This document shows positions 1 through 64,000 of a DNA stretch of 64,000 nt, one piece after another; the first letter of the stretch is position 1, and each line of letters starts with the position of its first letter. The notes under the pieces are model-generated. The model made no database searches, had not been told where the DNA came from, and saw nothing but the letters and a program-made list of their open reading frames with translations. The translations under genes were made by a program, and so were the position numbers. This DNA is from Peronospora farinosa (taxonomy: Eukaryota > Oomycota > Peronosporomycetes > Peronosporales > Peronosporaceae). Location of the stretch: NCBI GenBank assembly GCA_947646735.1, contig CANTFK010000985.1, forward strand, positions 62,001 through 126,000, read 5' to 3'.

Positions 1-115
1 TGATTCGCTGTTGATGGCTGCAGCATATGCCGCAAGTGATGAGCCTGTCGATATCTATCAATCCAGCCGCTAATGGACGCCTAGCGGTCGCAAGCAATGA
101 GCTACATAAGTGTCG

Positions 116-120
116 AAAAA
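116..120 (-). terminator. Pol III T-run terminator of array copy 1 (recurs in every unit)
   Basis: On the minus strand five consecutive T lie 17 nt beyond the tRNA discriminator base. This is the usual RNA polymerase III stop signal, and the same run recurs at the same offset in every unit, so each unit looks like a self-contained transcription unit. Confidence 0.7.
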
Positions 121-137
121 GACCAGCTCCAACAACA

Positions 138-209
138 GGGCCTTGCCGGAGATCGAATCCGGGACCTCTCGCACCCTAAGCGAGAATCATACCACTAGAC
201 CACAAGGCC
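138..209 (-). tRNA. tRNA-Pro(AGG), array copy 1
   Basis: The minus strand folds into a full cloverleaf of 72 nt including a C73 discriminator, typical for eukaryotic tRNA-Pro. The acceptor stem GGCCTTG/CAAGGCC is perfect, the anticodon stem CTCGC/GCGAG is perfect, and the loop TTAGGGT carries anticodon AGG. The T arm is CCGGA-TTCGATC-TCCGG. The A box (TGGTCTAGTGG) is canonical. The B box departs from consensus because the normally near-invariant G53-C61 pair is A53-T61 in every copy. There is no intron. C29-G41 is intact in this copy. Confidence 0.96.
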
Positions 210-536
210 ACGCAAACCTATTTACACGCCCACATGTTCCGCCGCCAGCATGCACTCTACGCACTTCACATATGCGTCACGACCCTCTTCATATGCTTTA
301 CCTTCCAATACGGCGGCATACCCACACTCGTCACTCCTTTTCGGTCCGTCATGGTGGTCCTACGCGTCAAAGCCTTCTCGTCACTGTGCCATCTCTTTCT
401 GATTCGCTGTTGATGGCTGCAGCATATGCCGCAAGTGATGAGCCTGTCGATATCTATCAATCCAGCCGCTAATGGACGCCTAGCGGTCGCAAGCAATGAG
501 CTACATAAGTGTCGAAAAAGACCAGCTCCAACAACA

Positions 537-608
537 GGGCCTTGCCGGAGATCGAATCCGGGACCTCTCGCACCCTAAGCGAGAATCATACCACTAGACC
601 ACAAGGCC
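537..608 (-). tRNA. tRNA-Pro(AGG), array copy 2
   Basis: Same as copy 1; C29-G41 intact. Confidence 0.95.
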
Positions 609-935
609 ACGCAAACCTATTTACACGCCCACATGTTCCGCCGCCAGCATGCACTCTACGCACTTCACATATGCGTCACGACCCTCTTCATATGCTTTAC
701 CTTCCAATACGGCGGCATACCCACACTCGTCACTCCTTTTCGGTCCGTCATGGTGGTCCTACGCGTCAAAGCCTTCTCGTCACTGTGCCATCTCTTTCTG
801 ATTCGCTGTTGATGGCTGCAGCATATGCCGCAAGTGATGAGCCTGTCGATATCTATCAATCCAGCCGCTAATGGACGCCTAGCGGTCGCAAGCAATGAGC
901 TACATAAGTGTCGAAAAAGACCAGCTCCAACAACA

Positions 936-1007
936 GGGCCTTGCCGGAGATCGAATCCGGGACCTCTCGCACCCTAAGCGAGAATCATACCACTAGACCA
1001 CAAGGCC
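936..1007 (-). tRNA. tRNA-Pro(AGG), array copy 3
   Basis: C29-G41 intact. Confidence 0.95.
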
Positions 1008-1334
1008 ACGCAAACCTATTTACACGCCCACATGTTCCGCCGCCAGCATGCACTCTACGCACTTCACATATGCGTCACGACCCTCTTCATATGCTTTACC
1101 TTCCAATACGGCGGCATACCCACACTCGTCACTCCTTTTCGGTCCGTCATGGTGGTCCTACGCGTCAAAGCCTTCTCGTCACTGTGCCATCTCTTTCTGA
1201 TTCGCTGTTGATGGCTGCAGCATATGCCGCAAGTGATGAGCCTGTCGATATCTATCAATCCAGCCGCTAATGGACGCCTAGCGGTCGCAAGCAATGAGCT
1301 ACATAAGTGTCGAAAAAGACCAGCTCCAACAACA

Positions 1335-1406
1335 GGGCCTTGCCGGAGATCGAATCCGGGACCTCTCGCACCCTAAGCGAGAATCATACCACTAGACCAC
1401 AAGGCC
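1335..1406 (-). tRNA. tRNA-Pro(AGG), array copy 4
   Basis: C29-G41 intact. Confidence 0.95.
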
Positions 1407-1733
1407 ACGCAAACCTATTTACACGCCCACATGTTCCGCCGCCAGCATGCACTCTACGCACTTCACATATGCGTCACGACCCTCTTCATATGCTTTACCT
1501 TCCAATACGGCGGCATACCCACACTCGTCACTCCTTTTCGGTCCGTCATGGTGGTCCTACGCGTCAAAGCCTTCTCGTCACTGTGCCATCTCTTTCTGAT
1601 TCGCTGTTGATGGCTGCAGCATATGCCGCAAGTGATGAGCCTGTCGATATCTATCAATCCAGCCGCTAATGGACGCCTAGCGGTCGCAAGCAATGAGCTA
1701 CATAAGTGTCGAAAAAGACCAGCTCCAACAACA

Positions 1734-1805
1734 GGGCCTTGCCGGAGATCGAATCCGGGACCTCTCGCACCCTAAGCGAGAATCATACCACTAGACCACA
1801 AGGCC
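1734..1805 (-). tRNA. tRNA-Pro(AGG), array copy 5
   Basis: C29-G41 intact. Confidence 0.95.
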
Positions 1806-2132
1806 ACGCAAACCTATTTACACGCCCACATGTTCCGCCGCCAGCATGCACTCTACGCACTTCACATATGCGTCACGACCCTCTTCATATGCTTTACCTT
1901 CCAATACGGCGGCATACCCACACTCGTCACTCCTTTTCGGTCCGTCATGGTGGTCCTACGCGTCAAAGCCTTCTCGTCACTGTGCCATCTCTTTCTGATT
2001 CGCTGTTGATGGCTGCAGCATATGCCGCAAGTGATGAGCCTGTCGATATCTATCAATCCAGCCGCTAATGGACGCCTAGCGGTCGCAAGCAATGAGCTAC
2101 ATAAGTGTCGAAAAAGACCAGCTCCAACAACA

Positions 2133-2204
2133 GGGCCTTGCCGGAGATCGAATCCGGGACCTCTCGCACCCTAAGCGAGAATCATACCACTAGACCACAA
2201 GGCC
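2133..2204 (-). tRNA. tRNA-Pro(AGG), array copy 6
   Basis: C29-G41 intact. Confidence 0.95.
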
Positions 2205-2531
2205 ACGCAAACCTATTTACACGCCCACATGTTCCGCCGCCAGCATGCACTCTACGCACTTCACATATGCGTCACGACCCTCTTCATATGCTTTACCTTC
2301 CAATACGGCGGCATACCCACACTCGTCACTCCTTTTCGGTCCGTCATGGTGGTCCTACGCGTCAAAGCCTTCTCGTCACTGTGCCATCTCTTTCTGATTC
2401 GCTGTTGATGGCTGCAGCATATGCCGCAAGTGATGAGCCTGTCGATATCTATCAATCCAGCCGCTAATGGACGCCTAGCGGTCGCAAGCAATGAGCTACA
2501 TAAGTGTCGAAAAAGACCAGCTCCAACAACA

Positions 2532-2603
2532 GGGCCTTGCCGGAGATCGAATCCGGGACCTCTCGCACCCTAAGCGAGAATCATACCACTAGACCACAAG
2601 GCC
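2532..2603 (-). tRNA. tRNA-Pro(AGG), array copy 7
   Basis: C29-G41 intact. Confidence 0.95.
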
Positions 2604-2930
2604 ACGCAAACCTATTTACACGCCCACATGTTCCGCCGCCAGCATGCACTCTACGCACTTCACATATGCGTCACGACCCTCTTCATATGCTTTACCTTCC
2701 AATACGGCGGCATACCCACACTCGTCACTCCTTTTCGGTCCGTCATGGTGGTCCTACGCGTCAAAGCCTTCTCGTCACTGTGCCATCTCTTTCTGATTCG
2801 CTGTTGATGGCTGCAGCATATGCCGCAAGTGATGAGCCTGTCGATATCTATCAATCCAGCCGCTAATGGACGCCTAGCGGTCGCAAGCAATGAGCTACAT
2901 AAGTGTCGAAAAAGACCAGCTCCAACAACA

Positions 2931-3002
2931 GGGCCTTGCCGGAGATCGAATCCGGGACCTCTTGCACCCTAAGCGAGAATCATACCACTAGACCACAAGG
3001 CC
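2931..3002 (-). tRNA. tRNA-Pro(AGG), array copy 8, stem variant
   Basis: First copy with the plus-strand C-to-T change (here at 2963) that makes position 41 an A, giving a C29-A41 mismatch in the middle of the anticodon stem. Otherwise identical to copy 1. Confidence 0.9.
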
Positions 3003-3329
3003 ACGCAAACCTATTTACACGCCCACATGTTCCGCCGCCAGCATGCACTCTACGCACTTCACATATGCGTCACGACCCTCTTCATATGCTTTACCTTCCA
3101 ATACGGCGGCATACCCACACTCGTCACTCCTTTTCGGTCCGTCATGGTGGTCCTACGCGTCAAAGCCTTCTCGTCACTGTGCCATCTCTTTCTGATTCGC
3201 TGTTGATGGCTGCAGCATATGCCGCAAGTGATGAGCCTGTCGATATCTATCAATCCAGCCGCTAATGGACGCCTAGCGGTCGCAAGCAATGAGCTACATA
3301 AGTGTCGAAAAAGACCAGCTCCAACAACA

Positions 3330-3401
3330 GGGCCTTGCCGGAGATCGAATCCGGGACCTCTCGCACCCTAAGCGAGAATCATACCACTAGACCACAAGGC
3401 C
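3330..3401 (-). tRNA. tRNA-Pro(AGG), array copy 9
   Basis: C29-G41 intact. Confidence 0.95.
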
Positions 3402-3728
3402 ACGCAAACCTATTTACACGCCCACATGTTCCGCCGCCAGCATGCACTCTACGCACTTCACATATGCGTCACGACCCTCTTCATATGCTTTACCTTCCAA
3501 TACGGCGGCATACCCACACTCGTCACTCCTTTTCGGTCCGTCATGGTGGTCCTACGCGTCAAAGCCTTCTCGTCACTGTGCCATCTCTTTCTGATTCGCT
3601 GTTGATGGCTGCAGCATATGCCGCAAGTGATGAGCCTGTCGATATCTATCAATCCAGCCGCTAATGGACGCCTAGCGGTCGCAAGCAATGAGCTACATAA
3701 GTGTCGAAAAAGACCAGCTCCAACAACA

Positions 3729-3800
3729 GGGCCTTGCCGGAGATCGAATCCGGGACCTCTTGCACCCTAAGCGAGAATCATACCACTAGACCACAAGGCC
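3729..3800 (-). tRNA. tRNA-Pro(AGG), array copy 10, stem variant
   Basis: C29-A41 mismatch. Confidence 0.9.
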
Positions 3801-4127
3801 ACGCAAACCTATTTACACGCCCACATGTTCCGCCGCCAGCATGCACTCTACGCACTTCACATATGCGTCACGACCCTCTTCATATGCTTTACCTTCCAAT
3901 ACGGCGGCATACCCACACTCGTCACTCCTTTTCGGTCCGTCATGGTGGTCCTACGCGTCAAAGCCTTCTCGTCACTGTGCCATCTCTTTCTGATTCGCTG
4001 TTGATGGCTGCAGCATATGCCGCAAGTGATGAGCCTGTCGATATCTATCAATCCAGCCGCTAATGGACGCCTAGCGGTCGCAAGCAATGAGCTACATAAG
4101 TGTCGAAAAAGACCAGCTCCAACAACA

Positions 4128-4199
4128 GGGCCTTGCCGGAGATCGAATCCGGGACCTCTCGCACCCTAAGCGAGAATCATACCACTAGACCACAAGGCC
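4128..4199 (-). tRNA. tRNA-Pro(AGG), array copy 11
   Basis: C29-G41 intact. Confidence 0.95.
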
Positions 4200-4526
4200 A
4201 CGCAAACCTATTTACACGCCCACATGTTCCGCCGCCAGCATGCACTCTACGCACTTCACATATGCGTCACGACCCTCTTCATATGCTTTACCTTCCAATA
4301 CGGCGGCATACCCACACTCGTCACTCCTTTTCGGTCCGTCATGGTGGTCCTACGCGTCAAAGCCTTCTCGTCACTGTGCCATCTCTTTCTGATTCGCTGT
4401 TGATGGCTGCAGCATATGCCGCAAGTGATGAGCCTGTCGATATCTATCAATCCAGCCGCTAATGGACGCCTAGCGGTCGCAAGCAATGAGCTACATAAGT
4501 GTCGAAAAAGACCAGCTCCAACAACA

Positions 4527-4598
4527 GGGCCTTGCCGGAGATCGAATCCGGGACCTCTTGCACCCTAAGCGAGAATCATACCACTAGACCACAAGGCC
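4527..4598 (-). tRNA. tRNA-Pro(AGG), array copy 12, stem variant
   Basis: C29-A41 mismatch; its unit also has the G-to-C spacer variant at 4863. Confidence 0.9.
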
Positions 4599-4925
4599 AC
4601 GCAAACCTATTTACACGCCCACATGTTCCGCCGCCAGCATGCACTCTACGCACTTCACATATGCGTCACGACCCTCTTCATATGCTTTACCTTCCAATAC
4701 GGCGGCATACCCACACTCGTCACTCCTTTTCGGTCCGTCATGGTGGTCCTACGCGTCAAAGCCTTCTCGTCACTGTGCCATCTCTTTCTGATTCGCTGTT
4801 GATGGCTGCAGCATATGCCGCAAGTGATGAGCCTGTCGATATCTATCAATCCAGCCGCTAATCGACGCCTAGCGGTCGCAAGCAATGAGCTACATAAGTG
4901 TCGAAAAAGACCAGCTCCAACAACA

Positions 4926-4997
4926 GGGCCTTGCCGGAGATCGAATCCGGGACCTCTTGCACCCTAAGCGAGAATCATACCACTAGACCACAAGGCC
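4926..4997 (-). tRNA. tRNA-Pro(AGG), array copy 13, stem variant
   Basis: C29-A41 mismatch. Confidence 0.9.
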
Positions 4998-5324
4998 ACG
5001 CAAACCTATTTACACGCCCACATGTTCCGCCGCCAGCATGCACTCTACGCACTTCACATATGCGTCACGACCCTCTTCATATGCTTTACCTTCCAATACG
5101 GCGGCATACCCACACTCGTCACTCCTTTTCGGTCCGTCATGGTGGTCCTACGCGTCAAAGCCTTCTCGTCACTGTGCCATCTCTTTCTGATTCGCTGTTG
5201 ATGGCTGCAGCATATGCCGCAAGTGATGAGCCTGTCGATATCTATCAATCCAGCCGCTAATGGACGCCTAGCGGTCGCAAGCAATGAGCTACATAAGTGT
5301 CGAAAAAGACCAGCTCCAACAACA

Positions 5325-5396
5325 GGGCCTTGCCGGAGATCGAATCCGGGACCTCTCGCACCCTAAGCGAGAATCATACCACTAGACCACAAGGCC
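5325..5396 (-). tRNA. tRNA-Pro(AGG), array copy 14
   Basis: C29-G41 intact. Confidence 0.95.
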
Positions 5397-5723
5397 ACGC
5401 AAACCTATTTACACGCCCACATGTTCCGCCGCCAGCATGCACTCTACGCACTTCACATATGCGTCACGACCCTCTTCATATGCTTTACCTTCCAATACGG
5501 CGGCATACCCACACTCGTCACTCCTTTTCGGTCCGTCATGGTGGTCCTACGCGTCAAAGCCTTCTCGTCACTGTGCCATCTCTTTCTGATTCGCTGTTGA
5601 TGGCTGCAGCATATGCCGCAAGTGATGAGCCTGTCGATATCTATCAATCCAGCCGCTAATGGACGCCTAGCGGTCGCAAGCAATGAGCTACATAAGTGTC
5701 GAAAAAGACCAGCTCCAACAACA

Positions 5724-5795
5724 GGGCCTTGCCGGAGATCGAATCCGGGACCTCTTGCACCCTAAGCGAGAATCATACCACTAGACCACAAGGCC
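5724..5795 (-). tRNA. tRNA-Pro(AGG), array copy 15, stem variant
   Basis: C29-A41 mismatch; first of a run of seven variant copies. Confidence 0.9.
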
Positions 5796-6122
5796 ACGCA
5801 AACCTATTTACACGCCCACATGTTCCGCCGCCAGCATGCACTCTACGCACTTCACATATGCGTCACGACCCTCTTCATATGCTTTACCTTCCAATACGGC
5901 GGCATACCCACACTCGTCACTCCTTTTCGGTCCGTCATGGTGGTCCTACGCGTCAAAGCCTTCTCGTCACTGTGCCATCTCTTTCTGATTCGCTGTTGAT
6001 GGCTGCAGCATATGCCGCAAGTGATGAGCCTGTCGATATCTATCAATCCAGCCGCTAATGGACGCCTAGCGGTCGCAAGCAATGAGCTACATAAGTGTCG
6101 AAAAAGACCAGCTCCAACAACA

Positions 6123-6194
6123 GGGCCTTGCCGGAGATCGAATCCGGGACCTCTTGCACCCTAAGCGAGAATCATACCACTAGACCACAAGGCC
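6123..6194 (-). tRNA. tRNA-Pro(AGG), array copy 16, stem variant
   Basis: C29-A41 mismatch. Confidence 0.9.
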
Positions 6195-6521
6195 ACGCAA
6201 ACCTATTTACACGCCCACATGTTCCGCCGCCAGCATGCACTCTACGCACTTCACATATGCGTCACGACCCTCTTCATATGCTTTACCTTCCAATACGGCG
6301 GCATACCCACACTCGTCACTCCTTTTCGGTCCGTCATGGTGGTCCTACGCGTCAAAGCCTTCTCGTCACTGTGCCATCTCTTTCTGATTCGCTGTTGATG
6401 GCTGCAGCATATGCCGCAAGTGATGAGCCTGTCGATATCTATCAATCCAGCCGCTAATGGACGCCTAGCGGTCGCAAGCAATGAGCTACATAAGTGTCGA
6501 AAAAGACCAGCTCCAACAACA

Positions 6522-6593
6522 GGGCCTTGCCGGAGATCGAATCCGGGACCTCTTGCACCCTAAGCGAGAATCATACCACTAGACCACAAGGCC
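6522..6593 (-). tRNA. tRNA-Pro(AGG), array copy 17, stem variant
   Basis: C29-A41 mismatch. Confidence 0.9.
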
Positions 6594-6920
6594 ACGCAAA
6601 CCTATTTACACGCCCACATGTTCCGCCGCCAGCATGCACTCTACGCACTTCACATATGCGTCACGACCCTCTTCATATGCTTTACCTTCCAATACGGCGG
6701 CATACCCACACTCGTCACTCCTTTTCGGTCCGTCATGGTGGTCCTACGCGTCAAAGCCTTCTCGTCACTGTGCCATCTCTTTCTGATTCGCTGTTGATGG
6801 CTGCAGCATATGCCGCAAGTGATGAGCCTGTCGATATCTATCAATCCAGCCGCTAATGGACGCCTAGCGGTCGCAAGCAATGAGCTACATAAGTGTCGAA
6901 AAAGACCAGCTCCAACAACA

Positions 6921-6992
6921 GGGCCTTGCCGGAGATCGAATCCGGGACCTCTTGCACCCTAAGCGAGAATCATACCACTAGACCACAAGGCC
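6921..6992 (-). tRNA. tRNA-Pro(AGG), array copy 18, stem variant
   Basis: C29-A41 mismatch; unit has the spacer G-to-C variant at 7257. Confidence 0.9.
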
Positions 6993-7319
6993 ACGCAAAC
7001 CTATTTACACGCCCACATGTTCCGCCGCCAGCATGCACTCTACGCACTTCACATATGCGTCACGACCCTCTTCATATGCTTTACCTTCCAATACGGCGGC
7101 ATACCCACACTCGTCACTCCTTTTCGGTCCGTCATGGTGGTCCTACGCGTCAAAGCCTTCTCGTCACTGTGCCATCTCTTTCTGATTCGCTGTTGATGGC
7201 TGCAGCATATGCCGCAAGTGATGAGCCTGTCGATATCTATCAATCCAGCCGCTAATCGACGCCTAGCGGTCGCAAGCAATGAGCTACATAAGTGTCGAAA
7301 AAGACCAGCTCCAACAACA

Positions 7320-7391
7320 GGGCCTTGCCGGAGATCGAATCCGGGACCTCTTGCACCCTAAGCGAGAATCATACCACTAGACCACAAGGCC
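7320..7391 (-). tRNA. tRNA-Pro(AGG), array copy 19, stem variant
   Basis: C29-A41 mismatch. Confidence 0.9.
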
Positions 7392-7718
7392 ACGCAAACC
7401 TATTTACACGCCCACATGTTCCGCCGCCAGCATGCACTCTACGCACTTCACATATGCGTCACGACCCTCTTCATATGCTTTACCTTCCAATACGGCGGCA
7501 TACCCACACTCGTCACTCCTTTTCGGTCCGTCATGGTGGTCCTACGCGTCAAAGCCTTCTCGTCACTGTGCCATCTCTTTCTGATTCGCTGTTGATGGCT
7601 GCAGCATATGCCGCAAGTGATGAGCCTGTCGATATCTATCAATCCAGCCGCTAATGGACGCCTAGCGGTCGCAAGCAATGAGCTACATAAGTGTCGAAAA
7701 AGACCAGCTCCAACAACA

Positions 7719-7790
7719 GGGCCTTGCCGGAGATCGAATCCGGGACCTCTTGCACCCTAAGCGAGAATCATACCACTAGACCACAAGGCC
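7719..7790 (-). tRNA. tRNA-Pro(AGG), array copy 20, stem variant
   Basis: C29-A41 mismatch. Confidence 0.9.
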
Positions 7791-8117
7791 ACGCAAACCT
7801 ATTTACACGCCCACATGTTCCGCCGCCAGCATGCACTCTACGCACTTCACATATGCGTCACGACCCTCTTCATATGCTTTACCTTCCAATACGGCGGCAT
7901 ACCCACACTCGTCACTCCTTTTCGGTCCGTCATGGTGGTCCTACGCGTCAAAGCCTTCTCGTCACTGTGCCATCTCTTTCTGATTCGCTGTTGATGGCTG
8001 CAGCATATGCCGCAAGTGATGAGCCTGTCGATATCTATCAATCCAGCCGCTAATGGACGCCTAGCGGTCGCAAGCAATGAGCTACATAAGTGTCGAAAAA
8101 GACCAGCTCCAACAACA

Positions 8118-8189
8118 GGGCCTTGCCGGAGATCGAATCCGGGACCTCTTGCACCCTAAGCGAGAATCATACCACTAGACCACAAGGCC
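8118..8189 (-). tRNA. tRNA-Pro(AGG), array copy 21, stem variant
   Basis: C29-A41 mismatch. Confidence 0.9.
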
Positions 8190-8516
8190 ACGCAAACCTA
8201 TTTACACGCCCACATGTTCCGCCGCCAGCATGCACTCTACGCACTTCACATATGCGTCACGACCCTCTTCATATGCTTTACCTTCCAATACGGCGGCATA
8301 CCCACACTCGTCACTCCTTTTCGGTCCGTCATGGTGGTCCTACGCGTCAAAGCCTTCTCGTCACTGTGCCATCTCTTTCTGATTCGCTGTTGATGGCTGC
8401 AGCATATGCCGCAAGTGATGAGCCTGTCGATATCTATCAATCCAGCCGCTAATGGACGCCTAGCGGTCGCAAGCAATGAGCTACATAAGTGTCGAAAAAG
8501 ACCAGCTCCAACAACA

Positions 8517-8588
8517 GGGCCTTGCCGGAGATCGAATCCGGGACCTCTCGCACCCTAAGCGAGAATCATACCACTAGACCACAAGGCC
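8517..8588 (-). tRNA. tRNA-Pro(AGG), array copy 22
   Basis: C29-G41 intact. Confidence 0.95.
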
Positions 8589-8915
8589 ACGCAAACCTAT
8601 TTACACGCCCACATGTTCCGCCGCCAGCATGCACTCTACGCACTTCACATATGCGTCACGACCCTCTTCATATGCTTTACCTTCCAATACGGCGGCATAC
8701 CCACACTCGTCACTCCTTTTCGGTCCGTCATGGTGGTCCTACGCGTCAAAGCCTTCTCGTCACTGTGCCATCTCTTTCTGATTCGCTGTTGATGGCTGCA
8801 GCATATGCCGCAAGTGATGAGCCTGTCGATATCTATCAATCCAGCCGCTAATGGACGCCTAGCGGTCGCAAGCAATGAGCTACATAAGTGTCGAAAAAGA
8901 CCAGCTCCAACAACA

Positions 8916-8987
8916 GGGCCTTGCCGGAGATCGAATCCGGGACCTCTTGCACCCTAAGCGAGAATCATACCACTAGACCACAAGGCC
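8916..8987 (-). tRNA. tRNA-Pro(AGG), array copy 23, stem variant
   Basis: C29-A41 mismatch. Confidence 0.9.
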
Positions 8988-9314
8988 ACGCAAACCTATT
9001 TACACGCCCACATGTTCCGCCGCCAGCATGCACTCTACGCACTTCACATATGCGTCACGACCCTCTTCATATGCTTTACCTTCCAATACGGCGGCATACC
9101 CACACTCGTCACTCCTTTTCGGTCCGTCATGGTGGTCCTACGCGTCAAAGCCTTCTCGTCACTGTGCCATCTCTTTCTGATTCGCTGTTGATGGCTGCAG
9201 CATATGCCGCAAGTGATGAGCCTGTCGATATCTATCAATCCAGCCGCTAATGGACGCCTAGCGGTCGCAAGCAATGAGCTACATAAGTGTCGAAAAAGAC
9301 CAGCTCCAACAACA

Positions 9315-9386
9315 GGGCCTTGCCGGAGATCGAATCCGGGACCTCTTGCACCCTAAGCGAGAATCATACCACTAGACCACAAGGCC
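9315..9386 (-). tRNA. tRNA-Pro(AGG), array copy 24, stem variant
   Basis: C29-A41 mismatch. Confidence 0.9.
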
Positions 9387-9713
9387 ACGCAAACCTATTT
9401 ACACGCCCACATGTTCCGCCGCCAGCATGCACTCTACGCACTTCACATATGCGTCACGACCCTCTTCATATGCTTTACCTTCCAATACGGCGGCATACCC
9501 ACACTCGTCACTCCTTTTCGGTCCGTCATGGTGGTCCTACGCGTCAAAGCCTTCTCGTCACTGTGCCATCTCTTTCTGATTCGCTGTTGATGGCTGCAGC
9601 ATATGCCGCAAGTGATGAGCCTGTCGATATCTATCAATCCAGCCGCTAATGGACGCCTAGCGGTCGCAAGCAATGAGCTACATAAGTGTCGAAAAAGACC
9701 AGCTCCAACAACA

Positions 9714-9785
9714 GGGCCTTGCCGGAGATCGAATCCGGGACCTCTCGCACCCTAAGCGAGAATCATACCACTAGACCACAAGGCC
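9714..9785 (-). tRNA. tRNA-Pro(AGG), array copy 25
   Basis: C29-G41 intact. Confidence 0.95.
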
Positions 9786-10112
9786 ACGCAAACCTATTTA
9801 CACGCCCACATGTTCCGCCGCCAGCATGCACTCTACGCACTTCACATATGCGTCACGACCCTCTTCATATGCTTTACCTTCCAATACGGCGGCATACCCA
9901 CACTCGTCACTCCTTTTCGGTCCGTCATGGTGGTCCTACGCGTCAAAGCCTTCTCGTCACTGTGCCATCTCTTTCTGATTCGCTGTTGATGGCTGCAGCA
10001 TATGCCGCAAGTGATGAGCCTGTCGATATCTATCAATCCAGCCGCTAATGGACGCCTAGCGGTCGCAAGCAATGAGCTACATAAGTGTCGAAAAAGACCA
10101 GCTCCAACAACA

Positions 10113-10184
10113 GGGCCTTGCCGGAGATCGAATCCGGGACCTCTTGCACCCTAAGCGAGAATCATACCACTAGACCACAAGGCC
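10113..10184 (-). tRNA. tRNA-Pro(AGG), array copy 26, stem variant
   Basis: C29-A41 mismatch. Confidence 0.9.
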
Positions 10185-10511
10185 ACGCAAACCTATTTAC
10201 ACGCCCACATGTTCCGCCGCCAGCATGCACTCTACGCACTTCACATATGCGTCACGACCCTCTTCATATGCTTTACCTTCCAATACGGCGGCATACCCAC
10301 ACTCGTCACTCCTTTTCGGTCCGTCATGGTGGTCCTACGCGTCAAAGCCTTCTCGTCACTGTGCCATCTCTTTCTGATTCGCTGTTGATGGCTGCAGCAT
10401 ATGCCGCAAGTGATGAGCCTGTCGATATCTATCAATCCAGCCGCTAATGGACGCCTAGCGGTCGCAAGCAATGAGCTACATAAGTGTCGAAAAAGACCAG
10501 CTCCAACAACA

Positions 10512-10583
10512 GGGCCTTGCCGGAGATCGAATCCGGGACCTCTTGCACCCTAAGCGAGAATCATACCACTAGACCACAAGGCC
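10512..10583 (-). tRNA. tRNA-Pro(AGG), array copy 27, stem variant
   Basis: C29-A41 mismatch. Confidence 0.9.
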
Positions 10584-10910
10584 ACGCAAACCTATTTACA
10601 CGCCCACATGTTCCGCCGCCAGCATGCACTCTACGCACTTCACATATGCGTCACGACCCTCTTCATATGCTTTACCTTCCAATACGGCGGCATACCCACA
10701 CTCGTCACTCCTTTTCGGTCCGTCATGGTGGTCCTACGCGTCAAAGCCTTCTCGTCACTGTGCCATCTCTTTCTGATTCGCTGTTGATGGCTGCAGCATA
10801 TGCCGCAAGTGATGAGCCTGTCGATATCTATCAATCCAGCCGCTAATGGACGCCTAGCGGTCGCAAGCAATGAGCTACATAAGTGTCGAAAAAGACCAGC
10901 TCCAACAACA

Positions 10911-10982
10911 GGGCCTTGCCGGAGATCGAATCCGGGACCTCTTGCACCCTAAGCGAGAATCATACCACTAGACCACAAGGCC
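10911..10982 (-). tRNA. tRNA-Pro(AGG), array copy 28, stem variant
   Basis: C29-A41 mismatch. Confidence 0.9.
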
Positions 10983-11309
10983 ACGCAAACCTATTTACAC
11001 GCCCACATGTTCCGCCGCCAGCATGCACTCTACGCACTTCACATATGCGTCACGACCCTCTTCATATGCTTTACCTTCCAATACGGCGGCATACCCACAC
11101 TCGTCACTCCTTTTCGGTCCGTCATGGTGGTCCTACGCGTCAAAGCCTTCTCGTCACTGTGCCATCTCTTTCTGATTCGCTGTTGATGGCTGCAGCATAT
11201 GCCGCAAGTGATGAGCCTGTCGATATCTATCAATCCAGCCGCTAATGGACGCCTAGCGGTCGCAAGCAATGAGCTACATAAGTGTCGAAAAAGACCAGCT
11301 CCAACAACA

Positions 11310-11381
11310 GGGCCTTGCCGGAGATCGAATCCGGGACCTCTCGCACCCTAAGCGAGAATCATACCACTAGACCACAAGGCC
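11310..11381 (-). tRNA. tRNA-Pro(AGG), array copy 29
   Basis: C29-G41 intact. Confidence 0.95.
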
Positions 11382-11708
11382 ACGCAAACCTATTTACACG
11401 CCCACATGTTCCGCCGCCAGCATGCACTCTACGCACTTCACATATGCGTCACGACCCTCTTCATATGCTTTACCTTCCAATACGGCGGCATACCCACACT
11501 CGTCACTCCTTTTCGGTCCGTCATGGTGGTCCTACGCGTCAAAGCCTTCTCGTCACTGTGCCATCTCTTTCTGATTCGCTGTTGATGGCTGCAGCATATG
11601 CCGCAAGTGATGAGCCTGTCGATATCTATCAATCCAGCCGCTAATGGACGCCTAGCGGTCGCAAGCAATGAGCTACATAAGTGTCGAAAAAGACCAGCTC
11701 CAACAACA

Positions 11709-11780
11709 GGGCCTTGCCGGAGATCGAATCCGGGACCTCTTGCACCCTAAGCGAGAATCATACCACTAGACCACAAGGCC
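11709..11780 (-). tRNA. tRNA-Pro(AGG), array copy 30, stem variant
   Basis: C29-A41 mismatch. Confidence 0.9.
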
Positions 11781-12107
11781 ACGCAAACCTATTTACACGC
11801 CCACATGTTCCGCCGCCAGCATGCACTCTACGCACTTCACATATGCGTCACGACCCTCTTCATATGCTTTACCTTCCAATACGGCGGCATACCCACACTC
11901 GTCACTCCTTTTCGGTCCGTCATGGTGGTCCTACGCGTCAAAGCCTTCTCGTCACTGTGCCATCTCTTTCTGATTCGCTGTTGATGGCTGCAGCATATGC
12001 CGCAAGTGATGAGCCTGTCGATATCTATCAATCCAGCCGCTAATGGACGCCTAGCGGTCGCAAGCAATGAGCTACATAAGTGTCGAAAAAGACCAGCTCC
12101 AACAACA

Positions 12108-12179
12108 GGGCCTTGCCGGAGATCGAATCCGGGACCTCTTGCACCCTAAGCGAGAATCATACCACTAGACCACAAGGCC
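12108..12179 (-). tRNA. tRNA-Pro(AGG), array copy 31, stem variant
   Basis: C29-A41 mismatch. Confidence 0.9.
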
Positions 12180-12506
12180 ACGCAAACCTATTTACACGCC
12201 CACATGTTCCGCCGCCAGCATGCACTCTACGCACTTCACATATGCGTCACGACCCTCTTCATATGCTTTACCTTCCAATACGGCGGCATACCCACACTCG
12301 TCACTCCTTTTCGGTCCGTCATGGTGGTCCTACGCGTCAAAGCCTTCTCGTCACTGTGCCATCTCTTTCTGATTCGCTGTTGATGGCTGCAGCATATGCC
12401 GCAAGTGATGAGCCTGTCGATATCTATCAATCCAGCCGCTAATGGACGCCTAGCGGTCGCAAGCAATGAGCTACATAAGTGTCGAAAAAGACCAGCTCCA
12501 ACAACA

Positions 12507-12578
12507 GGGCCTTGCCGGAGATCGAATCCGGGACCTCTCGCACCCTAAGCGAGAATCATACCACTAGACCACAAGGCC
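12507..12578 (-). tRNA. tRNA-Pro(AGG), array copy 32
   Basis: C29-G41 intact. Confidence 0.95.
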
Positions 12579-12905
12579 ACGCAAACCTATTTACACGCCC
12601 ACATGTTCCGCCGCCAGCATGCACTCTACGCACTTCACATATGCGTCACGACCCTCTTCATATGCTTTACCTTCCAATACGGCGGCATACCCACACTCGT
12701 CACTCCTTTTCGGTCCGTCATGGTGGTCCTACGCGTCAAAGCCTTCTCGTCACTGTGCCATCTCTTTCTGATTCGCTGTTGATGGCTGCAGCATATGCCG
12801 CAAGTGATGAGCCTGTCGATATCTATCAATCCAGCCGCTAATGGACGCCTAGCGGTCGCAAGCAATGAGCTACATAAGTGTCGAAAAAGACCAGCTCCAA
12901 CAACA

Positions 12906-12977
12906 GGGCCTTGCCGGAGATCGAATCCGGGACCTCTTGCACCCTAAGCGAGAATCATACCACTAGACCACAAGGCC
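12906..12977 (-). tRNA. tRNA-Pro(AGG), array copy 33, stem variant
   Basis: C29-A41 mismatch. Confidence 0.9.
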
Positions 12978-13304
12978 ACGCAAACCTATTTACACGCCCA
13001 CATGTTCCGCCGCCAGCATGCACTCTACGCACTTCACATATGCGTCACGACCCTCTTCATATGCTTTACCTTCCAATACGGCGGCATACCCACACTCGTC
13101 ACTCCTTTTCGGTCCGTCATGGTGGTCCTACGCGTCAAAGCCTTCTCGTCACTGTGCCATCTCTTTCTGATTCGCTGTTGATGGCTGCAGCATATGCCGC
13201 AAGTGATGAGCCTGTCGATATCTATCAATCCAGCCGCTAATGGACGCCTAGCGGTCGCAAGCAATGAGCTACATAAGTGTCGAAAAAGACCAGCTCCAAC
13301 AACA

Positions 13305-13376
13305 GGGCCTTGCCGGAGATCGAATCCGGGACCTCTTGCACCCTAAGCGAGAATCATACCACTAGACCACAAGGCC
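13305..13376 (-). tRNA. tRNA-Pro(AGG), array copy 34, stem variant
   Basis: C29-A41 mismatch. Confidence 0.9.
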
Positions 13377-13703
13377 ACGCAAACCTATTTACACGCCCAC
13401 ATGTTCCGCCGCCAGCATGCACTCTACGCACTTCACATATGCGTCACGACCCTCTTCATATGCTTTACCTTCCAATACGGCGGCATACCCACACTCGTCA
13501 CTCCTTTTCGGTCCGTCATGGTGGTCCTACGCGTCAAAGCCTTCTCGTCACTGTGCCATCTCTTTCTGATTCGCTGTTGATGGCTGCAGCATATGCCGCA
13601 AGTGATGAGCCTGTCGATATCTATCAATCCAGCCGCTAATGGACGCCTAGCGGTCGCAAGCAATGAGCTACATAAGTGTCGAAAAAGACCAGCTCCAACA
13701 ACA

Positions 13704-13775
13704 GGGCCTTGCCGGAGATCGAATCCGGGACCTCTTGCACCCTAAGCGAGAATCATACCACTAGACCACAAGGCC
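13704..13775 (-). tRNA. tRNA-Pro(AGG), array copy 35, stem variant
   Basis: C29-A41 mismatch. Confidence 0.9.
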
Positions 13776-14102
13776 ACGCAAACCTATTTACACGCCCACA
13801 TGTTCCGCCGCCAGCATGCACTCTACGCACTTCACATATGCGTCACGACCCTCTTCATATGCTTTACCTTCCAATACGGCGGCATACCCACACTCGTCAC
13901 TCCTTTTCGGTCCGTCATGGTGGTCCTACGCGTCAAAGCCTTCTCGTCACTGTGCCATCTCTTTCTGATTCGCTGTTGATGGCTGCAGCATATGCCGCAA
14001 GTGATGAGCCTGTCGATATCTATCAATCCAGCCGCTAATGGACGCCTAGCGGTCGCAAGCAATGAGCTACATAAGTGTCGAAAAAGACCAGCTCCAACAA
14101 CA

Positions 14103-14174
14103 GGGCCTTGCCGGAGATCGAATCCGGGACCTCTCGCACCCTAAGCGAGAATCATACCACTAGACCACAAGGCC
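14103..14174 (-). tRNA. tRNA-Pro(AGG), array copy 36
   Basis: C29-G41 intact. Confidence 0.95.
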
Positions 14175-14501
14175 ACGCAAACCTATTTACACGCCCACAT
14201 GTTCCGCCGCCAGCATGCACTCTACGCACTTCACATATGCGTCACGACCCTCTTCATATGCTTTACCTTCCAATACGGCGGCATACCCACACTCGTCACT
14301 CCTTTTCGGTCCGTCATGGTGGTCCTACGCGTCAAAGCCTTCTCGTCACTGTGCCATCTCTTTCTGATTCGCTGTTGATGGCTGCAGCATATGCCGCAAG
14401 TGATGAGCCTGTCGATATCTATCAATCCAGCCGCTAATGGACGCCTAGCGGTCGCAAGCAATGAGCTACATAAGTGTCGAAAAAGACCAGCTCCAACAAC
14501 A

Positions 14502-14573
14502 GGGCCTTGCCGGAGATCGAATCCGGGACCTCTCGCACCCTAAGCGAGAATCATACCACTAGACCACAAGGCC
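14502..14573 (-). tRNA. tRNA-Pro(AGG), array copy 37
   Basis: C29-G41 intact. Confidence 0.95.
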
Positions 14574-14900
14574 ACGCAAACCTATTTACACGCCCACATG
14601 TTCCGCCGCCAGCATGCACTCTACGCACTTCACATATGCGTCACGACCCTCTTCATATGCTTTACCTTCCAATACGGCGGCATACCCACACTCGTCACTC
14701 CTTTTCGGTCCGTCATGGTGGTCCTACGCGTCAAAGCCTTCTCGTCACTGTGCCATCTCTTTCTGATTCGCTGTTGATGGCTGCAGCATATGCCGCAAGT
14801 GATGAGCCTGTCGATATCTATCAATCCAGCCGCTAATGGACGCCTAGCGGTCGCAAGCAATGAGCTACATAAGTGTCGAAAAAGACCAGCTCCAACAACA

Positions 14901-14972
14901 GGGCCTTGCCGGAGATCGAATCCGGGACCTCTTGCACCCTAAGCGAGAATCATACCACTAGACCACAAGGCC
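14901..14972 (-). tRNA. tRNA-Pro(AGG), array copy 38, stem variant
   Basis: C29-A41 mismatch; the last variant copy before the array edge. Confidence 0.9.
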
Positions 14973-15299
14973 ACGCAAACCTATTTACACGCCCACATGT
15001 TCCGCCGCCAGCATGCACTCTACGCACTTCACATATGCGTCACGACCCTCTTCATATGCTTTACCTTCCAATACGGCGGCATACCCACACTCGTCACTCC
15101 TTTTCGGTCCGTCATGGTGGTCCTACGCGTCAAAGCCTTCTCGTCACTGTGCCATCTCTTTCTGATTCGCTGTTGATGGCTGCAGCATATGCCGCAAGTG
15201 ATGAGCCTGTCGATATCTATCAATCCAGCCGCTAATGGACGCCTAGCGGTCGCAAGCAATGAGCTACATAAGTGTCGAAAAAGACCAGCTCCAACAACA

Positions 15300-15371
15300 G
15301 GGCCTTGCCGGAGATCGAATCCGGGACCTCTCGCACCCTAAGCGAGAATCATACCACTAGACCACAAGGCC
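15300..15371 (-). tRNA. tRNA-Pro(AGG), array copy 39
   Basis: C29-G41 intact; the spacer to its right carries the first edge-type substitutions and the +1 insertion. Confidence 0.95.
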
Positions 15372-15699
15372 ACGCAAACCTATTTACACGCCCACATGTT
15401 CCGCCGCCAGCATGCACTCTACGCACTTCACATATGCGTCACGACCCTCCTTCCTATGCTTTACCTTCCAATACGGCGGCATACCCACACTAGGCACTCC
15501 TTTTCGGTCCGTCATGGTGGTCCTACGCGTCAAAGCCTTCTCGTCACTGTGCCATCTCTTTCTGATTCGCTGTTGATGGCTGCAGCATATGCCGCAAGTG
15601 ATGAGCCTATCGATATCTATCAATCCAGCCGCTAATGGACGCCTAGCGGTCGCAAGCAATGAGCTACATAAGTGTCGAAAAAGACCAGCTCCAACAACA

Positions 15700-15771
15700 G
15701 GGCCTTGCCGGAGATCGAATCCGGGACCTCTCGCACCCTAAGCGAGAATCATACCACTAGACCACAAGGCC
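15700..15771 (-). tRNA. tRNA-Pro(AGG), array copy 40
   Basis: C29-G41 intact; unit is 400 bp. Confidence 0.95.
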
Positions 15772-16099
15772 ACGCAAACCTATTTACACGCCCACATGTT
15801 CCGCCGCCAGCATGCACTCTACGCACTTCACATATGCGTCACGACCCTCCTTCATATGCTTTACCTTCCAATACGGCGGCATACCCACACTCGTCACTCC
15901 TTTTCGGTCCGTCATGGTGGTCCTACGCGTCAAAGCCTTCTCGTCACTGTGCCATCTCTTTCTGATTCGCTGTTGATGGCTGCAGCATATGCCGCAAGTG
16001 ATGAGCCTGTCGATATCTATCAATCCAGCCGCTAATCGACGCCTAGCGGTCGCAAGCAATGAGCTACATAAGTGTCGAAAAAGACCAGCTCCAACAACA

Positions 16100-16171
16100 G
16101 GGCCTTGCCGGAGATCGAATCCGGGACCTCTCGCACCCTAAGCGAGAATCATACCACTAGACCACAAGGCC
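16100..16171 (-). tRNA. tRNA-Pro(AGG), array copy 41
   Basis: C29-G41 intact; the tRNA is unchanged although the spacer on its right has several substitutions (16340-16375). Confidence 0.95.
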
Positions 16172-16499
16172 ACGCAAACCTATTTACACGCCCACATGTT
16201 CCGCCGCCAGCATGCACTCTACACACTTCACATATGCGTCACGACCCTCTTCACTATGCTTTACCTTCCAATACGGCGGCATACCCACACTCGTCACTCC
16301 TTTTCGGTCCGTCATGGTGGTCCTACGCGTCAAAGCCTTCTCTTCATTGTTCCGTCTCTTTCTGATTCGGTGTTTATGGCTGCAGCATATGCCGCAAGTG
16401 ATGAGCCTATCGATATCTATCAATCCAGCCGCTAATCGACGCCTAGCGGTCGCAAGCAATGAGCTACATAAGTGTCGAAAAAGACCAGCTCCAACAACA

Positions 16500-16571
16500 G
16501 GGCCTTGCCGGAGATCGAATCCGGGACCTCTCGCACCCTAAGCGAGAATCATACCACTAGACCACAAGGCC
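16500..16571 (-). tRNA. tRNA-Pro(AGG), array copy 42 (first in transcription direction)
   Basis: C29-G41 intact. The tRNA sequence is unchanged while its flanking spacer differs at several sites from interior units, so the tRNA part has been conserved better than the spacer. Confidence 0.95.
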
Positions 16572-16895
16572 ACGCAAACCTATTTACACGCCCACATGTT
16601 CCGCCGCCAGCATGCACTCTACACACTTCACATATGCGTCACGACCCTCCTCCCTATGCTTTACCTTCCAATAAGGCGGTATATCCACACTCGTCACTCC
16701 TTTTCGGTCCGTCATGGTGTTCCTACGCGTCAAAGCCTTCTCGTCACTGTGCCATCTCTTTCTGATTCGCTGTTGATGGCTGCAGCATATGCCGCAAGTG
16801 ATGAGCCTGTCGATATCTATCAATCCAGCCGCTAATGGACGCCTAGCGGTCGCAAGCAATGAGCTACATAAGTGTCGAAAAAGACCAGCTCCAAC

Positions 16896-17528
16896 TACAT
16901 GGCCGTTTTTGATATTGTTTACAATTTTTTTAAATGCATTGTGGTGTGTCGTGCGAGCGAATTCAACGAAGCAAATTCACTGCAATCTTCAAGAGAAGTG
17001 CATGTATGAAAGGACCCCATTAGAGTGAAATTCGGCAGATAGACTAAAATTTGCTTGTTCGCGACGTCGTCAATTGATTGTCGCAGGCTTTTCGATGACT
17101 CCGACGAATGCACCGTGCTATACATGACGCTAACGATGATGTGTACTAGAGCCCTCGAACGATTGAGGTCTTAACTAGATAAGAAAGCGCTGAAGAGAGA
17201 GGATGACGGATTTGTGTGCGAGTTTCTCCCTCCAAAGACATTCGTTTGTCGGCTTCTAAGGTGTAACAATAGGGGCAAATTTATATGGAAGGATACACAT
17301 GACTAAGGACACTGGACACTTTATCGTTCTGTGGCCCTCTACGGCGACAGCTTATGTCCTAGAGCTCGTTCGGAGTGACACACTGTAAGCAAAATCACTT
17401 TATGTCGTTGCACAGAAATATATGTCTTGGTTCAATTTGCCCGTTCAAAGTTTGATCGCAATCGATTTTGGTGTCTCACTAGATTTAGTAATTTGTTATA
17501 TGTATTTGCATGCTACGTGTCGATAGAA
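16896..17528. other. Spacer between tRNA-Pro array and tRNA-Arg
   Basis: Unique, AT-rich sequence of about 630 bp. No open frame has recognisable protein similarity and no further tRNA was seen. It retains 'ggcc' at 16901-16904, which may be the last four bases of a truncated tRNA-Pro 3' end. Confidence 0.6.
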
Positions 17529-17601
17529 GCGCGGCTGGCGCAATGGATAGCGTATCAGACTTCGAATCTGGGGGTTGCGGGTTCGAGTCCCGCGTCGCGT
17601 A
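17529..17601 (+). tRNA. tRNA-Arg(TCG)
   Basis: A 73-nt cloverleaf on the plus strand. The acceptor stem GCGCGGC/GTCGCGT has G-U wobbles at pairs 1-72 and 6-67. The D arm is GCGC-AATGGATA-GCGT, and the anticodon stem TCAGA/TCTGG encloses loop CTTCGAA with anticodon TCG (reads CGA, arginine). The T arm GCGGG-TTCGAGT-CCCGC has a canonical B box, and the discriminator is A. No intron. Single copy, in contrast to the neighbouring array and on the opposite strand. Confidence 0.95.
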
Positions 17602-17603
17602 CA

Positions 17604-17607
17604 TTTT
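17604..17607 (+). terminator. Pol III terminator of tRNA-Arg
   Basis: A TTTT run begins three bases after the discriminator of the tRNA-Arg gene. Confidence 0.65.
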
Positions 17608-17709
17608 AACTTCATTAACATTTAATATTAACTCTATGCTCATACTCCACCTATGCTCATACTACAGTACTCCACGAAATAAATACGCTATAATTGACAA
17701 CCAGCAGTT

Positions 17710-18802
17710 ATGGCGTTCATGGCGACAGCTCGTCGCGGTCTTCGCTGCGTCTCCCGCTCGTATCTGTCCACCTCTCTACTCGCTTGTCCAGTATTGTCCA
17801 CTGCCTTTTCTTCTCAGCAGCAATGGCAATGCTTGCCATGCGGCATGAACCCTTTTTTTCTTGTCAGGCGGCATCAATAGGAGTTTTGTACGCACTAAAG
17901 TGAGTGAGCGTGCTTTGCGCCGTAAAAAGTTGCGTAAGATGAAGTGTCAAAAGGGAAACAAGGTGCCAATGATCAAGGACACATTGCGAAAACTATACAT
18001 GCGCACGCACCCTGATCTGTTTGGACGGTATCCGGAGCAACAGCGTGCAAACGAGGAGTCGTACAAGGAGCTGCTGGGCATCTTGGACGCCATTGAGAAA
18101 CATAATGTGTTCCCTCCAGCCAAGACGTTGGTACTGCCGTTTTTTCTGAAGACACCAGTAGAAGGTGAGTTCAAGGAGGTGGATCTGCAGCTGCGCACGA
18201 CTGGCGGCGCTTGCAACACGTTGGTGGAAGAGGCTTTGGGTCGGTTTTTCGACGAGTGTGGTCTTCCACAAGCATTCCAATGGGGCGAAGGAAGTTGGGG
18301 CAAAAGTGTGGGTAACGACGCAGAAGAAAACCCGAATCTGGGCTTCGACAAAGACGAAGATGAGTTGGCCACAACAAGCGAGGAACAGCTTTTTCAGTCC
18401 GAACCGGCCTTTAATCCTGATGACAGCGGCACAACGATGGAGGATGCATCGATTGAGAATGTGCTGAGTGAGCTGAATGATGTGTTTGAGATCATTGCTG
18501 CTGTGCCGTTGATGGATGAGGAGGAGTATGGTGAGTTGCGGGAGCACTTTGAAAAGGGTCAGGGGCTAGACGAGATTGATGAACGCGGCTACACGATCAA
18601 GGCAGGTACGCACAAGATTTGGAAGGGCGAACGCAAACTTAAGAACGTGACTGACGGCGTGGACACGGACTCAGCTCTCATTTTGCAGCGGATCTTGCTG
18701 CACACGCTTAACATTGAGAGAAAAGTGCGCGAGATGCTCGCAAATGGTGGTACCGACCCCGACGATGTAGATGAACCAGAAGCGAGCAACATTACCAGCT
18801 AA
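17710..18802 (+). pseudogene. TCAIM-like (DUF4460) gene, copy 1, frameshifted near the 5' end
   Basis: This is a paralogue of the intact gene at 21097. From the ATG at 17710 the frame encodes the same mitochondrial-type presequence (MAFMATARRGLRC...), but a T-run of seven (17853-17859) against six in the other copy shifts the frame and leads to a stop at the TAG near 17877. The main frame then runs open from about 17861 to 18802, with no in-frame ATG until about 17941. It carries the J-like DUF4460 region (KLYMRTHPDLFGRYPEQQ) seen at the N-terminus of human TCAIM, a mitochondrial protein. The C-terminal third is clearly different from copy 2 but still conserved in pattern (GYTIKAG, DSALILQR), which argues that the downstream part was under selection. 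It could be a recent pseudogene, a gene with an alternative downstream start, a homopolymer sequencing error, or have an unrecognised intron ending at the pyrimidine tract plus CAG at 17865-17867. Confidence 0.6.
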
Positions 18803-20101
18803 AGGTTACATCAAACATGGTGCAGCACCTCAGTTGTCTTGACTAATGTTTTCGAATATGGTCGCGAACCTCGACTCCAGTTGTCTTTACAATTTGCACT
18901 AACATGTGTCAACACGTTCTACATCACGTAGTCATCACGGCTCGTTGTTAATTGCTTCCAGCATATTGAGCCATAGCAAAACCAGTAATCACCTATAATC
19001 ATGTAGCGGGTAGCCTTTACGCGCTTTTATCAAGGCGTACTGACCGAAAGAAAAGCTGTTGCGGAATAGCAAGTGCTGCAGAAAACTCGGTCCAATATCG
19101 TGTACGATCATTCCTGAGCTGCGTGCACAAGTTGGAAGTACGAGCCTGATTGATTCTTTCGGGTCATCACTAATGGCCCGAAAGATGCGACTCCACATAA
19201 GGTCTGCTACTAGCACGCTTTTACAACTTGGCTGCTTGCCGCAACCGACAGACCTTTCTCTAGCTGTTTCCCCATGATCATTATAGCCCACTTTGCATAC
19301 GTTGTTTACCAGCATTGACGTGCTGACACTAAAATGATCTCGTTGTAGCGTCTGCAACAATAGTAAGACCAAAGTTAAGCACAGTAAGTTGCCTGCGAAT
19401 TGTCACAGATGAAGACCTGAGAAGCCGTAGCGATTGCTGCCATGGAAAAAGCCCACAACAACGGCTGTACAACCAGCGCTTTCCCTCTCGTACTCTTCTG
19501 TTTGTACTTTTTTTCCATCAGCAGAGATGCCATTGTTACTCTTGTCCCTGGAAACCGAGCATTTAGCGTATCTGAATGCATTATTCAAAAAAGTGGGGAG
19601 GTCATTTCTTGTGTCGCGCTCGCTCTGACAAAGCAAGTGTTGTCTACCATGACGAAGGTCCATTACCATTGCATTGACCTTGTAATTGTCTTGCTGATTG
19701 TTTCTTGGTACGTGTAGTTGACGTACGAATATGGTGACGATACTATCCATTATCTTTAGGCAAGTACCGACGAAATCTCGACTACAGCATTCCGGATGCT
19801 GATGAAATGAGCTCGGGTAGTACAAGTGTTGGAGAACTAAGGCCATGAGCTTAAGCCGAGATCATGCAGCTAGCCACACATCGATATCTGTCACATACAT
19901 ATTTTCCTGTATTGAAGCGTGAGCATTCATAAATACAGGAAAAAACATTGGATCTTGAAATGCACGGCACTTACATTGGTTATCTACAGCGACGTCCAGG
20001 TAAATGCCATGTCCACAGACATACAAACAAAAGGAGCTTACCTTCACAAGAAAATGAACCTTGCCACGACTTGCTGAGTATATGAAAAGAAACATAGTCA
20101 T
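18803..20101. other. Gene-poor spacer with decayed coding remnants
   Basis: About 1.3 kb with no intact gene. Minus-strand open frames at 18989-19372 and 19403-19846 look coding-like in stretches; only one short part resembles a known family and is listed separately. Confidence 0.5.
19403..19600 (-). pseudogene. Possible remnant of a PP2C-type phosphatase
   Basis: The minus-strand frame contains an alanine/asparagine-rich helix-like stretch followed by SAGCTAVVVGFFHGSN, which resembles the PP2C core strand '(S)GxTAVV' preceding 'YVANVGDSRAV'. The expected continuation is broken: the same frame stops at about 19403, while a shifted frame reads CDNSQATYC where GDSRAVLC is expected. The metal-binding DGHGG motif was not found. 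If correct this is a frameshifted fragment; the similarity is short and the call is tentative. Confidence 0.25.
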
Positions 20102-20926
20102 CTACTCTTGCTTGGCCGACGATGGGATAGCCGCAGAGGCTGAGCTTGTGGCAAAGTGCTTCTTGAGCTTGGGCAGCACAAGGCCTCCCACTACCGCCAC
20201 AAAAATAAGTTGCACCGTGGTGGCCGTGTCAATAATGTCTCCTCGCGTTCGCAACTCCCGCAAGATGAGGCCGGCTTTGCAGCTCAGAAAGTTGTACGGG
20301 ATAAGTCCAATGAGCGGACCTAGCGTGAACTGGCCCAGCGGAATAGCCAAGTGCGGTGACGCCATGTTGATGAACCAGTTGGGCGTGAACGGAAAAACAC
20401 GCAGAAATACCATATACAGCGCCATTTCGTCCCGGTGTCCATCCAGCATACCATGCAGTACGTCCAGCTTGTGCGAGAAGAAGCGCATAACCACACGACG
20501 ACCCAAATGGCGCGACAATAGGAACATAAAGACAGATCCCAGTGTGTTGTACACGAGGCAAAGAGGAAAGCCCAACGTCACGCCAAACAATGCGCCGCCC
20601 AGTAGATTAAAGAATACGGTGCCAGGAATCGCAAACGTCTGGAGATACAAGTAACAACTCATGTGTGCCAGCAAGAGCGTACTCGTCTGGCGCTCTGATA
20701 AACTCTGCAGCGTTTCTCCCAGCTGCTGAGCCGTCTCCAGGGATGTCGGTAGTCGCAGCGCAGTCCATTCGGCGTCCGTCAGCGATGAAATCACTAGCAA
20801 GTGCAGCGTCGCACCAAGTAACGCCGTACTGACCACAAAGATTATACCAAGAAGCTGCACATCCCGTTGCCAGCCCTTGAAAGGATCACATGATGAGGCC
20901 GAAAAATTCTCTGTAACATTAGCCAT
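20102..20926 (-). CDS. TMEM41-like VTT-domain membrane protein
   Basis: A 274-aa multi-pass protein of the VTT/DedA (SNARE-associated) superfamily. In animals TMEM41B is an ER phospholipid scramblase needed for autophagosome and lipoprotein formation. The VTT core spans about residues 95-245 and shows FAIPGTVFFNLLGGALFG, the reentrant-loop region, then FLRVFPFTPNWFINMASP and GPLIGLIPYNFLSC, which are diagnostic of the TMEM41 subgroup. A first membrane span lies near residues 23-48. The ATG at 20926 gives a length close to the family norm. It is intronless here and lies between the two TCAIM-like copies, on the opposite strand, 170 bp from the start of copy 2. Acidic or basic sorting signals are not obvious; the tail is short and polar. 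Confidence 0.88.
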   Translation of the reverse strand: MANVTENFSASSCDPFKGWQRDVQLLGIIFVVSTALLGATLHLLVISSLTDAEWTALRLPTSLETAQQLGETLQSLSERQTSTLLLAHMSCYLYLQTFAIPGTVFFNLLGGALFGVTLGFPLCLVYNTLGSVFMFLLSRHLGRRVVMRFFSHKLDVLHGMLDGHRDEMALYMVFLRVFPFTPNWFINMASPHLAIPLGQFTLGPLIGLIPYNFLSCKAGLILRELRTRGDIIDTATTVQLIFVAVVGGLVLPKLKKHFATSSASAAIPSSAKQE

Positions 20927-21096
20927 GGCTGTAAGAAGATGACGATTGTCACGGCGTCTGTTTTGTTACATGATTTTGTACAAAATACGTAGTACACACA
21001 AGCAGCTTCTTACTGGGTGTGCTTGTAAATAAGCTTAAGTAACGGTTAAGTACAATCGGTAGCCATCCATTCCGGTATTATATTTAACGAACGAGT
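20927..21096. promoter_or_regulatory. Divergent intergenic region, TMEM41-like / TCAIM-like copy 2
   Basis: 170 bp separate the two start codons. An AT-rich 'tattatatttaa' lies about 20 bp before the plus-strand ATG. No consensus operator is visible; the call rests on position only. Confidence 0.4.
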
Positions 21097-22182
21097 ATGG
21101 CGTTCATGGCGACAGCTCGTCGCGGTCTTCGCTGCGTCTCCCGCTCGTATCTGTCCACTTCCTTACCCTCTTGTCCAGTATTTTCCACTGCCTTTTCATC
21201 TCAGCAGCAATGGCAATGCTTGCCATGCAACAGGAACCCTTTTTTCTTGTCAGACGGCATCAATAGGAGTTTTGTACGCACTAAAGTGAGTGAGCGTGCT
21301 TTGCGCCGTAAAAAGTTGCGTAAGATGAAGTGTCAGAAGGGAAACAAAGTGCCAATGATCAAGGACACATTGCGAAAACTATACATGCGCACGCACCCTG
21401 ATCTGTTTGGACGGTATCCGGAGCAACAGCGTGCAAACGAGGAGTCGTACAAGGAGCTGCTGGGCATCTTGGACGCCATTGAGAAACATAATGTGTTCCC
21501 TCCAGCCAAGACGTTGGTACTGCCGTTCTTTCTGAAGACACCAGTAGAAGGTGAGTTCAAGGAGGTGGATCTGCAGCTGCGCACGACTGGCGGCGCTTGC
21601 AACACGTTGGTGGAAGAGGCTTTGGGTCGGTTTTTCGACGAGTGTGGTCTTCCACAAGCATTCCAATGGGGCGAAGGAAGTTGGGGCAAAAGTGTGGGTA
21701 AAGACGCAGAAGAAAACCCGAATCTGGGCTTCGACAAAGACGAAGACGAGTTGGCCACAACAAGCGAAGAACAGCTTTTTCAGTCGGCACCTGCTTACAA
21801 TCCTGTAGATCGACGCGCACCTGATGATCACTCTGTTGAGAAGATGCTTACAGAGTTGGACGATACTCTTCAGCTTATTGCAGCAATGCCTTACCTTGAT
21901 GAGGAGGAAGAGCAGCAACGTGCCATTAAGATGCATTTTGAGCAGGGCAAAGGCTTGGACGACCTCGAGGTTCAGGGCTACACGATTAAGGCAGGCGTGC
22001 TGATGATGTGGCAGGGTGAACGGGATCTAAACACGCTGGTCAAGAGCGTGGATGCCGACTCAGCTCTTATTCTGCAACGAGTCCTCATGCACACACTCGA
22101 CATTGAAAATAAACTGAATGAGTTTATCGTCAACGAAGGCGCTGACGATGAAGAGGATGCCACTGATGTGCAGAGCAAATAG
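21097..22182 (+). CDS. TCAIM-like (DUF4460) mitochondrial protein, copy 2 (intact)
   Basis: A 361-aa protein with an arginine/serine-rich, acid-free N-terminus (first about 30 residues) typical of a mitochondrial targeting peptide. It is followed by a basic segment (RALRRKKLRKMK) and the DUF4460 region at about residues 88-130 (LYMRTHPDLFGRYPEQQ). DUF4460 is the J-domain-like N-terminal part of TCAIM, a mitochondrial matrix protein of poorly known function in animals. The C-terminal DUF4461 part of animal TCAIM is not recognisable; instead there is an acidic, divergent tail. The first 689 bp are almost identical to copy 1 at 17710-18399, after which similarity falls abruptly. The ATG at 21097 is the first in frame and opens the presequence. 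Confidence 0.7.
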   Translation: MAFMATARRGLRCVSRSYLSTSLPSCPVFSTAFSSQQQWQCLPCNRNPFFLSDGINRSFVRTKVSERALRRKKLRKMKCQKGNKVPMIKDTLRKLYMRTHPDLFGRYPEQQRANEESYKELLGILDAIEKHNVFPPAKTLVLPFFLKTPVEGEFKEVDLQLRTTGGACNTLVEEALGRFFDECGLPQAFQWGEGSWGKSVGKDAEENPNLGFDKDEDELATTSEEQLFQSAPAYNPVDRRAPDDHSVEKMLTELDDTLQLIAAMPYLDEEEEQQRAIKMHFEQGKGLDDLEVQGYTIKAGVLMMWQGERDLNTLVKSVDADSALILQRVLMHTLDIENKLNEFIVNEGADDEEDATDVQSK

Positions 22183-23045
22183 GGCACAATAGAAGCTAAG
22201 TAAAGTAGATGATCCATGTAGCTTTTAGCCTTATAACGTATATTTGCTACGTTTGAGCCTATCATATTCACCAAAGCTAATGTTTCTGACTTACTCTTTG
22301 CTGAGCTGATCTGATCTGCTGCCTCCAAGACAAAAGGTTTGTGTCAGCAATAGCTGCACAAACAATGCCTTCAAGTCCGTACTGGCGTTTCGGAAGCCGC
22401 CTGCTGAGGACAAGTCTCATATCGTTTCAGTTCCGAAAGCACCATCTCCGAAGGCCTCATACTACGCAATGCTTATGCCCCCCCCCCCCCTCTCAACTTC
22501 CACACAAAGCAACAGCTTATCCGCAGGTATGTAAGAATTGTGTTGCTTGTATCGAAAGACTAAAAGGAAGCGTGAGTATTCAAAGTTCTTTTAGCTAATG
22601 ATAAAGCACTGCAACGATATGCACCACCTTGTCCTGCGCGTTGGCCATATGGCACTCGAGACACGGCACATAAAAAAGAGCAGATGTCGATGTTTACACG
22701 ATTAACGGGTTTGTTACTGCCAAGAAGACTTGGGTCAGTGTTTATAGAAGAGGCCGCGTGGGGTCACGACCAAGTACCTTCATTTTGCAGTTAACTTGTT
22801 CTTTCAATAAGCTCGTTCAAGCAGAAGGCATCGTATGTCTTACGCCATCGCATGGCTGCACAACCACACCATTCTTAGCAGCATGAAGGTACGTTTTGTT
22901 GTGACCCCTCTACCTAAAAGCCGCTATATTTGCCACGTTAAACTCCAGTACTACGTCATGAGTTGGACGAGGAGCACAACTTCAATATATTTACGACGGT
23001 AACGTCATCCTCTTTAGCTTGGGGATTATGGGAGTAACTTTGAGT
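22183..23045. other. Intergenic spacer
   Basis: About 860 bp without a supportable gene. It contains a C-run of about 11 near 22480. No repeats or RNA genes were seen. Confidence 0.5.
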
Positions 23046-24172
23046 CATTCCACTGGCTTGGAAGCTTTTGGGTTTTGAAGGGATTCAAGCAAATCGAGTG
23101 GCCGATGACGAACCACAAGTTTGACGCTAGTGGTCGCCATCTCTTTCACGACGATATCAGATTATGTCGTCGCCAGGTTGTACGTTGTACGCACACCTCT
23201 ACATGCACAATGATTGGGCTGTCTCAAAGATATTATTACTCTTACATACAGTATCGTCTTGCTGTGCTGTGGCGACTTTGCTCGCTGGTAAAATATAAGT
23301 ACGGTCCCATCAGCTCGGACAAGAAGAGGTGTGGCATATCACAGATTGGTCCCGTCGCACCGGATGTGTCTGGATTGAACCGGGAAAAACGCCTCTGGAT
23401 ACTTTCGAGACTCCGGCGGAGAGACAGTGACCGAGGCTCGGGGAATGCTCTACCACAGGATTTATGCCAGTGATACTTGATTTAATCTTGCCACCAAGGA
23501 GCTTAGGAGTTATAACTTCCTACACCGCAGCACATGTAATTTGGACACAGCAATTTACATGGACAATGGTTGGGATCTCCGTTCAATAAGTCTGCTGTTC
23601 AGTCAAAACTTGAAGGCAATAGCGATATCCGTGCCTAATTTCAGATCATTTTCTTGCCCGCTTGATGACGTGAAGAAAGCAGCACAAGAAAAAGTCCGGC
23701 ACGATTTAAATCAAGTTGCAAGGTCGTATCACTTGTCACCAAGCGAGTGTGTCATGAAGCCTGTGGTAGAGCATTCCCCGAGCCTCGGTCACTGTCTCTC
23801 CGCCGGAGTCTCGAAAGTATCCAGAGGCGTTTTTCCCGGTTCAATCCAGACACATCCGGTGCGACGGGACCAATCTGTGATATGCCACACCTCTTCTTGT
23901 CCGAGCTGATGGGACCGTACTTATATTTTACCAGCGAGCAAAGTCGCCACAGCACAGCAAGACGATACGGTATGTAAGAGCAATAATATCTTTGAGACAG
24001 CCCAATCATTGTGCATGTAGAGGTGTGCGTACAACGTACAACCTGGCGACGACATAATCTGATATCGTCGTGAAAGAGTTGGCGACCACTAGCGTCAAAC
24101 TTGTGGTTCGTCATCGGCCACTCGATTTGCTTGAATCCCTTCAAACTCAAAAGCTTCCAAGCCAGTGGAATG
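23046..24172. repeat. Large inverted repeat (two arms of about 414 bp, 300-bp spacer)
   Basis: The left core arm is 23046-23459 and the right core arm 23760-24172; the right arm reverse-complemented matches the left over its whole length with only a few substitutions and one short indel (gggttttgaag against gagtttgaag). Partial complementarity continues inward (23460-23492 with 23698-23759). Both arms therefore encode nearly the same 120-aa open frame in opposite directions, which is a consequence of the palindrome and resembles no protein I recognise. No target-site duplication is evident at the outer ends (gagt before the left arm, ggtt after the right). It could be a fold-back transposon or an inverted duplication. 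Confidence 0.93.
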
Positions 24173-24971
24173 GGTTCATATCTTTTGTAGACCTTCTTTA
24201 ATCCACATAGAAAGATAGAAAGTTACGGATCTGTAGTCACCGATCGGAGAGAAAGCGGCTAAAGCGGCGGCGACCATCTGAGAAAAAAAGCGTGATGGGC
24301 GGATCAGTTACTCCGTTCTCGGAATGACAACAAGCTAATTCTGAGTATGGGAACGAGAGCCACCGCGAGACAGGCGGCGTCTATCAGCCGATGAATAAAT
24401 GTCGCCCACGTGTACTTTGCACATTTATGACACACGCTCTGCCTGCTCTTGTCGGCGCAACACGTTTCAGAGTTGCGGATACGAGACGCACGTAGACAGT
24501 AACAAAACCGTCTCTGCGACTAGGATCTCAGTGGGATTCGTACCCTGTTGAATATGTTACTAGCACACACACTGATAGAGACCCCCCTCCCTCTTGAATA
24601 GTCGCAAGTTCTCATCGGAACAGATTTTGCAGCTGGTGCGTAGTAGCATCTTGGCTTTCGATATAGTAGCTGAGGTGAGGGAGGAATCTTCTACGAGCCA
24701 ACGCACTCTACTATTGACGCTCATTTAGAGCCAGAGAAGGGCAAAAGAGCCAGAAATAGCATCAAACCAGCTCTTTTGAATCCACCGCGGTATCAAGGCG
24801 ACGGTGGCTCGGTTCTAGCCGTTTTCGTTTTGACTTATTCTGACTATGGAAAATGACTACCCGACTGGTTGGTTACACTGCAGCAAAAAAATCCATACTC
24901 AGTAGTAATTAAAAATGCCTCATTTCTAAAAGGTCGAGCTCGATCGAATTGATAAAAATTTGTAGCTCTTG
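24173..24971. other. Intergenic spacer upstream of the RVSF-motif gene
   Basis: About 800 bp with no supportable gene or RNA. Confidence 0.5.
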
Positions 24972-25919
24972 ATGTCCATAGTAAAACCCTATCAAAATCA
25001 TACCATGATGGTTGTCTTACCACTTGTTGACACCACTGGGACCATCAGTAAGAAACGACGTCGCAGTATTGAGCCTGTCGAATCCAGCAAGATGTTAGCA
25101 CTGTCACTGGGAAGCATGTCCACAAGTCCCGTACGTGCTACGCTGCAATTGACAAGCGCCACGGACACTGTTAACAAGAGGGAAGACTTGTTACGTCGTA
25201 GTCTTATGGGTCTCTCTTTGCAGCTTAAACTCAAGATGATTCTTGTTGAAGCTTGGGCTTCGGACATGAACAGTCTCGTTATGGAACGGAACCTCTTTGC
25301 TATTGCGAAAGAGCTTGCACTGTTGAAAGAAATGGGTGTCTATGACCAACACACGTGTGTGCGGTTCTTAGAGCTTGCACGGAATCGGATGACGCAACTG
25401 TTGGAGCAGACGGAGCGTTACGAGACGCTTCATATGGAAGCAGAGCAGATGTGGACTATGGCACTTATCCAGGCACAAGAGATTATTAGTTCACCACCCA
25501 GCAGTCCGTCTAATGTTAGTGAATTTCCGCTTCTGAGTGGCTTTGATGCCAGTAGTCGTGACATTTCCGTGTTGTGGCGTGCCATGTCCATTGCACGGGA
25601 TCGTGGTGCCCAGCTCTGGCACGAGAATAAGCCGGAACAGGCGCTTCCTTTTTTGCTAGCTGCTGATTCGTATATGAAGCGCTTTACGCTCAAGTATCAA
25701 CGTCTAAAAGTGGATCATGCAATGGTGGACACGCTACAGAAACCAGTGATGCAATCAAAACGACGCACGTCTTTGCGTGTATCATTTGCTGAAAAACCAC
25801 AAGTTATGGGAGTGGCAGATGCTGAGGTGGATCGAACACCTATTAGCCCTACCAAGCCGTCAAAATTGGAGTCTCTGCTGCTTCGTACGTCGCGAGAGTT
25901 CCCAACGCCGCCATTTTAG
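24972..25919 (+). CDS. Unrecognised conserved-looking protein with a PP1-type RVSF motif
   Basis: A 315-aa single-exon protein starting at the ATG at 24972. I do not recognise the family. A basic cluster (SKKRRRS, residues 27-33) could act as a nuclear signal. Residues 75-170 are predicted helical with leucine-rich heptads and many methionines. Residues 200-250 (LWRAMSIARDRGAQLW ... ALPFLLAADSYMKRF) have the spacing of a helical-hairpin repeat of MIT or TPR type. Near the C-terminus KRRTSLRVSF matches the RVxF docking motif for protein phosphatase 1 with the favoured upstream basic residues (RVSF at 269-272), followed by Ser/Thr-Pro sites (TPISPTKPSK). A role as a phosphatase-targeting or regulated scaffold protein is inference only. 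Confidence 0.75.
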   Translation: MSIVKPYQNHTMMVVLPLVDTTGTISKKRRRSIEPVESSKMLALSLGSMSTSPVRATLQLTSATDTVNKREDLLRRSLMGLSLQLKLKMILVEAWASDMNSLVMERNLFAIAKELALLKEMGVYDQHTCVRFLELARNRMTQLLEQTERYETLHMEAEQMWTMALIQAQEIISSPPSSPSNVSEFPLLSGFDASSRDISVLWRAMSIARDRGAQLWHENKPEQALPFLLAADSYMKRFTLKYQRLKVDHAMVDTLQKPVMQSKRRTSLRVSFAEKPQVMGVADAEVDRTPISPTKPSKLESLLLRTSREFPTPPF

Positions 25920-26387
25920 ATCAATTAGAAAACTATTAAGATGTCGAGGAGAGGCCCATGTACTGTAGTTGAATAACTGAAACATGAAACCTCACGAAGC
26001 AGTTCTTAGACGCATTTTTACGTGGTGTAGACTCTCGTGCTTCATGAACGAGCATCTGGTCTGACGCATCAAAGACTGGAGCTACTGCATGCATTTTGTT
26101 AGACGATGCACTGACGTGAAGGAAGTCGACATGTAGCACTGTACTGTATTGAAATGCTTTATAATCTATCGAGTTGTCGCCGTCACCTTCACGCTCGCGA
26201 GTGCCGATATCCAATTGTCACTTCGTGTATTATTCAAACAGACGAGATAAAGGCGCTCGACGCTGCTTTGTAACGTCGTCACACGAAGCTCGAGGTATTG
26301 TTACCAAAGCAGGCAAGCCACCCGGAACAAGCGCACACCTTGCGCACTCGTAGCTCTTCGTCACACAGCGCTCAACCGGTGCCAGGT
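25920..26387. other. Intergenic region between convergent 3' ends
   Basis: About 470 bp between the stop of the RVSF-motif gene and the stop of the PHTF homologue. A 92-aa minus-strand open frame here has no recognisable features and is not called. Confidence 0.5.
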
Positions 26388-28779
<2,392 letters not shown>

Positions 28780-29267
28780 TAGTGACTCGCCAGTCAAAAA
28801 ACTATTCGTCTGCTATCGTTAGCGCAAATTGGATAATGACGCGTCATGTGTAGCACCAAAGACGGAACAATGTGACAGCGGACGTGGAGTTTAATATCCT
28901 GTGAAAAGCGATGCAAAAGGTGCGAGGGTTTGCGAGTCAAAGTCTACGAAACGAGCTGGAACCTGCAAAAACTAGAGGGACTTGATCTTGGACGCGAATG
29001 AAAGCGGATGCGAAAAGTCGCACGAAACCAACCAAAGCACAAATCGAAACATAAGTCTGCAGTAATTCGACGATGGGACACCACCACGAACAGCTCAACT
29101 TCTTTTCTGCATTGTGCCATTTGCTCCTGCGTTGTGTAACGAAAGGGTACAGCACAATACAGGATTGTGCACTGCACGGTATTTGCAGAGCTCTGCTGAA
29201 TTTTAAGTCGATGTGAACTGCACATTAGGCTCGCGCATATCTTGGTAGTCTTGTTGACAGTGAACTT
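28780..29267. other. Intergenic region between LicD-type gene and PHTF gene
   Basis: About 490 bp between two minus-strand genes; it should contain the PHTF promoter and the LicD-type 3' end. No supportable gene. Confidence 0.5.
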
Positions 29268-30285
29268 CTAGAGCTTTCGTCGCTTGAAGCTGCTTGTAGA
29301 GCACCTGCGTCGACACATGATCGCCAGTGCTACCACCACGCCGGCGAGCAGGGCCAGGTGCAGAGTAAATAGCAGCGGACTCGTCCAGAAACCACACACT
29401 ATGCCCTTCCACCCCTGCAACACAAGGACCGCGAGCAAGTGAGTAAGAAAATAATCGTCATAACAAGTAAGAACACATACTCTTTCTTCGTACCTTAATC
29501 TCACGACTTGTCAAAACGTTTTTACCATATTGAATTGACAAGATTTGCCCCACTTCAGCTGGTACTGGCTGTTCCTGGACAGGGTCAACACCATTGTGTA
29601 TATTGACAAACTTATGCTGTAAAGGAAACAGAGACTTGCGCGGCACGCAACCACCACAACACATGTGCTCCGTATATGCTTGTAGTCCCTCGGAACAGCA
29701 CACGAGATTGTCTTCCATGTCGTAATCCGGCGGCACCAGAATCTTTTCGTGATCAAGCATCACTTCCTCAGCCGTCAACTCCACGTACCAATAGATATCC
29801 ACCCACGCTGTAGTGTCCGTCGTATCGTACACACGAATGCATGGATCGTGTAATTTCGGATCGGACCAATAGAATTCGTGGGTCTCCGTGTCGTACGTGA
29901 GCTTGACTTTGTGTGGAATATCGTCTTGGCGGTCATACGCCGTGAGTCCCACGGCTTCAAACTCACTCTTGAGTGCTGAAATCTTGTCACACGTCGCATT
30001 CATGACGCCTAGATCGACATCATATTCCCATGGAATAAGACCGTCATCACGATAGACGCCCAAGAGCGTGCCCTTGTCAAGCCAATACTCGACGTTGTGA
30101 CGTGTGAGAATCTGCGAAGTTTTTGACAATAGCGATGACATGTGTACGCGTGTGTCACATTTACGATACAAAAACTGCAATAGTTGAAGTGTCGTCAATA
30201 GAAGTAGCAAACAAATCAAATAGTAGACGATCTGCTGACGTGACGACCCGGACGCAGCCGCCACAGGCACACGATGGGGTAGCAT
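29268..30285 (-). CDS. LicD/fukutin-type phosphotransferase-like membrane protein (2 exons)
   Basis: Exons 30285-29494 and 29414-29268 encode 312 aa. The intron starts GTACGA and ends TTGCAG, phase 0. An N-terminal hydrophobic stretch at about residues 20-40 makes this a type II membrane protein with a lumenal catalytic domain. Residues 65-100 carry the LicD signature (YWLDKGTLLGVYRDDGLIP, then EYDVDLGV with the Asp-x-Asp metal-binding pair). The LicD nucleotidyltransferase-like family includes bacterial phosphocholine transferases and the animal ribitol-phosphate transferases FKTN and FKRP. A cysteine-rich part (VCCSEG, MCCGGC) follows. The second exon adds a C-terminal hydrophobic segment and a basic tail (MCRRRC ... 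KRRKL), so the protein would span the membrane twice. The start ATG at 30285 was chosen because the upstream frame has only non-ATG starts. Confidence 0.82.
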
Positions 30286-30968
30286 GAAACTATGAAATTG
30301 GTGTGGTACATTATCTACTATAAGTACGAGATAAATGCGACATATTGCATGGAACGCAGCAGTTTGCAAGACTAGTTATTGTTAAAACGTGTTGGTATAA
30401 TCTCTTTACTCATTTTTTTGTTTGTTGTGGTTGTTAATACGTGCACCTTTTGGTATGATATGTGATCAACTCACAGTGAACTATTGTACATAGCGATCAC
30501 GAGGCGCTCGTGTAGGTCACAGTAAGATAGGAAACAACCAACGATATTGAAATATCAGAGCTTATGCTCCAGCAACAGCGATAACAATATCAATGACAAG
30601 CATATGGCAAGCCTTTATCAAAGCGAAGGTAAATTCCAAGCAAACATACGTGACAGTGCACATTATGACATACGTTATAACTTTGGCTGCAAGTGTTTTA
30701 TCGTTATAACAACATTATAAACTATGTCAATAAGGAATAGATTCATTGTTAAAACTAAGACTTGGTTTTAGATATTGCGTATTTCTAGCAATCACCCGAT
30801 TCAATTGACACACTAAATACTAAAATGTACCCATCTCACTCTCAGCCAATCTCCAAAAGGAGCAACTCACTTGATCTTTGTATGATATCCGAACTTTGAG
30901 AGTTTTTACGAGGACGGAAAGAAGCCATTTCACAGTCAAGCGAATCAGTCTCAGAAAAAAACCATCGA

Positions 30969-31026
<58 letters not shown>

Positions 31027-31065
31027 GGGAAGTGTCTACTTCTTCTTCTTCCTCATTAATCTCGT
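30286..31065. promoter_or_regulatory. Divergent intergenic region, LicD-type gene / BEACH gene
   Basis: About 780 bp, AT-rich, containing the (TC)n tract at 30973-31025 within 45 bp of the BEACH start codon. No gene was seen. Confidence 0.4.
30973..31025 (+). repeat. (TC)26 microsatellite in the 5' leader or promoter
   Basis: 53 bases of uninterrupted TC dinucleotides ending 40 bp upstream of the BEACH-protein ATG at 31066. It is pyrimidine-only on the sense strand. Confidence 0.97.
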
Positions 31066-34000
31066 ATGGAGATTGAAGAAGCGCAAGATGTTGTGACTGT
31101 CTTTTTGCGGGAATTATGTACGTTTCAGATGACCATCATTCTTACCCATATCTTGTCGTAATAATATAATATTATTATTATTGGTACAATTATTGTAGTG
31201 GGTGGAAAAGAATATATCAAGACTGAAGCTACACGGCTACAGATTCGACGACCATCACGTCTCAAGACACTCTTTACCAATATTATTGGTGTAGTGGAAG
31301 AGAACGAGCAGATACGAGCCTTAGAAGCACTCATTAGTCTCGTACGAAGCAGCTGTGGCAATGTCGAAGCCTGTTCTACTTCTGGTCTTCAACGTAAAAT
31401 CCTCGGCTTTCTGAGTGAACGAGGCCTGTTTGCAGACCCAAGTTTACCTCATACAGTGCTTAAGAAACTACTTAAAGTGTTTCTCTACTTGGCTTACCAT
31501 TCAGTAAGTATTGATGATATACAAGCCATGCTTGCAGTGTTCCGCAGCAAGCGGATGGTACATGAAGAGCCAAACGATCAGGCAGTGAGCTACTATTTGT
31601 CGACACTCGAGATGATCGCCCGTGATTCATTTGGTCCGGCATCCTTTTTTGATCTAAACGGTGAGTTCTCTGGGCTTTTGATGCCGGTGCTACCGGCTTT
31701 TCCAAACAATGGATACACTTTTTGTACGTGGATCAAGTTTGAGCTTTTGCCTGAAGACGTGGCGCCGCTGTTTACTTTTTGTGGCAAAACGGGAGTGGGT
31801 ATCATGTGCTCGTTCTTGCGCTCGTCATTGATGATTACGAGTTTTGATAAACGAAAAAATGACGGACACGTGGAAGTGCCTGATCTTGTTACGCCTGGAA
31901 GATGGCATTTTTTGTGTATCACGCACACACATCGACAATTCCGTGGATCGAAGCTGGATGTGTATCTTAACTCGGAATTGCGCCAGAGTGTGCGGCTGGC
32001 ATACCCGAATACAGTCCTTATGGCTCCTGTTGTGAAGGCATATCTGGCTATGCGCGAAAGCAACGGTTCCAACTCTCTACGAATCCTACTCGGACCTACG
32101 GCACTCTTTGGACAGGCTTTGCCAGCCAGCATCATCAATAGTATCCGCAGTGTTGATGAGTACGATGCGCTAGTATTTCAGTTCAATTCGTACATCTCGT
32201 CGTCGTCCACGTCATCGAGTGCTGGTGTCAATGGGTCTTCCGGGGCGTCCGGAGGATCGACCGCTGCTGGGAGCTCAACTGACGGATTGCTGCTCGCCTA
32301 TGATGCTCGGCACTGCGACCGACTAAAAGGTTTGTGTTATGATTCCAGCGGCAATGACTATCATGCAGCTGCTGCTAGTGCAGGAGTCCGACTGAGGCAT
32401 GCTGGAACGTTTAAGCAAGCGGTGGCACAGTTAGGTGGCCCACTTGTCTGTCTCCCGTTGCTAGTGACATCTACTACTGCGGCTATTTCCACTGTAAATG
32501 TCACAGTATCTGATCTGCACGGAAACGACACGTCAGAGTGCAGCTCGTTTTCAGCTGCTGGAAACACTCTAAGAGGATCAAGTGGTGCGTTGACGACACA
32601 GTTCGACGAGGATTCAGACTTTCTCAAACAAATGAGTGACCTGATTGCGCGTCCAATGGGTGTGCACAGTATTCCCACGGTTGTATTGCTAATCGCTGAG
32701 ATTATGCGCCATTCACTGGTCAACAAATTTATCTTTCGACGCAGCCAAGGTGTGCGCCTTATGGCATTGCTGATGCGCTCATTGCCACCGGAGTACTTGA
32801 CGCTAGATCTTTTGATTGCAGTCGAGCGGTTGCGCAACGCAGTGATTTCGGACCGAATTCTGGCGGATGAGATATATAAATCTTTGCTGTTCAATTTCCG
32901 GGTTTGGGTGAACGCACCCGTAGATCTTCAAGACATTATGTTTGACAAGCTGGAAATTATGACCCGTAAGGACAGTAAGAACCTGTCTCCGGCTTCTACA
33001 CGCCATTATTTGCGTTGTCTATCGTGGATTTACTGGAAGGTTCCCACTACAACGACACTCCGGCGCGCTCGGAAATTTTCACCAGAGGAGATTGGTCTGT
33101 TACGGAAGCGTGTTTTGGCAATGATCCAGATCGTATTATGCGAATCCCCCCTGCGAAGGTGGCAGGATCAGTGATGCCGTTTCCTGGGAAAGGCAAGGAG
33201 GTGAAGTCTCAGCTGTCTTATGAAAGCACACGCTCTCTTATTTTCTGCATGATTGGCAAGCCTAGCAACCCTATGATTTCTGGAACGAACATTGATGGAA
33301 CACCGACCCTTCATGAGATAGGGTCGTCAAATGATTCATCGTCGTCGGCAACCGTCTCGTCTTCGTCAAGCGCAAAGAGCATGCATGAGAGTGATCTCGA
33401 TGGTAATGGATCAGTCATAGAAAATGTGCCAGAAACAGATTTGCCCGACTTGCTGCATCTTTTGATTAAGCTATCGGTACAGCCTACAGCTCCTGCAGGA
33501 ATGTTGGACCTCTTTGGCCGCCTGGGGGGTCTTCGTATCTGGCTGCCATTGCTGGGATTTTCGAGTGATGTTATTCGCGTGATGACCCTGCGATTGCTGC
33601 GAACGTTCTTGTTCTTGAAATGTGAGTGTAGCCAAGATAGGGAATTGGCTAACAGCCCGGATAAAATCCAGCTTTCTGTCGGGGATGCATACTTGATCAT
33701 GCATTCACTGAAACCTGAAGAGAGACCGGTCTCCATTGGGGTATACTCTGAAATTCTGCTTATGGTTTTAGGAATTCAAGTGACGGAAAAAGACGTGAAT
33801 GCGTTAGATGGGAAAACGGCAGCATATGATGCTCTTGTCGATGAGAATGTGCTAGCCACCGCGACAATTTGGCACGATAACATGATGTCTGCCTTTTTGG
33901 GACTCTTGCGTGCTAGCTCTGTCACTATTCGCATGGTTGCCATCCGTCACCTAAAGATTATATTTGCGTCGTCCACCGTTGCCAGCGCGATTAATCGCCA

Positions 34001-37000
34001 TGTCCTGATCTTTGGAAGTATATCGAACATGGGTGGAACTGCTACTGAATCATCGACAACAGAGCAGATACCCATTATTGAGGCTATACTTAGTCTCCGT
34101 GGAGACCCGGAGTGCCAACACGAAACTTCACCATCGCCCCCGGCATCGCTGTTCGGCATTCAGCTGCATGGATGCCCCGGTGTCACAAGGAGTCGGCTAA
34201 GAGATCTGGTACTAAACACACATGAACCCGATGAGGTTCGTGTAAATGCACTGTACTCCATCATCACGCAGGATGACGTTGATTTTGTGCGCGGCTTGTT
34301 GGCATTGCACGGGGATGGCGACCGCAAGAAGCAAGGTGTAAGTGCAAGCTGCTTCAACGATATGTCACGTCGCATGAAATTAGCACTTGTGGAATTGATG
34401 TCCGTATTCCAGCCTAGTGGATGCGTGGATTTCATCACTCTTATGTCGTACGACGTTATTTCATCCATGATCTGCCTGGAAGTGAAAACGAACGAAATAG
34501 CGTGGTTCTTGCTCCAGGACCCGTTTACTACTCTATCGCGTTTCATCGCCTCCACTGAAGAGTTGGAGGTAGTTGTGGTGTCACTACTTAAGACCACATT
34601 AGACAAAATGAACGAAATGCTCTCAGCGGAAATGAATCTGCGCATTAACGAAGGCACTCCATCACGCGAGTCTATCTTGTGGCACAATGCCGAAAGTTTA
34701 GCATCCCTGGCGGCTGCTGTAGTCCTTCACTACGATCCGGATACGCTAGGTGACGTTGACCCAAGCACATTGGCGAGTTCAGAAAGTGAAGACACGACCA
34801 AATGCTTGGTCTTTTGGAAGTGTGAGCGCGCTATTTGGCACGAGGCTGAGCTTGTGGACTCAATTCTGGGTATCTGGCAGCACTTTGCATCTCATTTTCA
34901 CTCAAATTCAGATGCCAGTTTTGCGCGACGATCCAGCAATGCCCTTAGCCGCCGTGGCAGTACGTCATTACGCTCGATGGAGAGTAGTTTGAATAGCCCT
35001 CCACCCTTGTGCTCCTCTGCGCGTTCTAATGCTGGTGCAAGTATGCTTGGGTTTGGTTTCAACCTGCTGCCTACTGGTGGCACTGCAAGCACGCCGGTAG
35101 CAAATTCCTCACTAGCACCGTCATCAGGAGGGGGCAACATTTCTGCACGGCCTCACCCTGGTGGCCCGATGCGCCAGATTCTGCAATTGCTGCTGCGATG
35201 TTTGTACCTTGTACTAATATCCGATGATTGTGCAAATTCGGCTTGCAGCGAAGGCGATGGAAATGATAATTTCACATCGGCGAAGCTGCGGCTTCCAGCC
35301 AACTCGGTGTTTTTCGCACGCATTAACAAACTGGAATATTTCATCAACGCTATGGGCCTTGGCCACGAAATTGCGCAGTTTGACTCGAGCTTTGCGCCTT
35401 CTCGCTCAGGATCCAACGGTTTGACAACAACGGCTGGATTAGTCACATCATCTGAATGCGTGAAGTCAACCCCTGGTGACGAAACGACTTTGCTTCTCTG
35501 GCTCATCCCTGAGCTCGCATTGCTAATTGACCGAGTTCGGCAAAAGTGCTGGTCCGAGTCGGCAGTCAAGTTAGCAAGCATTCTTGCTTCTTTGGTGTCC
35601 GTGCCTCTGCGCTCGTCCGATCAATTAGCTGAGCTGCTTGCTCGAAATGACTTTATCGCAAACAATCAAGAAGTTCGTCGTCGTGATTGCTTTTACCATG
35701 AACAGATGGCACACGCACGCGATATTCGCGCAATGCGTCGGGTTGGCATGTTTGACGAGGAAGCCGATGAAAAGAACCGTGCCAAGACCGAGCTCAAGCG
35801 AATTAGCAAATTTACTCGCTCTGCGACTTCGCTGGGTGGGTCTTCTAGCGACGGTGAGGATTTTGTTTGGTTGGAGCGCGTGAAGGCGAAGGACATTGAC
35901 GATTGGATGAAACTTCGAGTGTTGGCCAAATGGGGCGTTCGTCACGTCTGGGGAGTAAAAGATGAGGTTATTGTAAATACCGTGGACGACGGTACCATCA
36001 TTGGGCTCTGGGGCGACAACGAATTCTGGCGTGTGGATAACTACACGTCTAGCAATTGGATCCGTTGTCGCTTGCTTCCAGACACGGACGATGCTACTTC
36101 TCGCAAGTACAGTGCAAAGCTTTCTGCGTCTAGTCTGAAGCATGAAATAATAAACAACATAGCAGACGAATTGACCATGCCAGCAGTGGACTCTATAGTC
36201 GTGGGTGGCTCGGCTCTTACAGCACCGGGTGATTCGACGGATCAAACGTTTGAGGAGGAAGACGAAGACGACGAGAACCGCACTGTTAGCAGTGGTGGTG
36301 ATGGAGATGGATCGGATTCTGCTGAGGTTGAAGATCCGGGGTATGATGGATTGGCACTCCGCCTTAGCAGCGTGGGATATCTGGATGATGACAATAGTTC
36401 GGCTCAACTAGATGCTAGTGACAGCGATAGTGACCAAACGCGCTCGATGCTGCGAGATCGCATGCAGAGTGGTGATAGCGCTGGAGAAGTTTTAGATTCC
36501 TCGCTACGCCTAGATACTGTCATCGGCCAAAACCCAGACCTTGCGCTGCTGGTACCACCGCCGGTAGATAGCGATAATACCGTCAATATGGATACGGACG
36601 ACACTCCCATTCGAGATCGCCGTGCTGTCTCCGTGGATGTGGCTACTACTGTCAAGTCTGCGAAGGGCCGCATTGGAACGATATCAACGCGGTTTTCTTC
36701 TGGTATTAAGCGCTTGGCAGGTGCACGTCCGCCCTCTTTGTCGGGTTCCGAGAATTCAGGACTTCATCAAAGCCTCTCAAATGTTTCAAACGAAAGCAGC
36801 GATGTGCACGATCCCATGGATCTAACATCCCCGAGCGCAGCAGTAGAGGACAGCATTGCTCCACTAAGCAAGGAATCTGTGAAGCCTTCTAGCCCAACAG
36901 AACTAAGCACATCTGGCCCTGCATCGTCGTCACGGATTATGAAGAAGTTTTCAAGTAAGCACGACCACTGGAAAACATTAGGAGCACCATTTCGCACTAA

Positions 37001-40000
37001 GGCGTATCTTGTCCTACCGTCAGGGTTGTTGGTGCGTGGTGTTTTACGTATTGGCGCTGCGACTATTGTCTTTGAGGGCGAGCGTGTGGTGACTCTGCGT
37101 TGCATCGCTGACGCGTTTAAATCAAACGAGGACGGAGGTGTTGCTGCACGACAGCGCAGCGCTCAACGACTTCACGAAACATACGTGTCACAACTGAAAC
37201 GCCGTGTGTGGGGTGTCCGTGTAATCCGTGTAATCCATCGGCGGCGATTCCTCATGGAGGGTCAGAACGGCCTTGAGATTTACTTTGTGGACGGAAGCTC
37301 GTGTTTCTTCGGACTTGAAAGCTATGGAGAAGCTGATCTTGTGTATGCCATTTTAAAAGAGCGCAAACCTCCATGTCTCGCAAAGTGGGGCAAGAGATTT
37401 TTGGCAGCTGATCGAATGTTTTCGAAGAGCAAGTGGACAGAGATTTGGGTTCGGCGTGAGATCAGCAACTTTGAATACTTAATGGCACTGAACGTTTCAG
37501 CAGGTCGTTCTTATAATGATGCCTCACAGTATCCTATCTTCCCGTGGATAATCAAAGATTACGAATCTGCGGAGCTACATTTGGACAATGAAGACATTTA
37601 TCGTGACTTGCGCCGGCCGATTGGTGCTCAAACCCCTGAGGCTATTCATCGTGCACGAGCAACGTACGAGAATTGGGATCCAAAGACGCCCATCCCAGCG
37701 TTCCACTACGCAAATACGTACTCACACATGCAGTCTGTGCTGTACTTCTTGATCCGACTTGCCCCTTTTACTGGAGCTGTTTTAGGCAGCGAGGAGCAGC
37801 AGTTCCATCGCAGGGCTGTTGGAGAACCTACGTTTGATTCAGTGCCTGATGCCTTTCGAATGTGTACAAGCGATCATCGTCACATGTTTGAGCTCACACC
37901 AGAGTTTTTCTACCTACCAGAGCTGTTTTCAAGTGCTCGAAATAAAACGTTAGCTTGCCACTTTGCCCCAGGACAGGACATTAGTGCGACGGCGGGTCTC
38001 GCGCGGAATGTGGCACTGCCACCTTGGGCTACGTCTCCGTATGATTTCGTGCGACTTCACCGTCTAGCACTGGAGAGCGATTTCGTTTCCAGCAACCTCC
38101 ACCACTGGATCGATCTTATATTCGGGTATAAACAGACCGGTCTGGCCGCCGTCGATGGCTTGAACTCATACCACATTGCTTGCTACCCGGAGCGTTTGGA
38201 TCTCAGTACCTCGAGCGATGGTGTACGTGCGAAGCTCGTTCAGCGTGGCACTGTGCCAATCCAGCTTTTCCGTAAGCCTCACCCCGCTCGAATGACTCAA
38301 GATGAGTCACTAGAGGCACGATACCCAGCCTCACATAGCATGGCCGTGCTGTCTTCGCGTCGACAGGTGCGCCGTCACGATCTTCCGTCCAAACACACCA
38401 CTGCTGTGAAAAGCGTGCGCTTTTCGAATGCACTGAATCATGCAGTGGCACTCACCGCACTTACTGGGTCCGGTCCCGGTCTTGGAAGTGGTACCGGCAT
38501 GGGAGCCCATACCACTGGCAGCAACGACCACGGAGTTGTTGTGTATACGACGGATAGTGACGGTGTTGTCTTGGCAAAACGTTACTTAAACTCGGTGCCA
38601 GATACGGTGCGCTCGTGCCCATTCTCGATGGTGGATGTGGACCAATGGTGGAAGCTTCCTGCGGGTTGTCTTGTGAACGAAGGAGTAGTGTTTTACGAGC
38701 AAATGATCAGTTGTGGTTACTGGGATGGCAGTTGGCGTATTCACTGGGCAGCTGATGGCGAGCTCTTACAACGAATCGCCTTCCACAAAAAGCCTATTCT
38801 GTGTATGGCTCGAAGCGAGGACGACTTTACTGGCGATTTGGCGTTGGCTTTTGGCAGTGAAGATTGCACTGTTTCGGTTTGGGCGTTGTCAAAACTCTCA
38901 GCGTCTCGCTCACGACGGCTTTTCCTTAAAAACGAGCTACCTGTGGGTGGTTTGCCTTGGGTTTTGCTGGTGGGCCACACGAGTCCAGTAGTTGCTGTGG
39001 CGCTTAATGTGGACCTAGATGTGGTGGTTAGTGCCTCCAAGGACAACATGCTTTTGTTACATTCGCTACGCGGATCGACACCGCTAAATGCTTTGGCGCT
39101 CACGCCTGGACTAATGGAGACGTCTGCTGTCGCTCACATGGTCATTTCGGCCCAGGGCGACACGCTGGTTCACTCCATTACAACTCATAAGACTCAGCGG
39201 AGTGGGCGTTACTCGCGTGCAAATTCGCTTTTTTCTGATGACAAGGCTAGACTTACGGTCGGTGAAGGAAGCGGCAATAGTAGCATGGTGGCAGGCGGTT
39301 TGTCCAGCAGCGGATATGTCGCCACAAGTGATCAGCAACCGCATGACGGCTCAGAAAAGCAATCTGAACTCTATGTCGTGTCCATCAATGGTCACGTGGT
39401 TTCTCATGATAAACTCATAATTCGAGGTGAAGGCGAGAAGATTAATGAGAATGGCAAGCCTCCGATCCCACATCTGCTGCTAGATCGCGGTGTATTATTC
39501 ACACGCTCAGGCGAGTATTTGATCACGGCGTGTGCTGGTGCTGAAGCAGCAATTGAAGTACGTGATGCCGGTTTGCCGGGGTCTGTGGTCCGACGTATCG
39601 AATGCAAGCGCCCAGGAGCTGAGCTAACGAGTTTGAGCATGGGACAAGATGAGCGTTGTATCGTTTGTGGCTATGCCGATGGAGCGGTGGTAGCCTACGC
39701 TCTTCATTTTGGTGTTGCTGATGGCTGCAAGAGTCTCGTTGGACTAGATAGGCAGGCACGGGAACGCGAGCGTGCTGCCCTTGCACAGGCTACTAAGCGC
39801 GATTTGCTGCGTAACAAGAAACGGGAGGATCTCCTACCTGCCTTTATGCGCGGTAATAGTGGTGCAGAAGGAACCACTCTTTGGCTACGGCAGGGAAAGA
39901 CTGCAATGCCCGAAGAGCCGTTCATTACCCACATGCAGGAGCGGTTTGCACTGCTGAAGCAGAATTGCGTCGGTGGAGATGAAAAGTACGAAGCAATGCT

Positions 40001-41185
40001 TCGTACATTATGGAACGCAATTTATTCGCAGCAACCATTCCAAAAAGAGAACGAGTCGTCCACTTCTGGGCAACCTCACTTTATTGCAGAGGGCAAGCTG
40101 TTAGACTTGAGCGACAATAACTCGACTGACGGTGATGCTGTAGCTTCTGAACCGGCTAAAAAAGAGCTGCAATTTGAACGAGTTGGCGAATCATGGAGTC
40201 GATTGGGTTTTCAGCGTCCGGATCCGACAACGGATTTCCGTGCCGGTGGCATGCTGAGCTTGGATTGTTTGGTGTACTTCGCATCACATTACACCTCGGA
40301 AGCTGTGCGCATGGTGACTAGCCAGGTGCCTGGGTCACACGACCACACGTACCCGTGGGGTCCAGCAGGTATCAATGTGACGTGTATGGTGGCACGGCTT
40401 TTCTGGAAGTTTGATGGTGAACTCGTTCGCGCACAACAAAGTAACTGGTCACTGTTTTACGATAATGAGGCCTTTCATGTGCTCTTTTCGGAAGTATTCG
40501 TGCTTTTCGACTACCTCTGGAACGATATGAACGCCAATTACGGCAATTTTTCCGGTAAGTTTATGTGTGTCTGGTTGATGTTTTTTTGGGCTTGAAACTT
40601 AGACTCGAATTGTTTTGTATTCATGCAGTGGTGATTCAAGCAACAAACGATCGAGTCATGGACGTGCTGGAAGAGGCTCACGGCGATATTAACGTGTTGC
40701 TGATGGAGCTACGCTCGCAAAGTGTGCCTACAACGACAGAAAAGCAACGGCGGACATCTACATGTTCGCGCTCCATGGAAAATTTCCTGACAACTATTAA
40801 CACGAGTATTACGGATGCCTCAGCTACCATAAATGAGGGTCTCACCTCCTCAGATGGCTCAAGCTTCCCGCCATCTACGCCTCCTAACAAGTCGCCACGG
40901 TCTTCGTGGTCATTCACTGCGCAGGTCTCACAATCTGTCAATCGGTTGAGTCTGGGTGCCATCGGCTCTTCAGGTTCATCTGCGCCAGCCCCTGCAACAG
41001 AGCAAGTTCTCCTTCCTGGCTTTGAGGACAGTGGTTCACCAAAGCCGACACCAATTGCTTCAACAGATGCATTGGTGCCTGATGTGAACGACCCCTTCGC
41101 TGGCAACGACATTTGTGGATTTGAAAAGAAACCACCTTTGCCGCCCCAAGTGGAAAGCGAAGACCCTTTTGCGTGCTTGCTGTGA
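31066..41185 (+). CDS. Giant PH-BEACH-WD40 protein (LvsA/neurobeachin/SPIRRIG class)
   Basis: Four exons (31066-31117, 31199-33132, 33213-40554, 40629-41185) give about 3294 aa. The order is: helical N-terminal region; concanavalin-like lectin domain at about 185-320 (FPNNGYTFCTWIKF ... GRWHFLCITHT); long helical armadillo-like region with serine-rich inserts; PH-like domain from about 1925 (AYLVLPSGLLVRGVLRIG); BEACH domain at about 2069-2355 (RREISNFEYLMALN, AGRSYNDASQYPIFPWI, FGYKQTG); then WD40-like repeats to about 2830. Such proteins regulate lysosome, vesicle and autophagy traffic. The intron at 33133-33212 (GTATTATG...TCTCAG) is inferred because the frame changes there; the alternative is a one-base error at the C-run near 33146. 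The C-terminal tail has two DPF motifs and ends EDPFACLL, like endocytic adaptor ligands. Confidence 0.9.
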
Positions 41186-41357
41186 TACAGTCATGTTGGG
41201 AAGTAGCCAGAATTACCTAGTTAGAACCTGTACAGCGAGCGTTGCACGCAAATGTAAGCAAGATGAGGCAATGCAGTTCATTCATTGTAAAAAAACGAAA
41301 GCTCGGATGCCGTGGCAGTCTAAATGTGTCGGAATCTCGTGTTTGCAAGGTCGTCTT

Positions 41358-42533
41358 TTACCAAAAGAGGAAGTCGACGTCAACATCCTCGTTGGCCTTC
41401 CGTCGGAAAACTGCAACGTACTTCTTGCCGCCACCACGAGCGACCTTCTTGCCTTCTTCCGTCTCCTCCATCATCGCCTTCACGCACGGGTCGGACTCCT
41501 GTAGCACAACGTTCGTATTCAACTTGTCAATACGATATCTCCATTTTCAACAGCCTATCCTCTTAACCTGCTATCGTACCAGCTCGCTGTCCGTGATACG
41601 GGCGAAGCACGGGTGGCTTGAGCACTTTTCCACGTGCCACTCGTGTAGCTCCTCCACGTCAGTGATAGTGTACAGGATGCCACCAGGAGCCAACAGATAC
41701 GCGTATTCCGCAAGTAGCGGCGTACTACAAAAACGAAAAAAAATCACCACAATCATTAAGACCCACTCGTCCAGCATCATCACTCCGTTGACAATAACAA
41801 GTCTCATACTGGACAATCCGGCGACGATGCAGCCGCGTTTTAAACTGCGGGTCTGGAAAACAAAAGAACATCTTGGTAATTTGCCCCTTACAAAAGTAAT
41901 GGGGCAAATAACGCATTGCATTCGACCGTAGCACCGACACGTTCTGAAACTGACCCGGATACTCGGTACGCAGCGCCTCAATACGCAAACGCACATATTC
42001 CGTCACCTTGGCACGAATCTCAAGTGCTAACGTCACTTTTTCCGGAAAAAGCTCGGCCAGTTTCACTAAAAGTGCACAAATAACCCCAGCAAAACCCCTT
42101 TTCAACTCTGATCCACACACTCGTTTCTACAGCACGTCATTCTTCACCTGTGAGTCCACCAAAACCACAGCCCACATCCAAAAAGTCCACACTTCTGCTC
42201 CCCAGAATAAATAACACATACATTGTATAGTCAATAAAAAGTACAACACAATATTACTAAATGATTAGGGGTTGGTAGATTGCAATTTTTCATTTTCATT
42301 TTTTTCTTACGGGGTCTCCATATCCGGATAATGCATCGACCAATCCATTTTATCCGGCGTCCTTGGACTGTAAAATATTATATTAAGTGACTTGTCATAA
42401 CACATTGTATCCATTATACAAGAACCACGTACTAGTCAAAACAATCATTATGTGACAAGGGGTTACAATGAGCACGAGAACGATAAAACTTTTTTTGCGG
42501 CAGCTTCGCCACGTCTTGAGCCATGGTCGTCAT
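41358..42533 (-). CDS. tRNA (guanine-N7-)-methyltransferase, METTL1/Trm8
   Basis: Six exons join in phase: 42533-42433, 42367-42311, 42194-42148, 42065-41810, 41724-41580, 41498-41358; 248 aa, close to the usual family length. The enzyme makes m7G46 in the variable loop of many tRNAs together with a WDR4/Trm82 partner. Diagnostic parts in order are PQKKFYRSRAHCNP, TPDKMDW, the SAM-binding motif DVGCGFGGLT, LALEIRAKV, TKMFFCFPDPQFK with the catalytic region, LLAEYAYLLAPGG and ITDVEELHEW, and the C-terminal EEGKKVARGGGKKY...FRR. Acceptor choice of exon 3 has two in-frame AGs three bases apart. The start is the first ATG of exon 1; a second ATG nine bases later is equally possible. It shares a 121-bp divergent promoter with the XPA gene. 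Confidence 0.93.
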
Positions 42534-42654
42534 TTATTTTCTTCCCAATGGCCAGTCAATTAACAAGTAAAATAAAAAACGCTCCAGTCACTAAACGATG
42601 TCACTATTTCCCTCTCACTACTGACATTACGGAAAAATAACTTCTATTTGTGGC
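42534..42654. promoter_or_regulatory. Short bidirectional promoter, METTL1 / XPA
   Basis: Only 121 bp separate the two divergent start codons, so both genes must share this region for their promoters and 5' leaders. Confidence 0.6.
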
Positions 42655-43245
42655 ATGACGTCGATCGACGTGCCAAGGGGTCGCTGCGTTGAATGCGGTG
42701 ACGATGGGTTATACTTGGATCGTATTCTGCTGGAGCATTTTGCACTGCATGTGTGTGTCACGTGTAAACAGGATCAGACACTACGTGATGGCGGGTTTGA
42801 GCTCTTGTCCAAATCGCGAGCTCGAGTCGAATATGCGCTTCCTGATTCGTCATTTTGTGGTCTGTCATATATCAGTAAACCTAATCCACGACATGAAGCT
42901 TTTGCACCTGTACAACTTTATTTACGACGAACTTTAATACAAGAAGCTTATCGATTATACGGAGACGACGAAGGACTGCAACAAGAAAAACAAAAGCGGA
43001 AAAAACGAGCGTTTCAATTGGCCGCGAGCAGGACGAGCCATTTGTTGAAGCGACAACATGCACAGGGATTACACACTGACGGGAATAAAAACGAGAGAAA
43101 TGGGAAGAAGAAAAAAGTGGATTATGTGTCACTGTTGGATAAAGACCATCGTCATGATTTTGGGATTGAAAAGTTTGATGAAAAACAAAAGAGCTGGAGC
43201 AAGACATGTGAGTGTGGAATGCACGTGCAATTTGAAAAATGGTGA
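42655..43245 (+). CDS. DNA repair protein XPA homologue
   Basis: A 196-aa single-exon protein. XPA is the damage-verification and scaffold factor of nucleotide excision repair and binds DNA, RPA and TFIIH. Residues 10-40 form the C4 zinc finger (CVECG ... CVTCKQD, two CxxC pairs). The DNA-binding domain follows: KSRARVEYALPDSSF, then SKPNPRHEAFAPVQLYL (compare KKNPHHSQWGDMKLYL of animals), and a long basic helix (EKQKRKKRAF). The C-terminus (HRHDFG ... SWSKTCECGMHVQFEKW) matches the TFIIH-binding end of animal XPA (HEHEYG ... RKTCTMCGHELTYEKM). It is shorter than the human protein (273 aa) because the disordered N-terminal RPA-binding extension is missing. The gene is divergent from METTL1 and convergent with the F-box gene (134 bp between stops). 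Confidence 0.92.
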   Translation: MTSIDVPRGRCVECGDDGLYLDRILLEHFALHVCVTCKQDQTLRDGGFELLSKSRARVEYALPDSSFCGLSYISKPNPRHEAFAPVQLYLRRTLIQEAYRLYGDDEGLQQEKQKRKKRAFQLAASRTSHLLKRQHAQGLHTDGNKNERNGKKKKVDYVSLLDKDHRHDFGIEKFDEKQKSWSKTCECGMHVQFEKW

Positions 43246-43379
43246 CACATGGAGGGATGACAATGGTCTAGAACTGCAGAGAATAACAAATGACATGTAT
43301 TATTACTGCAATGAGACGGAGCAGCTAGAATAATGATTATTGTTTTTTAGGGTAGAAGATAAAGGCATGATGGTTGTTC

Positions 43380-44517
43380 TCATTCCCATCGTCGAGTACG
43401 GCCGATAATGCCTTTGTAAGAGGCAGTCATGTATACTGCCAAACCAGTCAATGCAGCCATGCGCAAGTTTGAACTCAGCTTGTACGACGGCGTAGCTGCT
43501 ACGGTAGACTCACTTTTAGACTGTACAGGTTTCCATGGTACGCCGCATATGTTGACATGGCTGAGACAGCAATAATACTTAGGTCGTCGATCCTCGTCTT
43601 CGTCGAGAAGAGCCTGAGGAAGCTCAAACGTCTGTGCTTGGTGTCGTCCAATCAGTGTCATCCGTAACACTGTCTTCTTGCTTGCTGCCACTTTTCGAGG
43701 AAGCACAAATTCCTGCAGTATCATGTCATTCTTGACGTCGTAGTCATGAGAAGAGTAGAATGGCTTGATAGCGGATGCACGGGATATCCCTACAAATTGG
43801 TTTTGCATTCCTGTTGGTCCTTTTTGCAACGTCGTCACGTCGTCAACATCAAAGAACTCGAACCGAACTTTTTGAGGTGCATATGTGGGGCTATCAGGAT
43901 GCCAAAAGACTCGATAAGGGACAATCTGCACCGCGTTCACCATGCACGATCCATTCAATGCATAATCAATAAATTCCATTGCATTCTGATCCGTTGATGC
44001 AGAGCTACTCCAGTAACACGATTGACCTGACGAGCAGCCACAGCGATGCTGCATCCGCTCGCCCATTGTCGTCAGCTCCATCTCTTCCGTCTCCATTGTC
44101 TGTAGCTTCTGTAGCTCTAACCAACAGCGTGAGGGCATGAGTGTATTTACAGGCGATTCGTTCGGTCGGTCAGCAGACGAAAAGGCTTCAACATCTCCCA
44201 GTAGCTGCTTGTCCTCCACTGCAGTGCCTTGTGCTAGACACGCCATCTTCTTCCACAGATTTATGCAGTTCAACGTATTACTATACGTCACTTGAACAAT
44301 TGCGAGGTCTTTCCAGAGCTCTAGAGACAGTAAATAACCACACAAAAACACGTCAATGTCTCGAACAAATGCCAACATCAACACAAAAGAAGAAAGACGT
44401 ACCGTGTTTACGTGTAAGCTCCAATAATGTATGCGACGTCTCTTCGGCTACATGTAGCGCCGAGTGGTCTAGAAATTGCAGTACTTGGAGTACCACCACA
44501 GTCGGTAATTTATCCAT
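43380..44517 (-). CDS. F-box protein, At4g00755-like
   Basis: Two exons, 44517-44403 and 44320-43380 (intron GTACGT...TCTCTAG, phase 1), encode 351 aa. The first 40 residues form an F-box-like helix pair (LPTVVVLQVLQFLDHSAL), and LWKDLAIVQ continues it after the splice. The middle part has CYWSSSASTDQNAMEFIDYAL and a following beta-rich module (IVPYRVFWHPDSPTYAPQKVRFEF, split by my reading). This resembles the galactose-binding-like half of plant F-box proteins of the At4g00755 group. A role as substrate adaptor of an SCF ubiquitin ligase is inferred from the F-box. A weakly hydrophobic stretch near the C-terminus (NLRMAALTGLAVYMTASY) could be a tail anchor. Confidence 0.8.
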
Positions 44518-45149
44518 TATTGAGTCAGTCGGTTTTCTTCTTCGTCGTAAATTTCTTTTTTTCTTCAAGTTGGTAAATGAACGTTGTTGTTGTCCCAAGC
44601 AGACAACAAGAAATGACAAAATGTGTAGAGAATAGAATTCGGTAATGGAAAAGAGCCATTTATTACATAAAACACAACCCATTCAATAGATTTTACAAGT
44701 AGATTCGCAACTGCTCAGTATTGTAAGCTATACACCATATGTTTTTTTTCCTTTTAAAGAGACTCGTTTTCTTTTTAATTTCGTCGAATTGTCGTGTCGC
44801 AGGCGTACGACGTACGTATGATTGTGCTCATACTGGCCCAATTTATTTGTACTTTAGCCCAAAAACCTTGTACACACGTTATGTCAATTTACCGATGCCC
44901 CAGACCCAGCTTCAACTTTAAAAACCAACGCCGCTTCAAGCTATTGAGCAACGTATGGCGTTATATATAAGTACCACTTGAAAAACCTGTTGGCAATTTT
45001 TGCAAATTTATAGGTGAAGATTATCATGTTTGACGAGATTCTCTTACACGTAGACAACATTTTTTTCAGTGAAATATTCAAACAACATCAACAAATAGCA
45101 TGACATTATCCATATGGGAAGTAAAGTGCAAGTATAAAACACTGTATTC
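44518..45149. other. Intergenic region, F-box 5' side / SLC35F5-like 3' side
   Basis: About 630 bp, strongly AT-rich. It must contain the F-box promoter. No gene was found. Confidence 0.5.
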
Positions 45150-46394
45150 TTACACGTCACATGCACTAGCACTGTTACGATGTAAGCGAGAGTCAGGAAC
45201 TTTGTCGAAACGGTCCGTAGAGCGCTGAAGATACGATTCCTGCAGGTTCTGCTTTGTACCAACGTTAATCAGTATAAATCCAAAGATGACAAGCGCCGAG
45301 GCGACAAGTGTCACGTTCGTTGGCAACATATTGTGGCACCAAAAGTCAGCGACAATTGCCATTGGAACGGTCAATGACAGTCCAACGGTGGCCACAGTAG
45401 GCGACGTAAGCAGCACGGCACGTGCCCAGAGGTAGTCCGACAGCACATTGTCAAACAGACCCTTTACACCAATGAGAAGCACAATCTCGAGCGATAAATC
45501 ACTAAGTGATTCAATGCTAGAGTAGTGAAATGCCAAGACAAATGGTAGCAAACAGACCATGTTGATAATCCCAATGATCCCAAAAAATAGCGAAATGCTT
45601 ACGCTTTCATCATCTGGAATCAGTTGACGGATTGTAGTCGTGTAGACGGCATACATAAAGGCAGCAAAAAGCGCCACGACGTCTCCAAGTACATGGTCCG
45701 TTGTGCCACCACCGTCCGTTCCTCCGTCATTAAAAATCGTCGAAATGTTACCGGCCATACAGAAAATTACACCTGCTAACTTCATCCAGACAAAAGATTC
45801 CTCAAGTGCTACGACACTTAGAAGGAACGTGAACACCGTCGACGTGGAGCTCACAATCGTGCTACTGGACACGCTCGTGAGGTTCAGACTCTCGTTGTAC
45901 GCAAAGTTGGCAATGAACCAGAGAGGCGAGATGATGGCACTAATGCGGAAGATCTGACGATAACTTGCCTGTGTACTTGAGCGTTGTAGCAATTCTCGAT
46001 GACTGAGCTTGCCATTCGTTGGTAAACCTCGATACCACGCCTTGGCTTTTGGAATCAGAACCTGCGACGCGTACCAGAGCGGTAAATTCACCGAAAAGAG
46101 AGAGATACCGACATATGTAAGAAAGAATGGGCCCTGAAAGCTCAAATTGTGGAAAATGTATTGCACTAAGACGCTTGCAAACGTCCAAATGAGTGCCACA
46201 ATCATGAGGAATGCGACGCCCAGCAGCCAGTCAAAGGTCGATCGCGTGTGTTGCTTCTTGTGCAATCCCCGACGGTTTGTGTCGTCACGTAGCAGGACAT
46301 CATGCTCTGACGCGTCATCATTTGATGACGTCGTCGCTGTGGGTGACGCAGAGAACGTGTGCTTTACAACAAACGGCTCCATAGCGTCGCTCAT
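45150..46394 (-). CDS. SLC35F5-like drug/metabolite-type transporter
   Basis: A 414-aa single-exon protein with about ten membrane spans, of the DMT/EamA (TPT) superfamily. Solute carrier SLC35F5 in animals and its plant and fungal relatives sit in Golgi or vacuolar membranes with uncertain substrates. Characteristic parts are the first helix (LIWTFASVLVQYIF), FFLTYVGISLF, WFIANFAYNESL, TSVSSSTIVSSTSTVFTF, LAGVIFCMAGN, and the last helices (DYLWARAVLLTSPTVATVGLSLTVP). The cytosolic N-terminus is polar and the C-terminal tail is short. The ATG at 46394 is supported by the absence of a longer in-frame extension with homology. The gene is divergent from the C2/U-box gene. Confidence 0.88.
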   Translation of the reverse strand: MSDAMEPFVVKHTFSASPTATTSSNDDASEHDVLLRDDTNRRGLHKKQHTRSTFDWLLGVAFLMIVALIWTFASVLVQYIFHNLSFQGPFFLTYVGISLFSVNLPLWYASQVLIPKAKAWYRGLPTNGKLSHRELLQRSSTQASYRQIFRISAIISPLWFIANFAYNESLNLTSVSSSTIVSSTSTVFTFLLSVVALEESFVWMKLAGVIFCMAGNISTIFNDGGTDGGGTTDHVLGDVVALFAAFMYAVYTTTIRQLIPDDESVSISLFFGIIGIINMVCLLPFVLAFHYSSIESLSDLSLEIVLLIGVKGLFDNVLSDYLWARAVLLTSPTVATVGLSLTVPMAIVADFWCHNMLPTNVTLVASALVIFGFILINVGTKQNLQESYLQRSTDRFDKVPDSRLHRNSASACDV

Positions 46395-46647
46395 TTCGGT
46401 CCAAGAATTCTCAAGACATTTCTTGGCTCAGAACAGCCTCATCTGAGTCATCAAAAACGAGGGCTATCATTGGCTACGCTATGTAAGTTGCTGCAAGAAT
46501 CAACGTCAAGGTCACGTCTGAAGTAAGCCCTTACAACTACTTTTGTGAATGCGTGCTTTTTTATAGTCCGATACAAATACCGGTAGACATGCATCGCAGA
46601 CGCGAAAGAATTCATTAACGACATTATCGATCCTTCTCGTCGGAGGA
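46395..46647. promoter_or_regulatory. Divergent promoter region, SLC35F5-like / C2-U-box
   Basis: 253 bp between divergent start codons. No clear core element could be assigned. Confidence 0.4.
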
Positions 46648-48438
46648 ATGGCGTCTTGTAACGTATCAAACGCCCCTATTGACACTACTAATCACAATAA
46701 TCTCATGTCACCAATACATCCATTTGCTGGTCAATTAAACGTTGAAATTCTAGGCGCTCGAAATCTCTCACCGGCAGTTTTTGGAAGTCTTCTCAAATGG
46801 ACACCAAGTTATTCCAATCCATATGTGGTTTTATTATTAGATCGTGAACGTTTTGTATCGAGTATTAAGATGAAAGATTTAAATCCAAGTTGGAAGGAAA
46901 CAGGTCGACTGAAGGTACCACTTCCATTGGAGACGGAAGTGTTACAAACTGGTGGTATTCCAGGAGGTACAACAAGTGCTGGTACTAAAAGTAGAAAAGA
47001 CAAAACTGGTTCTTTGATACTTAAAACAACGGGAGCAGCTGCTGCGACAGAAGCTGCAGCAATGGGCTATCGACAATATCATCCGTGTGCACCGGAACTC
47101 TATGTACAGATTTTTCATCGCTCGGAAGAGACGAAACGTGCGACTCGAACGTCACAGTTGTCGGGAGCTTCTCATGTAGCTGCACTAGGTCCAGATGATA
47201 AACTTATTGGGGCTGTGGTGGTACCGTTGCTACCGTGTTTAATGACAAGTGCGTCAAGTTCTCGTGGATGGTATCAATTAACGGATGAAGAGTCGCAAAA
47301 AGCGGGACAATTGCAGCTTTCAATAACCTTTGATGTTTCGGCTGCTACTCACAACTTGGAGCCACGGAAAGGAGATATTATACGACTTACAGGTTTTGGA
47401 GGACTAGAGTATTACTCGAAAATATTGCCCCCTGGTGTGAGACTTGAAGTACTGGACATGTTTCAGGATCAAGTGTTTGCACAGACGCGTAGCCAAGAAG
47501 GATGGTTGCTGAGTTTTGAGCTGCATCGTAATCTGGTGCATGTTGAACGCCGTCCGTCTATCCTACATGATGCTTCCGAGCAACTGCACAATCAAGTGGC
47601 ACGAGTGTACCAATTTCGTGCAGTCATGGGTGCGAAGCGTGTTTGGCGAGCTCTGCCAGATACACCACGAGCTCAACTCGAAAGCTCGGCTGCATTTGTG
47701 GCCTTCTTTGGCACCCAGGCGTACTCCACGATGATGCACAGTGTGCACGATCTCCTGCGTTCTGGTGTGTATTCTGGCGTACATACGTTCATGTCGAGTT
47801 CAAGGGACGCGTATGGTCAGGTAAAAGACGAGTTTGTACGTGTTTACTGGAGCGCGCCAAGGCGTGTTACCTCTGGGAACTTTAACGGCGGCTACGATGA
47901 TGACCTGATCGACTGTGGACCACGCACCAATCGTGGGCATATTGTGCGTGCCTTCACGGCTGCAGACCGCTTGGCCATTGATTTTGAAGACCACGAGGAG
48001 GAGGTGATGACGCACTGGAAAACATACGAGGACAGCGATGACTTTAAGCAGCAAGAAGGTGAAGCAGGTGAAGAAGGCGACGAAGACGAGCCTGTACCCG
48101 AGCAACTTATCGGCCCTATCACTGGGTGCCCAATGTTGGACCCTGTTGTAGCTGCAGATGGACACAGTTACGAAAGGGAGGCTATTCTACAGTGGTTCGC
48201 AACGAGTGACATCTCTCCTATGACGGGCATGCATATGCCTACAAAGCAGATATTTTCGAACTTTACGTTGCGCCAACTTTCCGAGGAGGTTCAGGCCGCA
48301 GCTACACGTCGTCAACAGGCCAAGCGACGCCGTCACCATCGCCACAGCGCTACACTTGCTCAAGTCGATGAGCAAGCTTTGATTGAAGAAGATGAACTTG
48401 AAGATAAAGCGGCATCCAGTGAAGGAAGTCAAGATTGA
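46648..48438 (+). CDS. C2-domain plus U-box E3 ubiquitin ligase-like protein
   Basis: A 596-aa single-exon protein. Residues about 28-95 form the first half of a C2 domain (GQLNVEILGARNLSP, YSNPYVVLLLDRERF, KDLNPSWKETGRLKVPL), interrupted by a glycine/alanine-rich insert and resumed at about 145-225 (ELYVQIFHR ... AVVVPLLPCL ... SRGWYQL). A middle region of about 230-400 includes GFGGLEYYSKILPPGVRLEVLD. An acidic stretch precedes the U-box at about 484-550 (IGPITGCPMLDPVVAADGHSYERE, split across that region, and SPMTGMHMPTKQI). The U-box recruits an E2 enzyme for ubiquitin transfer; the C2 would target membranes or phospholipids. The C-terminus is basic then acidic. The pairing suggests a membrane-recruited ubiquitin ligase, which is inference. 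Confidence 0.85.
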   Translation: MASCNVSNAPIDTTNHNNLMSPIHPFAGQLNVEILGARNLSPAVFGSLLKWTPSYSNPYVVLLLDRERFVSSIKMKDLNPSWKETGRLKVPLPLETEVLQTGGIPGGTTSAGTKSRKDKTGSLILKTTGAAAATEAAAMGYRQYHPCAPELYVQIFHRSEETKRATRTSQLSGASHVAALGPDDKLIGAVVVPLLPCLMTSASSSRGWYQLTDEESQKAGQLQLSITFDVSAATHNLEPRKGDIIRLTGFGGLEYYSKILPPGVRLEVLDMFQDQVFAQTRSQEGWLLSFELHRNLVHVERRPSILHDASEQLHNQVARVYQFRAVMGAKRVWRALPDTPRAQLESSAAFVAFFGTQAYSTMMHSVHDLLRSGVYSGVHTFMSSSRDAYGQVKDEFVRVYWSAPRRVTSGNFNGGYDDDLIDCGPRTNRGHIVRAFTAADRLAIDFEDHEEEVMTHWKTYEDSDDFKQQEGEAGEEGDEDEPVPEQLIGPITGCPMLDPVVAADGHSYEREAILQWFATSDISPMTGMHMPTKQIFSNFTLRQLSEEVQAAATRRQQAKRRRHHRHSATLAQVDEQALIEEDELEDKAASSEGSQD

Positions 48439-51357
48439 AAGTGGGACGCAGTCTGCACCACCAAAATGTATATGTCTTGTAGTTTGATTTATGAGGTCGG
48501 AAAGGATATGAAGGCACTTTTGTGAGCGCACAGCGCATATGGAGCGACAATGTGCATTGTGAATGAAATAATGAAAGCTTCAGATGAACGACTTCTACCA
48601 AGCATTAACTCGTTCATCTTCACGTATATTGAATTCTCTCATTAGTCGTACAAAGCCTTAGCAACGTCTTTTGCAGCTTCGTTAGGATGGCGCAGAGTTC
48701 CAACGGCACTTACTGAAAGGCAAGTGTTCTATGGCTCTACACCTGCATGGATATACAACCTGGTATCGAAGATGCACCACACCTACATCGTTCAGGAAGT
48801 GGTCTACTTCTTCCAACAACGTTACCAAACACCTTTCAGCACCCGACAGTCGTATCGTCGAGCAATGTTTACGAGGGAGGGAGGGGCACGGTTTGAGTCT
48901 CAACCAAGGGTCTAAATAACGAGTTTGGTCGATGTAAGACACCAAGTTTTGAGAAGCATGTCCATGATTAGACGCAGATCCACGTGATTGAGATTCTGGA
49001 ACAAAGGCTTAGCCAAGTGGTCGATCCGATAGTCTTGCGCTTTACATACTCGAAGCTGATAATCTTCATGTCGTCGTGGGACGCATAAAAGTTCTGGAGG
49101 CTAAGTCAAGATATTACAACTGAGATGTCTTCTCGTTGACCATAATAGCGTAAGTGTCTCCCAACTTTTCGAGTATCAGTTATCCAGCTCGATTTGCTTC
49201 AAGCGTCTCGACATGAAGGGGATCTCACATCGTGGAGGCTGAATCACGTGTGTTCGGGGCAAATGCATTGCTAGTAATGTGTTGCTAAGGTCCACAAGGA
49301 GCTGTTCGTGATGCATGCGTGAAAGTGAACGATGCTGCAGTGATTGTCATGGCTTTCGTATGAGGTAGATCAGGCTGTAACCGAAGCTGACAAGGTTGTG
49401 CATTTGCAAGAGCTCTTATTGGCGACGACTGTGTTTTCGCGACATGCATGAGTCCTTAAGCTCAGAGAGCGGACGCAGCACATACTTGACCGCCGTGATT
49501 GCAATCGCTTTAATATGCTGGGGGCACCATGCCACAGCATCCTCTTATCGTAATCGTTGAAGAGATCCTTGCCATGTTTGCCGTAAGGAGAAAACGTTTG
49601 ATTCATGGATCAATACGTCCAGCCACGAAGATTTCGTGGTCACATTCCAGTCAATCCAAGCCTCAGTCTCATCACGGGCACCCCACTTCGATGGAAATTC
49701 CTCTCTCGCGGGAGTCGAAGTGGGTGGTATAATGTCTTGGGCATGCCTTTCGCGCAGCCACCGGGCGTGCGCCGGCAGGCCCGAGAGTGTTATTGCGGCT
49801 GGTGGCGTCCCCGTGCCACGCGTCATCGCGTCGGCGATCGCACTCCAAGTCCGACGGGCCAAGCGGTCATCAAGGGTAAGACCTCTACTCCCTAGCAAAG
49901 GAAAATTGTCCCGAGACACCATTGTCAAGCAGCAGCCAAAATGGCACAGCCACCGTAGCCGACAAGAGACATATCCTGGAGTACGAGTAGCTTTGGACTT
50001 TTCAGATCTCTTGTAAACCACAAACGGTTGATAGACAGTCTGTTCACACACGCACATCCACCATTGGCGAGATATCGCTACCGAGGAGCTGCATCTAGCA
50101 TGTATTGTTGTAAATATCCTTGCAAACAAGTGGCTGCACGATAGACATCAGGTCGTTGTTATTCTGTAAATCCTCAGTGGGCTTGCTCCCAAAGTCTTTA
50201 CTCGAATCATGATGCCTTTGTTGTCCTTGTGTACATGACGTGACATCCAGGTTTGGGAGGATGACCGACGTTCCGTGCCCGATGTCATGATTAGGATTGG
50301 AAACGCTCCAGTTGTGTTCAATTCCATATACAAGAGAGCTAGTCGTTCTCAGTTCTGCGGAAGCCGTTATACGTCTTTGACCCTGTGCCCACATGAAGTA
50401 CTTTTGGTGCGAGCTACATGAGTCGTACGCAAGTGAGAGGAACGCTTGTCTAGGACGATAATCACCTTGATTATCTTCCCAGACAAGCAAGGTGCCATTG
50501 TATAAGAAAGTAATGCTGGATATCACGCACAGACAAAGCATGTTGACATCTACCACCACATCATCCGCGTGAACGTGGAACATGGGACGCTCAAGGTGGT
50601 ATACGTCGATACGAAGCATCAACTGGCGGACATGCTAAGGGACTCGGAGCGAAGATATTCAAGTTTTTTGCGTGAAGCGACCGGCATCAACGAGAAGGTT
50701 TCCATGCAATAGCAGTGAGTGGGAGTGTTGACAATGTACACCGCACATGTGCATGTTTTGCTCCGTTGATTACCCGTAGATTACCACTTAATGATGATGT
50801 GCGTAGCGTATCAGATGTCGATAGGAACTAGACGTTACATATACGACTTCGATGTACCATGTAGGACATGAGAACCAAGGACCTTAGTATATCACTTCGG
50901 CATTTTGCCTTCAACAATTACAAGCTCACATTGCTCGACCATAAACACTATAAGGGCGTACATCGGACACGAATCGTTCGCAGATTACATGTCAAATCCT
51001 CACGAAAGGACGAAATGCAGACAGGGATTTGAAGCTATCTGCCTGTTAACTCACTACCATAGACGGCGCTACGGTAGACATTACCTAGTGTAGACATGCC
51101 AGTGACCATCACGTCGTGATTGCCATGCAGATCAATTGTCTCGATGTGCAGTGCATCTACACGTTTTTTCTGCCCGATGTATTCAATCAAACGACATGTG
51201 GTTCCCATAGAGCTGCAATCTTACGTGATGGGACCACGTGGAGGGGTTGATCGCTGTGGAGAATGGAAATTCCACAACACTGGCAACTCACTCGTTCTCG
51301 CATGAACCATCGGAAGCTGAAGCAACAGCTGTCCTAAAGCAATTGATTTCAAGACGA
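48439..51357. other. Gene-poor region with decayed minus-strand coding traces
   Basis: About 2.9 kb without an intact gene. On the minus strand between roughly 50620 and 49370 long open pieces in different frames (50622-50095, 50129-49545, 49606-49370) follow each other, interrupted by stops and frame changes, as in a decayed gene. I do not recognise the protein and see no terminal repeats. Confidence 0.4.
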
Positions 51358-51854
51358 TGCTACGCTCTACCGTGCACGTCCTCTTGGATAAAGATCGCAC
51401 CAGAAATGGCGACAGATAAACGATACTATTCTGCAACGCACAGCCAATAGTGACCTCATCTCATACTAGAATACACTGAAGGACCGAGACAACGCGCATG
51501 CCATGTCATCGGCGGATGTGACCATTTTCACGGGTGATGCCAACCGCACGCGTGAGAATGTGCCCATGTTGAAGTTTCTGATAGAGATGCGGCCGATATA
51601 CGTTTGGATGGTCGTCGCGTGTCCTATGGCCGAAACAGGGTGAACCACTATTCGGTGAATTTGCGATCGCCTTGCCGAGACGCTTATCACCGAAAACTTG
51701 CTGTTGCTTTCTGCTCCGTCGCGTGTTTGTAATGTTTGATACTTCGCCGGCTTCCGCATGCGGACCTTTATAACGTGACAAGAACGGATCGAGCTTTTTC
51801 GTGATGCATGATGATCTTGAGCATTTGTACGAGATTGGTATGGATGCTCACTAG
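51358..51854 (+). pseudogene. Degraded, internally deleted copy of the CPA2/RCK antiporter gene (A)
   Basis: 51358-51567 matches 55020-55245 of the intact gene at 53120, with stops and small indels (for example a TAG at 51469 where the intact gene has TAC). It then jumps without a gap to sequence matching 55463 onward (from 'gatagagatg') and follows the gene to near its stop. About 220 bp of the gene are absent at the junction and the 5' half is missing. Several frameshifts and the lack of a start show that it is not functional. Confidence 0.85.
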
Positions 51855-53076
51855 GGTCCGTGCTTGTCGCGTGGCGACTAAAGACTTAGTCTTTAGCGAC
51901 CATCTTCTCAACGTGGAGTAAATTGTTTAGAACGGGGTAGCGGATGCCACTGAACATAAAGTGGCGGGCGTTCGATGCCCGAGATGTAAGCTAGGTATAA
52001 CATGCTGATTTCCAAATAAGCGACCTTTGCATAATGGTAGCTATGGAAGTGTTACGGTTTGCTTCTACTGAGATGCATGTATCAGATATTAGTACATGTT
52101 CAGACATATCAGCAATGGAATCACACCCAAAACAAAAGCCTTGCAAGGCTGGAGCATCTCATGTGGCCGCAACAACGCCGTTTATCTTTGTTATTGTTTA
52201 CGAGTCCAAGTTTTGCTGTATGCAATTAGTTTGAAAAACAAAACTTTTGCCACTTCGGGTCCTGACAATGTACCGAGATTGGTACGGGACTTTCCACGGT
52301 AGCATAAAGATTGGCAATGTCGTGGACGAAGCTGCTTGTCACCTGGCCGATCTGTCCAAGTGTAACGAGAGTACGACTCTCGGTCCCGAAAAGAATAGCA
52401 GCAACTAAGTTATAGAGGTGGGTGGTAAAGCATCTTCATTTCCACGCAAACAGCAAATACCTACACGAAAGGCAGATCTTTCGCATACTGTATGGTTGAA
52501 AAGACACGACACATGACGATTTCACTGAAACTCCTACATGTTGCATTGCATGTTCAGTATCAAAATACTTTACGTCGTGGTTGTTGATACGAGTTGCTGT
52601 AGTAGACGGACAGATTCAATTTCTTGCTCACGATATTGACGGATGAGTGAGTTTCTAGTCTAATTCTCTAACGCTCTCAACCAAGTACGACTCGTTATGT
52701 CTCATATTGATACAAGAAACTCGAAGTCAGTGCAATTCCACTGTCGCAAACAACCAAAGACAAGTTCAGATGTTCTATCCCTGTTCTTATTGAATGGTTC
52801 TGGGTCCTCTTCAGCTTGTGACAATCAACATCGTTGATAGTTCACGATCGTTCACCGTGCTCGTCAGCTATCCAACAACTCCTGCTGAAAGGTTGAGCCG
52901 CGCTGAATACTAACTAAAGCCTCCCTTTCTACTACTAAGCTATAGATAGATGATAAAAGCTACCACTACATATGAATAATGTAGCGTATTCATTCTTGTG
53001 CTTGCAACGCATCTTCATTGGAGGCACATATGGATAGACTATAGCAAATCGCAGTACGCGCTGCCGTCATAATCTC
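51855..53076. other. Intergenic region upstream of the antiporter
   Basis: About 1.2 kb with no supportable gene. A short perfect hairpin (CTAAAGAC-TTA-GTCTTTAG) lies just before it at 51878-51896. Confidence 0.5.
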
Positions 53077-53093
53077 TCATTCTAGTATTTGCC
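53077..53093 (+). promoter_or_regulatory. Oomycete-type core promoter (INR plus FPR) of the antiporter gene
   Basis: TCATTCT followed after three bases by ATTTGCC resembles the oomycete initiator plus flanking promoter region, 27 bp before the ATG at 53120. The match is by eye only. Confidence 0.4.
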
Positions 53094-53119
53094 GTCGACG
53101 TCCAACGTTAAATATAAAT

Positions 53120-55750
53120 ATGAGATCGAGGTGCCAGGATCGCACGCATACAACTGCGCTCGTCGTGGCGCTTTTGGCATTGACTACCGTAATGCACGTC
53201 GTATCGGGTCAGTCTACGCCACGCGACACCGAAAACCTTGTGCGTCAATTAAGTGGTGCCGCTGGCGATGAGGACAAGACCGTGCCGTTCAATTCATGGA
53301 GCAATATGATTAATACACTGCAATACGGACTCGCTTTCATCATCGTTCTTGTGGCCGCTCACCCACTCGGACTTTTATTTCCAAAGTTTTTCAAGTTACC
53401 TCTCATTACGGGCTACCTGATCATCGGTATCATCGCTGGTCCGTTTGTTACCAACCTGCTCACGGAATCTCTCGTGAATATGCTGTCAAATTACGTGGGT
53501 GCTCTGGCACTATCGTTCATCTCGTTTCAGGCAGGTCAGGAAATCTACTGGCCAGAGCTACGTCCACAACTCAAATCCATCATGTTTCTTCTTGGTGCTC
53601 TGTACGTGACGGCCATGATCATCCTCACATCTGCAATTTTGGCTACCGAGAGTGCCTTCTTCTACGACAACTTGGCGTTCAATTGTCAACTGGGTATTGC
53701 GCTCATGTTTGGGTCCGTTTCTGTTTTGGGGTCACCAGCGACGGTGATGGCAATCAAAATTGAGATGAATAGTGTGGGTCCCTTCACAAGTCTTATGCTA
53801 GGTGCTACAATGACGGCAGAGTTTGTGGTGCTCGTGTCTTTCTCGATTTCACGTATCGTGTGCTCCATCTACTGCGCTGAGTTAGATGTGTCGTTGACTA
53901 ATCTGCTGTTCACCCTAAGCATCGTGATGTCAAACGTTTTGGTTGGGGTGGTTCTGGCTGGTTTAACATTCGCGATTTTTCAGATACCTGGAGGTAAGCA
54001 TCATGAACATTTGGATGACCATGGGGACGCTGATTTTAACGCGAGTCCAAGCGCTACAGCGTACTACAACCAGACGACTCATACGAACGTTCCTCTAATG
54101 GAAATACCACAGCATACGAACAGTGCGTATGCAGAAGGTGTTGGGTATGGAAAAAGCGCCGCTGGATTTACCTCCTTTTTGACGCCTCAGACGTCGCTCT
54201 GCTTGAAAGGCTTTATTTGGTTGACAATGGGGTATGTCTTTTACATCTCCACAAATATCATTGCCAAGGCCACTGACGTGGCATTCGGTTTATCATGGGA
54301 GGTAAAGTTTGAGCCGCTGCTAGTGCTCATGGTCGCCGCATGTATTGCTGGACATCATTTGGGTATCCGACATGATATGCATGTTATCCTTGACACCACT
54401 GCACCGTATATCTTCCTACCGTTTTTTGTTATGACTGGCGCAGCTTTGAAACTGGATCAAGTAGTACACGCTATTCCGCTCATGACAGTGTACGTGTTGC
54501 TCCGCTATGTTGCAATCTTCATTGCGTGTTACGTCAGTGGTCGTTTCTTGCTCAAGTTGCCACCAAGGCAGTACAACAACCTTTGGTTGACAATGACACC
54601 ACAGGCTGGTGTTGCGCTGGGTCTGGCCAACGAGGTGAAGGCATTGAGTGACGAATCTTGGGCAAACGACTTTGCGGCGACGATTGTGGCAGCAGTGGTG
54701 GTGAACCAGATCATTGGCCCCGTGTTGTGTGCGATGGGCTTAGGGCGTGCGGGCGAGACACAAAAGGACCGCGCACCAGACCAACAAGACACTAAATATG
54801 ATGTTGACCCAAAAGATGTCGAGTATGAGGGAAATGAAGGTGGTCTTAAAACACGACAGAGCTGCATCTCAGTCAGGACGAGCCAAAATAACAGAAAAAG
54901 CAGGATTTCAATGCTCGATATTGGAGACGCAAAGGTGTCGCTGTCACTTGTCAAAGTCCAACATGCAGTTGTCATCGGAGACGACGAAACGGCTTTTGAG
55001 ATTGCACTCCAGCTTTCGCTCTACGGTGCACGCGTTAACGTGCCCCTCTTGAATGAAGAACGCACCAGTAAATGGCGGCAGATGAACGATACTATTCTGC
55101 AGCGCACCGCCAATGGTGACCTCATTTCATACAAGAATACACTGAAGGACCGAGACAACGCGCAGGCCATGTCATCGGCGGATGTGGTCATTTTCACGGG
55201 TGATGCTAACCGCACGCGTGAGAACGTGCACATGTTGAAGTCTCTCTTGGGTGACTCACATCCACGCATGATTGCGTTCGTGCCCGACTGCAAGTTCAGC
55301 AAGGAGATGAAGGCACAAGGAGTGTTGGTGATCCAGCCATCTATCGCTCTGGCCAACATTGCAACACGTATGGCTCTGCTGGACCCGAAGTTGGCGGAAG
55401 CGTTATCAAACGAGATCAGTACGACGAATGACTTGAGTACGATGTCGTATTTCTTGCGTGATGATAGAGATGTGGCCGATATGCGTTTGGACGGTCGTCG
55501 CTTGGCTCTGTGCCGAAATGTGGTGAACCACCATTCGGTGAATTACGATCGCCTTGCTGAGGCGCTTGTCACCGGAAACTTGCCGTTGCCTCCTCCTCCG
55601 TCGCGTGTTGCCATGTTCGGTACTTCGTCGGCTTCCGGGTTCGACCCGTTTGTGAGCCGAGTCTATGGATCAGGCTTTTTCGTGATGCATGACGAGTCAG
55701 ACGACATTGAAGAGGCTGTGCTGATTGGTGGCCCAGGCGACGTAGAGTAA
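53120..55750 (+). CDS. CPA2-family cation/proton antiporter with C-terminal RCK (TrkA-N) domain
   Basis: An 876-aa single-exon protein. A signal-peptide-like N-terminus (residues 1-31, hydrophobic core LVVALLALTTVMHVV, ending SGQS) precedes a KefB-type Na+/H+ exchanger domain at about 60-560 with a dozen spans. Family features are LPLITGYLIIGIIAGPF, SFQAGQEIYWPELR, GSVSVLGSPATVMAI and TMTPQAGVALGLANEV. A loop of about 80 residues interrupts it near 290-370. After a polar linker a Rossmann-type nucleotide-binding domain starts near 610 (VKVQHAVVIGDDETAFEIALQL), as in bacterial K+/H+ antiporters of the KefC type. The usual GxGxxG is altered to VIGDDE. It would exchange K+ or Na+ for H+ under nucleotide control. 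Two decayed partial copies flank it at 51358 and 58034. Confidence 0.9.
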   Translation: MRSRCQDRTHTTALVVALLALTTVMHVVSGQSTPRDTENLVRQLSGAAGDEDKTVPFNSWSNMINTLQYGLAFIIVLVAAHPLGLLFPKFFKLPLITGYLIIGIIAGPFVTNLLTESLVNMLSNYVGALALSFISFQAGQEIYWPELRPQLKSIMFLLGALYVTAMIILTSAILATESAFFYDNLAFNCQLGIALMFGSVSVLGSPATVMAIKIEMNSVGPFTSLMLGATMTAEFVVLVSFSISRIVCSIYCAELDVSLTNLLFTLSIVMSNVLVGVVLAGLTFAIFQIPGGKHHEHLDDHGDADFNASPSATAYYNQTTHTNVPLMEIPQHTNSAYAEGVGYGKSAAGFTSFLTPQTSLCLKGFIWLTMGYVFYISTNIIAKATDVAFGLSWEVKFEPLLVLMVAACIAGHHLGIRHDMHVILDTTAPYIFLPFFVMTGAALKLDQVVHAIPLMTVYVLLRYVAIFIACYVSGRFLLKLPPRQYNNLWLTMTPQAGVALGLANEVKALSDESWANDFAATIVAAVVVNQIIGPVLCAMGLGRAGETQKDRAPDQQDTKYDVDPKDVEYEGNEGGLKTRQSCISVRTSQNNRKSRISMLDIGDAKVSLSLVKVQHAVVIGDDETAFEIALQLSLYGARVNVPLLNEERTSKWRQMNDTILQRTANGDLISYKNTLKDRDNAQAMSSADVVIFTGDANRTRENVHMLKSLLGDSHPRMIAFVPDCKFSKEMKAQGVLVIQPSIALANIATRMALLDPKLAEALSNEISTTNDLSTMSYFLRDDRDVADMRLDGRRLALCRNVVNHHSVNYDRLAEALVTGNLPLPPPPSRVAMFGTSSASGFDPFVSRVYGSGFFVMHDESDDIEEAVLIGGPGDVE

Positions 55751-57675
55751 GCATTTCCCGTGGTGTTTCAAGAAGCGATAGACGCTATCGGCCAAGCTGG
55801 AATACGGACTAAACTAGTATCTCGTGTGGTAAGCTTGCCATATTTTGCATTAAACGCCTTCAACATGCATCTTATCGATCATGGAATGCTACAACCAACC
55901 ATTTTAAACCACAGGGACATGTGTTTAAAAGCTTTTCAAGTCGTGAGCCTTTGTCTCAAAAGAACCCCGGCTAAAGATTCTAATTTCATGACATTAATGC
56001 ATTCAAATCAATGAGGGCATCATCGAGAGCATAATGCGCTACGTCGAATCTACCGCTGTGTCTATAGCACAAACGATCTTTTCCTTCTTATAAGTTATTG
56101 CATATGCAAGCGAGTTCTTATATTGTACGTGGAATTTCAGTACCGAAGCTTGCTCTTATTCTATAACACCGTATCTAGAGGACTTAAAAAAGATAGACCG
56201 TCAAGACTCGTATCACGGCTTGAAATGCTGTAACTTGTTCTACGATTATTGTATCTGGTTTGCCCGGTAGACGTCTGAGCATTAACATATTTGACTTGCA
56301 CTCAATCTGCCTGAAATCGTGGAAACTATATTCGATCGACAGAAATTGCGCCACAAACGGTAAAAGACATATCACCAAGCACCAAATAGCAATAATGCAA
56401 GGGCTACAATCAGCATCAGTCCACTTGTTATTTCGCATAATCATTCTTCGAACAGCAAAAGCGAGCTCACGTTGCACCTTAACGTTGACCAACGATGAAA
56501 AAGGTGGCTGCCTTAACCCGCAATTTTCTTTTGTGCTGGTTTTCGACGTGTTTTGGCTGATGAGGTATTGCTAGTTTTATTGTGCTATGAGTAGATACAA
56601 GTATAAATCTTGTATTCAGACAACACTCTTTACATTTTCGGGAACCACGGAACGGCAATTCATTATTGTGCTAACTACATTGAACGAAAGCTCATTATTG
56701 TTTTGTTACTTGATCTTGTCAATTCTTCCAATTTGCCAATTTTGGAGCTTTCAACAAATTGCTACCTTACCATTTCCAAGGCAAGACAGCCATATTAGTT
56801 TGTCCTGTAGTGAAAATGGACCGACAAAGAGCATACGGTGGTCGATTTGCGGGGGTCAAGTACTTTTCACTGTACTGAGCGAGATAAAACGTAGTACTTC
56901 TGACGAGATGGATTCTAGCCAGCTGTCGTTGTGATGGCCACATGCATCGATCACGACACTGGCGTAATCCCAAATTTTCAGCGCAAGCCCAAAGCTTTTC
57001 GGATGGCTCACAAACAGTGGTCGCACAAGTGCCCTCTAGGGTCAACAAGTCAATCCTCAACGCAATTTACTGTCCATACTCATGTTCGACTTGCTTTTCG
57101 ACAGAAAACTTTTCAACCGTCCAAGAGTTGGCAGGACTTTGCCTTTTCTATCTGATCAGGATTTCCCATATAACTTTCGAGAATTTACACACATTTGGGC
57201 TATAGATCGATAGCAAACGGTGATCTACTACTCAATCGAGTTTTGCATTCGTGTTTATAGAGTAAATTTGGTCCTTTAGTTTGTGAACTTGAGCCATTCA
57301 GCTTGCTCTCCAATAGAAAAAAATGTTGACAATAACACTGCAGAACCATTTCAAACTTCCTTAATTCATAAACTTCGAACTCTCTCGACGCCAGTGGCGT
57401 TCTACAAGCCATTTACAGCCAAACCAAGCCAGAAACTCTATGAAAGACCAAGTATGTGCACTATCTAGTAAGCTCGGCCCATTCGTTTATCTGAAAAGTC
57501 TGTATAGTTGATAAAATCATTTACCATGTTCGGGAAGCGCAATGGAGAAGGGATAAATCTTAGTATATGTTTAGACTGCGGTGGTTTTTAGTACCACGTT
57601 GAACCAAGTGATGTCAGATGCTCGTTGGCAGTATTTTCAGTTGCATTTGATGCCCATGTTGTTAGCGGTGGATAC
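55751..57675. other. Gene-poor, AT-rich spacer downstream of the antiporter
   Basis: About 1.9 kb with only short open frames lacking recognisable motifs. Nothing is supportable. Confidence 0.5.
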
Positions 57676-57766
57676 AGTACACGGACCATGTATCGCTACG
57701 GTATATGCGGCATCTCAGTGAGATTCCGCATATGCCCGTATCGGTACAGTACATGATCCGTGTACT
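57676..57766. repeat. Imperfect 91-bp palindrome
   Basis: The left arm begins AGTACACGGACCATGTA and reads inward to GGCATCT; the right arm is its near reverse complement, from AGATTCCGCATATG to the outer end CCGTGTACT, with a 5-bp loop 'cagtg'. A few mismatches and small bulges break the stem. It could be a small hairpin element or a MITE remnant. Confidence 0.85.
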
Positions 57767-58033
57767 ATGTGATTCCTGTGAAGCTTTCCATTTCACTACA
57801 GCTTTTGCCTCAAAGAGCAAACACCGTCAGAAATCAAGTGAAAAGTAGCGCATGGGTGTCGATGTCGCATAGTCACTTGCAAAATGCTCTCATTTATCAG
57901 CCTTCCTACTAGCTTTTTCTGTCTGCATCTTACGTTGACCAACCCAGTACTATTGTAGCTTGACACGGCGCAGGAAGTTTGCTTCGTATTGACAATGACA
58001 ATGGCCACCGGCCAACTCGGTATTGTACATGGA

Positions 58034-58331
58034 GACCAGGATAAGATGGTGCCGCTCAACTCATAAAGCAGCACCATTGATTTACTGCAATACGGACTCG
58101 CTTTCGTTGTCGTGTTTGTGGCCGCACACCTACTCGGACTCTTCTTCCCAAAACTTTTCAAATTATCTCTCATTACGGGCTAGATGTGGCCGATATGCGT
58201 TTGGATGGTCGTCGCATGTCTTTTAGCCGAAACGTGGTAAACCCCCATTCGGTGGACTATAATCGACTCGCACAAGTATTTCCAGAGAAAGATCTGCCAA
58301 TGCAAACCTCCACCATTTCGAGTGGCCATGT
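58034..58331 (+). pseudogene. Degraded, internally deleted copy of the CPA2/RCK antiporter gene (B)
   Basis: 58034-58181 matches 53265-53421 of the intact gene (including CTGCAATACGGACTCGCTTT and CTCATTACGGGCT). It then continues, after a deletion of about 2 kb, with sequence matching 55468 onward (AGATGTGGCCGATATGCGTT) to about 55620. The join puts a TAG stop directly after the N-terminal part. No open frame remains. Confidence 0.85.
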
Positions 58332-58911
58332 TTTGGTACGTCAGGTAGGAACTATGACCCATTCTCGACCAACCGAAACAACCAGTCAAATTTTTTGTTG
58401 CATATGACAGCCAAAAAGCTGGCGGCCACTGGGCAATTGATACGGACGCCGGTTTTGTCTCCAAACTCCGGCCGTAGTGGATGTAACCGCTGGTATTCAT
58501 ACACCTGGTAATCAGCAGGTGCATGCCTGTCTTTTAATGTTATCTAAACGTATCAGATGCAACGTTGTGCTATAACTACTTCGTCAGCTAGATTAAATGT
58601 TAAGACATTACATTGAGTGTCCTTTCCAAAGCGAAGATCGAACGTCCCCGCCAAAGGTACGTGTATCTTCTCCAGTGCATACAAGGCAGCACACTATTCT
58701 TCCATGCAAGTCAAATACTGTAATCATAATTATTGCAATAATAAGCAACGTGCGTGTCTCAAATGGAATGACGAGTGCGACGACACGATTAGCGAGCTGC
58801 TATAGGCCAACGCGTGAGTCACTGCTGTTTTGTATGGGACCGACAGACCTCTCGATTCGACAGCTGGACGAGAGCGGCACCTGACGGCGGACCGACATTT
58901 TGAAGCGATCG
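58332..58911. other. Intergenic region upstream of the fluoride exporter
   Basis: About 580 bp with no supportable gene. It must contain the FEX promoter. Confidence 0.5.
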
Positions 58912-60252
58912 ATGCAGACAATCTCCGAGGACTTTGCGACGTTGGCAACGCCCGGACCCTTTTCTCTGCAGCGGCCCGATAATAGGACGTCGTTCAGGGA
59001 ACACGGAGGCATCTTTGTGGACCAAGACCTGCCAAGCCATGAAGCTGTCAGTGCGCGGGTGGCAGGAGCCACAACAGAGCGGACCTGGTGTGAAATCTCT
59101 AGGAAATCTCTAGACAAATACGTGCCTGTGGTGATGAGCATCATCATTGGTTCGTACTTTGGCGTGGGAGTTCGAGTGCTGCTTACGGAGTTTGCCAATG
59201 CCATGTACAAGATTCAAACCGAGTTGTTAGTGCTGCTGGGCTTCAGCTTTTACCTGCCAAACGTGGTAGGCTGCTTTGTCATGGGCCTCGCTATCCGCAT
59301 GAAGCCAGTGCTACGTGGTCAGTATGACGTGCTACTGACGGGAGTGACGACAGGATTTTGCGGTAGCTGTACCTCTTTTGCCAGCTGGGACCTTGAAGCG
59401 GCCCTTATGTTCGTCCATGGCCGATGGTTGAACGCCATTTTGATGCTGTGTGTACATGTGGCAAGTGTGATGATGAGTCTTCGATTTGGCGTGCACGTGG
59501 CGGAGGGGATAGTGCACTACTTTACTCTGCAAGAGTATCCATTCCGAAAACCACCGGCTAACCTTGGACAGCTGAATCTGGACCTAGAGAGGAATATCAA
59601 CCACTTTCGAGCGATGAAGATGCATACTTTCGGACCATTGGTTGCTCGACGAGTGCAAGCTACGGAAGAATCGCTGGCTGTGGCGAGAGACTCTTGCAAC
59701 GAATTGATGGCGGAAATTATTCAAGTGGAACAAGAACAGCACCCGATTGACCACAACAATATGGTTTGGGTCGTAATAACCTTCGCGCTTACCGTGCTTT
59801 TCTGGGTGCTGGCATTCTGTGGTTTCGACAGCTATCTTAGCTCGAGATTTCTGGCGCTTTGTTTTGGTCCATTCGGTGCACTGCTGCGGTGGTACTTGTC
59901 GATGTACAACAGCAAACCCATGTGCAAACGGTTCCCTTTCTTTACTTTCTTACCGAACATATCGGCATCCTGTCTCAGCTGTGTTATGGAGATTATTGGT
60001 AGTGTTGTGTACAAGGACAGTGCGTCTGCCTACCGTCATTTCGTGATATTCGGCCAAGGAGGCATCATGGTCGGGTTCCTGGGGTCACTTTCCACGGTTT
60101 CTACGTGGGTGAACGAGCTGGATGGTCTTTCGTCGCGGCGCTTGTTGTGGGCGTATCGTTACGGTCTCGCGAGTGTCATTATCTCGCAGCTCGCGAGTGT
60201 TTTTGTTCTAGGCATGTACAACGTGTACGGCAGTGATCCTCTCATGGGATAA
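58912..60252 (+). CDS. Fluoride export protein FEX (tandem CrcB domains)
   Basis: A 446-aa protein from the ATG at 58912. Eukaryotic FEX proteins are a fused pair of CrcB/Fluc modules that expel F- across the plasma membrane. The first module (about residues 70-215) has YFGVGVRVLL, NVVGCFVMGL and GVTTGFCGSCTSFASWDLEA, the equivalent of the bacterial GFxGGxTTFSTF ion-path motif. A loop of about 75 residues follows, and then the second module (about 290-440) has FGPFGALLRWYLS, NISASCLSCVMEI and GFLGSLSTVSTWVNEL. Both modules keep an Arg after the first Gly-rich turn and an Asn in the second helix. The first 60 residues are polar and cytosolic. The reading frame extends four codons upstream but without an ATG. 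Confidence 0.92.
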   Translation: MQTISEDFATLATPGPFSLQRPDNRTSFREHGGIFVDQDLPSHEAVSARVAGATTERTWCEISRKSLDKYVPVVMSIIIGSYFGVGVRVLLTEFANAMYKIQTELLVLLGFSFYLPNVVGCFVMGLAIRMKPVLRGQYDVLLTGVTTGFCGSCTSFASWDLEAALMFVHGRWLNAILMLCVHVASVMMSLRFGVHVAEGIVHYFTLQEYPFRKPPANLGQLNLDLERNINHFRAMKMHTFGPLVARRVQATEESLAVARDSCNELMAEIIQVEQEQHPIDHNNMVWVVITFALTVLFWVLAFCGFDSYLSSRFLALCFGPFGALLRWYLSMYNSKPMCKRFPFFTFLPNISASCLSCVMEIIGSVVYKDSASAYRHFVIFGQGGIMVGFLGSLSTVSTWVNELDGLSSRRLLWAYRYGLASVIISQLASVFVLGMYNVYGSDPLMG

Positions 60253-61248
60253 GCCATTTACTTATTAGCTAGTACCTGCGCTGTTCCTCTTAATAATAAC
60301 GTGAATGCAGCAAAAAACGAACAACGTTGAAAATGCCGAAGCGATTTGCAATCATCGCCCAACTCATAATGTGACGAAAACCAATCACAAGTTTCAAGGA
60401 CCAATGCTGAACATTGCCCGCATAATGGCTTCCGTGTCGTCTTGTAGCTGATACAAGCTCTCATGATTTCGAACCTCAGCTTGCACCGATCCTGGCGACG
60501 ATTCTTGAATAGCTTGTAATGCAGCTTTACCTCCTGTTTGACTCGTATTATATCAGTAAAGATTCAAACAGTAAAAGACCATGGACACATATTTACCAGC
60601 TAAGACCGCCTCACTCTGCAAGACTAACGCACGACGTGTATGAGTAGTCGACAGCATTGCCTCCCCGACTTCAATTACATCCACTATCAGCTGCATTTTA
60701 GTACAATTCATTGCTGTTGTAATTTCTATTTCCTTCGATAGTCACCTCCAAAGCTCCGGAGCGTCTCCGTGCACTTGATTGCGTCTTCCTCGGACAAAAG
60801 TCGACACCTTAACCATCTCAATACAGCGAATCAATATCGTTTGATTAATCTCCACCCTGTCATGATCTCACATGAAGTTCCGTTTGCCGTTACTCGAGTA
60901 TATTCGCATTAGTTTCTTGTATATGACACACTTGAGTGGCTGCTCGAATTTGCGCTGGAAGAACTTGCCTAAACGCGGGTACACGAGCTGTACGCTTTGT
61001 AAAGTGTTATCCAGGGTAAGTTCACCATGTCTGTTAGAGTGTTTAAGCTTCGTTCTGCTCCCTACTACGCGCTCCATGACGAGCTGAGCGCGGAAGATGT
61101 GGCACGAGGCAGCGCGCGGCATTTTTTCGTCACTTCAACTTACGGAAAATGAATCGGATTGGTAGAAACTGAATAAAATACAAGAGCAAGAAACAACCAA
61201 TCATAGGCGAGATATTCAGCGAATAATACTTACTAAGAAACAGCAAAG
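60253..61248. other. Intergenic region with a possible small minus-strand gene
   Basis: About 1 kb. Apart from the weak two-exon model listed separately, 60868-61122 is open on the minus strand and a 41-codon ATG frame (61027 onward) is open on the plus strand. I recognise neither and cannot choose between them. Confidence 0.4.
60394..60711 (-). CDS. Possible small two-exon gene, unrecognised
   Basis: Exons 60711-60597 and 60533-60394 join in phase 1 over a 63-bp intron (GTAAAT...CAAACAG) and give 84 aa: MNCTKMQLIVDVIEVGEAML ... and a C-terminus ESLYQLQDDTEAIMRAMFSIGP split here by my numbering. The composition is soluble, helical and charged, with heptad-like spacing, and could be the C-terminal part of a longer protein whose 5' exons I could not find; the frame stays open a little upstream of the ATG. 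No family is recognised. Confidence 0.3.
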
Positions 61249-63164
61249 ATGCCTGGACCTGGACGACGGGCGCTGTTGCTATGGCTCATCGTTGCGTGCT
61301 TGATGTCGAGTGTATACTCTCTTGACCAACAATGGAAAGAATACTGGGAGGCGGTCATGTACCATACGGGACTGGGCTGTACGTGACGATGAAATGTATC
61401 CAAACGACTGCAACGTAAATGCTCACATAGTGCTATTGTATTCAACATTATGCCAGCAGATCAGTGCACGTTTGTGAAGAAACCTTCGCAGATGGTGCGG
61501 CAGCATTTACAGGAGAACTTAAAAGGCCAAGAACGAGCAGTGGAAGCGGTGGTCAGTGCAATCGAAGCCTGGGAATTCTCGTGCGTCGACACTTGTGGAT
61601 ATGATTGAGTGGGTACATTTTTTGACTGTGATTACTGTTCATGTTTGATTGATAGACGGACTTCTGCCAAAGATCGTGCGCCATTGGTGCTGGCGTTCAC
61701 GGGACCGACAGGCACAGGCAAAACGGAGATGTCCAATCTAATTGCAGAGGCGCTGTTTAAACGCAAGAAGAAGCTACAAAGCAGTGAAAAGAGAGTGCCG
61801 TCGGGGTTGATGATATTTCGGTACGCTAGTTGACTCAGCAGAGGTACTGTAACATTCTATTCTGTATTACTGATGTATATGTTACCATGGGACGACGGCA
61901 GCGGAGAAGACTTTAGCGACAACTTCACGAATCCCATAACGGCATACCACACACAGATTAAGGCCAGGTACGAACGTTAGCGTAATTGTTGTAAAGAAAG
62001 CTGCGGCATTTGCTGATGTGGCTTTTGTTGCAGACTTGCGGAGCACTTGCACCATTGCTCAGGAAAAGCCGTCGTAGTCATTGATGAAGTACAGAAGGTG
62101 ATTCCGCACACCCTTGACGGTAGGTATCCTCTTTTGCTACTTACTTGCAACTTATCGGTAGATCTTACGCCAAATCCACGCATGCGTAGTATTCATGGAG
62201 GCGGTCAGCGAAAGCTCCCAATTTTCCTACTACGAACACGGAATAACGAACAACATCGACACCGCCAACGTACGTGAACTATGGAATGAAAAAAATGAAT
62301 CGATGGCTACGTAATTGTGGAGCTTATAGCACACACTTTCAGGTCATTTTCGTGTTTGTGTCAGACATAGGCGTCCGTGAAATGGAGCAGGTCATGATTC
62401 AGTACGAGACTCGAGACGAGATACCTACTGTACAGCTTGAAAGGGTCGTGAAGGAAGCTTTGGACGAGCAGTGGAAGCGGCTAGACTTTGGCAAAATGAT
62501 CGATCAGGTATGCTGAGCTGCTATCGGGGGTCGATAACTCCAGCCTGTACTTTAACTGAGTGTGCTCTTGTTTACTTGCAACTGCTGCTACACATTTTCA
62601 GGTCATTCCTTTCCTGCCATTTGAGCACCAGCACATTGTCGAGATCATTGCACTCAAGCTAAAACAATTGGACGAAAACTATCGTAACAAGTACTGGCAC
62701 CGACTGTGGATTGAGGTGCGCTACTTGCGGTCGTCACCATTCGGGTGATACTCTGTTTGGTCTGCTGATGTTGTAGTCCCTTTTTGTAGGAAAACATTGC
62801 CGATTACATGTCTCGTTTGGACTCGGTGCACTACAAAGTGCGCTCGGCAGTAATTAACGGCGAGGTCAAGTCCAGCAAGGTGTTCGCCAAGTACGGCGCT
62901 CGAGATGTGGAGACGGGTCCGATTCAATTGCTCAAATCCAAATTACTGCGCTACCTTCGGCCATTCAATCCCAACGCTGAGATTCGAATCTCGCAGGACC
63001 CCGTCACGAAAGAAATCTCAATTGTCTCGTGTGGACAGGAAAACACTAAGAAAGTGTCGTCCAAGGCCCAAAGCAGTCTGTCCGGCGAAACTGTCCCCGG
63101 CGATGACAGTACCGGTTTTGTACAAGTTGGTTGCGTCACAAAGTGGTCGGGTCGATTTGAATAA
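61249..63164 (+). CDS. ER-targeted AAA+ ATPase of torsin/ClpB type (9 exons)
   Basis: Nine exons in phase: 61249-61378, 61460-61580, 61656-61820, 61902-61967, 62034-62119, 62190-62269, 62343-62507, 62602-62715, 62790-63164; 433 aa. A clear signal peptide (residues 1-25, core [17 protein letters not shown]) is followed by a short linker and [15 protein letters not shown], as at the start of torsin and Clp NBD2 domains. Walker A is GPTGTGKT (about 100-107), Walker [10 protein letters not shown], the sensor-1 region [10 protein letters not shown], then VPFLP-like [11 protein letters not shown] as in torsins. Near residue 344 YGARDVE matches the Clp-type sensor-2 GAR motif, where torsins have GCK. 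The C-terminal 70 residues are extra and low-complexity. No ER-retention tetrapeptide is seen. Exon 2 has two possible acceptors three bases apart. Confidence 0.85.
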
Positions 63165-63273
63165 CTTCCAATCACAACATCGTTTTATCCATTTTTTTGA
63201 ACCAATCACAACTCTGTATCTTACAGAGGGAGGATCTCCCATAACCCAAAAAGCGACTGTAACGCTAACACTA

Positions 63274-64000
63274 ATGAGCGGATTAGAGTCATCAGAGATT
63301 TGGGGCGCAGACGATGGACTGGATCCGGAGATCCTGCTCATGTCAAATGAGGAGTTACGTCAGCGTATACGTCTGCTGGATAACGACATCCGTATTATGC
63401 GCAGCGATACACAGCGTATCAACCACGAGAGTAATTCACAGCGTGATCGGATTAAAGAGAACAATGAAAAGGTGAAACTTAATATGCAATTGCCGTACTT
63501 AGTGGCAAATGTGGTGGAAATATTGGAGCTAGAAGATGATGAGGATGAACAGGACGGTGCTGCAACGGACGTTGATGCTCAGCGCAAGGGTAAAAGTGCC
63601 GTCATCAAGACAAGTACACGACAAACAATCTTTTTGCCAATCCCGGGGCTTGTAGACTCAACGACATTGATACCAAATGATCTAGTAGGTGTCAATAAAG
63701 ACAGTTATCTGATTCTAGAGAAGCTGCCATGTGAATACGACTCGAGAGTTAAAGCTATGGAAGTGGATGAAAAGCCTACGGAAGAATACAGTGATATTGG
63801 TGGACTGGATAAACAGATCCAAGAGCTTGTGGAAGCCGTTGTACTACCTATGACACACAAGGAGAAGTTTGAAGCTATTGGCATTATGCCACCGAAGGGT
63901 GTGCTACTCCATGGACCTCCTGGTACGGGCAAGACGCTACTGGCACGAGCATGTGCCAAACAGACAGATGCTATTTTTTTGAAGCTGGCAGCCCCACAAT
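63274..64000 (+). CDS. 26S proteasome regulatory ATPase Rpt5/PSMC3 (5' part)
   Basis: The gene starts at the ATG at 63274 and is cut by the window end after 242 codons. Rpt5 (S6a, 26S regulatory subunit 6A) is one of six AAA+ ATPases of the 19S base that unfold substrates. The N-terminus has a coiled coil (about residues 18-70: [20 protein letters not shown], split here) followed by the OB region ([15 protein letters not shown] ... [18 protein letters not shown]). Then come [51 protein letters not shown], and Walker A GPPGTGKT near residue 214. These segments agree closely with Rpt5 rather than the other five subunits. No intron is seen in the part present. It lies 109 bp downstream of the AAA+ gene on the same strand. 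Confidence 0.96.

Follow-up and report, generated by a model that had tools for sequence, protein, structure and literature searches.

A 399-bp repeat fills the left end of the window, the 64,000-nucleotide stretch of Peronospora farinosa DNA analysed here (C265:62001-126000, where C265 is contig CANTFK010000985.1 of an assembly of 46.85 Mb in 274 contigs). As each unit carries a tRNA-Pro(AGG) gene, the locus raises the question of whether this is a set of working tRNA genes, a tRNA-derived repeat, a passive satellite, or a product of the assembler. ARAGORN identified 42 tRNA-Pro(AGG) genes in the window at 138-16571, all on the minus strand, and TRF reported a single array at 1-16904 (period 399, 42.4 copies, 99% matches). 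The first 38 gene-to-gene steps among these 42 genes are 399 bp and the final three are 400 bp. To the left of the window, C265 carries 49 further tRNA-Pro(AGG) genes (25 in piece L039, 24 in piece L040). The full array comprises 91 genes at C265:42603-78571, about 36 kb, a count that rests on the assembly. Over its 90 steps the spacing is 399 bp (78 steps), 400 bp (7) or 395 bp (5), the last because five units lack 4 bases. All 91 genes share the tRNA-Pro(AGG) identity and lie on one strand, in head-to-tail units with the same gene in each; chance does not account for so regular a series of 91. The tandem array of at least 42 genes claimed in an earlier note on this DNA is thus real and was understated, and its head-to-tail order holds throughout. 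The array is cut by the left edge of the window, and the earlier limits of 1 to 16895 fell short on the right, where TRF and alignment place the end at 16904. The array and its right edge are laid out as follows.

1..16904, minus strand: right-hand part of the array, 42 of 91 genes (ARAGORN, TRF, contig extension)
15163..16562, minus strand: diverged mosaics at the right edge, the final four units (39-42 in the window, 88-91 in the array); unit limits approximate
16572..16904, no strand: right edge, a final partial unit that stops at a 5-base remnant of the gene 3' end (alignment)

The left-most unit (C265:42250-42602) is decayed and its gene broken, and on both sides, within the one contig, the flanking sequence differs from the repeat. 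No inversion was seen within the array, and at a minimum score of 50 the TRF output for 1-16904 contains the 399-bp array alone, with no short tandem repeats between the genes. The longest ATG-started stretch among the longest open frames of the 399-bp unit is 75 codons. A subtelomeric position, which had been suggested for the array, finds no support: 42 kb of the contig precede the array, and there is no obvious telomere repeat in the initial 400 bases.

The gene is 72 bp long and keeps a full cloverleaf. Every one of the 42 window copies exceeds the 29-bit cut-off of the Rfam tRNA model (20 at 52.8 bits and 22 at 47.6), so the copies are not scored as pseudogenes, an outcome that the earlier note had allowed for. 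A pseudogene array or chance is ruled out by these scores. The parts of the first copy, and the first window copy of a second allele, are positioned as follows.

138..209, minus strand: tRNA-Pro(AGG) gene, first window copy, intact anticodon stem allele (C170) (ARAGORN; Rfam 52.8 bits)
192..202, minus strand: A box TGGTCTAGTGG, first copy (sequence)
149..159, minus strand: B box GATTCGATCTC, first copy, pair 53-61 A-U instead of G-C (sequence)
116..120, minus strand: T5 run 17 bases past the gene 3' end, presumably the Pol III terminator (sequence)
210..399, no strand: first-unit spacer on the 5' side of the gene (unit comparison)
2931..3002, minus strand: first window copy of the second allele, whose anticodon stem has a C-A mismatch (Rfam, sequence)

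The A box TGGTCTAGTGG agrees with its consensus, and the B box GATTCGATCTC differs from its own at two positions, since A-U takes the place of the usual G-C at pair 53-61. This non-consensus B box occurs in the copies inspected, and the T5 run lies 17 bases downstream of each gene checked. The cloverleaf, the A box and the terminator previously described for each unit were recovered as stated, while the B box was not of the standard form. The 91 genes are identical except at one anticodon-stem position, which defines two alleles: 69 genes have a complete anticodon stem and 22 have the C-A mismatch. All 22 mismatch genes fall within units 57-87, where nine genes have an intact stem. Part of the array may be weak, given the mismatch in 22 of 91 genes and the non-consensus B box in the copies inspected.

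The units fall into two sub-arrays, A (units 1-35) and B (units 43-87), with mosaics at units 36-42 and 88-91. Among units of exactly 399 bp (30 in A, 44 in B), the mean number of differences per unit is 2.3 within A, 0.7 within B and 20.4 between A and B. In sub-array A, neighbouring units are identical 15 times compared to a shuffle mean of 7.4, a level reached in 0.015% of 20,000 shuffles, and this excess is what local duplication predicts. In sub-array B, identity between neighbours at lag 1 is not significantly above that in shuffles (19 vs 17.0; 31% of shuffles). The counts at lags 3 and 7 seem high (1.5% and 0.3% of shuffles), with no correction for the 24 tests. Duplication of an 8-unit block in sub-array A was also considered and is unsupported (7 matches at lag 8 vs 5.9; 35% of shuffles). 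Sub-arrays, mosaics between them and decayed edges are the pattern expected from unequal exchange, with homogenisation lost at the edges. The same structure bears on whether a short array was inflated by the assembler. The tRNA counts of different assemblies of one species do vary, a warning given in PMC9584435. However, the units here comprise 22-26 distinct types (depending on the unit cut point) in a structured order, with the two sub-arrays, the mosaics and the decayed edges, and for P. infestans the tRNA counts were upheld by read depth in the data described there (PMC9584435). We regard an assembly artefact as extremely improbable.

Variation is unevenly divided between gene and spacer. 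The spacer is 327 bp (1-137 and 210-399 in the first unit), and all variable positions but one fall in it. Representative units of the two sub-arrays (unit 1 of A and unit 43 of B) have 19 differences, none of them in the 72-bp gene (chance 0.023 if positions are equally likely). Across all units the gene holds 1 of 35 variable columns (P = 0.008) or, counted differently, 1 of 46 events (P = 0.001), both rough counts that include framing and alignment artefacts or the decayed left edge. The part of the unit from 85 to 260, which is the gene and about 50 bases on each side and was picked as a block after looking, has one variable column. The contrast between gene and spacer is modest. It nevertheless weighs against a passive satellite, in which once-real tRNA genes were amplified by unequal exchange with no selection on their number or sequence. 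Such a satellite would account for gene and spacer being equally uniform within a sub-array, as pure concerted evolution would give, and for the spread of the mismatch allele to 22 genes, but neither the absence of A/B differences from the gene nor its single variable position overall is readily accommodated.

Whether the cell has another source of this tRNA bears on the same point. The pattern AGGGTN5AGGTYN5TTCRA matched 92 places in the assembly, 91 in the C265 array and one at C73:55357-55381, so that the Pro(AGG) family as seen by this pattern sits at one genomic place with a single degenerate match outside it. The C73 copy resembles the unit across 58 bp of the gene only and is not intact, since its acceptor stem is destroyed and ARAGORN does not call it. 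At the gathering score Rfam found nothing in pieces L055, L054 and L052; its silence on C73 carries little weight, because it also missed three ARAGORN Pro(TGG) genes in L054. Patterns of this kind miss diverged genes, as a TGG/GGG pattern matched once where ARAGORN calls three Pro(TGG) genes around the match. No intact Pro(AGG) gene was found outside the array by the assembly-wide AGGGTN5AGGTYN5TTCRA search, which diverged genes would escape, and as far as this pattern can tell, intact Pro(AGG) genes appear to be confined to the array. With no alternative intact gene detected by pattern, at least some copies should be needed. The earlier suggestion of an unchecked satellite is weakened by this near-absence of intact Pro(AGG) genes elsewhere and by the single variable position in the gene, and we consider a passive satellite very unlikely. 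Other proline families are also repeated. The pattern TTNGGGTGCRAGAGG has 162 matches, 91 of them in the array, and the nine listed of the other 71 are all on C268, where ARAGORN calls a Pro(CGG) array of 72 genes (62 + 10). Pro(TGG) is repeated on C270 as a series of three or more genes spaced by about 990 bp (ARAGORN).

A search with the 399-bp unit bears on a further reading, that of a SINE-like, tRNA-derived repeat expanded in place rather than working tRNA genes, as PMC11540230 proposes for P. effusa clusters. The rapid copy-number change and near-identity that the paper describes in P. effusa resemble transposon behaviour, and the 399-bp unit is within the SINE length range. In addition, C274:350421-350705 carries a diverged remnant of the unit, with no called gene and about 84% identity across 287 bp. 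However, dispersed copies are not what the search returned: with 39 of 104 candidates scored, spacer matches outside C265 are limited to two pieces at C274, the other listed matches are to the gene part, on C268, and the degenerate C73 copy lacks the spacer. Nor does the unit appear to have a transcribed body, as a Pol III transcript that ended at the T5 run, 17 bases after the tRNA, would exclude it. The full cloverleaf is retained, and the pattern detected no other intact Pro(AGG) gene. A SINE-like name fits the Pro(AGG) array poorly. We find that tRNA genes fit it better because no other intact Pro(AGG) gene was detected within the limits of the pattern, the terminator follows immediately and divergence is confined to the spacer. 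A SINE-like origin in place of working genes is improbable on these grounds.

We conclude with considerable confidence that this array of a Peronospora downy mildew consists of functional tRNA-Pro(AGG) genes and that unequal exchange or conversion keeps its units alike. Judged from the sequence, every unit would have an internal Pol III promoter and a terminator to itself and would be expected to yield a single tRNA, which with a predicted inosine at position 34 would read CCU and CCC (and CCA). Supply of tRNA-Pro(IGG) is the most likely function of the array. Unequal exchange between units, together with gene conversion, would allow growth, shrinkage and uniformity, as in rDNA, and selection would keep the gene, and perhaps the copy number, while the spacer drifts. 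A second role beyond translation can be envisaged, in which these 36 kb of Pol III promoters shape chromatin or nuclear position and the 22 mismatch genes are tolerated because binding of the Pol III machinery, and not the production of good tRNA, would be all that is asked of them; we consider this role, taken jointly with such tolerance, improbable.

The array belongs to a kind already published, because the same organisation is reported for P. infestans and P. effusa in the parts of PMC9584435 and PMC11540230 that deal with tRNA arrays. The earlier view that so many regular copies of a single isoacceptor would be out of the ordinary in an oomycete therefore finds no support, since similar arrays are described in both. 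In P. infestans there are about eleven thousand tRNA genes, approximately 64% of which are in same-gene arrays; 7,519 tRNA genes is another count given in the same paper, and one P. effusa assembly has 7,391 (PMC9584435). That study treats the oomycete arrays as tRNA genes and considers unequal crossing-over. As in the monomeric arrays it describes, the array here has one tRNA gene per unit, a unit of hundreds of bases and head-to-tail order, with one place per family, near-identical copies and variants that are grouped, often near an edge (PMC9584435). The pairing of Trp(CCA) and Ser(GCT) reported for P. infestans is present here at four places on C248, and the occurrence of Gln CTG and TTG together is matched by a Gln (TTG and CTG) array with a 179-bp unit on C247 (PMC9584435). 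The two cases differ in species, isoacceptor, unit length and copy number, and the Pro expansion in P. infestans is described as mainly of the UGG family (PMC9584435).

For P. effusa, PMC11540230 gives 33-39 tRNA clusters per isolate with 10-970 genes each, containing about 99.6% of more than 6,000 tRNA genes; it names the clusters SINE-like and ascribes their change to non-allelic homologous recombination. The Pro(AGG) array resembles these clusters in occupying a single place, in having sub-groups (there more than 99% identical inside and 94-98% between) and in a gene conserved more than its spacer (PMC11540230). The example given there is an Arg cluster with 570 genes, a 717-bp unit, inversions and short ORFs, compared to the 399-bp unit here (PMC11540230). 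The array is also like those of Entamoeba, as described in PMC2652664, in being tandem, built of tRNA-gene units and made uniform by concerted evolution, whereas Entamoeba units hold up to five genes with short tandem repeats between them and the unit here has one gene and no short repeats by TRF.

A Lys(TTT) array lies on C229. Genome-wide, the Rfam search gave 2,736 loose candidates (63 listed), a B-box search 648 places (100 listed; 50 in the reversed control) and a 3-mismatch search 227 places (the first 100 listed). On C49 and C58 the regularly spaced features are B-box motifs and not called genes. In the window, ARAGORN calls a tRNA-Arg(TCG) at 17529-17602 that adjoins the array. Close matches to this gene occur at three further sites, of which two, in opposite directions, are on C90, and there is a weaker one on C36, so that arrays do not account for every tRNA gene. 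The host, described earlier as oomycete-like, was confirmed as such by one window protein whose best match is Peronospora effusa KXD40_005623 (99% identical; 87% to P. destructor). By this one protein, the source may be as near to P. effusa as the species itself or a close sister. Proline codons number 321 (CCT 88, CCC 39, CCA 108, CCG 86) in 12 of the 13 listed window ORFs (41263-41931 omitted), which are ORFs and not checked gene models and a sample too small for a dosage test.

The two sub-arrays and the spreading gene allele offer a clean case for watching the concerted evolution of a Pol III gene. The Pro(AGG) array also bears on a published disagreement, in the sections of the two papers cited here, over whether oomycete arrays are tRNA genes (PMC9584435) or SINE-like elements (PMC11540230). 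As no intact genes of a needed tRNA family were detected outside this one array, masking such arrays as transposons would strip the cell's own tRNA genes from the annotation.

The assembly holds a second proline array, made up of tRNA-Pro(CGG) genes that for most steps are spaced 565–593 bp apart:
C268:4386-45334 (L046-L049, L053), array of 72 tRNA-Pro(CGG) genes
C268:47408-47486, tRNA-Leu(TAG), downstream of the array

Three tRNA-Pro(TGG) genes at ∼990 bp spacing were identified by ARAGORN around C270:540375 (L054). No two are identical in sequence, and pair 53-61 is T-A in these genes. Although ARAGORN calls all three, none was called by Rfam at gathering score.

Pieces of tRNA-Pro(AGG) also occur away from its array. 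A lone unit fragment with ∼84% identity and a truncated gene (C274:350421-350705, L050) is perhaps the relic of a former copy or array, and a decayed tRNA-Pro(AGG) copy that lacks the array spacer (C73:55357-55381, L055) is possibly a retro-copy.

The window contains the following further features:
17529-17602, tRNA-Arg(TCG)
17939-18802, ORF with DUF4460
21097-22182, neighbouring ORF with DUF4460
30973-31025, perfect (TC) dinucleotide repeat, 26.5 copies

The two DUF4460 ORFs share a near-identical stretch and diverge after it; the pair is a local gene duplication next to the Pro(AGG) array. Two further tRNA-Arg(TCG) copies lie ∼3 kb apart in opposite orientation within C90:360718-363790. In contrast to the arrayed tRNA families of the same assembly, tRNA-Arg(TCG) is present as a few scattered copies.
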